The notes under the pieces were generated by a model. It searched no databases. It saw nothing but the letters and a program-made list of their open reading frames with translations, and had not been told where the DNA came from. Shown here piece by piece: positions 1-46,456 of a DNA stretch of 46,456 nucleotides. How positions within the stretch are numbered: position 1 is the first letter of the stretch; each line of letters opens with the position of its first letter. This DNA is from Flavobacteriaceae bacterium (GTDB taxonomy: Bacteria; Bacteroidota; Bacteroidia; Flavobacteriales; Flavobacteriaceae), in assembly GCA_013373635.1 (NCBI GenBank), contig JABXHN010000057.1, positions 1 to 46,456 on the forward strand, given 5' to 3'. The position numbers and the translations under genes are program-made.

Positions 1-1
1 T

Positions 2-295
2 AGTGGCGGATTGAATCTAAAACTAAATGATCAAATTGGAATAGAACCAAGTATCTTATATCGATTCGTAAGTGGAGCACCTAATCTTGTAACAGCTTTT
101 GCGAATATTAATTTTAATGACAAGATCAAAGTAGGAACCGGTATTTCAAATAATAATTATGTTTCTGGTTTAATATTATTTAGTTTACTTGAAAATATAG
201 ATGTGGGATACGGTTATGAAATGGGTCAAAGAACTTATAAGGTTGCACTCAGAGCTAATTCACATGAATTAATGATTAGATATAAATTCCTTTAA
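2..295 (+). CDS. PorP/SprF family outer-membrane protein, C-terminal part
   Basis: The reading frame is open from the left edge, so the 5' end lies outside the window. The visible 97 residues are alternating beta-strand segments ending in RYKFL, the usual aromatic end of an outer-membrane barrel. The stretch with SPGLxxFxLL-like strands followed by a YGYEMG turn and a final SHELMIRYKFL strand matches the end of PorP/SprF proteins. The same ending (SHELFLRYEFS) occurs in the complete-looking PorP/SprF gene at the other end of the window. These proteins anchor T9SS type B substrates at the cell surface and usually sit beside an adhesin and an OmpA gene. A TTG at 11 is not the real start. Confidence 0.8.
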   Translation, partial: SGGLNLKLNDQIGIEPSILYRFVSGAPNLVTAFANINFNDKIKVGTGISNNNYVSGLILFSLLENIDVGYGYEMGQRTYKVALRANSHELMIRYKFL

Positions 296-734
296 TGAGT
301 ATTAATAGTTATATTTCAATGATATCTAATAAATAGCTCAAAAGTATAATCTGCTTAACAATATGCGAATTAACTCTTTTACTTGATTTAACAAATTATC
401 ATCAGGATATCGTATTAATTTCATATAAATACATTGTCACCATTCTAAATTAAAGAAGTGTGCTTTGAAGTATTGGCAAGGTTGACACCCTATATAGCGT
501 CTCTAAACGCTGATTACCAGATGTATAGAGATGTTACTATCAGGTGTTTTGTTATGCACCCTTGATGAGGCCAAGGGAGGTTATGTTTCATCTCTGAGTC
601 TGAGATCATTGAAAAAGGTCGAGCTGGCGGCCGAAAGAGGGAGCTTGGGTAATGGGTTGGGTAACAACTCACTTTTTTCTTCCTCCATATTTTTTTCCTG
701 TAGTATTTGCCATTCTATTTAATACTATTATAGT
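296..734. other. Spacer with no intact gene
   Basis: This 439-bp stretch follows the PorP/SprF stop. The first 180 bases are AT-rich with no convincing frame. Bases 540-660 are clearly richer in G and C than the surroundings, which suggests debris of a former gene or mobile element. A 63-codon plus-strand frame at 531-722 has low-complexity Ser/Leu content and no family resemblance, and is treated as spurious. Confidence 0.6.
581..713 (-). pseudogene. Possible 5' relic of a small gene
   Basis: On the minus strand an ATG at 713 opens a peptide MANTTGKKYGGRKK that stops at once at 669. Lys/Gly/Arg-rich starts of the type TGKKYGGRKKG are seen at the beginning of small flavobacterial hypothetical proteins. 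A second overlapping frame from ATG 688 runs 35 codons to a stop at 581. Neither frame is a full gene, and together they look like a truncated, frame-shifted remnant. The parent family is not recognised with confidence. Confidence 0.2.
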
Positions 735-953
735 TTAATGTCCTTGAGGTAATTGTATTATTCTATTATTACCTGTAAAATCAAAAGGAAAACCTCTTTT
801 ATCAGCAATATTTGCTTCTATAAGTAAATCCTTCAAACCGTAGATGTTTAGTAAGCTTTTATAAAAAGAGTTCGAGAATGGAACCGTAAGGTGTACAACA
901 ACCCTTGTTAATCTTCTGATTTTCAAGGGTTTTTTGTTTTTAAACAACTGCAT
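735..953 (-). CDS. Small hypothetical protein, doubtful
   Basis: A 72-codon frame starts at ATG 953. Its first third lies across a terminator-like hairpin (900-931), so the Lys/Arg-rich N terminus is probably not under protein selection. The C-terminal part (DLLIEANIADKRGF, then FDFTGNN) reads more like a real protein but matches no family I know. It could be the 3' remnant of a larger gene. It lies just downstream of the NrtR-like gene on the same strand with a 21-bp gap. Confidence 0.22.
   Translation of the reverse strand: MQLFKNKKPLKIRRLTRVVVHLTVPFSNSFYKSLLNIYGLKDLLIEANIADKRGFPFDFTGNNRIIQLPQGH
900..940 (+). terminator. Terminator-like hairpin
   Basis: Arms AACCCTT (900-906) and AAGGGTT (925-931) can pair around an 18-base loop and are followed on the plus strand by a T-rich run to 940. 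No intact plus-strand gene ends just before it, so it may have belonged to a gene now lost. Confidence 0.4.
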
Positions 954-974
954 TAAAAGGGAACAAAATACCGA

Positions 975-1703
975 TCAATTTAGTCTCTTATACTCTTTAA
1001 ACTGATAGAGATAAGGTGCTTTATTCGGAGCACCTGTGTACTTCTTTTCAAGACGTTCTAAAACATTTAAGCTTAAAATTTTCTTTTGAAAATTATTCAT
1101 TGGGAACTCTCTTTCATAGACCGCCTCATAAAGAAGTTTAAGATCTTTCATGGTAAAAGTTTGAGGCAGTAGATTAAAAGCATTTAATTTAAAATCAAAG
1201 TTCTGCCTCAATGACTCAACAGCATCATTGACAATCTGATGATGATCGTGCATTAAATTTGGTAAATCATGGATCGATCTCCATTCAAGAGAGGAATCTA
1301 GCGCTCCTGTCACTGGTTTAACTTTAGAAATGTCTACCAAAGCATAAAAACCAATACTTATAAAACGATCTGTAATCCAGTCTATAACGGATGGAGGATA
1401 GTGATCCTTCAAAGAATTTACAATTGTATTTTTATGAAGACTGTTACTAATTCTTTTTGAATCACCAAATACCTTAAATTGAAACAAATGCAGTTTTTTT
1501 AATTGTGTTTTTTCATAAACTAAGCGTTCTGCCGCAGATTCAATCGATTCATTTTTACGAATATGACCTCCAGGCAAATTGTATAAATGTTCCCCAAAAA
1601 TTGATTTACCTAATAACACCTTTAATTGATGATCACGATACCCAAAAATAACACAGTCTATAGAAATGTTTGAAATGTAGTGATTTAGATCTGCGGTTTT
1701 CAT
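975..1703 (-). CDS. NUDIX-related transcriptional regulator (NrtR family)
   Basis: Residues about 10-145 form a NUDIX fold, and residues about 165-240 form the winged-helix C-terminal domain of NrtR proteins (FNLLPQTFTMKDL, YEREFPMNNFQKKI). The NUDIX box begins with GGHIRKNE (45-52), but the catalytic part is degraded. In RLVYEKTQL (60-68) two of the expected glutamates and the glycine are replaced, which fits a ligand sensor without hydrolase activity. In Bacteroidota such regulators commonly control sugar catabolism genes and bind ADP-ribose- or sugar-related effectors. The gene is divergent from the operon at 1825-5855, with an imperfect 25-bp palindrome between them, so it probably represses that operon and perhaps itself. 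Confidence 0.85.
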   Translation of the reverse strand: MKTADLNHYISNISIDCVIFGYRDHQLKVLLGKSIFGEHLYNLPGGHIRKNESIESAAERLVYEKTQLKKLHLFQFKVFGDSKRISNSLHKNTIVNSLKDHYPPSVIDWITDRFISIGFYALVDISKVKPVTGALDSSLEWRSIHDLPNLMHDHHQIVNDAVESLRQNFDFKLNAFNLLPQTFTMKDLKLLYEAVYEREFPMNNFQKKILSLNVLERLEKKYTGAPNKAPYLYQFKEYKRLN

Positions 1704-1725
1704 TGAACTCTTTTTGTTTCTCTAA

Positions 1726-1752
1726 CAAATGTATCAAAAATTACTAGTTCAA
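1726..1752 (-). promoter_or_regulatory. Promoter of the NrtR-like gene
   Basis: Read on the minus strand, a -7 box TACATTTG (1733-1726) matches the Bacteroidota consensus TAnnTTTG exactly. A TTG -33 element (1752-1750) lies 16 bases upstream. The start codon at 1703 is 23 bases downstream of the -7 box. Confidence 0.55.
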
Positions 1753-1757
1753 AAAAT

Positions 1758-1782
1758 CTATTATCTATTTATTAGACAATAG
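1758..1782. promoter_or_regulatory. Imperfect palindrome, probable NrtR operator
   Basis: A 25-bp dyad is centred on base 1770. The left arm is CTATTATCTA and the right arm TAGACAATAG; nine of the ten arm positions pair. It lies between the divergent NrtR-like gene and the plus-strand operon, and covers the -33 region of the putative plus-strand promoter. Position and symmetry fit the binding site of a dimeric repressor. The link to NrtR is inferred from location. Confidence 0.6.
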
Positions 1783-1801
1783 AGAAAATAACCTATATTA
1801 G
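1772..1801 (+). promoter_or_regulatory. Weak promoter for the NTF2/TolB operon
   Basis: TATATTAG (1794-1801) differs at one position from TAnnTTTG. A TTAG element (1772-1775), inside the palindrome, lies 18 bases upstream. The ATG at 1825 follows 23 bases after the -7 box. Overlap of the -33 region with the dyad suggests repression by occlusion. Confidence 0.35.
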
Positions 1802-1824
1802 TAGAAATCAAAAGAATCAAATCC

Positions 1825-3134
1825 ATGAAAAACTATTTCAACTTAGTGTTTTTAGCACTGGTATAAACAGTATCAAGTGCTCAAACTACTAATGACTCCA
1901 TTGCTATTAAGGAATTATTAGTAAAGGAAGGGGCTACGTGGCGAATTGGAAACATCGAAGAACACGCATCCTGTTGGATGGTAAGACCTTATAACACGGT
2001 TTTATTTTCAAACTCAGAAGGTCAAGTTTTAGACATTGACCCTGATCTTATTATCAATCCTTCAAAAGAATCTATAGGACAAGGTGGTTTTCAATGCATT
2101 CTAATTTTACATTCAGCATTTATGATCAAAATGCATGGGTGAAACACGATGAAATTTCAATTGACACCAATGGAAAAAGAACCTATACGAAAGAAATTCG
2201 TTTGCTTGAAAAAGATGCAACAAATCATTGGAAACTAGTAGGTCGGACAGGTATGAATTACAAGCCTACTGATGTGAAGGAATCAGATACGATATCTCAT
2301 ATTCAATCCGTAGATGTATACAGTAAAAAAGTCACCTCAATAATTGATTTAAAAGGGCATTATGAAGCTCCAAATTGGTATCGAGATAATTACCTCATCC
2401 TCAACAGCAAGGGTCGGTTAAAAAAACTCGATTTAACAACCAAAAACATCAGTGAAATCAATACTGGATCCATAACTTCTTTGAATAACGATCACGGTTT
2501 GTCACCCGATCAAAAGACTCTCGTATTGAGTAATTTTGACAAGATGGGATCCTCGCTCTCAGAGATGGTTTCATCACTATATCTCGTTCCTGTTGAGGGA
2601 GGAACTCCTAAAAAAGTATCCACAAATGCGATTTGCTTTTGGCATGGTTGGAGTCCCGACGGAAAAACCTTGGCCTACGTGGGAATGAAAGGTGATAATT
2701 TGGACATCTATACCATTCCTGTGAACGGAGGAAAAGCGAAACGATTAACAAGAACGGAAGGACTTGACGATGGACCCGAGTATTCTCCGGATGGGAAATA
2801 TATCTACATCAACTCCTATAGATCCGGTCACATGCAACTTTGGCGCATGAAAGCAGATGGATCCAATCCGGAACAATTAACCTTTGACTCCTACTCCAAT
2901 TGGTTTCCACATATCTCTCCAGATAATAAATGGATCGCATACATTTCCTACATCACTGATCAAAAACAAGATCATCTTTTTGGAAAGAAAGTCAAACTGC
3001 GTCTCATGAATATTGAAACAAGAGAAATCACTGATTTAACTCCTGTATTTTATGGAGGTCAGGGAACCATCAATGTTCCATCTTGGAGCGCTGACAGTCG
3101 AAAAGTAGCTTTTGTTAGTTATTCTGTCAAATAG
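1825..3134 (+). pseudogene. Secreted NTF2-like plus TolB-type beta-propeller protein, broken gene
   Basis: Translation from ATG 1825 gives a signal peptide (MKNYFNLVFLALV) cut by TAA at 1864-1866. The same frame then continues with TVSSAQTTNDS, a normal signal-peptide end, and an NTF2/DUF4440-like domain (LLVKEGATWRIG, HASCW). Near 2089-2094 the frame moves by one base. The new frame (HSNFTFSIYDQNAWV) completes the NTF2-like domain and runs on through a TolB/PD40 propeller (SPDGKTLAYVG, SPDGKYIYINS, SPDNKWIAYIS). One lost T in the T-run at 2088-2091 would explain the shift. Translation from ATG 2094 would give a 346-residue protein without a signal. The lesions are either real decay or sequence errors. 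The rest of the frame is well preserved, so any loss is recent. Confidence 0.75.
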
Positions 3135-3158
3135 ATATCAATTAAAAACAAACAAACG

Positions 3159-4559
3159 ATGGATCAAAATACATTAAACAACAGAAGAAAATTTCTCAAG
3201 AGCATCGGAGTTACTGGTTTAGTTGCAGCTTCGGCTCCATTTAATTCTTATGCTAATGCACAAAAAACAGAGGAACGCATCCTGCGATACGAACGAAAAA
3301 TAACCTCAAATGACATTATTAGAATTGGAGTTATTGGTTATGGTGTACAAGGACATTTTGATTTGAATACCGCTCTTAAAGTTCCTGGTGTTGAATTGGC
3401 AGGGATCTGCGATCTCTACCATGGAAGATTAGTAAATGCCAAAGAACACTACGGAAAAGAGCTCTATACCACAACAAATTACAAGGATTTATTAGATCGA
3501 CCAGATATCGATGTCGTACTCATCTGCACTCATGATGTTTGGCATGCCCGAATTACTTTAGATGCTGTAGCGAAAGGAAAACACGTGTATTGTGAAAAGC
3601 CGATGGTTTATAAGATTGAGGAAGGACATCCAGTCATTGAAGCAGCAAAAAAATCAGGCAAAGTACTTCAAGTCGGGAGTCAACGCGTCAGTAGCATTGG
3701 TTATTTAAAAGCAAAGGAGTTGTTGGCTTCAGGTGAAATTGAGGAACTCAATATGGTGAATGCCGTTTACGATCGACAAAATTCCATCGGTGCCTGGGAA
3801 TATACGATTCCTAAAGATGCCAATGCCCTAACGACGAATTGGGATCAATTTATCGAAGCGACTGAAAAAATGCAGTTTGATGCTAAAAAGTTATTTTGGT
3901 GGAGAGCCTTCAAGGAAGTAGGGACTGGTGTTGCTGGAGATTTATTTATTCACCTCTTAAGCGGAACTCATTTAATCACAAATTCTATTGGCCCTGAAAG
4001 TATATACAGTACAGGACAATTTAGCTATTGGAAGGATGGCAGAAATATGCCTGATGTGATGTCTGGAGTATTACAATACCCCAAAACAGAAGCGCACGCC
4101 GCATTTTTAATGACGCTTCAAGTAAACTTTATCAGCGGAACAGGAGGTCAAGAAATCATTCGTTTAATTGGTTCCGAAGGCGTTATTGAAGTCAATGGAA
4201 GTAATCTATCATTAACGCACAGCATACTTCCAGAGGCTCCAAGTTTTGGAGGTTATGATTCCTTATTTACTTTTTCTAAAAGCATGCGAGAAGAAATGGA
4301 GAAAGAATACCATGCGAAATGGACCCCAGAACAACAAAAGAGAACAATTAAAAAGGATATCACTTTTAAGGCTTCAGAAGGCTATAGTGATCACTTAGAT
4401 CATTTTACGAATTTCTTTGATTCTATACGAACAGGAAAACCAGTGGTGGAAGATGCAGTATTTGGGTTTAGAGCAGCTGCACCAGCTCTAGCTTGTAACG
4501 AAAGTTATTTTAACAAAAAAATTATTGCTTGGGATCCTAAAAACATGATCGAAAAATAA
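3159..4559 (+). CDS. Tat-exported Gfo/Idh/MocA family oxidoreductase
   Basis: The 466-residue protein begins with a Tat signal (RRKFLKSIGVTG, residues 9-20) followed by a hydrophobic stretch and an AxA-like site near residue 34. A Rossmann NAD(P) motif GVIGYGVQG is at 57-65, and the family motif EKP is at 146-148. The C-terminal half is the usual alpha/beta dimerisation and substrate domain, with WWRAFKEVGTGVAGD. Relatives oxidise sugars or remove glycosyl groups by a transient 3-keto mechanism (GH109 is one such branch). The substrate here cannot be read from sequence. It lies 24 bp after the propeller pseudogene and 36 bp before the esterase, so an NrtR-controlled operon is likely. Confidence 0.85.
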   Translation: MDQNTLNNRRKFLKSIGVTGLVAASAPFNSYANAQKTEERILRYERKITSNDIIRIGVIGYGVQGHFDLNTALKVPGVELAGICDLYHGRLVNAKEHYGKELYTTTNYKDLLDRPDIDVVLICTHDVWHARITLDAVAKGKHVYCEKPMVYKIEEGHPVIEAAKKSGKVLQVGSQRVSSIGYLKAKELLASGEIEELNMVNAVYDRQNSIGAWEYTIPKDANALTTNWDQFIEATEKMQFDAKKLFWWRAFKEVGTGVAGDLFIHLLSGTHLITNSIGPESIYSTGQFSYWKDGRNMPDVMSGVLQYPKTEAHAAFLMTLQVNFISGTGGQEIIRLIGSEGVIEVNGSNLSLTHSILPEAPSFGGYDSLFTFSKSMREEMEKEYHAKWTPEQQKRTIKKDITFKASEGYSDHLDHFTNFFDSIRTGKPVVEDAVFGFRAAAPALACNESYFNKKIIAWDPKNMIEK

Positions 4560-4595
4560 GTATCTTAAGTACCGTTAACATTACACATCTCTAGC

Positions 4596-5855
4596 ATGAA
4601 GCGTTTTTTATTGTTTTTAATAGCATCTCTAGCTGCAACTATCATCATGTTTGCACAAGAAAATTATACATTAATTGTTGAAGGATTTGACTGGGGACCT
4701 GCAGTGAGTAAGGTAGTACTTCATTTAGATCAGGAAATTTCTGAAACTCCCGATGCAGCTGCATTTCAAGTTTTAGCATCACGAACTACAGATAAGACAG
4801 ATAGCGCCCTAATCCCTAGCTCAGGAAAAAGAGACGTATTAGCAGCCTATATATCCGATGTATCTGGCAACAAAACAACGAGCAGCAACTATCTAACACT
4901 CATTTTAGAAGTAGGTCCTACTTTGCGTATATCCTCTCCATTTCATTATCAGCGGGGTAATTTTTGGATTGATTACCGTTTACAAATTACGAACACCAAT
5001 AAGTTGACCACATGGAATCACGAAGCGAATCGAATCATTCCCTTGGTAGACCAATTTGATTTACAGGGTGTACACTATGGTGGGAATTCAAAAAAAGAAA
5101 TTCACTACGCATCCTATGTTCCAAAATCGAAGCTTGCCAAAAAGCCTTTAATCATATGGCTGCATGGAGGTGGAGAAGGTGGAATAGACCCTACAATTCC
5201 ACTTTTAGGAAACCGAGCAGCTAACTACGCGTCTGATGAAATTCAAAATTATTTTGGGGGAGCTTATGTATTGGTGCCTCAAAGTCCAACACGATGGATG
5301 GATAGTGGAAATGGCTCCACAAGTGGACAGGTCGACGATATTTATTTCAAAGATGTTAAAGGACTTATTGATGACTTCAGTCGACAACATCCGGATATTG
5401 ATAAAGAACGAATATATGTAGGTGGTTGTAGCAATGGTGGCTACATGAGCTTTAAACTTTTATTGGAATACCCTAATTATTTTGCCGGGGCTTATATCAG
5501 CGCTTTAGCCTACCGAGATGTCAATGTTTCCGATTCTCAAATCAATTCCATTCAACATCTCCCTATTTGGTTTATACATTCCAAGGATGATACCACCACG
5601 GTTCCTGAACAAACAGTGGAGCCAATTTACAACAGACTCATTGCTAGTGGTGCTAAAAACGTACACTTTTCTTATTATGACCACGTTACAGACATCACCA
5701 ATGCCTATGGAGGTAACAACTATCACTATCCAGGGCATTGGTCTTGGATCTATTCCCATGCCAACGAAAGCTATAAGGATTTTAATGGAAATCCAGTTAT
5801 GCTAGAAGGGGTGCCCGTTACCATTATGCAATGGCTAGCCCTACAAAAAAAATAA
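4596..5855 (+). CDS. Secreted alpha/beta-hydrolase, esterase/prolyl-oligopeptidase-like
   Basis: A signal peptide covers residues 1-20 (cleavage after FAQ). Residues about 22-160 are an Ig-like beta domain, as in two-domain esterases with an N-terminal Ig fold. The hydrolase domain starts near 165. The oxyanion segment is HGGGEGG (190-196), the nucleophile is Ser279 in GGCSNGGY, the likely acid is Asp331 or Asp332 in HSKDDTTTVP, and the likely base is His381 in HYPGHW. The family removes acyl groups from polysaccharides or cleaves small esters. It is the last gene of the putative NrtR operon. Peptidase activity is less likely given the sugar context. Confidence 0.8.
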   Translation: MKRFLLFLIASLAATIIMFAQENYTLIVEGFDWGPAVSKVVLHLDQEISETPDAAAFQVLASRTTDKTDSALIPSSGKRDVLAAYISDVSGNKTTSSNYLTLILEVGPTLRISSPFHYQRGNFWIDYRLQITNTNKLTTWNHEANRIIPLVDQFDLQGVHYGGNSKKEIHYASYVPKSKLAKKPLIIWLHGGGEGGIDPTIPLLGNRAANYASDEIQNYFGGAYVLVPQSPTRWMDSGNGSTSGQVDDIYFKDVKGLIDDFSRQHPDIDKERIYVGGCSNGGYMSFKLLLEYPNYFAGAYISALAYRDVNVSDSQINSIQHLPIWFIHSKDDTTTVPEQTVEPIYNRLIASGAKNVHFSYYDHVTDITNAYGGNNYHYPGHWSWIYSHANESYKDFNGNPVMLEGVPVTIMQWLALQKK

Positions 5856-5912
5856 TTTGATCAAAATCCAATACAGTTTTAAGAAAAGTTTCAATCAACA
5901 TCCTATTAAAAT

Positions 5913-6740
5913 CTAGGAAATTTTAACACTGGTCATACTCAAACTACCAGCAACAAGTTTGTCATTGAACAATTCCAAGGATTCACCTTTTTGACGCAAG
6001 GCTAATACATAAATCAAAGGTAAATAATGATCTGGGGTTGGTACTGCAAGATTGATGGCTTTGGAAATTTGATGATAGTTGATCAATGTTTTAAAATCTC
6101 CGTTTAACAATAAATTATTTAACGTTTCTCTAGCTTCAATAGCCCAATCATGACCATGGTTGTCTTTTTCAAAATTTTTCCAATCAACAAGAGCTAAATT
6201 ATGAACGATATTTCCACTACCAATGATCAATATTCCCCTATTTCTTAGAGAGTTTAACTTTTGAGCCAATTCAAAATGATATTCAGCAGGCTTGGTATAG
6301 TCAATACTCAATTGCACCACAGGAATATCGGCATTGGGAAATAAATGTTTGATCACACTCCAAGCACCGTGGTCAAGGCCCCATTTTTCATCTAATTCAA
6401 CGAGTGTAGGTTGAAGTAAAATTTTGGTGTCTTGTGCCAAACAAGGACTTCCACTAGCTGGATATTCCACCTCAAAAAGTTCCTTTGGAAAACCTCCAAA
6501 ATCATGAATTGTTCTTGGCATTTCCATGGCGGTAACTTTTGTCCCATTGGTATACCAATGGGCAGAGACACAAAGTATGGCATTGGGTCTTAGCAAAGTT
6601 TTAGCAACAGCTCTAAAACCCTTGACAAACTGATTCTCTTCAATGGCATTCATAGGATTTCCATGCCCTAAGAATAAAACAGGCATTTTTTCTGTAGCTG
6701 AAAAACTTTGAGAAAGTTTATCTAAATCGTTTAAATTCAT
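5913..6740 (-). CDS. ygiD: 4,5-DOPA extradiol dioxygenase family protein (YgiD)
   Basis: The protein belongs to the LigB/DODA class III extradiol dioxygenases. Visible marks are LFLGHGNPMNAIE near the N terminus with a metal-binding histidine, VSAHWYTNG, the DHGAWSVIKHLFP segment with a second conserved histidine, GSGNIVHNL, and a C-terminal TPDHYLPLIY. The start is placed at ATG 6740 (MNLNDLDKLSQSF), because the upstream extension begins with TTG and adds only six atypical residues. The length of about 275 residues is normal. The gene is divergent from the pirin gene. The physiological substrate in bacteria is uncertain. Confidence 0.85.
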   Translation of the reverse strand: MNLNDLDKLSQSFSATEKMPVLFLGHGNPMNAIEENQFVKGFRAVAKTLLRPNAILCVSAHWYTNGTKVTAMEMPRTIHDFGGFPKELFEVEYPASGSPCLAQDTKILLQPTLVELDEKWGLDHGAWSVIKHLFPNADIPVVQLSIDYTKPAEYHFELAQKLNSLRNRGILIIGSGNIVHNLALVDWKNFEKDNHGHDWAIEARETLNNLLLNGDFKTLINYHQISKAINLAVPTPDHYLPLIYVLALRQKGESLELFNDKLVAGSLSMTSVKIS

Positions 6741-6872
6741 TGAAGTATCAATTAACAATCAAATTTAAGATAAAAATTAAGAAATTGAGTCTGTTGTAAT
6801 ACCCTTTCGTCACTTAAATGATCCTATTTTAAAATTAACAAAACACACCGCACTTCCTTGAAATAAGATCGC

Positions 6873-6880
6873 TACTTTTG
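6873..6880 (+). promoter_or_regulatory. -7 box upstream of the pirin gene
   Basis: TACTTTTG matches TAnnTTTG exactly and lies 19 bases before the ATG at 6900. No clear TTG -33 element is seen at the usual distance. Confidence 0.4.
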
Positions 6881-6899
6881 TGATCAACACCCCTATGTT

Positions 6900-7616
6900 A
6901 TGAAACAGTCAATATTACATAAATCAGCTTCCAGAGGAATCGCAGATCACGGTTGGTTACACAGTAGACACACCTTTAGTTTTGCCCATTATTTTGATCC
7001 CCAACGGATGAATTTTGGAGCGCTTCGAGTATTGAATGACGATACTGTAGCTGCGGGAATGGGGTTTGGCGAACATCCCCATCGAAATATGGAAATCATT
7101 TCCATTCCACTAAAAGGGGAGCTCAGACACCAAGATAGCATGGGCACTACCGCGATCATTAGAGAGGGCGAAATTCAAGTCATGAGTGCAGGAAGTGGAA
7201 TTACCCACAGTGAGTACAATCATCAAAGCAATCAAGAAGTCCAATTTCTTCAGATTTGGATTGTACCTAATCAACAAGATGTTACACCTCGCTACGATCA
7301 GATCTCCATTCGAGAACTTGAAAAGAAAAATGATTTTTTTCAAATTCTATCTCCTAATCCTTCGGATCAAGGAGTGTGGATTCATCAAGAAGCGTGGTTT
7401 CATATGGGTATTCTAGAAAAAGAGCACAGTACTACCTATCAGTTTAAAAATCCTGACAATGGTTTGTATGTTTTTGTTTTGGAAGGGAACATCAAAGTCG
7501 ATGGACAGGAACTTTCCGATCGAGATGGGCTAGGTATATGGGAGACCACGGAGGTTCTCTTTGAATCCGTTACTCATGCACGCGTACTATTAATGGAGAT
7601 TCCCATGAATTTCTAG
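6900..7616 (+). CDS. Pirin family protein (YhhW-like)
   Basis: This is a bicupin protein of 238 residues, the normal length for the YhhW branch. The N-terminal cupin has the pirin signature: HTFSFAHYFDP, FGEHPHRNMEI with metal-ligand histidines, GELRHQDSMG, and the GSGITHSEYN motif with a further histidine. The C-terminal cupin (about 140-238) is less conserved, as usual. Characterised relatives show quercetin 2,3-dioxygenase activity in vitro or act as redox-sensing iron proteins. The role here is unknown. The gene stands alone between minus-strand neighbours. Confidence 0.9.
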   Translation: MKQSILHKSASRGIADHGWLHSRHTFSFAHYFDPQRMNFGALRVLNDDTVAAGMGFGEHPHRNMEIISIPLKGELRHQDSMGTTAIIREGEIQVMSAGSGITHSEYNHQSNQEVQFLQIWIVPNQQDVTPRYDQISIRELEKKNDFFQILSPNPSDQGVWIHQEAWFHMGILEKEHSTTYQFKNPDNGLYVFVLEGNIKVDGQELSDRDGLGIWETTEVLFESVTHARVLLMEIPMNF

Positions 7617-7632
7617 TAGGTTTAGAAGCACC

Positions 7633-8400
7633 CTAAATAGTCATCAAATCTCCGTATTTAAATTGATAATCTAAAAAGGTTTTGAGTTTTTGAGAATCCA
7701 CGATTTTATAGAGACAAGGAGTTGATTCGTCAAACACTGGAGTTGGAACTCCCGCTTTTTGAGTCAGTCGAATGTAAAAGTCACGCCTTTTAGGATGGGA
7801 ATCCGAACACACATTTAAGATTTGACTCCAACGATTCATCTGAATCATCTTCAAAATGATCGCGATACCATCCTCTTGGTGAATAAAGTTAATATAACCT
7901 TCAGGATGTGCCACCACTTTACCACGGATGAAATTCACAGGTTGTCGCGTTGCTCCAAATAAACCTCCAAACCGAAGAATAGAGGTCTCAAAAGATTTTT
8001 GTGACAAAAACAAGTGCTCTATCCTAGCCAAAGGAGTGTCGAGTGTTTTGGTTTGTTCGGTAACCACCCCATTACACATTGGATAAACTGAGGTAGAGCT
8101 CACAAACAGCACTCGTTTTACAGGGGAGACTGCTATGGAATCAATCAAAAGCTGAAAATCTTCAATACTCTTGGAGGTTATGGCAATGATAAGGATATCT
8201 GAACTTAAAAAGGAGGAACTATGAAGTTGATCTTCTTTGTGAATGTCGATCAAAAATGGACGAATTCCAAGGGACTCCAGCTCTGAAAGTTTTGAAGGTG
8301 TAGTGGTAGAACCCAACACCTGAAACCCTTCTTGGATGAGGGTTCTCGCTAAAGGCATACCCAACCAACCACATCCTAAAATACTCACTTGTTGTTTCAC
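7633..8400 (-). CDS. YeeZ-like NAD(P)-dependent epimerase/dehydrogenase family protein
   Basis: The start codon is GTG at 8400 (MKQQVSILGCGWLG). No in-frame ATG is nearby. The N-terminal Rossmann motif ILGCGWLGMPLA, the segment LFVSSTSVYP, and FGGLFGATRQPVNF near residue 150 fit the extended SDR/YeeZ family of about 255-275 residues. In the classical SDR-E active site a YxxxK motif follows the SST; here it is not clear, as is common for YeeZ relatives. The substrate is unknown. The neighbours are housekeeping genes, which gives no hint of a pathway. Confidence 0.75.
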   Translation of the reverse strand: MKQQVSILGCGWLGMPLARTLIQEGFQVLGSTTTPSKLSELESLGIRPFLIDIHKEDQLHSSSFLSSDILIIAITSKSIEDFQLLIDSIAVSPVKRVLFVSSTSVYPMCNGVVTEQTKTLDTPLARIEHLFLSQKSFETSILRFGGLFGATRQPVNFIRGKVVAHPEGYINFIHQEDGIAIILKMIQMNRWSQILNVCSDSHPKRRDFYIRLTQKAGVPTPVFDESTPCLYKIVDSQKLKTFLDYQFKYGDLMTI

Positions 8401-8491
8401 TTGTCAATCATTTACTCATTGGATTTCTCAATCGATGCTCCAATACATACAAAAATACAAGGAGAAGAATTCATATAAAACAATTCAGCTG

Positions 8492-8499
8492 TATATTTG
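8492..8499 (+). promoter_or_regulatory. -7 box upstream of the Sua5 gene
   Basis: TATATTTG fits TAnnTTTG exactly and lies 27 bases before the ATG at 8527. A -33 TTG at the expected distance is not evident. Confidence 0.4.
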
Positions 8500-8526
8500 C
8501 ACTTGATAGCATTTGGACAGTAACCC

Positions 8527-9495
8527 ATGAAAAAGTATTCTGAATTAGTCATAACAGACCTAAAAGCGGCTGCAAAGACCTTGTCAAATGACGACTTAGT
8601 AGCCATTCCGACGGAGACTGTATACGGATTAGCGGCCAATGCCTTTTCTGAAAATGCGATTGACAAAATATATCAAACCAAAAACCGTCCACAGACCAAT
8701 CCCTTAATTGTCCACCTTCACAATTTTGAGCAATTGCCTAAAGTCGCTAAAACAATCCCAAAGGAAGTCGAGCTCCTTGCAGCTCATTTTTGGCCAGGAC
8801 CGCTTACGGTAGTTCTTGAAAAATCGGATGCTATTTCAACTAAAGTCACTGCAGGTAAAAACACCGTTGCAGTTAGAGTACCCAATCACGAGCTCACTTT
8901 AGCCTTACTTCGTTCCCTAGCGTTCCCATTGGTAGCTCCAAGTGCCAACAAATCCAATCACATCAGTCCTACCTGTCCCCAGCACGTATTCAATTCCTTA
9001 AAAGAGGACAGCCCTTTGATTTTAGATGGCGGGATTTGCAGCAAAGGCATTGAATCCACGATTATTGGATTTGAAAATCACAAGCCGACAATTTATCGAT
9101 TGGGATCTATTTCCAAAGAAGCCATAGAAGCTGTTTTGGGGACCTCAGTACAACTTGCCAATCACGAGGTGTCTTCGATTGCGCCAGGAATGCAAAAAAA
9201 ACACTACGCTCCTAGAACACCATTCATCAGCTGTACTAATTTACAGGAAGAATTAAAAAAATACCCCAATAAAAAAATTGGAGTTCTTTTTTTTACAGAA
9301 AATCCTCTTGCCAAACAAATGCTCCACTATCGGATCCTTAGCAGTTCAGGTTGTGTTGAAGAGGCAATGGCTAATCTTTACAAAATGATGCACGAACTTG
9401 ATGAATTAGAATTGGATGTAATCCTATCCGAACTAGCCCCTGAAAAAGGGGTTGGAGCCTCGATTAACGATCGATTGACTCGAGCTTCATCCTAG
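8527..9495 (+). CDS. sua5: L-threonylcarbamoyladenylate synthase, long Sua5 form
   Basis: Makes threonylcarbamoyl-AMP from threonine, bicarbonate and ATP for t6A37 modification of tRNAs that read ANN codons. It acts in the cytoplasm with TsaB/D/E. The YrdC domain (about 10-195) shows AIPTETVYGLAANAF, the KNRP segment, HFWPGPLTVVL, TVAVRVPNH and PLVAPSANKSNH. A linker containing IAPGMQKKHYAPRTP leads to the smaller Sua5 C-terminal domain (about 220-322), which separates this long form from TsaC. The length of 322 residues is normal. The gene is monocistronic here, divergent from the YeeZ-like gene. Confidence 0.95.
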   Translation: MKKYSELVITDLKAAAKTLSNDDLVAIPTETVYGLAANAFSENAIDKIYQTKNRPQTNPLIVHLHNFEQLPKVAKTIPKEVELLAAHFWPGPLTVVLEKSDAISTKVTAGKNTVAVRVPNHELTLALLRSLAFPLVAPSANKSNHISPTCPQHVFNSLKEDSPLILDGGICSKGIESTIIGFENHKPTIYRLGSISKEAIEAVLGTSVQLANHEVSSIAPGMQKKHYAPRTPFISCTNLQEELKKYPNKKIGVLFFTENPLAKQMLHYRILSSSGCVEEAMANLYKMMHELDELELDVILSELAPEKGVGASINDRLTRASS

Positions 9496-9821
9496 CATAG
9501 AGCACCCTAAAATCAAAATAAGGATTTATTTCGTTTGATAAAGTATGGTACTTACTTTGCTAAAGATTTTTTGTAAACTTTGATCCAATAAAAAGTAAGT
9601 AAACTAAAGGGGGTAACACTGTTCAAACAGCGGGTGACGCTCATCGGAGTAAGAGCTGATAATACTTAGGCTTCTGCAATACTGCCCTTGTAATGCAATA
9701 TCAGTTACTAAAAACAGATTTAAACCATCACTTTGCCTTTTTGTAATCTGATTTATGATGCATTTAATTGATTTTTCACGATAACATTCTTCTATAAATT
9801 TTAACTTTATTCTTTTATGAT
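9496..9821. other. Spacer with a stop-free minus-strand frame
   Basis: This 326-bp gap has a GC-richer core at about 9605-9700. On the minus strand a frame without stops runs from 9834 down to a TAG at 9604 (76 codons) but has no ATG. Its last 29 residues (LQGQYCRSLSIISS, then YSDERHPLFEQCYPL) look protein-like. It may be the 3' end of a lost gene or part of a mobile element end. Other frames in the core are also open, so coding is not established. No tRNA or clear terminator was found. Confidence 0.35.
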
Positions 9822-10241
9822 TTGATAAATTTAATCAAAGTGACTCATAGACGATTTCAAATAAAAAAGTGGCAACAGTATTGGTGGTTCCCTTTGTTAA
9901 TTGGATCGATGATTTACATTTTATTTAGATCCGAATCCCTTTTATACAATCGACTTATAGGAACTGTATTTCATCCTATCGCGACCCCAGAATCAGTCCT
10001 TGAACAAATAATTGTTTATTCCTTACCAGATGGACTTTGGGCTATGTCCTACACTATGCTTATTTTAACTATTAGAAAAAAAAGGGACGGAGCTACCTTG
10101 TTGTGGTCTATGATCATTCCGATAATAGGATTCTGTTCTGAAATTGCACAGTTCTATTTCATTATCCCAGGAACTTTCGATATATTTGATTTAGTGATGT
10201 ATTTATGTTTACCTCTTATCGTAATTAATTTTAGCAAATGA
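9822..10241 (+). CDS. Small membrane protein of unknown function
   Basis: The protein of about 139 residues has a basic N terminus (HRRFQIKKW) and three or four hydrophobic segments at about 22-38, 68-85, 93-110 and 120-137, so it is an inner-membrane protein. No in-frame ATG exists near the start. TTG 9822 is used here, and GTG 9840 is an alternative that would still keep the basic leader. The layout resembles small VanZ-like or DUF membrane proteins, but no motif settles this. Its stop overlaps the ATG of the next gene (ATGA), so the two are translationally coupled. Confidence 0.65.
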   Translation: MINLIKVTHRRFQIKKWQQYWWFPLLIGSMIYILFRSESLLYNRLIGTVFHPIATPESVLEQIIVYSLPDGLWAMSYTMLILTIRKKRDGATLLWSMIIPIIGFCSEIAQFYFIIPGTFDIFDLVMYLCLPLIVINFSK

Positions 10242-10636
10242 AAAATTTTTTATCTGGACTCGCTCTTCTATTTTTTATCGTCATTGCGTTTGGGAGCGTA
10301 GATGAAGCTCCGAAAATCACTCCTGAAACCTTACCAAATGTAGAAATTACAGCACCTCAATTATATCAGGCTTATCAAGCCAATGAAATAGCTGCTGACG
10401 AGAAATATAAAGATAAAATTATTCAAGTTAGTGGCCGCATTAGAGACATCGGAAATGACCTTATGGACAATCCCTACATTACCCTCGTAGGAGATCAATA
10501 TTTTGGTGATGTTCAATGTTTTTTTAATGAGAAATCTGTGGTCGCCAACTTATCTAAAGGACAACAAATTACTGTTTTGGGTATTTGTGATGGTCTCATG
10601 ATCAATGTTTTACTCAATGATTGTGTTGTTAAATAA
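10238..10636 (+). CDS. Exported OB-fold protein, tRNA_anti-like family
   Basis: The 132-residue protein has a hydrophobic leader (residues 1-20) without a lipobox, then an acidic linker and a domain at about 43-130 of the tRNA_anti-like OB-fold type: LYQAYQANEIAADEKYKDKIIQV, then SGRIRDIG, YITLVGD, VQCFFNE and LSKGQQITVLGIC. Proteins of this family are small periplasmic or membrane-linked OB folds of unknown role. Two cysteines (in VQCFF and GICDG) and a third near the C terminus are present. It overlaps the preceding gene by 4 bp and the following FGE gene by about 20-32 bp, which suggests a tight three-gene unit. Confidence 0.7.
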   Translation: MKNFLSGLALLFFIVIAFGSVDEAPKITPETLPNVEITAPQLYQAYQANEIAADEKYKDKIIQVSGRIRDIGNDLMDNPYITLVGDQYFGDVQCFFNEKSVVANLSKGQQITVLGICDGLMINVLLNDCVVK

Positions 10637-11675
10637 TCTATTTTTATCTAAAACAATTCGACTCCTAATTGTCAGCATTGTACTGATCAGTTTCATTCAA
10701 TGTACCAACAATACAACTCCCAAATTAATTGCTGACACTTCATCAATGGTGTTTATTCCGGCGGGAGTATATACCATGGGAGGGCGATCTGATCAAGCTG
10801 ATTTTGATGAATTTCCAAGGCATGAAGTTCGTGTATCTGCCTTTTATATGGATCCTACCGAGGTGACCAATAGTGAATTTAAAACCTTTGTAGATGCAAC
10901 AGGATATATCACTACTGCTGAGAAGGATATCGACTGGGAAGCGATGAAGAAAACCATTCCAAAAGGAACTCCAAAACCAGATCCATCTGTTTTAAAAGCA
11001 GGATCACTAACCTTTGCTCCTACCGATCATCCTGTTGATTTAAGAGATTATTCACAGTGGTGGGAATGGACTCATGGAGCCGATTGGAAACATCCTGAAG
11101 GTCCCGATAGTTCCATCAAAGACCGAATGGATCATCCTGTTGTTCACATTTCTTGGGATGATGCCAACGCCTATGCTTCATGGGCTGGCAAAAGACTTCC
11201 TACTGAGGCTGAATGGGAATGGGCTGCTTCAGGACCTAATACAGATAATAAATATCCCTGGGGAAACACCCCAATTGAAGGAGCAACTGATAAAGCCAAC
11301 TTTTGGCAGGGCATTTTTCCCTATAAAAATGAACTATTAGATGGTTATTACACTACTGCTCCAGTTAAAAGCTATCCCGCAAATGGATATGGCTTATACG
11401 ATATGGCTGGAAATGTGTGGGAATGGACCCAAGATCGATACGATATCGACAGTTATCAAAACTTTGCCGATCAAGGAGTGGTTAAAGATCCCGAATGTAC
11501 CACCACCTATAACGATCCAAGAGAGCCCTATTCGCCTAACCACGTAATTCGTGGTGGATCATTCCTTTGCAACGAAAGTTATTGTTCTGGCTATCGGGTG
11601 AGCAGAAGAATGCGTTCTAGTAAAGACTCAAGTTTTGCACACACTGGATTTAGATGTGTGGTTGACGTCGATTAA
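10605..11675 (+). CDS. Formylglycine-generating enzyme family lipoprotein
   Basis: FGE-type oxidase that turns the active-site cysteine of S1 sulfatases into formylglycine. The leader ends in a lipobox-like FIQC (residues 30-33), so it is probably a periplasmic lipoprotein. The FGE-sulfatase domain spans about 45-353: FIPAGVYTMGG, DEFPRHEVRVSAFYMD, HPVVHISWDDANAYASWAGK, LPTEAEWEWAA, YDMAGNVWEWTQDRY. Both copper-binding cysteines of true FGEs are kept (Cys322 and Cys327 in CNESYC, five apart as in the human enzyme), unlike many FGE-fold relatives without this activity. ATG 10605 overlaps the previous gene; ATG 10617 is an equally good start. It lies 105 bp before an S1 sulfatase with a CxPSR site, a likely client. 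Confidence 0.85.
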   Translation: MFYSMIVLLNNLFLSKTIRLLIVSIVLISFIQCTNNTTPKLIADTSSMVFIPAGVYTMGGRSDQADFDEFPRHEVRVSAFYMDPTEVTNSEFKTFVDATGYITTAEKDIDWEAMKKTIPKGTPKPDPSVLKAGSLTFAPTDHPVDLRDYSQWWEWTHGADWKHPEGPDSSIKDRMDHPVVHISWDDANAYASWAGKRLPTEAEWEWAASGPNTDNKYPWGNTPIEGATDKANFWQGIFPYKNELLDGYYTTAPVKSYPANGYGLYDMAGNVWEWTQDRYDIDSYQNFADQGVVKDPECTTTYNDPREPYSPNHVIRGGSFLCNESYCSGYRVSRRMRSSKDSSFAHTGFRCVVDVD

Positions 11676-11780
11676 TACTTTAGATATTTCATTAATTGGT
11701 TTAAAATTATCACAAAATACTATTATGTATTTTTAACACAATAATGTATATTGTAACTTTAAAATATACAACCAGCAAAC

Positions 11781-13496
11781 ATGAATAAACTAAAACCTTA
11801 TTTCAAACTCTTAAGTTTAATGATTGCAGCTTTGTTGAATCAAGCCTGTGATACAACTAATGGAGAAAAGAAAAGCACTTCGAATTCGCGTCCAAACATC
11901 ATCTTTATTATGAGTGATGATCACGCGTATCAGGCAATTTCAGCCTATGACAATAAACTGATTGAAACTCCCAATATCGATCGTATCGCTCAGATGGGAA
12001 TGCTCTTTACCAATGCGAGTGTGACCAATTCAATTTGTGCTCCTAGTAGAGCTACCATCCTCACAGGAAAACACACCCACCTTAACGGCAAGGTAGACAA
12101 TCACTTTGCTTTTGACGACAGCAATATCACCTTTCCTCAAATTCTTCAAGAGAATGGATATCAAACGGCCATGTTTGGAAAGCTTCATTTTGGAAATAAC
12201 CCAAAAGGATTTGATCAGTTTAAAATACTCCCAGGTCAAGGTGCTTATTGGAATCCTGATTTCATTACTAAAAATGAAGGAGAAATTAGAGTTGATGGTT
12301 ACGCTACCGATATTATTACCGATTTTACACTCGATTGGCTACAAGAGGAACGAGACCCTGCCAAACCATTTTTATTGATGTATTTACACAAGGCACCTCA
12401 TCGTTCTTGGTATATGGCTAACCGTCATTACGATGAATTTTTAAACAGAACCTTTCCAGAACCTAGCACCTTATTCGATGACTATTCTGGAATGGGAAAT
12501 GCCTCAAAGGAAGCTGAAATGAGCATTCTTCACCATATGGGATGGTCAGGAGACAACAAAGTGTTTCCAGAGGTGATGGATGAGATGGGACTCAGTGAAA
12601 TTGGTTATGATAAATTCAGGACCGATATGATGATGAACCGTATGACTGAAACTCAAAAAGCTGAATTCAAAGAGGCTTACGCTCCTATTTTTGAAGACTT
12701 CAAGAAGAAATACCCCTCAATGGATTCAAAGGATTTGATGCGTTGGAAATACCAACGTTATATGCAAGATTATCTAGGAACCATCAAGGCCGTTGATGAA
12801 AATGTAGGTCGTGTATTGGATTATTTAGAAGAAAATAACCTAATGGAAAACACCATCATCGTCTATACCTCAGATCAAGGTTTTTATTTGGGTGAACACG
12901 GATGGTTTGACAAGCGATTTGCCTATAACGAATCGTTTAAAACACCGCTACTCGTTTCTTGGAAAGATCACATTAGAGCAGGCTCAAGATCTGATGAAAT
13001 GGTTCAAAACCTCGACTTTGCTCAAACCTTTTTAGATGCTGCTGGAATTGAGGCTCCAAAAGAAATGCAAGGAGAGAGTCTTCGACCCTTATTGGAAGAA
13101 ACTGGGAAATGGGATCGTGATGCTGTCTATTACCACTATTACGAATATCCAGCTGAGCACATGGTCAATCGCCATTATGCCATTGTAACCAAAGAATACA
13201 AACTCATTCACTACTATTTCTCATTAGACGAATGGGAACTCATCGATCGATTAAAAGATCCTGAAGAACTCACTAATGTATACGATGACCCTGCTTATGC
13301 AGAAGTGCGAAAAGAGCTTCACAAAAAATTAGAAGAACTCCGAGTTCAATACAAAGACAGTGATCAGCTCAGTGATGAATACATTGATAAATTTCTAGCC
13401 GATGCTGTCGAGGGTAAAGTCTATGGACTCACCAAAGAAAGAGCAAAAGCAATTCAATCAAAAAGAGCAGCTGAAAAAGCAGCATTAAAAAATTAA
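11781..13496 (+). CDS. S1 family sulfatase lipoprotein
   Basis: The lipobox is LNQAC with Cys23. The sulfatase signature is CAPSR, with Cys86 the residue to be changed to formylglycine, followed by ATILTGKHTH. Metal ligands are seen as MSDDH (Asp46, Asp47) and SDQGFYLGEHGWFDKR. The sequence resembles the S1_11-type branch (N-acetylglucosamine-6-sulfatases such as BT4656), but activity is not fixed by this resemblance. Its 571 residues are slightly long because of a charged tail. It is a close paralogue of the sulfatase at 30984-32642. It forms a unit with the esterase 6 bp downstream and follows the FGE gene. Confidence 0.88.
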   Translation: MNKLKPYFKLLSLMIAALLNQACDTTNGEKKSTSNSRPNIIFIMSDDHAYQAISAYDNKLIETPNIDRIAQMGMLFTNASVTNSICAPSRATILTGKHTHLNGKVDNHFAFDDSNITFPQILQENGYQTAMFGKLHFGNNPKGFDQFKILPGQGAYWNPDFITKNEGEIRVDGYATDIITDFTLDWLQEERDPAKPFLLMYLHKAPHRSWYMANRHYDEFLNRTFPEPSTLFDDYSGMGNASKEAEMSILHHMGWSGDNKVFPEVMDEMGLSEIGYDKFRTDMMMNRMTETQKAEFKEAYAPIFEDFKKKYPSMDSKDLMRWKYQRYMQDYLGTIKAVDENVGRVLDYLEENNLMENTIIVYTSDQGFYLGEHGWFDKRFAYNESFKTPLLVSWKDHIRAGSRSDEMVQNLDFAQTFLDAAGIEAPKEMQGESLRPLLEETGKWDRDAVYYHYYEYPAEHMVNRHYAIVTKEYKLIHYYFSLDEWELIDRLKDPEELTNVYDDPAYAEVRKELHKKLEELRVQYKDSDQLSDEYIDKFLADAVEGKVYGLTKERAKAIQSKRAAEKAALKN

Positions 13497-13502
13497 GACA
13501 CT

Positions 13503-14327
13503 ATGAAAAAACGATTCTTACTCCTTATACTAGGAATTGTACCCGTATTAAGTTTTGCGCAATCTGAGTATACGTTTAAAGAAAACATCACCTATAGAGC
13601 GGATCCGTTTTATAAAACTGATTACCAAAAAGAGCGTTGTATTTTAGACACCTACATCCCTGAAGGAGTGAGTGATTTTCCGACTTTGGTGTATTTTCAC
13701 GGAGGTGGATTAAAAGGTGGAAACAAAAACATACCCGAATACCTCAAAGGAAAAGGGATTGCAGTGATTGCTGCCAACTATCGCTTTTTTCCACAGGTGG
13801 GCACCGATGTGGTGGTTGATGATGCCGCTGCAGCAGTAGCATGGACCTTTAACAATATAGAGGCGCTTGGAGGTTCTAAAGAAAAGATATTTTTGTCAGG
13901 CCACTCTGCGGGAGGATATTTGACTTCCATGCTTGGATTGGATAAGCATTTTTTAGCAAAATACGATATCGATGCGGATCAAATCGCTGGTTTAATTCCT
14001 TTAAGTGGTCATACCATTACCCATATGACTGTTAGAGAAGAACGAAATATTGGTCCCTTAAAACCATTGGTTGATGAGTGGGCTCCTTTATATCACGTCA
14101 GAGCAGATGCTCCTCCTTATATTATGATCACTGGAGATCGTGAATTAGAAATGCTTGGTAGGTATGAAGAAAACGCCTATATGTGGAGAATGATGCAACT
14201 CGTAAAACACCCGCAAACAGAACTACATGAAATAGATGGATACGGCCATATGATGGTGTATCCAGCTATTCCAATAGTAGTAAGAAAAATCAAAGAGCTC
14301 ACAAAAGCAATTGATTCTAATAACTAA
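13503..14327 (+). CDS. Secreted alpha/beta-hydrolase (carboxylesterase-like)
   Basis: A signal peptide ends at FAQ (residue 20). The oxyanion motif is HGGGLKGG (66-73). The nucleophile is Ser135 in GHSAGGY, the acid probably Asp212 in ITGDRE, and the base His249 in GYGHMM. The fold and length (274) fit the BD-FAE/HSL-like esterases that deacetylate polysaccharides or oligosaccharides. It starts 6 bp after the sulfatase stop, so the pair is probably co-transcribed and may remove sulfate and ester groups from the same glycan. It is convergent with the His-rich lipoprotein gene, only 3 bp apart. Confidence 0.8.
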   Translation: MKKRFLLLILGIVPVLSFAQSEYTFKENITYRADPFYKTDYQKERCILDTYIPEGVSDFPTLVYFHGGGLKGGNKNIPEYLKGKGIAVIAANYRFFPQVGTDVVVDDAAAAVAWTFNNIEALGGSKEKIFLSGHSAGGYLTSMLGLDKHFLAKYDIDADQIAGLIPLSGHTITHMTVREERNIGPLKPLVDEWAPLYHVRADAPPYIMITGDRELEMLGRYEENAYMWRMMQLVKHPQTELHEIDGYGHMMVYPAIPIVVRKIKELTKAIDSNN

Positions 14328-14330
14328 GTT

Positions 14331-14699
14331 TTAAGCACAACGTACAGTGACCGAATGGGTATGAGCGTCATCGCTCGATGAGGTCACTGTAATCGATTGA
14401 TTGGATTGTAGGGTAGAAAATTGACTGGAAGTAATTGTTACTGTATGGGGGTGATTTGAAGTACCTTGAATATTATAGGTCTTATCACTTCCCGCTAAAA
14501 CATCGGCCTTAGACACTATAAGTGTATGGCCGTGATTGGAACTTATAGACGAACTCGTTCCATTGTCTAAACAACTTTTTGCTGTAGGGGTTGTTCCTCC
14601 TGTATCATCTTCTTCTTTTGAACAAGAAGAGATACTAGGTACTGCTGAAATAAATAGCAGAGCTCCGATACTTCTTTGTAGAAATGTATTTCTGTTCAT
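14331..14699 (-). CDS. Small His-rich lipoprotein, unknown function
   Basis: The leader carries a lipobox (SISSC, Cys26) after a hydrophobic segment, followed by an acidic spacer typical of surface-exposed Bacteroidota lipoproteins (SKEEDD). The mature domain (about 42-122) is Ser/Thr-rich and beta-like. It has three evenly placed His clusters, NHGHTLIV, NHPHTVTIT and DDAHTHSVTVRC, and one cysteine in each half (SCLDN, VRCA). This suggests a metal-binding beta domain, perhaps cupredoxin-like. I know no assigned function. It lies just downstream of the GH144 terminator on the same strand, so it probably has its own promoter. Confidence 0.65.
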   Translation of the reverse strand: MNRNTFLQRSIGALLFISAVPSISSCSKEEDDTGGTTPTAKSCLDNGTSSSISSNHGHTLIVSKADVLAGSDKTYNIQGTSNHPHTVTITSSQFSTLQSNQSITVTSSSDDAHTHSVTVRCA

Positions 14700-14759
14700 G
14701 ATGCTATTTTTAATGATTCTTAATAAGGTAAGAAGTATTTCGAAACAAATAGCATTATA

Positions 14760-14788
14760 AACTGTTAAATAATTCTTATTTAACAGTT
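14760..14788 (-). terminator. Hairpin ending the glucanase operon
   Basis: Perfect 11-bp arms AACTGTTAAAT (14760-14770) and ATTTAACAGTT (14778-14788) surround a 7-base loop. It lies 22 bp after the GH144 stop and before the His-rich lipoprotein gene. The T-run is weak on both strands. Confidence 0.55.
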
Positions 14789-14809
14789 TGTATTTGAATA
14801 AAATGAGGC

Positions 14810-16153
14810 TTAAAAATTAAAACCAAGCTTTGTTAAAGCTGCTTGAATCTCCTGATCTTTCATGAACATATTCCATAAAAGTCCCGATCTGTAATTCTCG
14901 ATCATCACTACGATAGGCCCTTGGTCGATGGCTAAATACCCATCGGAAATCCAATTATCCCCTACGCTAAAAGCATCGTAAAAACCATAGGGTCCCCATA
15001 GTTCCTTATGATCGTAATAAAAATGACGAACAGCTCTTAGAGATTGACTAGATGAATAAGGAATCGATGAAAGAGCAGCTGTTGGAGTTATGACTCCTTT
15101 ATCGTTAGTAGGAGAATGAGCACTGTAACCATTGACACTGTAACTAGCTGTTAGACCCCAACATTTATCACTGTAATGAGGATAAGATTTTGGATTAGCC
15201 TTACAGTATTCGTAATTGATTAAACTGTGCATTTTATTCTGATTCCAGTAATTTGCATAGGTATCAGATAGGTTTCTTGGATCCAATCCTAAAAAAGAAT
15301 AATGTGAAAAAAACAACGGCCCTCCATAACTTGGACCTAATGGTAATTTGAGATTATTATAGTAAGTAGCACCATTGTAAAAATTTCCTTTGGTCCATAG
15401 ATTGTGATAGAGATCCGTGTCTATAGGATGGGTAGGTGAAGCTGCTCCCAGGATATAGGTGATTAATACTTCATTCCAACCCTTTAATTGATGATTCTTT
15501 GAAAATCCGTAATTTGGAGACCAGTGCCATAAGTAAGTGGTTCCTTCTTTGGTATACCAATCCCATTCTACCTCTTCCCAAAGCTTTGTGATTTTGCTTC
15601 TAAGAGTGGTTTCTTCAGTGGTATTTTGATTAAAGTATTGACGCGCCGTAAGCAATCCTTGAATCATAAATGCCGTTTCGACAATATCACCTCCGTTATC
15701 ATCAGAAGAAAATGGTTTTACTTTTCCAGTATCTCCATAATACCAATGTGGAAAAGCCCCGTGAAAACGATCTGAGTTCAATAAGAAATCACATATTTTA
15801 TCAATCTTTTGTCTTGCTTCTGTTCTGGTCAAAAAACCTCGATTCACTCCAGCGATGATGGCCATGACTCCGAATCCACTACCACCTGAGGTTACCGTAT
15901 TCAAATCAAAATTGTTACGAGCAGGGTGATTTCGTTCCCTAGCCATACCACTACTGTGAGCAGCATCCGTAAAATACTTGAGTGTATAATACTGAATGCT
16001 GTCCAATAGTTGGTTATCGGTAAGTTCCTCTTCAAGTTTTGGATTCAACTGATCAAATATATCAGGATCCGCATCTTGACTAGGCGAGGGCTTGGAACAA
16101 GATATGATTACGAGTCCCAATAAGAATAGACCATATACGGTGTTTCTAGTCAT
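14810..16153 (-). CDS. GH144-type endo-beta-1,2-glucanase lipoprotein (copy 1)
   Basis: Lipoprotein signal with lipobox VIISC (Cys19). The (alpha/alpha)6 glucoamylase-like domain (PF10091 type) covers about 50-447. Family blocks visible are TSGGSGFGVMAI, DRFHGAFPHW, DDNGGDIVETAFMIQGLL, WHWSPNYG, KGWNEVLITY, YSDKCWGLTASYS, TPTAALSSIPY and AIDQGPIVVMIENYR. Acidic residues in the GGDxVETAF and WNExLI blocks are the likely catalytic or substrate-binding ones. GH144 enzymes such as the Chitinophaga pinensis SGL cut beta-1,2-glucan to short sophoro-oligosaccharides. It directly abuts the GH3 gene (no gap) and is the last gene of the operon. A second GH144 gene flanks the GH3 gene on the other side. 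Confidence 0.82.
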   Translation of the reverse strand: MTRNTVYGLFLLGLVIISCSKPSPSQDADPDIFDQLNPKLEEELTDNQLLDSIQYYTLKYFTDAAHSSGMARERNHPARNNFDLNTVTSGGSGFGVMAIIAGVNRGFLTRTEARQKIDKICDFLLNSDRFHGAFPHWYYGDTGKVKPFSSDDNGGDIVETAFMIQGLLTARQYFNQNTTEETTLRSKITKLWEEVEWDWYTKEGTTYLWHWSPNYGFSKNHQLKGWNEVLITYILGAASPTHPIDTDLYHNLWTKGNFYNGATYYNNLKLPLGPSYGGPLFFSHYSFLGLDPRNLSDTYANYWNQNKMHSLINYEYCKANPKSYPHYSDKCWGLTASYSVNGYSAHSPTNDKGVITPTAALSSIPYSSSQSLRAVRHFYYDHKELWGPYGFYDAFSVGDNWISDGYLAIDQGPIVVMIENYRSGLLWNMFMKDQEIQAALTKLGFNF

Positions 16154-18364
16154 TTATTCTAGGGTAAATGAATTTGTTAAATCAGCATCACTATTAGGTG
16201 CGATGTTAAATTTAAAGGTTCCAGCTTCTACTTTAAACTCCCCTTGATTCCAAAAACCTAAATCTTCTCTAGTGAGTTTAAAACGAACTGTTTGTTCTTC
16301 TCCAGCTTTGATCCAAACCTTTTCAAAACCTTTGAGTTCTTTTGCAGGCCTGGTAATCGATGCTGCTACATCTTGAATGTAGAGTTGAACGATTTCATAA
16401 CCATCGATTTTAGAAGTGTTTTTAACACTCACAGAAAAATCTAATACTTCTACTCCATTTTCAACCTTCTTATCTAGAGTGACATTTGAGTATTCAAATT
16501 TAGAATAACTCAAACCATACCCAAATGAAAATAAGGGTTTATTAGGAATGTCTTGGTAAAAAGAACGATAATCTCCTTTAGGGTTTTTTGGATTCATCGG
16601 TCTTCCAGTTGTTTTATTAGAGTAAAACACTGGTACCTGTCCTACATTTACTGGAAAACTAATAGCTAATTTAGCAGACGGATTGGTTTTACCGTAGATA
16701 ATTTCAGCAATTGCTTGACCCCCCATAGTCCCAGGGAACCAAGCTTCCAAGACTGCATCTGCATTTTTAACTTCAGCTGTAATATCTAAGGGTCTACCAT
16801 TCATTAAAACTAAAACAAGTGGTTTGTTTGGATTGTGCTTGCGAATTTCAGCTAATAAGTCTGATTGATTTCCTGGCAAATTGATAGAAGATCTACTTGC
16901 TGCTTCACCACTCATATTAGAATCTTCGCCTAATACCATGACAATAGCTTCTGCTTTTTTAGCGGCTTTTAATGCCGCTTTAAATCCAGAAGAGTCACTG
17001 GTTTCAATTTTAGTTCCCTGAACTGCCTTTAAATTAGGTAATTGAAGTAACTCACTCAATCCTTCTTGAACACTGATCGCTTTGCCTTTTCGATCACCCT
17101 TTGCTGCCCAATCTCCAATGATACTGCTCTGATCGTCTGCAAGAGGTCCTATCAGTGCAATATTTGAAGTTTTTAATGGAAGAACAGCCTTGTTGTTTTG
17201 AAGTAATACGATAGATTGACGAGCAGCTTCTACTGCTGCTTCAAGTATATCTGAACGGTAAATCGTTTCAGCTTCACGATCGAGGTCGCTATAACGATAA
17301 GGATCTTCAAACAATCCTAATTCAAATTTAAGAGTCAAGATACGACGAACTGAATCGTCGAGAAGCTCTATACTTAGAGCCCCTTCTTCGATCAATTCCT
17401 TGAGATATGAACGGTATAGATCCCCCATCATATCCATATCAAGGGTGGCACTAAACGATTTTTGAGCAGCATCCTTTCCATCAGCAGCATAACCGTGTGG
17501 AATCATTTCATTGATAGAGGTATAATCCGACACCACCAATCCTTCAAACCCCCATTCATCTCTTAAAATATCCTTTAAGGTGTATTTATTACCAGAAGCA
17601 GGAACATCATTGATCACATTAAAGGAAGTCATTAGTGTTCGAGCTCCAGCATCAATTCCCGCTTTAAAAGGAGGCAAATACGTATTTCTAAGTTCGTTAT
17701 CCCCCATATCAACGGTATTGTAGTCTCTACCAGCTAAAGCAGCACCATAACCAATATAGTGTTTCATACAGGCTGCAATGGTTGTAGGAAGTGATAGATC
17801 ATCTCCCTGATACCCTCTTACATAGGCCTCAGCCATTTTTTTTCCGAGGTATACATCTTCTCCCGATCCCTCTGAAATTCTTCCCCAGCGTGGATCACGT
17901 GCAATATCAACCATAGGAGAAAAGGTCCAATGAATTCCTTCAGCTGCTGCTTCCTCAGCTGCCTTTTCTGCTGTGAGTTGAACAAGCTGTGGATTCCAAC
18001 TCGATGAGAGTCCTAGATTTATTGGAAAGATGGTTTTATAACCGTGAATAACGTCATATCCAATTAATAATGGAATCCCTAAACGAGTTCCTTCAACAGC
18101 CAATTTCTGAATATCTTTGGTTGCTTTAGCAGTAACTAAATTCAAAAAAGAACCAATTTGTCCCTGCTTGACAAGATCTTCATTGACATCACTAACCGTA
18201 GGGCCAGTGACATCCCAACCTCCACTAAATTGAACCGTTTGTCCAATTTTTTCTTCGATGGTCATCAATTGCATCAAAGAATCAACTTGTTTTGTATAAT
18301 CTTTTTGTTGTTGTGCAAAAGAAACTGATGACAACAACCCTATGAGTAGTAATGATTTTTTCAT
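16154..18364 (-). CDS. bglX: GH3 beta-glucosidase, BglX type
   Basis: Periplasmic enzyme with a signal peptide (residues 1-17, SVSFA). The GH3 N-terminal barrel covers about 30-350, with KHYIGYGAALAGRDYNTVDM at 201-220 and nucleophile Asp280 in LVVSDYTS. The C-terminal sandwich (about 390-620) has the likely acid/base Glu487 in MSGEAAS. A fibronectin-III-like domain ends the protein (about 655-725). The length of 736 fits BglX. Between two GH144 genes, it probably releases glucose from sophoro-oligosaccharides, as shown for the B. thetaiotaomicron GH3 enzyme BT_3567. The exact linkage preference is inferred from context. Confidence 0.9.
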   Translation of the reverse strand: MKKSLLLIGLLSSVSFAQQQKDYTKQVDSLMQLMTIEEKIGQTVQFSGGWDVTGPTVSDVNEDLVKQGQIGSFLNLVTAKATKDIQKLAVEGTRLGIPLLIGYDVIHGYKTIFPINLGLSSSWNPQLVQLTAEKAAEEAAAEGIHWTFSPMVDIARDPRWGRISEGSGEDVYLGKKMAEAYVRGYQGDDLSLPTTIAACMKHYIGYGAALAGRDYNTVDMGDNELRNTYLPPFKAGIDAGARTLMTSFNVINDVPASGNKYTLKDILRDEWGFEGLVVSDYTSINEMIPHGYAADGKDAAQKSFSATLDMDMMGDLYRSYLKELIEEGALSIELLDDSVRRILTLKFELGLFEDPYRYSDLDREAETIYRSDILEAAVEAARQSIVLLQNNKAVLPLKTSNIALIGPLADDQSSIIGDWAAKGDRKGKAISVQEGLSELLQLPNLKAVQGTKIETSDSSGFKAALKAAKKAEAIVMVLGEDSNMSGEAASRSSINLPGNQSDLLAEIRKHNPNKPLVLVLMNGRPLDITAEVKNADAVLEAWFPGTMGGQAIAEIIYGKTNPSAKLAISFPVNVGQVPVFYSNKTTGRPMNPKNPKGDYRSFYQDIPNKPLFSFGYGLSYSKFEYSNVTLDKKVENGVEVLDFSVSVKNTSKIDGYEIVQLYIQDVAASITRPAKELKGFEKVWIKAGEEQTVRFKLTREDLGFWNQGEFKVEAGTFKFNIAPNSDADLTNSFTLE

Positions 18365-18368
18365 TGTA

Positions 18369-19712
18369 TTATTCTTTTATCGTAAATCCTAAACGTTTAA
18401 GTCCGTGTTGAACTTCAGTATTGGTCATAAACAAATCCCAAAGTAGACCAGTTCTGTAATTTTCAATCATCACAGGAATTGGTCCTTGATCGATTGCCAA
18501 ATACCTAGGAAGCATCCAGTTATCGTTTAAACTAAAAGCGTCATAAGGTCCGTATTCTCCAATGAGGTCTTTGTGATTTTCATAAAGATTTACGAGCATT
18601 TTTATTGAATTATCTGGTGTATAAGGCATCGATGATAATGCAGCCGTTGGAGCAATTACTCCAAGGTCATTACCTGGTCGATGACCTGCATAACCTCTCA
18701 TTGAATAACTTGAGGTTAATCCCCACATTTGATCACTGTATCCTTTGAAATTTTTAGGATTGTCAATCGCATAAGCTAAGTGAATTTTAGCGTGATTTGT
18801 AGTAAGAGTACCATAATCAGCATAGCGATCACTTATCTTAAATGGGTTCAATCCTAAATAGGAATAATGCGCCCAAAAAAGAGGTCCAATTTTGGCCTCA
18901 TTGTGCTGGTAGTAATCTACTACGGTAGGAATACCGTACATTTCAGCATTTGATGCAAGTGTTTCATTTCGAGCCCATCCCTTGTGGTACACTTCTGGGC
19001 TAATTGGATAAGTCGGTGAAGAAGCTGCTAGTACATACATGATTAGACATTCGTTATACCCTCCAACTGCAAAATTCATCTTCCATCCATTATTCGGTGA
19101 CCAGTGCCAGTAGAGCACTTCCTTGCCTTGAGTATACCAACTCCATTCAACTTCTTCCCAAAGCTTTTGAATGCGGTTTACAAGTTCTTGTTCACGTTGA
19201 CTTCCATCTTTGTAATACGCTTGCACGGTTAATAATCCCTGAATTAAAAAAGCAGTTTCTACAAGATCTCCACCATCATCGTTTTTACTAAATGGGACTA
19301 CTTTACCAGTATTTCCATCCATCCAATGAGGCCAGGCTCCGTGAAATCGATCTGCCTTTTCTAAAAAAGATACTATGCGTTCAAAACGTTCTAATCCAGC
19401 TTGTGGATTAATAAACCCTCTTTCAATTCCAGTAACTAAAGCCATTAATCCAAAACCAGACCCCCCTGTTGTAATCACATTAGAATCATTTTGGGGATAA
19501 ATATTATCCATGTGCACTCGTTCTGGAGCTAATCCTGAAAGTGTTTTATCTGCTTCTTTCCAAAAGTAATTGATGGTCTGTAATTGAACGGTATCGAGAT
19601 AGTGATCAGTTTCAGATTTCGGCTCTTGACTTTGCTGCTTTACCACAGGTTGACATGATACCACAGCAATTAGTGAAACAAGCAGTAAAACTGTGTTATA
19701 TATATGTTTCAT
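18369..19712 (-). CDS. GH144-type endo-beta-1,2-glucanase lipoprotein (copy 2)
   Basis: Lipoprotein (VVSCQPVV, lipobox Cys20), also 447 residues. It carries the same family blocks as copy 1: TTGGSGFGLMALV, DRFHGAWPHWMDG, DDGGDLVETAFLIQGLL, WHWSPNNGW, GGYNECLIMYVLAASSPTYP, DQMWGLTSSYSMRGYAG, TPTAALSSMPY and AIDQGPIPVMIENYR. The two copies are clearly homologous but diverged, so they may differ in chain length preference or location. It is the first gene after a terminator-like hairpin and lies 4 bp before the GH3 gene. Confidence 0.82.
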   Translation of the reverse strand: MKHIYNTVLLLVSLIAVVSCQPVVKQQSQEPKSETDHYLDTVQLQTINYFWKEADKTLSGLAPERVHMDNIYPQNDSNVITTGGSGFGLMALVTGIERGFINPQAGLERFERIVSFLEKADRFHGAWPHWMDGNTGKVVPFSKNDDGGDLVETAFLIQGLLTVQAYYKDGSQREQELVNRIQKLWEEVEWSWYTQGKEVLYWHWSPNNGWKMNFAVGGYNECLIMYVLAASSPTYPISPEVYHKGWARNETLASNAEMYGIPTVVDYYQHNEAKIGPLFWAHYSYLGLNPFKISDRYADYGTLTTNHAKIHLAYAIDNPKNFKGYSDQMWGLTSSYSMRGYAGHRPGNDLGVIAPTAALSSMPYTPDNSIKMLVNLYENHKDLIGEYGPYDAFSLNDNWMLPRYLAIDQGPIPVMIENYRTGLLWDLFMTNTEVQHGLKRLGFTIKE

Positions 19713-19744
19713 TCTTTAATTTTTGAAAATAAAGGTTTTAGGAA

Positions 19745-19773
19745 AAAAGGAGAAACCATAAGTTTCTCCTTTT
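19745..19773 (-). terminator. Terminator-like hairpin inside the PUL
   Basis: Perfect 12-bp arms AAAAGGAGAAAC (19745-19756) and GTTTCTCCTTTT (19762-19773) flank a 5-base loop. On the minus strand it is followed by a short T-run. It lies between the LamG gene and the first GH144 gene. Partial read-through would give more SusCD than enzyme mRNA; alternatively it protects the 3' end after processing. Confidence 0.7.
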
Positions 19774-19810
19774 AAACAAAAAAACTAAACTAAAATTTTA
19801 ACCTTTATGA

Positions 19811-21535
19811 TTAAAAATTCATTACGGTTGAGATTTCTTCAGCTGTTAAAGCCTTATTGAAGAATCTCAATTCGTCTATTAAACTTGAATCTGATTTGTG
19901 ATTCCAATAACTAAATGTAGGTCCTCCTGAACCAATTACAAGCTCGGAACATCCTGTCCAGTCAATTGGAGCCGCTAAATCAGAAGAGCGCATTTCAACT
20001 CCATTGAAATAGATTGTAGATTTTGTCTCAGAAACTGTAAATGCAATATGTACCCACTCTCCTGCAGCAACATCGATTACATCGCCGTCATTCCAAGATT
20101 CACCAGCACCAGTTCCAACGTTTAATTTGATACGTTGTGAATCAGCATTTCCTTCTCTAAAGAGTCTAAATCCTTGTTTGCGATCATCTGCATCATCACC
20201 TACTGTTAGGATTCCGGCTCTAGTTGGATCTGCATTAACTTTATACCAGAATGCTCCAGTAAATTCTGAAGATTCAAGGGCAGCAGAAGGATAGCTTAAA
20301 TAACTATCAGTTGCTCCTTGGAATGAATTGTCTCCTGTTTGTCCTGCTCCAAAGTCAGTGTCACCAACTTCAGTTGCAAGAGCAGCGTTTACAAAGTCTT
20401 TATAGTCTCCTTCGAATGGCATATAGAACACTTCCGAGTCAAAATCAGGAACATAAGTCGGTGCTCCTTGATCTCCCATCACACTGATCATCTCAGCAGT
20501 AGTAAGTGCAGTAGAGAACAAACGAACTTCGTCGATTCCAGATTGATCTGTTTTGTGATTCCAGTAAGAGAAACTTGGTCCACCTGCACCAATCACAATA
20601 TTTTGAACATCTGTCCAATCCATTGGACCATCAAGTGTTATTTCTTTGACTATCGTTCCATTGATATACACTCTAGCTGTATCTGCAGAAACAGTTAATC
20701 CAAGATGTGTCCACACTCCATTATCTGGAACTACATCAGCATTTGATCCACCATCAACCCAATGATCTTTGGTTCCAACACCGATATTCGCTTTGATACG
20801 TTGTTTTCCTCCAGCATTTTCTCTAAAGAGTCTAAATCCTTGTTTTCTAGAAGTTGAATCTCCAAAGTCAGCTGAAATAATTCCTGCGCGATCTGGTGAA
20901 GAATTTAAATTAATCCATAGAGATGCACTAAATCCATCTGCAGCTGTAAAAGCAGTAGCAGGAACTGATAAATAACTATCAGCTGGTAATTCTAACGCAT
21001 TGTCTCCGATTTTTCCAGTTCCATAAAAATCTTCACTTCCTGTAACTACTGGATTGGAAGTGGTTACTAAATCAATGATAGATCCGTCGAATGGAAAATA
21101 AAATTCTTCTCCACTATACTTAGGTGAATAAGGCGATGCCTTTGTGAAATTCACAGTTTTAGTGGTAGCTTTTCCGTCTAAATCAGTAGCAGTAATCGCC
21201 AATTGGTGATTTCCGCTAGCTACTTGATCGTAAACAATTTCATCTAGAAAACGTCTGTAATCAGTAAAGCTATCATAGGATGCAATTGAAGCTCCATCGA
21301 TCTTAACATCGACAGTACTCAATTCGATATCATCAGTAGTTTCGAATTTAATAGTGATGGTTGCAAATTCCTCGGGAACTCTTATAAATGTTCCTTCAGT
21401 TGGATAGCTGATCACTAATTCAGGGGCTGAAGCATCAACTCCTGGAGCAATTTCAGTAATCGGATCTAAATCATAATCGCATGATAGAAGCGATACTGTC
21501 GCTAGTATTGAAAATATATATTTTAATTGTTTCAT
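19811..21535 (-). CDS. Surface lipoprotein with Ig-like and two LamG domains (SusE/F position)
   Basis: The lipobox is LLSC (Cys19), followed by DYDLDP. Residues about 35-135 form an Ig-like beta domain with TLDVK-type strands. Two concanavalin A-like LamG domains follow at about 145-355 and 368-574. They share long parallel blocks (KQGFRLFRE, then WVHIAFTVS versus WTHLGLTVS, then IVIGAGGPSFSYWNHK versus LVIGSGGPTFSYWNHK), so they arose by internal duplication. The gene follows SusD by 16 bp, where a SusE/SusF-type surface glycan-binding protein is expected. A role in holding the glucan at the cell surface is inferred. No catalytic motif is visible. Confidence 0.78.
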   Translation of the reverse strand: MKQLKYIFSILATVSLLSCDYDLDPITEIAPGVDASAPELVISYPTEGTFIRVPEEFATITIKFETTDDIELSTVDVKIDGASIASYDSFTDYRRFLDEIVYDQVASGNHQLAITATDLDGKATTKTVNFTKASPYSPKYSGEEFYFPFDGSIIDLVTTSNPVVTGSEDFYGTGKIGDNALELPADSYLSVPATAFTAADGFSASLWINLNSSPDRAGIISADFGDSTSRKQGFRLFRENAGGKQRIKANIGVGTKDHWVDGGSNADVVPDNGVWTHLGLTVSADTARVYINGTIVKEITLDGPMDWTDVQNIVIGAGGPSFSYWNHKTDQSGIDEVRLFSTALTTAEMISVMGDQGAPTYVPDFDSEVFYMPFEGDYKDFVNAALATEVGDTDFGAGQTGDNSFQGATDSYLSYPSAALESSEFTGAFWYKVNADPTRAGILTVGDDADDRKQGFRLFREGNADSQRIKLNVGTGAGESWNDGDVIDVAAGEWVHIAFTVSETKSTIYFNGVEMRSSDLAAPIDWTGCSELVIGSGGPTFSYWNHKSDSSLIDELRFFNKALTAEEISTVMNF

Positions 21536-21551
21536 GGTCTTTATGGTTTAA

Positions 21552-23075
21552 TTAGTTCTGTAAAGCTGGTAATAAATCTACCTGTGCCTGTGGATAAGGA
21601 AAATAACGCTTGCTATCGTCGTAGTTGGCTCCATTTTGATTTAAATGTGAGGTGTTTCCTGTACGAACAGAATCGTAAAAACGATCTCCCCATTCCATTG
21701 CGAGCTCTGCAAGTTTTTCCTCCATAACATCTGAAGAAGTCACTCCAGATAATGGTGCCATTCCGGCTCTAGATCTTACTGCGTTTACAGCTTGATCTGC
21801 AGTCATACCACTTCCGTTTGCCCCATTGGTCAATGCTTCCGCATGCATCAACAATACTTCAGCGTATCGAAGCACTGGGAAGTTTTTGTTAGAACCATAA
21901 GAAGTTCTTCCTGGAATTAAATAAGAAGATGGCATATAGTGTTTTCCTGAAGCATACATTGCTCTTGGATAATCCTGGAAGGTGTCTCCATAAGGAGTCG
22001 TATTTGAGACATAAGAAGGCAGTGAATAACCATCAGCTTCTAACTCACTCATTCCTCTTGGAGTAAAGAGTACAGAAGCGACTAAACGCTCTTCTTCTCC
22101 TCTATCCAACATGAATTTGATGTATTCTTTAGAAGGCTCCCAGAATCCCCATCCTCCGCCTGCACCGGATACGGCAGGAGTCCATTTTTGTGGACCATAG
22201 AAGGCAAATAAGTGATACGAACGGTCACCAGAACCTTGATTGTAATCAGAGTGTTGCATTTCCAAAAGCATTTCATCTGAAAGCTTCCCATCAAGTTTAA
22301 ATGCCTCAGAGAAATCCTCTACTAACGAAAATCCTCCATTAGCGATGATCTGTGAAGTTGCATCAGCTACCGCCTGATAATCATTGAGTTCTAAACTCAC
22401 TTTTGCTTTTAAAGCTAAAGCAGTTGCTTTAGTAACCCCACCTTTAATATCGGTACGCTGATTCGGTCTTCCCTCTGGTAGATTTGGAATAGCCTCATCT
22501 AAAAGTGATTGAAGGTAAGCAAAAACCTCATCTCTTGGAGTTAACTCTGCCACCAATAAATCAGATGGCGATGAAGTAGTTGGAATTAAAATATCACCCC
22601 AAGCTCTTCCTAATTGCAATAAGAAAAAGGCTTTTAAGGTTTTAATTTCAGCAACGTATTGTTCCGCTTTTGAGGCAGAAGCACCAGCTTCCATATAATT
22701 GTACACCTCGTCGATAGCCACTTGCATTTTGTAGATATCACTGTACAATCCTTGCCAAGCTGAATTTAACATCCAGAAATCTTTGTTGTAATTGCTAAAA
22801 TCATCGATGTCTTTAAGATCTTTTTGATCTCCGAGACCACCTTTGTTAACATCGTCACCACGCACTGCTAATAATGGGTTAAGTTCCCATCCCATATTTG
22901 AGAAATTAGCATAAGCACCAATTAGTGGTAAGATCATATTGTCAGAAATACTGTAATCAGTAGTTTCTGTAAATGCTTTGTTTTCAGGGAGCTCATTTAC
23001 AACATCAGTACATGAGATTGTCAAGGTTAATGCCCCCAATGCTAAAGCGAAACTTTTGAATAATTTATTTTTCAT
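21552..23075 (-). CDS. susD: SusD/RagB family nutrient-binding outer-membrane lipoprotein
   Basis: Lipoprotein (LTISCTDVV, Cys22). The SusD-like N-terminal part (about 25-210) has the TPR-type helices typical of the family, including AEIKTLKAFFLLQLGRAWGD. The RagB/SusD C-terminal domain (about 260-507) ends with FPVLRYAEVLLMHAEAL, VRSRAGM, LAELAMEWGDRFYDSVRTG and YFPYPQAQVDLLPALQN, all hallmark positions. It caps the SusC pore and delivers oligosaccharide. The length of 507 residues is normal. It lies 18 bp after the SusC gene and is surely co-transcribed with it. Confidence 0.95.
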   Translation of the reverse strand: MKNKLFKSFALALGALTLTISCTDVVNELPENKAFTETTDYSISDNMILPLIGAYANFSNMGWELNPLLAVRGDDVNKGGLGDQKDLKDIDDFSNYNKDFWMLNSAWQGLYSDIYKMQVAIDEVYNYMEAGASASKAEQYVAEIKTLKAFFLLQLGRAWGDILIPTTSSPSDLLVAELTPRDEVFAYLQSLLDEAIPNLPEGRPNQRTDIKGGVTKATALALKAKVSLELNDYQAVADATSQIIANGGFSLVEDFSEAFKLDGKLSDEMLLEMQHSDYNQGSGDRSYHLFAFYGPQKWTPAVSGAGGGWGFWEPSKEYIKFMLDRGEEERLVASVLFTPRGMSELEADGYSLPSYVSNTTPYGDTFQDYPRAMYASGKHYMPSSYLIPGRTSYGSNKNFPVLRYAEVLLMHAEALTNGANGSGMTADQAVNAVRSRAGMAPLSGVTSSDVMEEKLAELAMEWGDRFYDSVRTGNTSHLNQNGANYDDSKRYFPYPQAQVDLLPALQN

Positions 23076-23093
23076 TTTGTTTTCGTTTTAAGA

Positions 23094-26084
23094 TTAAAAT
23101 TTGAGGTTTACTCCCAATGTAAATACTGCAGGTATTGGATAGGTTTGATTGTCAATACCACTAGCAACCTCTGGGTTAAATCCATTGTAATTAAACATGG
23201 TTAAAGGACGATCTGCAGTCAATGTCAATCTCGTTTGTGGGAAATTGTTTGGCTTTAAAGTATAGCCTAACTGCACGTTTTGAACTCTGAAGAATGAACC
23301 GTCTTCTACGAAGAAATTACTCATCTTTTGATTCCATCCTCTTCTAAGTCCTGATGAAGAAGGATACGTATTTGAGGTTCCTGCTCCGTGCCATCTGTTG
23401 ACTGCTAAATCAGCATCGATATTGGTATCGTTCGTCCAAATATACTCTCCTCTTTTTCTGTTGAGAATTTTATTTCCAGATTGTCCCATCCAACTAATTG
23501 AAAGCGATAATTGATCGTATTGGAAATTCATATTACCTCCATAAGTAAAGTCTGGTAAATAAGATCCTAAATCAACTCGATCCTCACCGTCGATTACACC
23601 ATCGTTGTTTTGATCGACAAATTTTAAATCTCCAGGAACTAAGTTATTTGCAACAGCAATTGGGTCTGCAGCAATTTCAGCTTCTGTTTGGTAAACTCCA
23701 GCTCTCTCCCATCCGTAGAACGCAAGGATAGAACCACCAACAGTAGTACGTTGTCTAAACTCAGCTTGACCACCGTTTAGGTAATCTTGACCGTAAAGAT
23801 CTAACACTTCATTTTTAAGAGTTCCAATATTAGCAGAAATCTCATAAGAGAAACGATCTGATACTTGATTAGACCAAGTAGTTGACAATTCAACACCAGA
23901 GTTTCTAATTGTTCCTACGTTTCTAAGAATGGATCCTCCAACTACTGGAAGCAATACGGGGATCACTGCATTATTGGTATCTCTGATAAAATAATCTGCA
24001 TCGATACTCAATTTGTTGTCAAACAATTTTGAAGTTAAACCAATATTGGTTTCTTCAACTACTTCCCATCCTAATGATGAAAAATTGTTAGTTGTAACTG
24101 TACCAGCTGTTAAGGTATCGTCAATCGCTGTATTGATAACAGAAGTCGTTGCAGCTCCATCTGAAGCAGCTACTTTATCATTACCTAATTGACCCCAGCT
24201 AGCGCGTAACTTTAAGTAGTTTACGATATCATTTTTAAAGAAATCCTCTTCTGATACGATCCAACCAAGTGATAAAGTTGGGAAATAACCCCATTTTTCT
24301 TGGTATTTTGAAGATCCATCAGCTCTCATTGTTCCATAGAACATATACTTGTCTTTATAAGAGTACTGTACTCTTGAAAAATAAGAAAGTCCATATTGTA
24401 CATATCCTCCATCTCCTACAGCCTCTGAAGGAACTGTCGCTGCTTGATCGATATACCATGATTTTTCATCGTCATATGGAAAATTCAATCCTTGAGCACC
24501 AAGAGATTGTCCACGCTCGTTTCTATAAGCAGAACCAACCATTAAGGTGTAACGGTGATCTTTAACTTGATCTTGATAAGTCAAGACGTTATCGATGATT
24601 TGATTTGAAAAAGTGCTAAAGCTTTTAGAAATACTAGCATCTACTCTTTGAAAACCATTACTTAAATAGAAAGGTAATCGAGTATATCTTCCGTAGTTAT
24701 CTCCATAGGAATGGTAATAAGTCGTTTTAAAGTCTAACTTATTTGGAATTAGCTCTACTTGTGCATATAGATTAGACACGGTTTGTTTCCCTTGAATTCT
24801 GTTATCGCTATAACGCATAGCAGGGAATGGGTTTTGACCTCCTCTATAACCTAAGGTACGCGCTGAGGCAAAATTGTCAGGCCATGCTCCTTCTGTATTG
24901 TCCTCGTTGTAAATAGGAAGAATAGGAACTGCCGTATAAGCCGATTTCCAAGCACCGTATTCTGGAGCAAATTTCTCGGTATTGGTTGTGATAAAATTAG
25001 CACCCACTTTTAACCAATCATTCGCCTGAAAATCAACTCTAGCTCTAAAGTTAATTTTAGTGTATTCATTTTTCATATCGAGAATACCCTCTTGAGCTAA
25101 ATAATTTCCTCCCATCGAATAGGTTGCCTTATTAGATCCTCCTGAAATATTAATCGAATGATTTTGAATTGCAGCTGGTCTCATAATTTCCTTATACCAG
25201 TTGGTGTTCACATCTGGAATATTTGGATTCACACGACTACGACCAAAAAGCTGCATTGCATTTAAGAGGTATTCAATATCAGGAGTAGATCCCGATTCCA
25301 ATACCATTGTTGTAAACTGCTCAGCATTTGCCATCTTCAAAACGTTCTGTGCTAGCTGAGTACCATAGTAACCATCGTAAACCACTTGAGTTTCTTGATT
25401 TGCCTTACCTGATTTTGTTTCAATTAAAATTACACCATTCGCAGCTCGAACTCCATAAATGGCAGCTGATGACGCATCTTTTAAAACAGATACAGAATCG
25501 ATATCAGATGGGTTTAAGAAATCGATATTGTTAAAGAACATTCCATCCACCACATATAATGGTGTTGAATTTCCTCCAACAGGATAAGAACCCACACCTC
25601 TCACTCGAATTGTTGGAGCTTCACCAGGAGCACCGCTAGATACAACTTGAAGTCCAGCTACTTTTCCCTGCAAAGCTTGCATTACTTGAGAAGATGGTGT
25701 TTTTTGGATCTCTTCTGATCCAACGGTACTAATAGATGATGTTAAATCCTTAACCTTCATTGTACCGTATCCAACAACAACTACTTCTGATAGATTAGTC
25801 GTATTGGTTTTCATTGTTACCTCTAAAGTGTCTGATTCAACAACAATAGATTGTGACTCAAATCCGATAGAAGAAAAGATAAGCGTATCACCTACACTTG
25901 CTTCAATTGTAAAGTTTCCATCAAAATCTGAAAATGCCCCTCTTTCAGTACCCTCTACTACAATACTCACACCTGGCAAACTCAAGCCATCATCTGAACT
26001 GATGATATGACCAGAAATGCTCTGTGCGAAAACAGTAGCAATACCCAAAAGAAACATTGTAATAAATAAATAGTTTGTTTTCAT
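23094..26084 (-). CDS. susC: SusC/RagA family TonB-dependent outer-membrane receptor
   Basis: The start is ATG 26084 (MKTNYLFITMFLLG). The longer frame upstream would begin inside the promoter. The signal peptide ends at FAQ (residue 20). A carboxypeptidase-D regulatory-like domain follows (about 22-100: SGHIISSDDGLSLPGVSIVVEG, DFDGNFTI). A TonB-box-like VVVVGYGT (about 102-109) precedes the plug domain (LQGKVAGLQV, IRVRGVGS, PLYVVDGM, SVLKDASSAAIYGVRAANGVI). The rest is the 22-strand barrel, ending in FTLGVNLKF. The length of 996 residues is typical. It imports oligosaccharides with SusD at the expense of TonB energy. It is first in the operon susC-susD-lamG. Confidence 0.95.
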   Translation of the reverse strand: MKTNYLFITMFLLGIATVFAQSISGHIISSDDGLSLPGVSIVVEGTERGAFSDFDGNFTIEASVGDTLIFSSIGFESQSIVVESDTLEVTMKTNTTNLSEVVVVGYGTMKVKDLTSSISTVGSEEIQKTPSSQVMQALQGKVAGLQVVSSGAPGEAPTIRVRGVGSYPVGGNSTPLYVVDGMFFNNIDFLNPSDIDSVSVLKDASSAAIYGVRAANGVILIETKSGKANQETQVVYDGYYGTQLAQNVLKMANAEQFTTMVLESGSTPDIEYLLNAMQLFGRSRVNPNIPDVNTNWYKEIMRPAAIQNHSINISGGSNKATYSMGGNYLAQEGILDMKNEYTKINFRARVDFQANDWLKVGANFITTNTEKFAPEYGAWKSAYTAVPILPIYNEDNTEGAWPDNFASARTLGYRGGQNPFPAMRYSDNRIQGKQTVSNLYAQVELIPNKLDFKTTYYHSYGDNYGRYTRLPFYLSNGFQRVDASISKSFSTFSNQIIDNVLTYQDQVKDHRYTLMVGSAYRNERGQSLGAQGLNFPYDDEKSWYIDQAATVPSEAVGDGGYVQYGLSYFSRVQYSYKDKYMFYGTMRADGSSKYQEKWGYFPTLSLGWIVSEEDFFKNDIVNYLKLRASWGQLGNDKVAASDGAATTSVINTAIDDTLTAGTVTTNNFSSLGWEVVEETNIGLTSKLFDNKLSIDADYFIRDTNNAVIPVLLPVVGGSILRNVGTIRNSGVELSTTWSNQVSDRFSYEISANIGTLKNEVLDLYGQDYLNGGQAEFRQRTTVGGSILAFYGWERAGVYQTEAEIAADPIAVANNLVPGDLKFVDQNNDGVIDGEDRVDLGSYLPDFTYGGNMNFQYDQLSLSISWMGQSGNKILNRKRGEYIWTNDTNIDADLAVNRWHGAGTSNTYPSSSGLRRGWNQKMSNFFVEDGSFFRVQNVQLGYTLKPNNFPQTRLTLTADRPLTMFNYNGFNPEVASGIDNQTYPIPAVFTLGVNLKF

Positions 26085-26110
26085 TTGAATTAATTGTTTA
26101 GTTATAAGTC

Positions 26111-26140
26111 CAAATGTATATAACTGACCTAGGAAACAAA
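26111..26140 (-). promoter_or_regulatory. Promoter of the susC operon
   Basis: Read on the minus strand, TTTG (26140-26137) and TACATTTG (26118-26111) are separated by 18 bases, a good Bacteroidota -33/-7 pair. The predicted transcript start leaves a leader of about 20 bases before ATG 26084. Confidence 0.7.
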
Positions 26141-26157
26141 CGTAATGCATGGAACAT

Positions 26158-26168
26158 CGCTACGTCAT
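26158..26168 (-). promoter_or_regulatory. ATGAMGTAG box just upstream of the susC promoter
   Basis: Minus-strand ATGACGTAGCG ends 18 bases before the -33 element. It matches the 11-bp box found in the other accessory-operon promoters. Two turns further downstream, ATTACGTTTGT (26146-26136) shares the ACGT core and overlaps the -33 element. The location fits an activator site. Confidence 0.5.
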
Positions 26169-26248
26169 AAATCAATTAGTTATATCTATTTGATTTTTAA
26201 TTACTTAAAAATAAGTTTAGATGAATGCAGAATTACAGAAAAACACAA

Positions 26249-26281
26249 ATGACGTACTAATGAAGTAGGAATAAAGTAGTA
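26249..26281 (+). promoter_or_regulatory. Three tandem 11-bp boxes between the regulator gene and susC
   Basis: ATGACGTACTA, ATGAAGTAGGA and ATAAAGTAGTA follow each other without gaps, so the period is one helical turn. The block ends 3 bp short of the regulator stop codon and lies about 165 bp upstream of the susC ATG. Read towards susC, it contains AGTACTAC and TACTTCAT, shared with the elements at 32760 and 32875. Confidence 0.6.
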
Positions 26282-26283
26282 CT

Positions 26284-29070
26284 TTAAAGCGTCTTAATAA
26301 ATTCGAAGATATTCTCCTCTTTTAGATCGAGCTTCTTTTTCAATCGAAAGCGATGTGTTTCAACTCCTCGAACGGTGATGTTCATAAGAGGAGCTATTTC
26401 TTTGTTGGAAAAATTCATTTTAATATAGGCACAAAGCTTTAAATCTTTAGGGGTAAGCTTATTGTTTATCTGTGCTAATTTCTTAAAGAACTCTTCGTGA
26501 ACTTGGTTGAAGTTTCTCTCAAATAGCGCCCACTGATCCTTATCTTCAATCTCTTTATTGATTTGTCGAATCACTTTCTTTAACCAATACTCATTGTTGA
26601 TGTACTCTCTGTTGTGAAGCAACTCATTTCTGAGATTCTGAAAAGCCTCATTTTTCTTTCCCAGTTCCATCGCTGAATCAGCGAGTCGTTTACTCTTCAA
26701 TTTAAGCTCACTTTTAAGAGCATTTGCCTTGAGTTCCAAAAGCTTTTGCTGTGCTTCAATTTCTTTCTCTTCAAGGAGTAATTTTTGTTTACGATCAAAA
26801 TCAGCTTTGATTTGAGCCTCTTTTCGCTTGAGTTTTCTTCTTTGATAAAGGTAGATTAGTCCAACAATCAATAAACCAATCAATGTGAATATAAAATAAC
26901 CCAAGGTGGTCGCATACCAAGGAGGTAATACCTCAAAATTAAATTGTGAAGTTTCTGAATAATTTAAATTAGAGTTCACAACTCTGTATTCGAGATTGTA
27001 ATTGCGTTCTTTGAGGTTTTCTAAAAACAGTTTATTAGTCGCTAAACTTTTCCACGAGTCCTCATGATGGAGCCTATACTGGTATTGATAGGCTTCGTTC
27101 TTAGGTGCTGTGAAATAAATTTCAATGGAATTGTTTCTATGGGGCAATTCTACTTCAAAATCGAGTGGGACTGTTTCTTGGTCCACAATAATTTTAGCTA
27201 CACGCGCAGCTTGTAGCTTTAAGTCTTTTTCAAAGGTGTTTACATAAGAAAACCCATCGACAATATTGATAATCGTCTTGGAATTAACCTTGGTCAACAA
27301 CTCTTTACCAATGAGAATTTTTTTGTGAATGATTGGATTTACAACGGAGACAGAAGCCGTATCTAAGATGTGTTCCTTAATAAAAATACCATTATTGTTT
27401 TTAATTCCCACTTGAGTTCCACTGGTCTCACTAAAGAGTATGGAACTATTAGGACCTATGGAATTGTTTAAGAGATCATCTTCTACCAACTCATCTAAAA
27501 CTGCATCGTATTTCATCCAACCCGAATTCGTCTTAAAACGAATCCCTCCATTAACATTGACAATCTTTACGTTGTATTCAGAGCTTAAGCCTTTATTTTT
27601 GAAATTGATCATCTGATCAAATGATCCATCCTCATTTAATTTAAATCGATAGAGTCCTTTATAAGCATGAGCTGCCCAAATAACATAAGGAGTCTCGAAT
27701 TCTACATATCGAAAAGGCATTGTAGTTTTACTTAAACGAGTAGAAATCCATCTCCCTTTTACTTTTTTGAGATGAGCTAAACCTATATAAGATCCAATCA
27801 CATATTCATTGGGTCTATTTGGAAACGCCTTAAGAGTCCAACCTCCTGCAAAATCAGAAATTCGTTCAAAACTTTTTTCAGACACCAAAAAGGTTCCAGA
27901 ATTATGACCACATATCAGCTCTCCATCTATCACTTTTAAAAACCAAACTTGTCCCTGTGATCCTTCTACAAAATGAAGCGTGTCATTTTGAACGAAATAG
28001 AGTCCAGTATTGGAACCTAGAAATAATTTACCTTGGTACTCGGTAACAGCGTAAACGACGCCCAATTGACCTGTCTTATCTGTGAAATAGCTTGGTTGAT
28101 CGAGAAAAACCTTGGAAAGCCCATTGTCTAATGCTATCCAAAGTGTTTTATTATCAAAGGTTGAGTGATTGAGAACCGTATTGTTATCCAGACTGTTTTC
28201 TCTGTTAAAATGATAGAGAACAGATCCTTGATTAGAAGCTACATACAAACCGTTTTTAATAGTTCCAAATACCATTCTACCGTCGTCCAGAACACTAAAA
28301 CTATTGAGTAAATCTTCCTTGATACGATCGTTGATTTCAGATTTAAACTCTTGAAGCCCCTCCTCTTTATTATACACAAAACAACCATTTAAGGAAGTTG
28401 TAATAAAAAGATTTGCTCCTTTTTTAGAAACGGATATAATATTTGATTCGTGAAGAATTTTATGGTCTACAACAGGAACGACAATATCATTACGGAGCAT
28501 AAAAACTCCATTAGATTTTGTAGACAAATACAATTGATCCTCTACTACATTAATGGCTATAAGTAATGAGGGCAATTCAATAACACTTAATTGTTGATCT
28601 TTAAGCCTAAAGAGACGACCAAAAGACTGAAAGAAGACCTCATCACCAATTGATTTTATCTTCCAGATTTCTTGATCTTTGATTTGATCGAGTTCTAAAG
28701 AATTCTTTAAAGAAGTGTATTTTAAATCTCCGTAGATATCCCATTGCCAATACCCAAATTCTTCATAAGACCCTGTAAATATCTTATCTCCAAGAGCTAG
28801 AACTGAACGAATTACCGTTTTATTTGGAAGCTGGTATAAGTTCCAAACTAAACCATCAAATCTCAAAAGTCCCATGGTATTTGCCACATACACTGAACCA
28901 TCATCAGCACGAGTGACTCCCCAGTTTTGATTGGAAGCTCCAATGGCATTTAATTCATAATTTTCAACTGGGAGTTGGAATTGTGAATAGGCCTTGATGG
29001 TAACTGCAAAAAACAACAATACACCAATGATTGTTGTTTTTATATTTTTTATGTTCCTTACACTTACCAT
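26284..29070 (-). CDS. One-component PUL regulator: propeller, Y_Y_Y domain, LuxR-type HTH
   Basis: The start is ATG 29070 (MVSVRNIKN); the longer TTG-initiated frame starts within the -7 box. Signal or anchor segment at about 8-27, then a sensor beta-propeller (about 30-600, e.g. NTMGLLRFDGLVWNLYQLP near the start). A triple-tyrosine (Y_Y_Y) domain lies at about 635-705 (EIYFTAPKNEAYQYQYRLH), a transmembrane helix at about 720-743, a coiled coil at about 750-820, and a LuxR/GerE-type HTH at 872-928 (LTPKDLKLCAY, FSNKEIAPLMNITVRGVETHR). It lacks the histidine kinase and receiver of hybrid two-component PUL sensors, so signal passes straight from periplasm to DNA. It lies upstream of, and in the same direction as, the susC operon. 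It probably senses glucan fragments and activates the PUL. Confidence 0.88.
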   Translation of the reverse strand: MVSVRNIKNIKTTIIGVLLFFAVTIKAYSQFQLPVENYELNAIGASNQNWGVTRADDGSVYVANTMGLLRFDGLVWNLYQLPNKTVIRSVLALGDKIFTGSYEEFGYWQWDIYGDLKYTSLKNSLELDQIKDQEIWKIKSIGDEVFFQSFGRLFRLKDQQLSVIELPSLLIAINVVEDQLYLSTKSNGVFMLRNDIVVPVVDHKILHESNIISVSKKGANLFITTSLNGCFVYNKEEGLQEFKSEINDRIKEDLLNSFSVLDDGRMVFGTIKNGLYVASNQGSVLYHFNRENSLDNNTVLNHSTFDNKTLWIALDNGLSKVFLDQPSYFTDKTGQLGVVYAVTEYQGKLFLGSNTGLYFVQNDTLHFVEGSQGQVWFLKVIDGELICGHNSGTFLVSEKSFERISDFAGGWTLKAFPNRPNEYVIGSYIGLAHLKKVKGRWISTRLSKTTMPFRYVEFETPYVIWAAHAYKGLYRFKLNEDGSFDQMINFKNKGLSSEYNVKIVNVNGGIRFKTNSGWMKYDAVLDELVEDDLLNNSIGPNSSILFSETSGTQVGIKNNNGIFIKEHILDTASVSVVNPIIHKKILIGKELLTKVNSKTIINIVDGFSYVNTFEKDLKLQAARVAKIIVDQETVPLDFEVELPHRNNSIEIYFTAPKNEAYQYQYRLHHEDSWKSLATNKLFLENLKERNYNLEYRVVNSNLNYSETSQFNFEVLPPWYATTLGYFIFTLIGLLIVGLIYLYQRRKLKRKEAQIKADFDRKQKLLLEEKEIEAQQKLLELKANALKSELKLKSKRLADSAMELGKKNEAFQNLRNELLHNREYINNEYWLKKVIRQINKEIEDKDQWALFERNFNQVHEEFFKKLAQINNKLTPKDLKLCAYIKMNFSNKEIAPLMNITVRGVETHRFRLKKKLDLKEENIFEFIKTL

Positions 29071-29088
29071 CTTCAATAAAATATGACA

Positions 29089-29096
29089 CAAAGATA
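29089..29096 (-). promoter_or_regulatory. -7 box of the regulator gene
   Basis: Minus-strand TATCTTTG matches TAnnTTTG exactly and leaves about 18 bases to ATG 29070. No TTG is seen at the standard -33 distance, so the promoter may be weak or need an activator. Confidence 0.45.
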
Positions 29097-29152
29097 TTAG
29101 ATATTAGACATTTCTATAGGGCTATTGGGGACTTATTTCATTTAATTAGAAC

Positions 29153-30982
29153 CTATTTTATCATTTGAATTTCACTTCTTTCTGAAATTCCATTTTCATT
29201 AAAAGCTTCAATTGAAAAATAATAAGAGGTGTCTCGATCTAAACATCTCATAAAATGAGAATTGGTATCATAAAGAAGCCAAGATTGGTACAATTTATCA
29301 GGAGCTATTCCCCAACGAATATTATAGCCTTGAGCATCTTCAACAGCATCCCATGAAAAAGAAGCATCCCTGCGATCCGTTTGGCGATTTATTTCAAAGT
29401 TTGATACTGAATTCGGTTTCTCACCATAACCTAAACCAAAAACCCTAAGTTCAGACATCGCAAAATTTGCACCAGGAACTTTAATATTGTTATAGCGCAC
29501 ATATTTAGCATCGACAGGAGTGTCTAATTCAATATAGGCATTGGGTGTGTCTTTTTGACTTTTACTTCTATCGACTACTGTTTGCCAATGTGTTCCATCT
29601 TCAGATACCTCAATACTAAAACGATGCTTTAAGCCTTCTGTGCGTGTGTATATTCCTGACTCATAATCGTGAAAATTTAACTGAAAAGCGTATATTTTTC
29701 CTGATTGCTGCATTTCAATTTGAATCCATTGCTGGTCATCATTTGCCTGGGCAATCCAAAAAGACTTTGGGTTCTCATCTGTCAATACATTCGAAATAAT
29801 AGCCCCCTGATCATTTTTTTCAAGTGGTAATTCTGTTACTTTAACCTCATCATCATTCGATGTGAATTTAATAACTTGAGAAAGTGAAGATGAAACTAGA
29901 ACATTACCCTTATAGGAGAGTAGCATCCACCCATTGTGATGTCCAGATTTGGTAGGATGGTTAGATCCAAAACGAGGGTAATCTCCATAATCTGTATTGG
30001 TATACATCAGTCCCTCATCATCAAAATAAGTTGGGAACATGCAAAGACGACGCTCCCATTGTGAGTTTGAAGCTAAAGCCATTGTTGCAAAATGCCAATA
30101 TTGTCCATTGGTTTGTTTTACAGTAATTCCATGACCTGCACCATTTGTAAATCCTCCAGGTTTAAAACTCATTGGATTGCTTTTCATATAGGTAAATGGT
30201 CCTAGTGGCGAGTCTCCAATATAAACCCCATCTGCATACACGTTAAATTGCGTACCTGGAGCAGCGTATTGCAAATAATACTTTCCGTTGTGTTTAGTCA
30301 TGGAAGCTCCTTCCATATAGCCTTCCTTTAAAGTTGGATGAAAATTGTTTTCTCCAAATCGCTCCCAACCGTGTTCCTTTTCAACAAGATTAATCAAGTC
30401 TTTTCTAAGCCCTGTTTCTAAAAAACGATCCTCTCTATTGAGCATCTTTACACGAATAGGGTGAACGTTTGAAGATCCCCAGTACAAATAGGATTTCCCA
30501 TCATCATCGATGAATAATTCAGAATCTTGAATGTTATTTGAAATAGATGCTGTAGGTTTCCACAATCCACTTTTAGGATCATCAGTATAGAGTATGCTTC
30601 CATAACCAGCAGGGTCTCCAGCAAAATACACTAGAGAATCCTTGTAATTAAAGGCAGTAGGAGCATTACTTCCTTCGAAATACCACTGTTGTGGCTTAAT
30701 AAATTTCCAATGCACTAAATCTTTTGAATGCCAATAACCAAAAGATCGCGTAACGAACATATAGTACTCTCCTTTGAATTCAATGACGGCGGGATCGGCT
30801 CCTGAACGATACGAAATATTTCTGCTTGAATTGTAAACCATATAGCTATAATCAATGTCAATAGGATTGCAATAGGTTGTTCCCTGATAATCTGTATAAG
30901 TAATCGTATCATCGGATTCTTTTGTAGAACAGGATATGCTCATCATACCTATGACAAACAAAATAAATAGTTTGTTCTTCAT
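29153..30982 (-). CDS. GH43-like glycosidase with discoidin and fibronectin-III domains
   Basis: The start is ATG 30982 (MKNKLFILFVIG); the upstream TTG would overlap the sulfatase stop. Lipobox SISC (Cys18). The five-bladed propeller (about 35-345) keeps a GH43-like triad: Asp63 in GADPAVI as base, Asp153 in QDSELFID, and Glu224 in YMEGASM as acid. An F5/8 type C (discoidin) domain at about 400-515 ends in YVRYNNIKVPG. A fibronectin-III domain (about 525-610) follows. The bound sugar is not predictable; family members act on arabinans, xylans or galactans. It is co-transcribed with the sulfatase (1 bp gap), so a sulfated side chain or oligosaccharide is a reasonable guess. Confidence 0.78.
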   Translation of the reverse strand: MKNKLFILFVIGMMSISCSTKESDDTITYTDYQGTTYCNPIDIDYSYMVYNSSRNISYRSGADPAVIEFKGEYYMFVTRSFGYWHSKDLVHWKFIKPQQWYFEGSNAPTAFNYKDSLVYFAGDPAGYGSILYTDDPKSGLWKPTASISNNIQDSELFIDDDGKSYLYWGSSNVHPIRVKMLNREDRFLETGLRKDLINLVEKEHGWERFGENNFHPTLKEGYMEGASMTKHNGKYYLQYAAPGTQFNVYADGVYIGDSPLGPFTYMKSNPMSFKPGGFTNGAGHGITVKQTNGQYWHFATMALASNSQWERRLCMFPTYFDDEGLMYTNTDYGDYPRFGSNHPTKSGHHNGWMLLSYKGNVLVSSSLSQVIKFTSNDDEVKVTELPLEKNDQGAIISNVLTDENPKSFWIAQANDDQQWIQIEMQQSGKIYAFQLNFHDYESGIYTRTEGLKHRFSIEVSEDGTHWQTVVDRSKSQKDTPNAYIELDTPVDAKYVRYNNIKVPGANFAMSELRVFGLGYGEKPNSVSNFEINRQTDRRDASFSWDAVEDAQGYNIRWGIAPDKLYQSWLLYDTNSHFMRCLDRDTSYYFSIEAFNENGISERSEIQMIK

Positions 30983-30983
30983 C

Positions 30984-32642
30984 TTAGCGTTCAATTAATT
31001 TATCGGATCTTCCTCTTAATTTTTCAAAGTTTTTATAGGCGCGATCTACTTTTTCTTTTGGAGTCTTCTTAAATTCATTATCAGTTACACCGTACTGAGC
31101 CTGCAATTCTTTTAATCGAGCATGTAGTTGTGATTGAACCTCAGCATACTGCTTGTCTCCGTAAAGATTGTTTGCCTCTGTAGGGTCCTTTTCTAAATCG
31201 TATAGCTCCCATTGATCATTGTCGTCGTAAAAATGCATCAATTTATAGCGATCCGTTCTCACGCCGTAATGACGTTTAACCATATGAAAGGCTGGAAAAT
31301 CGTAGTAGTGATAATAGATTGCATCTCTAAATACTCCTTCAGAATTATTTTCAACTAATGATTTGAGTGATTTTCCTTGAAAATCTTCAGGAATTGGAAC
31401 CCCTGCATAATCTAAAAAGGTAGGAGCAAAATCCAAGTTTTGAGTCATATCTTCAATCACGGTACCTGCTTTTATTCCTTTTGGGTATCTCATCACCATG
31501 GGCATTTCAAGAGAAGGCTCATACATAAAGCGCTTGTCAAACCATCCATTTTCTCCTAAATAAAAACCCTGATCAGTTGTGTAAATAACAATCGTATTCT
31601 CAGCTAATCCAGATTCGTCTAAATAGTCTAAAAGGGCTCCTACTCCATCATCAACAGCCCTAATGGTTGCTAAATAATCTTGCATATAGCGTTGAAACTT
31701 CCACTCAGCAAGTGCTTTACCACTGAGATTCGCCTTGTGAAAAGCGTTGTTCTTAGGTAAGTAAGCAGCATCCCAAATAGCTCTTTGCTCCTCATTCATT
31801 CTAGTAAAATCTCTAGTCCAAGGATTGTGTGCTAGTTCAGTAGATCCGTATTCCTTGCTCATACGAAGATCATGTCCCTCGTACATATCGTTGTAGATGG
31901 TTTGTAATTGATCTTCTGAAGCCTCTTGCTTTTCAAAATGACGATAATAGCTATCTGGTATCGGAAATTGAATTGAATCAAATAAATGAAGGTAACGAAG
32001 TGGTGGCATCCAGTTTCGGTGTGGTGCCTTGTGATGAACCATCATCATAATTGGTTTACCAGAATCTTTATTCTCCTTTAAGAAGTTAAGTGCCTTTTCT
32101 GTGATTATATCAGTGGCGTATCCTGTTTCGATAATCGTATCGTATTTCTTATCCTTAGAATTAGATTCGTGAATAAACTCAGGGTTGTAATAATTCCCCT
32201 GATCGTTTAAAATATCCCAAGAATCAAATCCCTGTGGAGCTCCTCCAATATGCCACTTTCCAAAAAGAGCGGTCGTATAGTTATTCTTCTGAAGCATTTT
32301 TGGAAAGGTACGCTGATTATTATCAAACTGTTCCCCATTCATCCTAAAACCATTGATATGAGAATGTAATCCTGTCAATACAACAGCTCTACTTGGTCCA
32401 CAAAGAGAATTTGTGCAATAGTTGCGTTTAAACAGTGCTCCTTCTCTAGCGATACGATCAATATTAGGAGTTGGAGCTAATTGGCTTACAGGGTGACCAT
32501 AGGCGCTAATGGCTTGCTGAGCGTGATCATCTGCCATGATATAAATAATATTTGGTGCTTGAGAGGCTTCTTGATCTTTATCGTTACATGAATAGACAAA
32601 GAATAAACTCATAAACAATCCAAAAGACAATAATTTCTTCAT
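30984..32642 (-). CDS. S1 family sulfatase lipoprotein
   Basis: Lipobox VYSC (Cys19). Sulfatase signature CGPSR with Cys81 as formylglycine precursor, then AVVLTGLHSHINGF. Metal-binding ADDH (38-40) and TTDQGFYLGENGWFDKR are present. It is a close paralogue of the sulfatase at 11781-13496, sharing QRYMQDYLATIRAVDDGVG-like and WELYDLEKDPTEANNLYG-like blocks. It resembles the S1_11 group (GlcNAc-6-sulfatase-like), though the true substrate in this organism is open. It is first in a two-gene operon with the GH43-like gene, downstream of the tandem box at 32760-32781. The FGE at 10605 is the only maturase seen in the window. Confidence 0.88.
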   Translation of the reverse strand: MKKLLSFGLFMSLFFVYSCNDKDQEASQAPNIIYIMADDHAQQAISAYGHPVSQLAPTPNIDRIAREGALFKRNYCTNSLCGPSRAVVLTGLHSHINGFRMNGEQFDNNQRTFPKMLQKNNYTTALFGKWHIGGAPQGFDSWDILNDQGNYYNPEFIHESNSKDKKYDTIIETGYATDIITEKALNFLKENKDSGKPIMMMVHHKAPHRNWMPPLRYLHLFDSIQFPIPDSYYRHFEKQEASEDQLQTIYNDMYEGHDLRMSKEYGSTELAHNPWTRDFTRMNEEQRAIWDAAYLPKNNAFHKANLSGKALAEWKFQRYMQDYLATIRAVDDGVGALLDYLDESGLAENTIVIYTTDQGFYLGENGWFDKRFMYEPSLEMPMVMRYPKGIKAGTVIEDMTQNLDFAPTFLDYAGVPIPEDFQGKSLKSLVENNSEGVFRDAIYYHYYDFPAFHMVKRHYGVRTDRYKLMHFYDDNDQWELYDLEKDPTEANNLYGDKQYAEVQSQLHARLKELQAQYGVTDNEFKKTPKEKVDRAYKNFEKLRGRSDKLIER

Positions 32643-32759
32643 TAAATTAATTTTAAGGGGTGACGTAGTTGTTTAGTTCAAGGACTTATATAAAAAATCC
32701 TTTATTAATAGTAGCTGCAAATTATAAATTAAAAAACCATATTTATAAAAATAGCTTAA

Positions 32760-32781
32760 ATGAAGTAGTTATGTAGTACTA
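32760..32781 (+). promoter_or_regulatory. Paired 11-bp boxes upstream of the sulfatase/GH43 operon
   Basis: ATGAAGTAGTT and ATGTAGTACTA adjoin, about 118 bp upstream of the sulfatase ATG. The second box contains the perfect palindrome TAGTACTA. The pair is nearly identical to that at 32875-32896, in the same relation to its own gene. Confidence 0.6.
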
Positions 32782-32874
32782 TATCATTTCTTTAAAATTA
32801 CATAAAATCAAACTTTTAAATGGATTCAAAGCAACTTTTGACTTTAGAGATTAGATTCATAAAACTGCTATATC

Positions 32875-32896
32875 TAGTACTACTTTAATACTTCAA
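32875..32896 (-). promoter_or_regulatory. Paired 11-bp boxes upstream of the DUF1080 operon
   Basis: Minus-strand TTGAAGTATTA (32896-32886) is followed by AAGTAGTACTA (32885-32875), again with TAGTACTA. The block ends 17 bases before the -33-like TTG of the DUF1080 promoter and 91 bp before the ATG. Confidence 0.6.
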
Positions 32897-32913
32897 CACA
32901 AATAATTATTTTA

Positions 32914-32939
32914 TTGCTGTACTTAAAATCTTATATTTA
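32914..32939 (+). promoter_or_regulatory. Probable promoter of the DUF1080 operon
   Basis: TTG (32914-32916) and TATATTTA (32932-32939, one mismatch to TAnnTTTG) are 15 bases apart. The ATG at 32987 lies 47 bases downstream. Confidence 0.35.
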
Positions 32940-32986
32940 GTAATTCAACAAAACAACTGCCTATTAACTTTACTATTGAACAACTA

Positions 32987-34357
32987 ATGAAACTCAAAAC
33001 CCTTAGCTTCCTGCTTTTATGGAGCATCCCCCTTTTAGGATTATCACAAGAATGGACTCCATTATTTAACGGCAAAAATTTTAACGGTTGGGAAAAACTA
33101 GGTGGAAATGCCACCTACCAAATTAATGGCAATACCATTACAGGTATTTCAAAAATGGGAACTCCTAATACCTTTTTAGCGACTAAAAAAACCTATGGTG
33201 ATTTTATACTCGAACTCGATCTCAAAGTAGATCAGGGATTGAATTCAGGAATACAAATAAGATCATTAAGCACTAAAGACTACAACAATTACAGAGTTCA
33301 CGGATATCAAGTTGAAATTGATCCCAGCCAGCGAAAGTGGTCTGGAGGACTCTACGATGAAGCTCGAAGAGGATGGCTCTACCCTCTTTCACTTAATCCA
33401 AAAGGAGCAGAAGCATTCAGACATGGAGAGTGGAATCACTATCGAATAGAAGCCATTGGAAACAACATTAAAGTATGGGTAAACGGAATACAAACAGCTC
33501 ATATTGTAGACGATATGACTGATGAAGGTTTTATCGCCTTACAAGTGCACTCCATACACGATGAATCACTCGATGGATTAACTGTATCTTGGAGGGATAT
33601 TAAAATTGCAACTAAGGATGTCTCTACCTATCAAATGAGTGATGACCCACAGGTTCCTCAGGTGAATTACCTAAAAAATCAATTGACCGATCTCGAAAAA
33701 AGAAAAGGTTGGAGATTGCTTTGGGATGGTAAGTCAACCGATGGATGGATCAGTGCTAAAGCCGATCATTTTCCTAAAATGGGTTGGGAAATCAAAGATG
33801 GTGTTCTTACGGTTCTCGAATCAGGAGGTGGTGAAGCCGAGCACGGAGGAGACATCGTTACCGTTGACAACTTCAGAAACTTTGAACTCTCCTTAGAATT
33901 TAAAATTACCGAGGGTGCTAATTCAGGAATCAAATATTTTGTGGACCCAAGTCTAAATAAAGGCAAGGGATCTGCTATTGGACTCGAATATCAACTTCTC
34001 GACAATGAAAAGCATCCTGACGCTAAAATGGGAATTAAAGGTAATCGCACCCTAGGATCACTCTATGATTTAATTCCAGCCCACAACCTTTCAGAAGATA
34101 GTTCCTACTTGAGATTCAAAGGAGTCAATGAGTGGAATAGAGCCAGAATTAAAGTAGTTGATGGAGCTGTTGAACACTGGTTAAACGGAGTAAAGATTGT
34201 GGAATACAACCGTTTTACTCAAATTTTTGTAAGCCTAGTTAACTACAGCAAATACAAAGTATATCCTGGTTTTGGACAGGCTAATGAAGGTAAGATACTC
34301 CTTCAAGATCACGGAAATCAAGTATCTTTTAGATCAATCAAAATAAGAGAATTTTAA
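32987..34357 (+). CDS. Secreted double-domain DUF1080 protein (3-keto-disaccharide hydrolase family)
   Basis: A signal peptide (residues 1-21, GLSQ) is followed by two DUF1080/PF06439 jelly-roll domains, about 22-210 and 235-455. They share matching blocks: [15 protein letters not shown] versus [13 protein letters not shown], then [18 protein letters not shown] versus [18 protein letters not shown]. Members of this family cleave 3-keto-glycosides formed by a partner oxidoreductase, as in the B. thetaiotaomicron BT2156-BT2160 pathway. Most relatives I know have one domain, so the tandem form is unusual. The next two genes (1 bp and 9 bp gaps) are Tat-type Gfo/Idh/MocA oxidoreductases, which supports that role. 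Pathway assignment is inference from family and neighbours. Confidence 0.8.
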
Positions 34358-34358
34358 G

Positions 34359-35693
34359 ATGAGCAGAAGAACCTTTATCAAACAGACCGCTCTTGGAGCA
34401 ACTGCCTTAAGCATCGCTCCATCACTGATGAGTATGAGTAAAAGCAGTTACAATCGCATCCTTGGAGCAAATGATCGAATTCACATTGGATTTATTGGAC
34501 TCGGAAGACGTTATCCTGCCTATATTCCATCATTACTAAACAAGGACAACAATGTACATCTGTCTTATCTCTGTGATGTTATGCAATCACAAATCGATAA
34601 GCGCCAAGCAGAATTAAAAGAAAAGTTGGATTATATGCCAACAGCTACCGATGATATACGAACCGTTTTAGATGACAAAGAGGTTGATGCAATTTTTAAC
34701 GCTACTCCTGATCACTGGCATACTCCAGGAACGCTGATGGCTTTAGAGGCAGGTAAACACGTTTACGTTGAAAAACCTTGTTCTCATACTATGGAAGAGA
34801 ATGAGCTCATTGTTGCTGCTCAAAAAAAGCATGGAAAATTCGTTCAAATGGGGAACCAACAACGCTCATCGGACTACACCATTAAACTTGTGCAAGACAT
34901 TGCAGATGGTGCAATTGGTACGCCTTATAAAGCAGTTGCATTTTACAGAAATCAGAGAGGTCGCGTTCCTAATCAACAAGCTGCTCCTATTCCTGAGGGT
35001 TTAAACTGGGAACTCTTTCAAGGTCCTGCACCTAGAAGAGCCTATACCTCAGAAACCTGGGATTACAATTGGCATTGGTACGGTTGGGATTACGGAACTG
35101 CAGAAGCTGGAAATAACGCAACTCACGAATTGGATATCGCTCGTTGGGCACTAGGAGTTGAATTCCCTAAATCTGTTTCTATAGATGGTGGAAAACACCA
35201 TTTTATTGACGATGGATGGGAAATGTACGACACCATGGAGGCCAAATTTAAGTTTGAAAATAACAAGACCATCGTTTGGGATGGCAAGAGTCGAAACAAT
35301 TATGACACCTATGGTGGAGGAAGAGGAACTGTGATTTACGGTAGTGAAGGTTCTGCCTTTGTCAATCGATCCAGATGGGCCTTATTCGATCGCAATGGAA
35401 AACAAGTGAGCGGCGCTGATTCAGAGGCAAAAGAAACTGGAGTACAATTGGGTGGTGAGGGTGAAATGTCTACAGCCCATGTAGATAATTTCTTTAATAC
35501 CATTAGAGGTAAAGCAAGCTTAAATGCACCTATCGATGACGCAGCTGTTTCTATGGCCATGGTTCATTACATCAATTTAGCATATCGTGTTGGAGAAGAT
35601 TTCAACATCAATGCAGATGGTAGCATTGACCATAAAAAAGCTATGAAGCTATGGAGTAGAGATTACGAGAATGGCTGGAAACCAAAACTATAA
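34359..35693 (+). CDS. Tat-exported Gfo/Idh/MocA oxidoreductase (3-keto pathway candidate)
   Basis: Tat signal SRRTFIKQT at residues 2-10 with a hydrophobic core to residue 23. Rossmann motif GFIGLG (44-49), PDHWH (118-121 region) and EKP (138-140) mark the family. The C-terminal domain includes YNWHWYGWDYGTAEAGNNATHE, whose aromatic and His residues usually line the active site. The length of 444 is typical. With DUF1080 one gene upstream it probably oxidises C3 of a glycoside in the periplasm with a tightly bound nicotinamide cofactor. It is 1 bp after the DUF1080 stop. Confidence 0.82.
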   Translation: MSRRTFIKQTALGATALSIAPSLMSMSKSSYNRILGANDRIHIGFIGLGRRYPAYIPSLLNKDNNVHLSYLCDVMQSQIDKRQAELKEKLDYMPTATDDIRTVLDDKEVDAIFNATPDHWHTPGTLMALEAGKHVYVEKPCSHTMEENELIVAAQKKHGKFVQMGNQQRSSDYTIKLVQDIADGAIGTPYKAVAFYRNQRGRVPNQQAAPIPEGLNWELFQGPAPRRAYTSETWDYNWHWYGWDYGTAEAGNNATHELDIARWALGVEFPKSVSIDGGKHHFIDDGWEMYDTMEAKFKFENNKTIVWDGKSRNNYDTYGGGRGTVIYGSEGSAFVNRSRWALFDRNGKQVSGADSEAKETGVQLGGEGEMSTAHVDNFFNTIRGKASLNAPIDDAAVSMAMVHYINLAYRVGEDFNINADGSIDHKKAMKLWSRDYENGWKPKL

Positions 35694-35702
35694 TAGAGAA
35701 TA

Positions 35703-36905
35703 ATGAAACATATCAATCGAAAAGATTTTTTAAAAAAGACAGGAGTCGCTGCCACAGGAGCTCTTGTACTACCTCATCTGAGCTTTGCTAAATCCATCAA
35801 CCTCAACGCTACTGTAAGTGTTGGAGTCATTGGAACGGGAATAAGAGGCCAAGAGCTCACTAAACTCATCAACAACATCGATCAGATGCAGGTCATTGCT
35901 TGCTGTGATGTCTTAGATTTTAGATTAAAAGAAGGCGTTGAGGCTGTCGAAGGCAAAAAGCCAAAAGCCTATAGCGATTATAGAAAATTACTCGAAAACA
36001 AGGATGTAGATGCGGTGATCATTACCGCTCCACTTCATTTGCACTCTGAGATTGCCATCGCTGCTCTAGATGCTGGTAAGCACGTCTATTGCGAAAAGAC
36101 AATGGCCAAGGGAATTGAGGGAACTCAAAATCTCGTTAAAGCTGTTAGAAATTCCAATACAACTTTTCAAGTGGGACATCAATACCACCAATCGAGAATG
36201 TACGTCGCACTTAAACAAATGATCGATGAAGGCAAAATCGGAAAACTAGTTTCTCTTGAATCCCAGTGGAATAGAAATGGCAATTGGAGAAGACCGATCC
36301 CCTCTCCAGAATTTGAACGTCAAATCAACTGGAGAATGTATCGTGATTACTCTTACGGTCTTCTTGCTGAACTTAGCTCTCATCATATTGATTTCACCAA
36401 CTGGGCACTCGAAGACCATCCAGAAAAAGTGGTAGGAATGGGCGGTATTGACTACTGGAAGGACGGTAGAGAAACCTATGACAATATTCACTTAACTTAC
36501 GGCTATAAAAGTGGTTTTAAAGCCTCCTTTACTTGTTTAACTGCAAATGCATACGAAGGATACAGAATCATCATCAAAGGCGATCAAGGAAGCTTAATTG
36601 CCTATATGACCGAAGCCTTCTTTTATCCAGAAGGAAAAGAAGAAGAAAAAATCACTGGTACCGTGGACGGATACTCAGGAGCGACCATTGGTTGGACCAA
36701 GAATAAGGGAATTCCACTGAATCTTGACAATACGGATCCCACCATCCATTCCCTAAGAGATTTTAGAAATAATATTTGGGACCATAAATTACCGCTCTCC
36801 AATATTCACTCTGGAGCTCAAACAGCCTATGCAGTTGAAATGGGAATTCAAGCAATGGATTCAGGAAATACCATTCACTGGGATGACAATACAATGATCT
36901 ATTGA
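35703..36905 (+). CDS. Exported Gfo/Idh/MocA oxidoreductase, second copy
   Basis: The N terminus NRKDFLKKTGVAATGA is Tat-like but has RK in place of the twin arginine, so the route may be weak Tat or Sec. Rossmann motif GVIGTGIRG is at 41-49. The family EKP has changed to EKT (131-133), a shift seen in some branches. A catalytic-region block YGLLAELSSHHIDFTNWALED follows near 220. It is about 400 residues, shorter than its neighbour, and the two are only distantly alike, so they may act in sequence (C3 oxidation, then reduction or a different sugar). The gene ends at the stop of a convergent gene with no spacer. Confidence 0.8.
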   Translation: MKHINRKDFLKKTGVAATGALVLPHLSFAKSINLNATVSVGVIGTGIRGQELTKLINNIDQMQVIACCDVLDFRLKEGVEAVEGKKPKAYSDYRKLLENKDVDAVIITAPLHLHSEIAIAALDAGKHVYCEKTMAKGIEGTQNLVKAVRNSNTTFQVGHQYHQSRMYVALKQMIDEGKIGKLVSLESQWNRNGNWRRPIPSPEFERQINWRMYRDYSYGLLAELSSHHIDFTNWALEDHPEKVVGMGGIDYWKDGRETYDNIHLTYGYKSGFKASFTCLTANAYEGYRIIIKGDQGSLIAYMTEAFFYPEGKEEEKITGTVDGYSGATIGWTKNKGIPLNLDNTDPTIHSLRDFRNNIWDHKLPLSNIHSGAQTAYAVEMGIQAMDSGNTIHWDDNTMIY

Positions 36906-37739
36906 TTAAAACTTCAACTGAGCTATCAGTGGATAATGATCCGATGGATAACTAATTCCATAGGTTTCAATTAGGGTTAAAAAGCTTTTGACCCTAATCC
37001 CTTCACTGACAAAAATATAATCAATTCTTCGATCAGCATCTTTAGTGATATCAAATCCATTAAAGGTCTTATTGAAATTTGACTTGAGTTTTTGAGCCAC
37101 TAAAAGAGCGTCGCTAAGCTTTGATTGTAAATTTTTAATTGCTGTATGATCATCGTTTAAGTTAAGGTCTCCCTGTACGATATAGGGTTCCTCATGGATA
37201 TTTAATTCATTTACTTTTGAGAGAATTAAATCAATAGAATTGATACGTGCCTGCTCTCCTAGATGATCAAAATGCGTATTAAAAACCCAAAAGATTTTTC
37301 CTGATTGATCTTTTAATCGCACATAAGAACAGACTCTATTTAGAGCCGCATCCCATCCTTTTGAGGGGATGTTTGGAGTTTCAGAGAGCCAAAAGGTCCC
37401 ACCTTCCAATTTTTCAAAGAGATCTCTCTTGTAAAAAACAGCTGAATACTCGCCTTTGTGAGCTCCGTCATCTCGACCAACTCCTTCCATCTCAAAATTT
37501 GAAAAAGCTTTTTTTAAATCCTCAATTTGATTGGGCATTCCCTCTTGGATTCCAAATACTGATACTCCAGACGATTTAATTTGCTCAAAGATTTTAGATT
37601 TTCGAACAGACCATGGATCTGAGTTCTTAGCGGTATAATCCAAGCGAATATTATAGGTCATGATCTTGTGTTGAGCATTCATTTGAATACTAAAAACACA
37701 GAGCATTGTGATGAGAATTAGTTGTTTAATGAAGTTCAT
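36906..37739 (-). CDS. Secreted endonuclease/exonuclease/phosphatase (EEP) family protein
   Basis: Signal peptide residues 1-22 (NAQ). EEP-fold markers: KIMTYNIRLD near the start, VFGIQEGMPNQIEDL with the metal-binding glutamate, FWVFNTHFDHLGEQAR with the catalytic histidine, VQGDLNLNDDHTA with Asp/Asn, DRRIDYIFVS, and SDHYPLIAQLKF at the C terminus. The length of 277 is normal. In PULs such proteins are common and usually annotated as phosphodiesterases of unknown substrate, so the cut could be a phosphate ester on a glycan or nucleic acid. It overlaps the upstream esterase stop by one base (TAATG). Confidence 0.82.
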   Translation of the reverse strand: MNFIKQLILITMLCVFSIQMNAQHKIMTYNIRLDYTAKNSDPWSVRKSKIFEQIKSSGVSVFGIQEGMPNQIEDLKKAFSNFEMEGVGRDDGAHKGEYSAVFYKRDLFEKLEGGTFWLSETPNIPSKGWDAALNRVCSYVRLKDQSGKIFWVFNTHFDHLGEQARINSIDLILSKVNELNIHEEPYIVQGDLNLNDDHTAIKNLQSKLSDALLVAQKLKSNFNKTFNGFDITKDADRRIDYIFVSEGIRVKSFLTLIETYGISYPSDHYPLIAQLKF

Positions 37740-38614
37740 TATCTAGATATGGTTTTTGTAATATGTGTATCCTTTACGATTGTTGATTTAAAGAAATCAA
37801 AAACATCGGTTAAATCTCCAAATGGTATCCCTGAGATTTCATGACGGCCTTTCTCATAGGTATAAAAGAGATAGGATGTTCCTAAGAGGCTCAATCGATC
37901 CACAATCTTATCGGATCCATTGAGCACTAAATAACCTGCATCTTTAGGATTGCAATAATGATGTGCTGCTTTAGAATAAGGAACTAAATTATCTGCAATT
38001 CCGTGAAAGAGTACTGAAGGAACAGCTGTCTTAGAAGTGATTTCATCTAGGTTGACAAGAGCTCCAGCCAAAGAAAACACTCCAGCAAATGAAATCTGAT
38101 CATAGGCCCCATCTAAATAATACTTAGGCATATAAACAGCAGAGAGAATGGCCTCTGCTCCTGCTGAAGATCCTCCAGCGATTATTTTATCTGTATCAAT
38201 ATGTAAATCATCACTGTGATCTATTAAAAACGATACCGCATCCATATAATCAATAGCAGCTTGTTTGAAGGTTTCTTTCTTTTCAGCAGCTGGACAATCA
38301 CATCCAAAATAGGTTGCTGTTCCTTTTCGAAGTAAGCGATAGGAAATGGAGACAGCCACAAATCCTTGCTCAGCAGCAGTTTCACATAATTTTGTTTCAT
38401 TTTGATTATCCCTCACTCCTCCAGAGAATCCCCCTCCGTGCATCCATACAAGGGTTGGCAACTTTTCTGATTTAGAGCTAAATTCAGGTGAGTAGACGTC
38501 TAATTGTAATTCTTGACCATCCTTTGTAGCATAGGTATAGGTCTTCTTTTGTTGTGCTAAGAGCAGGGTACTAAAGCTAAATAAAAGCACCCCTACAGAT
38601 ATCTTTAATTTCAT
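37739..38614 (-). CDS. Secreted alpha/beta-hydrolase (carboxylesterase-like)
   Basis: The start is ATG 38614 (MKLKISVGVLLFSF); the TTG at 38659 would place coding sequence across the promoter. Signal peptide to about residue 20 (LLAQ). Oxyanion motif HGGGFSGG (59-66). Nucleophile Ser150 in AGGSSAGAEA. C-terminal HEISGIPFGD carries the likely catalytic His, and FHGIADNLVPYSKA the likely Asp. Four cysteines include CDCPAAE. The fold is that of BD-FAE/para-nitrobenzyl-esterase-like enzymes, perhaps removing acetyl or methyl groups from the glycan. It is first in a two-gene unit with the EEP protein. Confidence 0.8.
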   Translation of the reverse strand: MKLKISVGVLLFSFSTLLLAQQKKTYTYATKDGQELQLDVYSPEFSSKSEKLPTLVWMHGGGFSGGVRDNQNETKLCETAAEQGFVAVSISYRLLRKGTATYFGCDCPAAEKKETFKQAAIDYMDAVSFLIDHSDDLHIDTDKIIAGGSSAGAEAILSAVYMPKYYLDGAYDQISFAGVFSLAGALVNLDEITSKTAVPSVLFHGIADNLVPYSKAAHHYCNPKDAGYLVLNGSDKIVDRLSLLGTSYLFYTYEKGRHEISGIPFGDLTDVFDFFKSTIVKDTHITKTISR

Positions 38615-38628
38615 TTGTAAGTTTTTAA

Positions 38629-38660
38629 CTAAAGTAATCCTTTTAAGGGCTTCATTCAAA
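38629..38660 (-). promoter_or_regulatory. Probable promoter of the esterase/EEP operon
   Basis: Minus-strand TTTG (38660-38657) and TACTTTAG (38636-38629, one mismatch to TAnnTTTG) are 20 bases apart. ATG 38614 follows 14 bases after the -7 box. Confidence 0.4.
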
Positions 38661-38665
38661 TGAAT

Positions 38666-38687
38666 TCCTACGTCATTACTACGCTAA
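38666..38687 (-). promoter_or_regulatory. Paired 11-bp boxes upstream of the esterase/EEP operon
   Basis: Minus-strand TTAGCGTAGTA (38687-38677) adjoins ATGACGTAGGA (38676-38666), ending 5 bases before the -33 TTTG. It shares a long near-match with the element at 26249-26281. It overlaps the last codon and stop of the upstream beta-CASP gene. Confidence 0.55.
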
Positions 38688-40063
38688 TTCAATTGAATTT
38701 CTTCATTTAAGCTTGGAATAGCAATAGAACTCCACTGTTTTTTTGATTCTAAGAGCTCTTTAAATGCTTTACTGGAACTAGGTTCACCGTGAATTAAAAA
38801 ACACTTCTGAGGTGGGCTTTCGAGTTCAGAGAGCCAATCGAATAACTCTGATTGATCTCCGTGTCCTGAGAATTGACTCAGATTTTTAATTTGAGCTCGA
38901 ACCTCATAATACTTCCCTCTTATTTTAATACTGTTAATACCTTCAAGCAAATCCCTTCCCCTAGTTCCCTCAGCTTGATATCCAGTAAGCATAATGGTTG
39001 TTGACTTTTTAGCACTAAAAGCCTGTAAATAGGTAAGCATTCTACCTCCTGTTAGCATTCCAGAACCTGCAACCACAATTTTTTTAGAAGCTGAGTCGAT
39101 GACTTCCCAAGTCTGTGCATAATCTTCAACGATTTCAAATGCATCAATAAATGAGTATAAATCAGGTTCACTTATGTGATGATAGGAGTTGTGAGTTTTA
39201 AAAACTTCTAAAACTTTAGTAGCCATTGGACTATCCATCACTAAATCGATATTCGGAAGCGCCCCCTCTTCTTTTAGTTTCCAGAGCAAGTACATCATCA
39301 GCTGCGTTCGTTCAATCGCAAAACTAGGCAGTAATATGACCTTACCTCCTTTTGAAAAATGTCCCAGTACTTCTCTTTTAAATTCCTCATAAGGAGCACC
39401 CTGAGGATGCAAACGATCTCCATAAGTCGTTTCCATAAACAGGTAATCGGCTTTTAATGGTTTTTTATAAGGGTTTAACAAAAAATCTGATTTTCTACCT
39501 AAATCACCTGAAAACACCAATCGTATGGATTGAAGTTCCAGTTCAATAAAACAGGAGCCAATAATGTGTCCATTGTATTGAAAACGAACACTTATCCCCT
39601 CAAATAAATCAATCCACTCTCCTTCATTGACAACTCTCATTAAAGGTAGTGTCTGTTGAACGTCTTTTGAAGTATAGAGGGGTTTAGCAATAGGGTGTTT
39701 CGAATACCCTTCCCGATTGGCCTGCTGGGCTTCTTCCTCCATAATTTTAGCTGAGTCAGAAATTACAATTTCAGTGAGTGCTAAGGTTGGAGAAGTCCCC
39801 AAAACTCTTCCTTTAAAGCCCTGCTGTACTAGCTTTGGCAAATAACTTGAATGATCTAAATGACCATGAGTAAGAAGTACTAAATCAACCTGATCAATAT
39901 CGATAGGTAAGGGTTCCCAATTGAGCAAACGCAATTCCTTCAGACCTTGAAACATCCCACAATCGATCATGATTTGATGTCCTAGAGCTTTAACTAAGAA
40001 TTTAGAGCCGGTTACGGTTCCTGCCCCTCCTAAGAATTTAATATCAATGTTTGATGGTTCCAT
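38684..40063 (-). CDS. Beta-CASP metallo-beta-lactamase nuclease (YSH1/CPSF73-like)
   Basis: The start is ATG 40063 (MEPSNIDIKFLGGAGTVTGS). The metallo-beta-lactamase motif is THGHLDHSSYLP, with His66, His68, Asp70 and His71. SFAIERTQLM and VMDSPMATKVLE mark the beta-CASP insert, AGSGMLTGGRM precedes motif B, and FSGHGDQSELFDW with the KCFLIHGEPSSSK end is the RMMBL (RNA-specificity) domain. This architecture is shared with RNA 3'-processing endo/exonucleases. The length of about 459 is normal. It overlaps the upstream ATP-cone gene by 20 bp, which suggests coupled translation and a shared job in nucleic-acid processing. Confidence 0.88.
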   Translation of the reverse strand: MEPSNIDIKFLGGAGTVTGSKFLVKALGHQIMIDCGMFQGLKELRLLNWEPLPIDIDQVDLVLLTHGHLDHSSYLPKLVQQGFKGRVLGTSPTLALTEIVISDSAKIMEEEAQQANREGYSKHPIAKPLYTSKDVQQTLPLMRVVNEGEWIDLFEGISVRFQYNGHIIGSCFIELELQSIRLVFSGDLGRKSDFLLNPYKKPLKADYLFMETTYGDRLHPQGAPYEEFKREVLGHFSKGGKVILLPSFAIERTQLMMYLLWKLKEEGALPNIDLVMDSPMATKVLEVFKTHNSYHHISEPDLYSFIDAFEIVEDYAQTWEVIDSASKKIVVAGSGMLTGGRMLTYLQAFSAKKSTTIMLTGYQAEGTRGRDLLEGINSIKIRGKYYEVRAQIKNLSQFSGHGDQSELFDWLSELESPPQKCFLIHGEPSSSKAFKELLESKKQWSSIAIPSLNEEIQLN

Positions 40064-40925
40064 TAGATGATAAATAACACACAAAACGACATTCTTCTAC
40101 TACTCTGTCAATTCTATTTTTAGAAAGTCCAATTTTATCCAATAATCCTCGATCTTTATTGAGCTGACTACAGAGTACTACATCCATCTGCAACAACTGT
40201 TGCTTTTCATCTTGAGAAAGACTCGAAAGTGTGGTAATGGGATACAATTGATGTTTATCTACTAGAATTTTAAGTGAAAAATCCAATGGATAATTCCAAG
40301 AAATCAATTTCATATGACAACAACGCGCATAATCAATGGCGTCCTTAGTAAAACGAGTATTAGTGACTACCCATTGTTTAAAGGATTGATACTGCTGCTT
40401 TTTTTGAGTGTCAAATCCATTGACAACATCCATAAATCGGGATTGTAAATAAAGAGGATCCTTGACATTACACACTCGAGTACGATCAGAGTGAAACTTG
40501 CATTCAATAAGATATAAGGAATCCTTTTTCTGTGCTAAAATATCGATCTCATGACTGATGCATTGACCCGTTAAATATTGATTGAGCTCAGAAGTAAATC
40601 CCTCTCTAATTAAAAGTTCATTGATGTATTTTTCAAATGGAAAACCAGAGGGCCCTAATTCAAATAGAGCCTTTTTAATCTTGTATCGAGCTCCGTAAAA
40701 AGACGAGTGCTCCAAAAGCATCTCATAGGCTAAATCGTATATTTCTTCAGTTGTAATGGACGGGTATAACAATCCATTGATACGTTTGATGATCGAACCA
40801 ATAATCGATGCTGAAGCTCCAGAAAAGGAAAGAGAATTTCGAAGTTTTTCCTCATCGTACACAACACGGTCACCAGATGATTTGACTATATTTAATTTAG
40901 ATCTAGCCATAGAAGCTTTGTTCAA
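40044..40925 (-). CDS. ATP-cone domain fused to a Mrr/PD-(D/E)xK restriction endonuclease-like domain
   Basis: Residues about 10-100 form an ATP-cone (VVKSSGDR-like start, EEKLRNSLSFSGAS, ITTEEIYDLAYEMLLE, ARYKIKKALFELGPSG), the nucleotide-sensing module of NrdR and ribonucleotide reductases. Residues about 110-220 hold a PD-(D/E)xK nuclease core: Asp128 in HEIDIL, and Glu141 and Lys143 in LIECKFH, with a downstream WVVTNTRFTKDAIDYAR. The C terminus (230-293) is helical. ATP or dATP binding may gate a nuclease. It is translationally coupled to the beta-CASP gene. A defence or nucleic-acid-salvage role is possible but unproven. ATG at residue 6 is an alternative start. Confidence 0.8.
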   Translation of the reverse strand: MNKASMARSKLNIVKSSGDRVVYDEEKLRNSLSFSGASASIIGSIIKRINGLLYPSITTEEIYDLAYEMLLEHSSFYGARYKIKKALFELGPSGFPFEKYINELLIREGFTSELNQYLTGQCISHEIDILAQKKDSLYLIECKFHSDRTRVCNVKDPLYLQSRFMDVVNGFDTQKKQQYQSFKQWVVTNTRFTKDAIDYARCCHMKLISWNYPLDFSLKILVDKHQLYPITTLSSLSQDEKQQLLQMDVVLCSQLNKDRGLLDKIGLSKNRIDRVVEECRFVCYLSSNGTIKH

Positions 40926-40985
40926 TCATATCCATAAGATACAAAAATAACTTCAAATTATTTTATTGAAATGAGAGCATTGAGA

Positions 40986-41402
40986 TTACTTTCGAAGTGA
41001 GGCTGCAATCAGCTCTTTGTATTTGGTAGCACTCCAACCATGAGATCTATCTAAGTAGTATACTTCAATTCCTAAATCATCACCAGTGTAAGACTTGTTT
41101 TTGTAATCATCACCTAAAAATCTGAGATCAAAAGAACCGTTTTCTATCAGTTCATATAGCTCATTTTCAAGCGTATAAGGAATGACACGATCAATAAATT
41201 TAATCGATTCCAATAGATCCTTACGCTCTTTAGTTGAAAAGATTGGTTTTAATTTTTCAGGACGCTCTACAGTTGGATCCGTTTGTAAAAACACCACAAA
41301 TTCTTCACAGAGTTCCTTACAAGTTCTAAACATCTGAATATAGCCTGGGTGAACTACATCAAAATTTCCAGCAACAAATCCCCTTTTGTAAGCTTTTTTC
41401 AT
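40986..41402 (-). CDS. Cytidylyltransferase-like nucleotidyltransferase family protein
   Basis: A 138-residue single-domain protein of the adenylyltransferase/glycerol-3-phosphate cytidylyltransferase fold. The N-terminal GNFDVVHPGY (12-21) is the HxGH motif, but the second His is replaced by Tyr. The segments STKERKDLL and RSHGWSATKYK correspond to the family ERxxxL region and the C-terminal RxxxxSxTK motif. The usual product is a CDP-activated alcohol or sugar. The loss of the second catalytic His makes activity uncertain. No polymer-synthesis gene is next to it; the neighbours are CotH and the ATP-cone gene. Confidence 0.75.
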   Translation of the reverse strand: MKKAYKRGFVAGNFDVVHPGYIQMFRTCKELCEEFVVFLQTDPTVERPEKLKPIFSTKERKDLLESIKFIDRVIPYTLENELYELIENGSFDLRFLGDDYKNKSYTGDDLGIEVYYLDRSHGWSATKYKELIAASLRK

Positions 41403-41418
41403 AAGCTAAAGATAAAAC

Positions 41419-42843
41419 TTAATAGGATCCAATCTCTGAATCCATCCAATTCAATCGATTGGACAGAAAATTTCGTAATTGATTGATACGATCGTTATAG
41501 TCAAATGATAGGATGGGCCAACGATTGTAGTTTCGTTCGATTGCTCCATTTTCAATGAGGTAAGTAGCTGTTTGATCAACTAGACCAAGTATCTGATCAT
41601 CACTAAAAACACTTGCTCTAAGTGCAAACCATCTCGTTTTTAACTGTGATTTAAATTGAGGATCCTGCATCAATCGTTTCCACCAAAAATGTACTAACCA
41701 CAAATCATTTGGTTCAAAGTCATTGTAATTAATAATCCAATTGTCATCAGGTACTCGACCACCAATATTATATGCAATGTTCAAATCCCAAATGGGTCCC
41801 ATTTTAAGTTTTCCTCCTTTATCTTTATGCATATAGGTGCTCAAACGATAACCATCGACGTTTTTAGTGAGTTCATTGATGATAAAATAATCCACAAAAC
41901 TCTCTACATCAATATAATTGGTATACGTTCTACTATCACTAGTAAAATCATCGTTGAGTAAAGCGAGTTCAAACTCGTGAATATAGTTCTGAATATACGA
42001 TTTTTGTTGATCACTAATTCGATCGGCTTTTGGATATTCGTATAAAAAGTAAGTTTCTTGAGAAGTTTTTGCTCCATAGGGTTCTGAATTCAATGGCGCT
42101 CCAAAAGTATCAAAAGCGGATCTAAAAGAATTGTCTTGAGAGTACTTTGCATCGTCTCCCCAATTGTTTAAATAGTACTCCAAGGGTTGACCTGGAGCAA
42201 CATCTCCACCAGCCGTTTTATCAATTTTTAAGATATAACCTCCTGTTATATTCAATTCATCATTCTCATTAGGAAGCAAATCATCGACATCAATTCGGTC
42301 TCCATCTTCCTTTAGCTTTTCCATAAACAAGTAGACTCCCTTGTATTTACCATTGATTTCAAGGTCTACAAAGGTACTTCTAGAGGCGTAATGTCCCATA
42401 GCTGCATACCATTTATATCCCAAATAATGATGTAAGAAAGTAGCGTCCCAAACCCAATTATCTGTAACATTTAACACTTGGCCAGTAAACATAAAGTCTT
42501 CTCCAAGGGGATAATCTAACAATTGAATATCGGTATCTGCACCAGAGGCATCCCAAGCTTCAATTCCATAGGATTTCTTATCAGACAATCTAAATGAAGT
42601 AGACCCCCTATACTCAATACCAATGTTTGATTCAAGCGTTTTAATCTTGTTTTCAAAAAGTTTTAAAACTGCAGGTACTTTTGGCTCATTTTGGATAACT
42701 TCAGCTACTTCTATCTTGAAATAAGGCAATTGGCTTCCACTAATATCGACAGCAAAAACTTCTTCACTATTTTTAGTATCATCAACATCTTTGGCACAAC
42801 CAAATAGCAGTAGCCCAACTAAAAGAAAAAGGATTTTATTCAA
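41419..42843 (-). CDS. CotH-like kinase family lipoprotein
   Basis: The start is TTG 42843 (MNKILFLLVGLLLFGC), as no in-frame ATG lies near; the lipobox ends at Cys16. The CotH core (about 45-460) shows IGIEYRGSTSFRLSDKKSYG, WVWDATFLHHYLG, GKYKGVYLFMEKLKEDGDRID, TGGYILKIDKT, LTKNVDGYRLSTYMHKDKGGK and MGPIWDLNIAYN. CotH proteins are atypical protein kinases that phosphorylate secreted proteins, with the Asp-containing DLN segment aligning with the metal-binding site. In Bacteroidota the target is unknown. It lies 16 bp from the cytidylyltransferase gene. Confidence 0.8.
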   Translation of the reverse strand: MNKILFLLVGLLLFGCAKDVDDTKNSEEVFAVDISGSQLPYFKIEVAEVIQNEPKVPAVLKLFENKIKTLESNIGIEYRGSTSFRLSDKKSYGIEAWDASGADTDIQLLDYPLGEDFMFTGQVLNVTDNWVWDATFLHHYLGYKWYAAMGHYASRSTFVDLEINGKYKGVYLFMEKLKEDGDRIDVDDLLPNENDELNITGGYILKIDKTAGGDVAPGQPLEYYLNNWGDDAKYSQDNSFRSAFDTFGAPLNSEPYGAKTSQETYFLYEYPKADRISDQQKSYIQNYIHEFELALLNDDFTSDSRTYTNYIDVESFVDYFIINELTKNVDGYRLSTYMHKDKGGKLKMGPIWDLNIAYNIGGRVPDDNWIINYNDFEPNDLWLVHFWWKRLMQDPQFKSQLKTRWFALRASVFSDDQILGLVDQTATYLIENGAIERNYNRWPILSFDYNDRINQLRNFLSNRLNWMDSEIGSY

Positions 42844-42854
42844 TTCAATACAAT

Positions 42855-43430
42855 TTAACTTATTCGAGTAAGGGTTTCTGGTCTCATATTGAGCATGGAT
42901 GCTAAATACTTTTTTGGAATGCGATCAAATAAGGTTGGAGGAGTTATTTTAATAAAAAACTCATAGCGATCCTTTGCATTTGGGATACGTGCTAAATAAG
43001 ATCTTATTTCAGAATTTGAATAGTATTGTTCGATCGTTTTTCTGTAAACAGTATTGATCTTTGGAAAATTTGCAATAGCGTAATTTAAATCCTCATAGTT
43101 AAAACACTCAAATTCACAGTGCTCTAAACACTGGATATTTTCAAGTGCTGGTGACTGTGAAAAGAATCCTTGAACAGAGGTAACCAATGAATTTTCAGCA
43201 CAAATCCAAGTTGTAATTTGCTTGTTGTCATGATCAAAATAGGCACGTACCAATCCCTGAGTTAAAAAGAAAAACTGATTACAAACTTCTCCAGACTTAA
43301 TAATTACATCACCTTTAGAAAATGATTTTCGAATCATTTTAGAAGTAACAAAATTTCTAGCCTCCTCACAAAGTTCGATTTGACTTCCTATTTGCTCTAA
43401 AAAATATACTTTATTTTTATATTCCTCCAT
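42855..43430 (-). CDS. Crp/Fnr family transcriptional regulator
   Basis: 191 residues: a cyclic-nucleotide-binding beta-roll at about 20-140 (MIRKSFSKGDVIIKSGE, FFFLTQGLVRAYFDH), a dimer helix, and a short HTH at about 160-191 that ends in the recognition helix (IPKKYLASMLNMRPETLTRIS). This compact end is normal for Bacteroidota members, and no strong cNMP signature (RxS) is visible, so the ligand is unknown. The gene is 11 bp upstream of CotH, in the same direction, so the two may be one unit. Confidence 0.85.
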   Translation of the reverse strand: MEEYKNKVYFLEQIGSQIELCEEARNFVTSKMIRKSFSKGDVIIKSGEVCNQFFFLTQGLVRAYFDHDNKQITTWICAENSLVTSVQGFFSQSPALENIQCLEHCEFECFNYEDLNYAIANFPKINTVYRKTIEQYYSNSEIRSYLARIPNAKDRYEFFIKITPPTLFDRIPKKYLASMLNMRPETLTRIS

Positions 43431-43529
43431 CTAGTATAAAAGTATAAAAAAGTACTTGAGTTAAAAAGGAAATATAAAACTAAATTGATATTTATCACTT
43501 ATTTGTCATTTCTGAGATCCAGGAACTAA

Positions 43530-43673
43530 TTCGTTGGCACTTATAATAGATTCTACGACGGCGTGGATATGAACGGCCAAACACTTCCTGTGGGAACCTA
43601 TTACTACATCCTCAAAGTGATTGCTAATGGAAGTGAAGAAAACTTTAAAGGATTCTTATACATCAACAGATAA
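43530..43673 (+). pseudogene. C-terminal fragment of a T9SS type B (CHU_C) adhesin
   Basis: After an in-frame stop at 43527 the plus-strand frame reads FVGTYNRFYDGVDMNGQ, then TLPVGTYYYILKV and FKGFLYINR, then TAA at 43671. This is the end of the gliding-motility-associated C-terminal (type B sorting) domain: DG, LPxGTYYYxL, and the final xGxLYINR. There is no start codon and the rest of the protein is missing, so it is a remnant. The remaining 43431-43529 bases show no gene. It points towards the OmpA/PorP genes on the other strand, and shares a terminator with them. Rearrangement around a T9SS adhesin cluster is the likely cause. Confidence 0.7.
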
Positions 43674-43687
43674 TAATTAAGCATAAA

Positions 43688-43712
43688 AAAAGCGAGTAGT
43701 TAACTCGCTTTT
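43688..43712. terminator. Bidirectional terminator
   Basis: Perfect 10-bp arms AAAAGCGAGT (43688-43697) and ACTCGCTTTT (43703-43712) around a 5-base loop. Flanked by A/T runs on both sides, it can serve the adhesin remnant on plus and the OmpA gene on minus. Confidence 0.75.
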
Positions 43713-43737
43713 ATAGTTTAAGTTTGGTAGTGAAAGA

Positions 43738-45591
43738 CTACTTGACGATAATAAATTCAGAGCGTCTGTTCTTTCTATTTTCTTCTTTAGAACATGAATT
43801 ACATTGATCTAACAATTGTGATTCTCCATATCCTTTATAAGTCATTTGAGAAGCTTTAGCCCCTAATCCAATTAAGTAATCATAGGTGCTTTTTGCTCTC
43901 TTGTCAGATAAGATTTGATTGTATGCAGCAGTACCAATTGGATCGGTATGCGAACGAATCTCTATTTTTAAATCAGGATATTGAATCAATACTTCTGCAA
44001 TTTTAGCAAGGTCTTCTGCTGATTCTTTAGCAATATTCCATTTATCAAAATCGAAATGAATCATTTCAATTTCAAAGAATTTCGCTAAATCATCACCTAC
44101 TGAAAGAGATTCTATACTCTTTTTAAGTTCAATATCGCCTAAATCAACAATACCAAATGGCTTTGAAGAAAGTTCGATTTCTTGAGACTCATATCCCTCT
44201 TTATCTAAAGCTAAAACAAGCTTAGAGGCTGAAGAAAAATCAAATTTGAACTGACCATCTTCAGAGGTGTGATTTGAAATCGGATCAGCTTCTAAATTAT
44301 TTAAATTTAGCGCCACTTCTGAAAGTGGTGTTCCCTGATACACAACACGTCCTACAATTTGCCCTTTAGGAGTAAAATCCAAGGTTTTATCGTGTTTAAA
44401 CACATAGATGTCATCAGAAGATTCTCCTGCTCTGTTAGAGGCTAAAAATCCGTGTGATGGCTCACAGTAAATCAATGAAAAATCATCTTGATTTGAATTA
44501 TAGTTTGAACCTAAATTAACAAGTACAGGTTGAGCTGCATCTACATCAATTCCAAATAAATCAAATCCTCCATATCCTTTATGTCCATCTGAAGAAAAAA
44601 TCAATTGATCCAAAGGAGTCACCTGAGGAAAACTCTCTCTACCAATGGTGTTTACAGATGCACCTAAATTTCTAGGTTCTGCAAAATTACCCTCTGAATC
44701 AATAGATACCACATAAATATCTGAAGATCCGAATCCTCCAGGACGATCAGAACTAAAGTACATTTTAGTTCCGTCTGAATTCAATGCTGGGTGAGCGGTA
44801 TTGAACCCTTCACCGTTGAACGGTAAAGCACCTTGATGAATCCAACGCTTTCCTTTTTTGTTAAACTGATGAATTTTTAGAATCTCAACCGTTTCATCTT
44901 CACTCGATGTAGTTCCATTTCCTCCCAGGGTCAAATACAGACGTTGACCACTTGGATCGATCGCCACTGAACCCTCATGGTATACGGATAATCTTGGAAA
45001 AACAATTTCTTCCTCATAAGCCTCATTGAGAGACTTTCTGTAAAGAGTGTAGAGATTTTTCCCTGACCATTGATCTCCTTGCTTCTCAATATTTCTATTA
45101 GAGATAAAATATAAGGATTGATTATTTACAAGCGCAGGATATTCACTTAAATTGGTATTTAAGGTTGGTTCTGATTCAATTAGAGGTACTTCATTGAAAT
45201 AATCACTGTAAGTTGCAATTTCAGAAGCATTCGGTGTATCTGAAAACTTATCGTAATAATGCGCTGCTTTTGTATCTAATCCAGCTGCCTCTAGCGACTT
45301 TGCATATCTTAAATAATAGATCGCAGCAACCGAAGTTGATTTATTGATATAACTTTCAAAATGTGGAACTGCATTCACATATTGAGAATTAAAATAGAAG
45401 GCATCTGCAAGTCTTCTGTGAATGTCTTGTGAATCGTATCCTTTACTTAAAAGGTTGCTGTAAAGCTGTGCTGCTTCGTTGTATGCTTTAGATTGATATA
45501 ATTCATCAGCTGTAGACTGATTTTGAGCCATCATAAACTGCGAGCTCAAAAGTAATGTCGTTACGTATATGTATTTTTTAATTCCTTTCAT
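43738..45591 (-). CDS. OmpA family protein with TPR, PD40 propeller and peptidoglycan-binding domain (T9SS-linked)
   Basis: Signal peptide residues 1-22 (MMAQ). Residues about 25-120 are TPR-like helices. A WD40/PD40 propeller covers about 140-400 (LNSDGTKMYFSSDRPGGFGSSDIY, QLIFSSDGHKGYGGFDLFG). A carboxypeptidase regulatory-like domain sits at about 412-490 (GRVVYQGTPLSEVALNL). The C-terminal OmpA domain (about 505-617) has FDFDKWNI, IRSHTDPIGTAAYNQILSDKRA and YGESQLLDQC. It resembles PorE-type proteins, which tie outer-membrane T9SS parts to peptidoglycan. It is 1 bp after the PorP/SprF gene and co-transcribed. The usual adhesin partner would lie upstream of PorP, outside the window. Confidence 0.85.
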   Translation of the reverse strand: MKGIKKYIYVTTLLLSSQFMMAQNQSTADELYQSKAYNEAAQLYSNLLSKGYDSQDIHRRLADAFYFNSQYVNAVPHFESYINKSTSVAAIYYLRYAKSLEAAGLDTKAAHYYDKFSDTPNASEIATYSDYFNEVPLIESEPTLNTNLSEYPALVNNQSLYFISNRNIEKQGDQWSGKNLYTLYRKSLNEAYEEEIVFPRLSVYHEGSVAIDPSGQRLYLTLGGNGTTSSEDETVEILKIHQFNKKGKRWIHQGALPFNGEGFNTAHPALNSDGTKMYFSSDRPGGFGSSDIYVVSIDSEGNFAEPRNLGASVNTIGRESFPQVTPLDQLIFSSDGHKGYGGFDLFGIDVDAAQPVLVNLGSNYNSNQDDFSLIYCEPSHGFLASNRAGESSDDIYVFKHDKTLDFTPKGQIVGRVVYQGTPLSEVALNLNNLEADPISNHTSEDGQFKFDFSSASKLVLALDKEGYESQEIELSSKPFGIVDLGDIELKKSIESLSVGDDLAKFFEIEMIHFDFDKWNIAKESAEDLAKIAEVLIQYPDLKIEIRSHTDPIGTAAYNQILSDKRAKSTYDYLIGLGAKASQMTYKGYGESQLLDQCNSCSKEENRKNRRSEFIIVK

Positions 45592-45592
45592 C

Positions 45593-46456
45593 TTAGAAAA
45601 ATCTTGGAGATTGAAGTTTTAATTTATTGAGTATAGAGAATTCATATCGAAGAAATAATTCATGTGAACCCTTATTAAATTGCTGGAGCGCAGTAGTTTC
45701 TCTATCGTAACTATAACCAATTAACACTTGTGGACTCAACTGAAACGCTGTCATCACAGAATAAGCAGAATCAAAACGATAGGTCAATCCTAATTGAACT
45801 TTTTCTTGTATTAAGAAATTACCTGATATATCAAATTGTTGAATTATGTTCGGTACAGATCGATAAAAGACCGTCGGCTTAAACTTTAACTGCGGGCTTA
45901 AATCGAAGACATATCCTGCGGATAAGTATAAGTGACTCCAATCCTCTGCAGTAAAATTTGCAGTATCGTAGTGCTTATTTTGAAATAAATAAGGAATTGA
46001 ACCACCTACGAATAATCGATCCGTGTAGTAAAAGAAACCAACTCCGAAATTGGCAACAAATGGACGATCGATATTAGCGTACAAATACGCGTCATCTTGG
46101 TACTGATTAATTCCTGATAAATCAACATCAAGTTTATCTAGGGTTCCTTTGATACCAAAGGCTAATTTCCCGACTAAACCTAATTGTAAGTGATAGGACC
46201 AATCTAGATTCAAAGTTGTTGAACGAATCGGACCAACTGCCTCCGTTATCGCATTAAATCCAAGTCCAACCTTTTGATTGTCTAAAAGTGTTTGAAATCC
46301 TACATATGAAGTCTTTGGAGCTCCTTCCATCTCCACCCATTGAGATCGATGATGCATATAAAGACTACTGACCCCTCTAGACCCTGTATATGCAGGATTA
46401 AATAGCGCTGGGTTGAACATGTACTGTGAGAACAATGTCTCTTGTTGTGCAAATGA
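45593..46456 (-). CDS. PorP/SprF family type IX secretion outer-membrane protein, 5' end cut
   Basis: The frame continues to the right edge (SFAQQETLFSQYM), so the start and most of the signal peptide are missing. The TTG at 46435 is not the start. PorP/SprF marks are FSQYMFNPALFNPAYTGSRG at the mature N terminus, HHRSQWVEMEGAPKTSYVGFQ, a periodic beta-barrel, and a terminal SHELFLRYEFS. It anchors T9SS type B substrates to the cell surface, with OmpA gene next to it. It corresponds to the partial PorP/SprF gene at the left edge, but the two are separate paralogues. Confidence 0.9.
   Translation of the reverse strand, partial: SFAQQETLFSQYMFNPALFNPAYTGSRGVSSLYMHHRSQWVEMEGAPKTSYVGFQTLLDNQKVGLGFNAITEAVGPIRSTTLNLDWSYHLQLGLVGKLAFGIKGTLDKLDVDLSGINQYQDDAYLYANIDRPFVANFGVGFFYYTDRLFVGGSIPYLFQNKHYDTANFTAEDWSHLYLSAGYVFDLSPQLKFKPTVFYRSVPNIIQQFDISGNFLIQEKVQLGLTYRFDSAYSVMTAFQLSPQVLIGYSYDRETTALQQFNKGSHELFLRYEFSILNKLKLQSPRFF

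Follow-up and report, generated by a model that had tools for sequence, protein, structure and literature searches.

The NarL heptamer is TACYYMT, and operators of the MalT and OmpR/PhoB types consist of direct repeats lying side by side, which in PhoB are spaced by one turn; PhoB uses a winged helix, and the sensors of MalT and the OmpR/PhoB type are unrelated to the one considered here. NarP requires an inverted 7-2-7 pair (PMC1802743). That arrangement is typical of some members of the NarL/FixJ/LuxR (GerE) family without defining all of them. In B. subtilis, direct repeats are potentially the sites used by phosphorylated DegU (PMC9263151). For SusR-like regulators of Bacteroides, direct-repeat sites have been predicted whose centres are separated by 67 or 77 bp, and their motif similarity follows regulator similarity (Ravcheev 2013, PMC3878776). 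In the literature searched, no binding site was found described for regulators of the kind discussed below, and a TACKTCA-tandem operator is not named in the available portions of PMC3878776, PMC12125979, PMC1802743, PMC9263151, PMC5613140 or PMC13188888.

The window analysed here, a stretch of 46,456 nucleotides from a Flavobacteriaceae bacterium, carries short boxes that, judging from sequence comparison, very probably serve a neighbouring sugar-sensing regulator as binding sites. This reading rests on the recurrence of the same box pair beside the same kind of regulator in dozens of related bacteria and on box letters that differ between branches of the regulator family. The features concerned are as follows.

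26284 to 29091, minus strand: regulator (first ATG near 29070), with signal peptide, HTCS-type sensor, transmembrane segment and C-terminal NarL/LuxR-type HTH.
14810 to 26084, minus strand: putative target operon (susC, susD, LamG protein, GH144, GH3, GH144).
26082 to 26084, minus strand: likely susC start codon.
26111 to 26140, minus strand: susC promoter candidate, TTTG (26137-26140), 18 bp, TACATTTG (26111-26118).
26250 to 26278, minus strand: susC distal direct array in 11-bp steps, TACTTTA (26272-26278, weak), TACTTCA (26261-26267) and TACGTCA (26250-26256); the only 0-mismatch TACKTCAN4TACKTCA match in the genome.
26161 to 26167, minus strand: TGACGTA, the inverted susC box on the proximal side, 100 bp away from the direct pair.
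32761 to 32778, minus strand: direct pair TACTACA, TACTTCA of the sulfatase/GH43 operon.
32661 to 32667, minus strand: lone TACGTCA 5' of the sulfatase start codon, oriented like the pair.
32878 to 32895, plus strand: pair TACTACT, TACTTCA of the DUF1080 operon, the weakest array.
38669 to 38686, plus strand: proximal-type pair TACGTCA, TACGCTA of the esterase/EEP operon, inverted relative to the gene.

By homology, the core locus appears to be a GH144 (beta-1,2-glucan) PUL: GH144 genes accompany susC and susD, and the two GH144 proteins match 5gzh (endo-beta-1,2-glucanase) at 2e-141 or better. Like HTCS of the BT4663 type, the regulator combines a periplasmic sensor, a transmembrane segment (identified by eye in the translation, as was the signal peptide) and PUL linkage, and a profile of 17 sensors matches the HTCS sensors 3v9f (1.6e-41), 4a2l (7.4e-34) and also 3ott. 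Unlike HTCS, it has no histidine kinase, receiver or AraC domain detectable with Pfam at E 0.001; GerE alone was detected, at 22.2 bits, slightly below the curated 23.5. The HTH is nonetheless of GerE type, since a profile of 35 HTHs matches EsrB (4.9e-06), FixJ (2e-04) and NarL (0.004), with the recognition helices aligned. When the HTH region was modelled with AlphaFold on the basis of a single sequence, pLDDT was 48, and the model was not used for fold searches. The 7-bp site, starting with TAC, resembles the NarL heptamer, and its side-by-side direct repeats recall the operators of MalT and OmpR/PhoB. In contrast to NarP, direct pairs recur here every 11 bp, inverted sites lie about 100 bp apart, and no inverted 7-2-7 site was found at this locus. 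Like the SusR-like regulators, the present one is a membrane-bound PUL regulator whose motif similarity follows regulator similarity. Their 67- or 77-bp spacing may have a counterpart in the 66 bp between boxes 1 and 3 in 19 of 20 class-G loci, where the third box stands at +66, a box not seen in the window. The system differs from theirs in its 11-bp tandem pairs, its inverted promoter site and a sensor matching HTCS sensors.

Every box listed in the preliminary description was recovered in place, but the 11-mer unit proposed there, ATGAMGTAGKA, is better replaced by the 7-mer TACKTCA in N4-spaced tandem. At 32875-32896, described as two boxes in 11-bp steps, the two best consensus matches lie 8 bp apart, whereas the 11-bp register does exist as TACTACT-N4-TACTTCA; the supposedly single box at 26158-26168 is present but is the inverted partner of the tandem rather than solitary. 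The layout is richer than first described, with two facing direct pairs, one of them beside the promoter. We take TTTG and TACATTTG as the candidate susC promoter on the basis of the Bacteroidota promoter consensus, and the esterase/EEP pair lies 8 bp before TTTG-20-TACTTTAG. The inverted box (at most 1 mismatch) occurs in all 24 promoters of recognition class G, the window included and the divergent loci L088 and L094 omitted, at +100-104 in 21 and at +114/115 in 3. A TTTG-N18-21-TA promoter was found at the expected place in no more than 10 of the 24 class-G promoters and 5 of the 30 class-A ones.

Our full proposal, which we hold with good confidence, is that the boxes would be operators of the adjacent membrane-anchored regulator, which would sense sugar and activate the PUL. 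The ligand of its periplasmic HTCS-like sensor is probably an oligosaccharide set free from a beta-1,2-glucan-like substrate; the TACKTCA heptamers would be bound by its cytoplasmic HTH of NarL/LuxR type, with the 11-bp direct pair holding two HTH domains one helical turn apart. The second, inverted site lies some 100 bp nearer the gene, a short way upstream of the -33 element; a regulator bound there would bring in RNA polymerase or keep it in place and so turn the PUL on, and the distal pair would stabilise the complex, perhaps via a small loop. What the comparison establishes is where the sites lie, how they are arranged and conserved, and that they go with this regulator family; binding, activation, ligand and loop are inferred, as is the side-by-side occupation of one DNA face suggested earlier. 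Alternatively, the regulator could be a repressor that blocks the promoter until sugar appears, as the closeness of the proximal site to the -33 element might suggest; this we consider unlikely, because the sites lie upstream of, and not over, -33/-7 in promoters where both could be placed, and because HTCS are activators. In the same phylum, the membrane-bound PUL regulator SusR is an activator as well (PMC3878776).

An activating neighbour as the box-binding protein must also be weighed against a different transcription factor, encoded elsewhere, with the regulator merely a conserved neighbour. Conserved boxes near susC would not by themselves reveal which protein binds them, and further regulators lie nearby, such as a cNMP-binding-domain protein at 42855-43430. 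In each of the 20 homologous loci retrieved, the regulator is immediately 5' of susC, and all 20 carry two TACGTCA-like boxes (0-1 mismatch) 11 bp apart. Among 299 genomes, the exact tandem has 20 matches against 3 for reversed controls; 16 are beside the regulator family (15 class-G, the other, in G253, beside a 26%-identical member) and 4 do not adjoin a regulator. With 1 mismatch, the 24 class-G genomes yield 30 matches against 15 controls, one in each genome adjoining the regulator. The boxes are still present where SusC/SusD share only 24-33% identity with those of the window, and at L088 and L094, divergent GH5 and susC loci, the tandem is on the regulator's other side. No clear box pair follows the own-genome paralogue (C32:92028-94805). 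The class-C locus L077 has relatives of the esterase, sulfatase, GH43 and EEP genes beside its regulator, and no box-array gap precedes them in the stretch examined, apart from its cut end.

Box letters also vary with the regulator. Paralogous clades carry TACATCA or, more loosely, [CT]ACAACA, and the letters track two recognition-helix residues. In 36 genomes chosen for class-A regulators, the TACATCA tandem has 18 matches, 15 of them at most about 110 bp after a regulator and one just before susC; CTACTGCA stands at 54 bp in 9 of 36 class-A loci. The class-A box, ACTACATCA, is identical when reversed, so a reversed control is of no independent value in this class: some of its 8 matches may be the very same sites, and a reversed helix-box run (13 fitting alone, 8 ties, 1 against) is uninformative, the usable control for class A being 30 dinucleotide-block shuffles. 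In the first helix-box test L088 and L094 counted as misses. In the first set of 40 regulators, 14 of 22 class-A members fit the rule alone and none contradict it (shuffles 3.6 and 9.2), as against 12 and 3 of 18 K-type members (L129, L133 and L135 contradicting; shuffles 5.7 and 4.2), which match only loosely (a median of 3 mismatches in 14 positions vs 4.9 in shuffles). In a second set of 20, from which six loci were skipped as duplicates, L159, L163 and L164 contradict the rule and L156 fits neither way clearly. The recognition classes are nearly clades, with 3 changes on the sensor tree, and the co-variation therefore rests on few independent events; box letters follow the recognition helix better than in shuffles, but in few independent lineages. 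This dependence on regulator clade and helix, together with the clustering of whole-genome tandems beside the regulator family, also at the two divergent loci, makes another factor very unlikely; Crp sites, moreover, are palindromes, a different kind of site from direct TACKTCA tandems. The LuxR-type regulator, earlier named the best candidate from location, is strengthened by linkage, genome-wide specificity and clade-dependent box letters.

Single boxes are no commoner than chance; the low-mismatch tandem is. ATGAMGTAGKA with at most 2 mismatches has 52 window matches against 43 +/- 6.9 in shuffles, and the single box with 1 mismatch has 198 genome matches against 222 for its reversed control, so that neither is enriched; nor, across the genome, is the degenerate tandem once 2 mismatches are allowed (53 matches vs 79 controls). 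Only low-mismatch tandem matches are informative in the genome scan, and it is the tandem of 11-bp-spaced 7-mers, not the single 11-mer, that lies far above chance. A class-G matrix derived from 23 promoters whose regulators share about 40% identity with that of the window, with no window sequence and without L088 and L094, places its four best window matches at 26248, 38667, 32759 and 26259 (23.6, 20.9, 19.8 and 16.6 bits), against a best of 14.9 bits across 20 shuffles. All four coincide with boxes noted before and are intergenic (11% of the window is intergenic); the DUF1080 array, at 5.0 bits and in 8th place, does not rise above shuffles. Chance AT-rich repeats or functionless repeat expansion, which the chance-level frequency of single boxes and degenerate tandems would allow, are contradicted by this independent matrix, by the conservation footprint and by the fixed spacing over many genera, and are exceedingly improbable.

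In the one close relative found, 115 of 119 box bases are identical, compared with 320 of 426 in the surroundings. Identity is 33/35 for the susC distal array (26249-26283), 11/11 for the susC inverted box, 22/22 for the sulfatase/GH43 pair, 11/11 for the lone TACGTCA and 20/22 for the DUF1080 array; the esterase/EEP pair is kept at 22/22, yet that whole region is 94% identical. Predicted regulon membership of the sulfatase/GH43, DUF1080 and esterase/EEP operons is less secure than that of susC, since these are comparable in a single close relative and, for esterase/EEP, the surroundings are themselves so similar. As to the earlier remark that no boxes were noticed upstream of housekeeping genes, nine of the best other sites in the same genome (5 exact single boxes, 1 single with 1 mismatch and 3 tandems with 1 mismatch, in C32, C50, C25, C90, C2 and C34) all sit within open frames of at least 100 aa, so that no further regulon member was found among them.

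More tentatively, and with somewhat more doubt than belief, we suggest that one grammar (a direct 11-bp pair, about 100 bp, and an inverted promoter pair) and one helix code might serve a Flavobacteriaceae-wide family of membrane-tethered sugar sensors. In the motif E-x-y of the helix, x might set base 4, with residue T calling for G and I/V/L for A, and y might set base 5, with H/Q/N calling for T and K/R for A; through the facing pairs, a single membrane-held complex could clamp a promoter DNA loop. If this grammar is true, the regulons of such PULs could be drawn from sequence alone. Since 172 of the 299 Flavobacteriaceae genomes contain relatives of the regulator (E <= 1e-100), knowledge of the operator would make many polysaccharide regulons predictable from sequence, and the helix-to-box code would be directly testable.

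The preliminary description placed tandem 11-bp boxes before four operons of the window, and its positions proved correct in the sequence. Read on the opposite strand, the boxes are TACKTCA heptamers in N4-spaced (11-bp) pairs:

26250-26278, susC heptamer array, three heptamers, one weak
32761-32778, sulfatase/GH43 heptamer pair, N4-spaced
32878-32895, DUF1080 heptamer pair, N4-spaced
38669-38686, esterase/EEP heptamer pair, N4-spaced

A single conserved TACGTCA (32661-32667) lies near the sulfatase start codon, perhaps within the transcript. A second sulfatase and esterase group (10605-14327, plus strand) lacks a tandem array at up to two mismatches and may therefore belong to another regulon.

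The regulator gene directly before the susC operon (26284-29091, minus strand) encodes, from N to C terminus, a signal peptide, a long periplasmic part, a transmembrane segment (assigned by eye) and an HTH. A profile of the sensor part (17 sequences) matches the solved HTCS sensors 3v9f, 4a2l, 3va6 and 3ott, and one of the HTH (35 sequences) matches EsrB, FixJ and NarL; Pfam GerE scores 22.2 bits, slightly under its cut-off, and no other Pfam domain was found at E 0.001. These matches identify the predicted protein as a direct fusion of an HTCS-like sensor with a NarL/LuxR-type HTH. The same genome carries a paralogue (G000:C32:92028-94805, L002; 26% identical), downstream of which no clear boxes were found.

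That the boxes stand out from chance did not hold for the single 11-bp consensus, which showed no enrichment, but did hold for a matrix scan, which placed the tandem boxes of the window above shuffled sequence with the exception of the DUF1080 array. The 22-bp matrix was derived from 23 promoters whose regulators are 39-43% identical to that of the window, with the window sequence excluded. Its top four places in the window (26248, 38667, 32759 and 26259, at 23.6, 20.9, 19.8 and 16.6 bits) are all intergenic; the fifth (15454, 14.7 bits) is coding, the best score among 20 shuffles was 14.9 bits, and the DUF1080 array came eighth at 5.0 bits. In the window's own genome, TACKTCAN4TACKTCA occurs once perfectly, within the susC array, and five times with one mismatch, twice in window promoters and three times off-window within open frames; at up to two mismatches there is no excess (53 in total vs 79 for the reversed control). 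Conservation was assessed against G307, the only close relative found among 12 genomes of the genus (93% regulator identity), where 115/119 box bases but 320/426 other intergenic bases are identical. The esterase boxes are little informative here, since their whole surrounding stretch is 94% identical; with them excluded, 97/101 box bases are identical, a value matched by 0/5000 random block placements.

Relatives of the regulator (E <= 1e-100) occur in 172 of 299 Flavobacteriaceae genomes. In wide stretches around the best 20, susC follows the regulator in 20/20 loci, and SusD, GH144 and LamG were seen within the fetched stretches in 20, 18 and 17, respectively. All 20 carry an 11-bp-spaced pair of TACGTCA-like boxes (0-1 mismatch) 20-70 bp past the regulator stop codon. 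In these promoters (L043-L061, of the regulator clade termed class G), a third TACGTCA lies exactly 66 bp from the first in 19/20 loci, despite differing intervening DNA, and 68 bp in one; no third box was seen in the window promoter. In six loci (L047, L051, L055-L058) the boxes are unchanged although SusC/SusD are only 24-33% identical to those of the window. An inverted box is present in 24/24 class-G promoters (window counted; L088 and L094, two loci described below, left out), at +100 from the direct pair in the window and at +101-104 in the others, save three at +114/115, usually with a second, weaker copy 11 bp further. A TTTG-N18-20-TAnnTTTG-like promoter starts 8-9 bp past the second inverted position in 10/24; the scan did not find one at the expected place in the other 14. 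The window susC promoter conforms to this layout (TTTG-18-TACATTTG), as does, by hand reading, the esterase promoter (8 bp, then TTTG-20-TACTTTAG). In class A, a clade with TACATCA boxes, 30/36 loci have an inverted box (28 at +99-104), and 5/30 a promoter at the expected place; CTACTGCA stands at exactly 54 bp in 9/36.

Across the 299 genomes, exact TACGTCAN4TACGTCA gave 20 matches vs 3 for the reversed control, and for 15 of the 20 a class-G regulator match ends no more than 80 bp away. A sixteenth match (G253, L088) has a 26%-identical regulator on one side and a divergent GH5/CBM/secretion-tail protein on the other. Those in G179 and G297 are inside genes, and the intergenic ones in G023 and G162 had no regulator of this family in the stretch examined around each. 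With one mismatch, the 24 class-G genomes yielded 30 matches vs 15 controls; each genome has one adjoining its regulator, and one of the six others (G134, L094) is flanked by a different member of the family and a divergent susC. In 36 genomes picked because their class-A regulators were already known, TACATCAN4TACATCA gave 18 matches, 15 of them within about 110 bp past the regulator, one immediately before susC (G229) and two elsewhere (G120, G256); the 8 control matches are not independent, because the motif reads nearly alike backwards.

A rule linking the helix pattern R-G/S-V-E-x-y-R to the box was fixed before 40 further loci were fetched: x = T predicts TACGTCA, x = I/V with y = H TACATCA, and y = K [CT]ACAACA. 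For scoring, every helix without T or K (also x = L, y = Q) was assigned to the TACATCA class. Among 22 such loci, TACATCA alone fitted in 14, eight were ties and none contradicted (shuffles: 3.6 fit alone, 9.2 against). For 18 K-type loci the counts were 12, 3 and 3 (shuffles: 5.7 fit alone, 4.2 against), so that this class is only loosely defined. These 40 included no x = T regulator and bear on the other two classes. Twenty new loci from a search across the order formed a second set, with eight fits, one three-way tie and one contradiction for TACATCA (n=10), and five, three and one for K-type (n=9); its one T-type locus contradicts by score, while its first box, TACGACA, does have the G. 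L088 and L094, both x = T and placed across the sensor tree from class G, are misses when scored on the DNA past the regulator only, with TACGTCA boxes present on its divergent side; having been fetched for their motif matches, they are no blind test. We offer the helix-to-box code as a hypothesis resting on few independent events, as the recognition classes change only three times on the sensor tree.

A motif-free lag count recovered the 11-bp repeat in 24/24 class-G (shuffles 3.0) and 27/36 class-A promoters (4.1). Lag 8 is also elevated in class A (17 vs 3.9 in shuffles), and in a further clade, class C, the 11-bp lag is weak (10/24; lags 16 and 31 both at 12). The simplest reading would have two HTHs bind each pair on one DNA face, one turn apart, and the facing pairs, some 100 bp apart, might then form a loop or clamp gripped by membrane-bound dimers. 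A compact array about 130 bp past the regulator stop in L151, from another family of the order, has direct and inverted pairs nearly adjacent in this one genome (CACAACATTACCACAACATCATGTTGTGGTAATGTTGT), so a long loop (100 bp) cannot be obligatory. For SusR-like regulators of Bacteroides, direct-repeat sites with long spacers have been predicted (PMC3878776), whereas the window family has 11-bp direct pairs; LuxR is given as the first gene of many laminarin clusters (PMC13188888). The literature searched, with subscription papers mostly outside its scope, showed no operator for this regulator family.

Both GH144 proteins of the window match the endo-beta-1,2-glucanase 5gzh at 2e-141 or better and the locus has a GH3 gene, so a beta-1,2-glucan is the predicted substrate of the core PUL. 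The sugars served by class-C loci seem to vary: among four inspected, a PKD-domain protein follows SusC/SusD in three (one a weak match), and L076 has a GH16-PKD protein. In L080, one of the PKD loci (G047:C23:4000-21000), the regulator lies between SusC/SusD and an alpha-amylase with an MFS transporter; starch-type regulators may thus be among those of class C. Boxes before the sulfatase, GH43, DUF1080 and esterase operons are present in the window and in G307, the two loci compared, so the window regulon may have come to cover a second substrate. In L077 (G097:C3:279000-296000), relatives of the window esterase, sulfatase, GH43 and EEP genes adjoin a regulator of class C, suggesting transfer of the gene module from one regulator to another.
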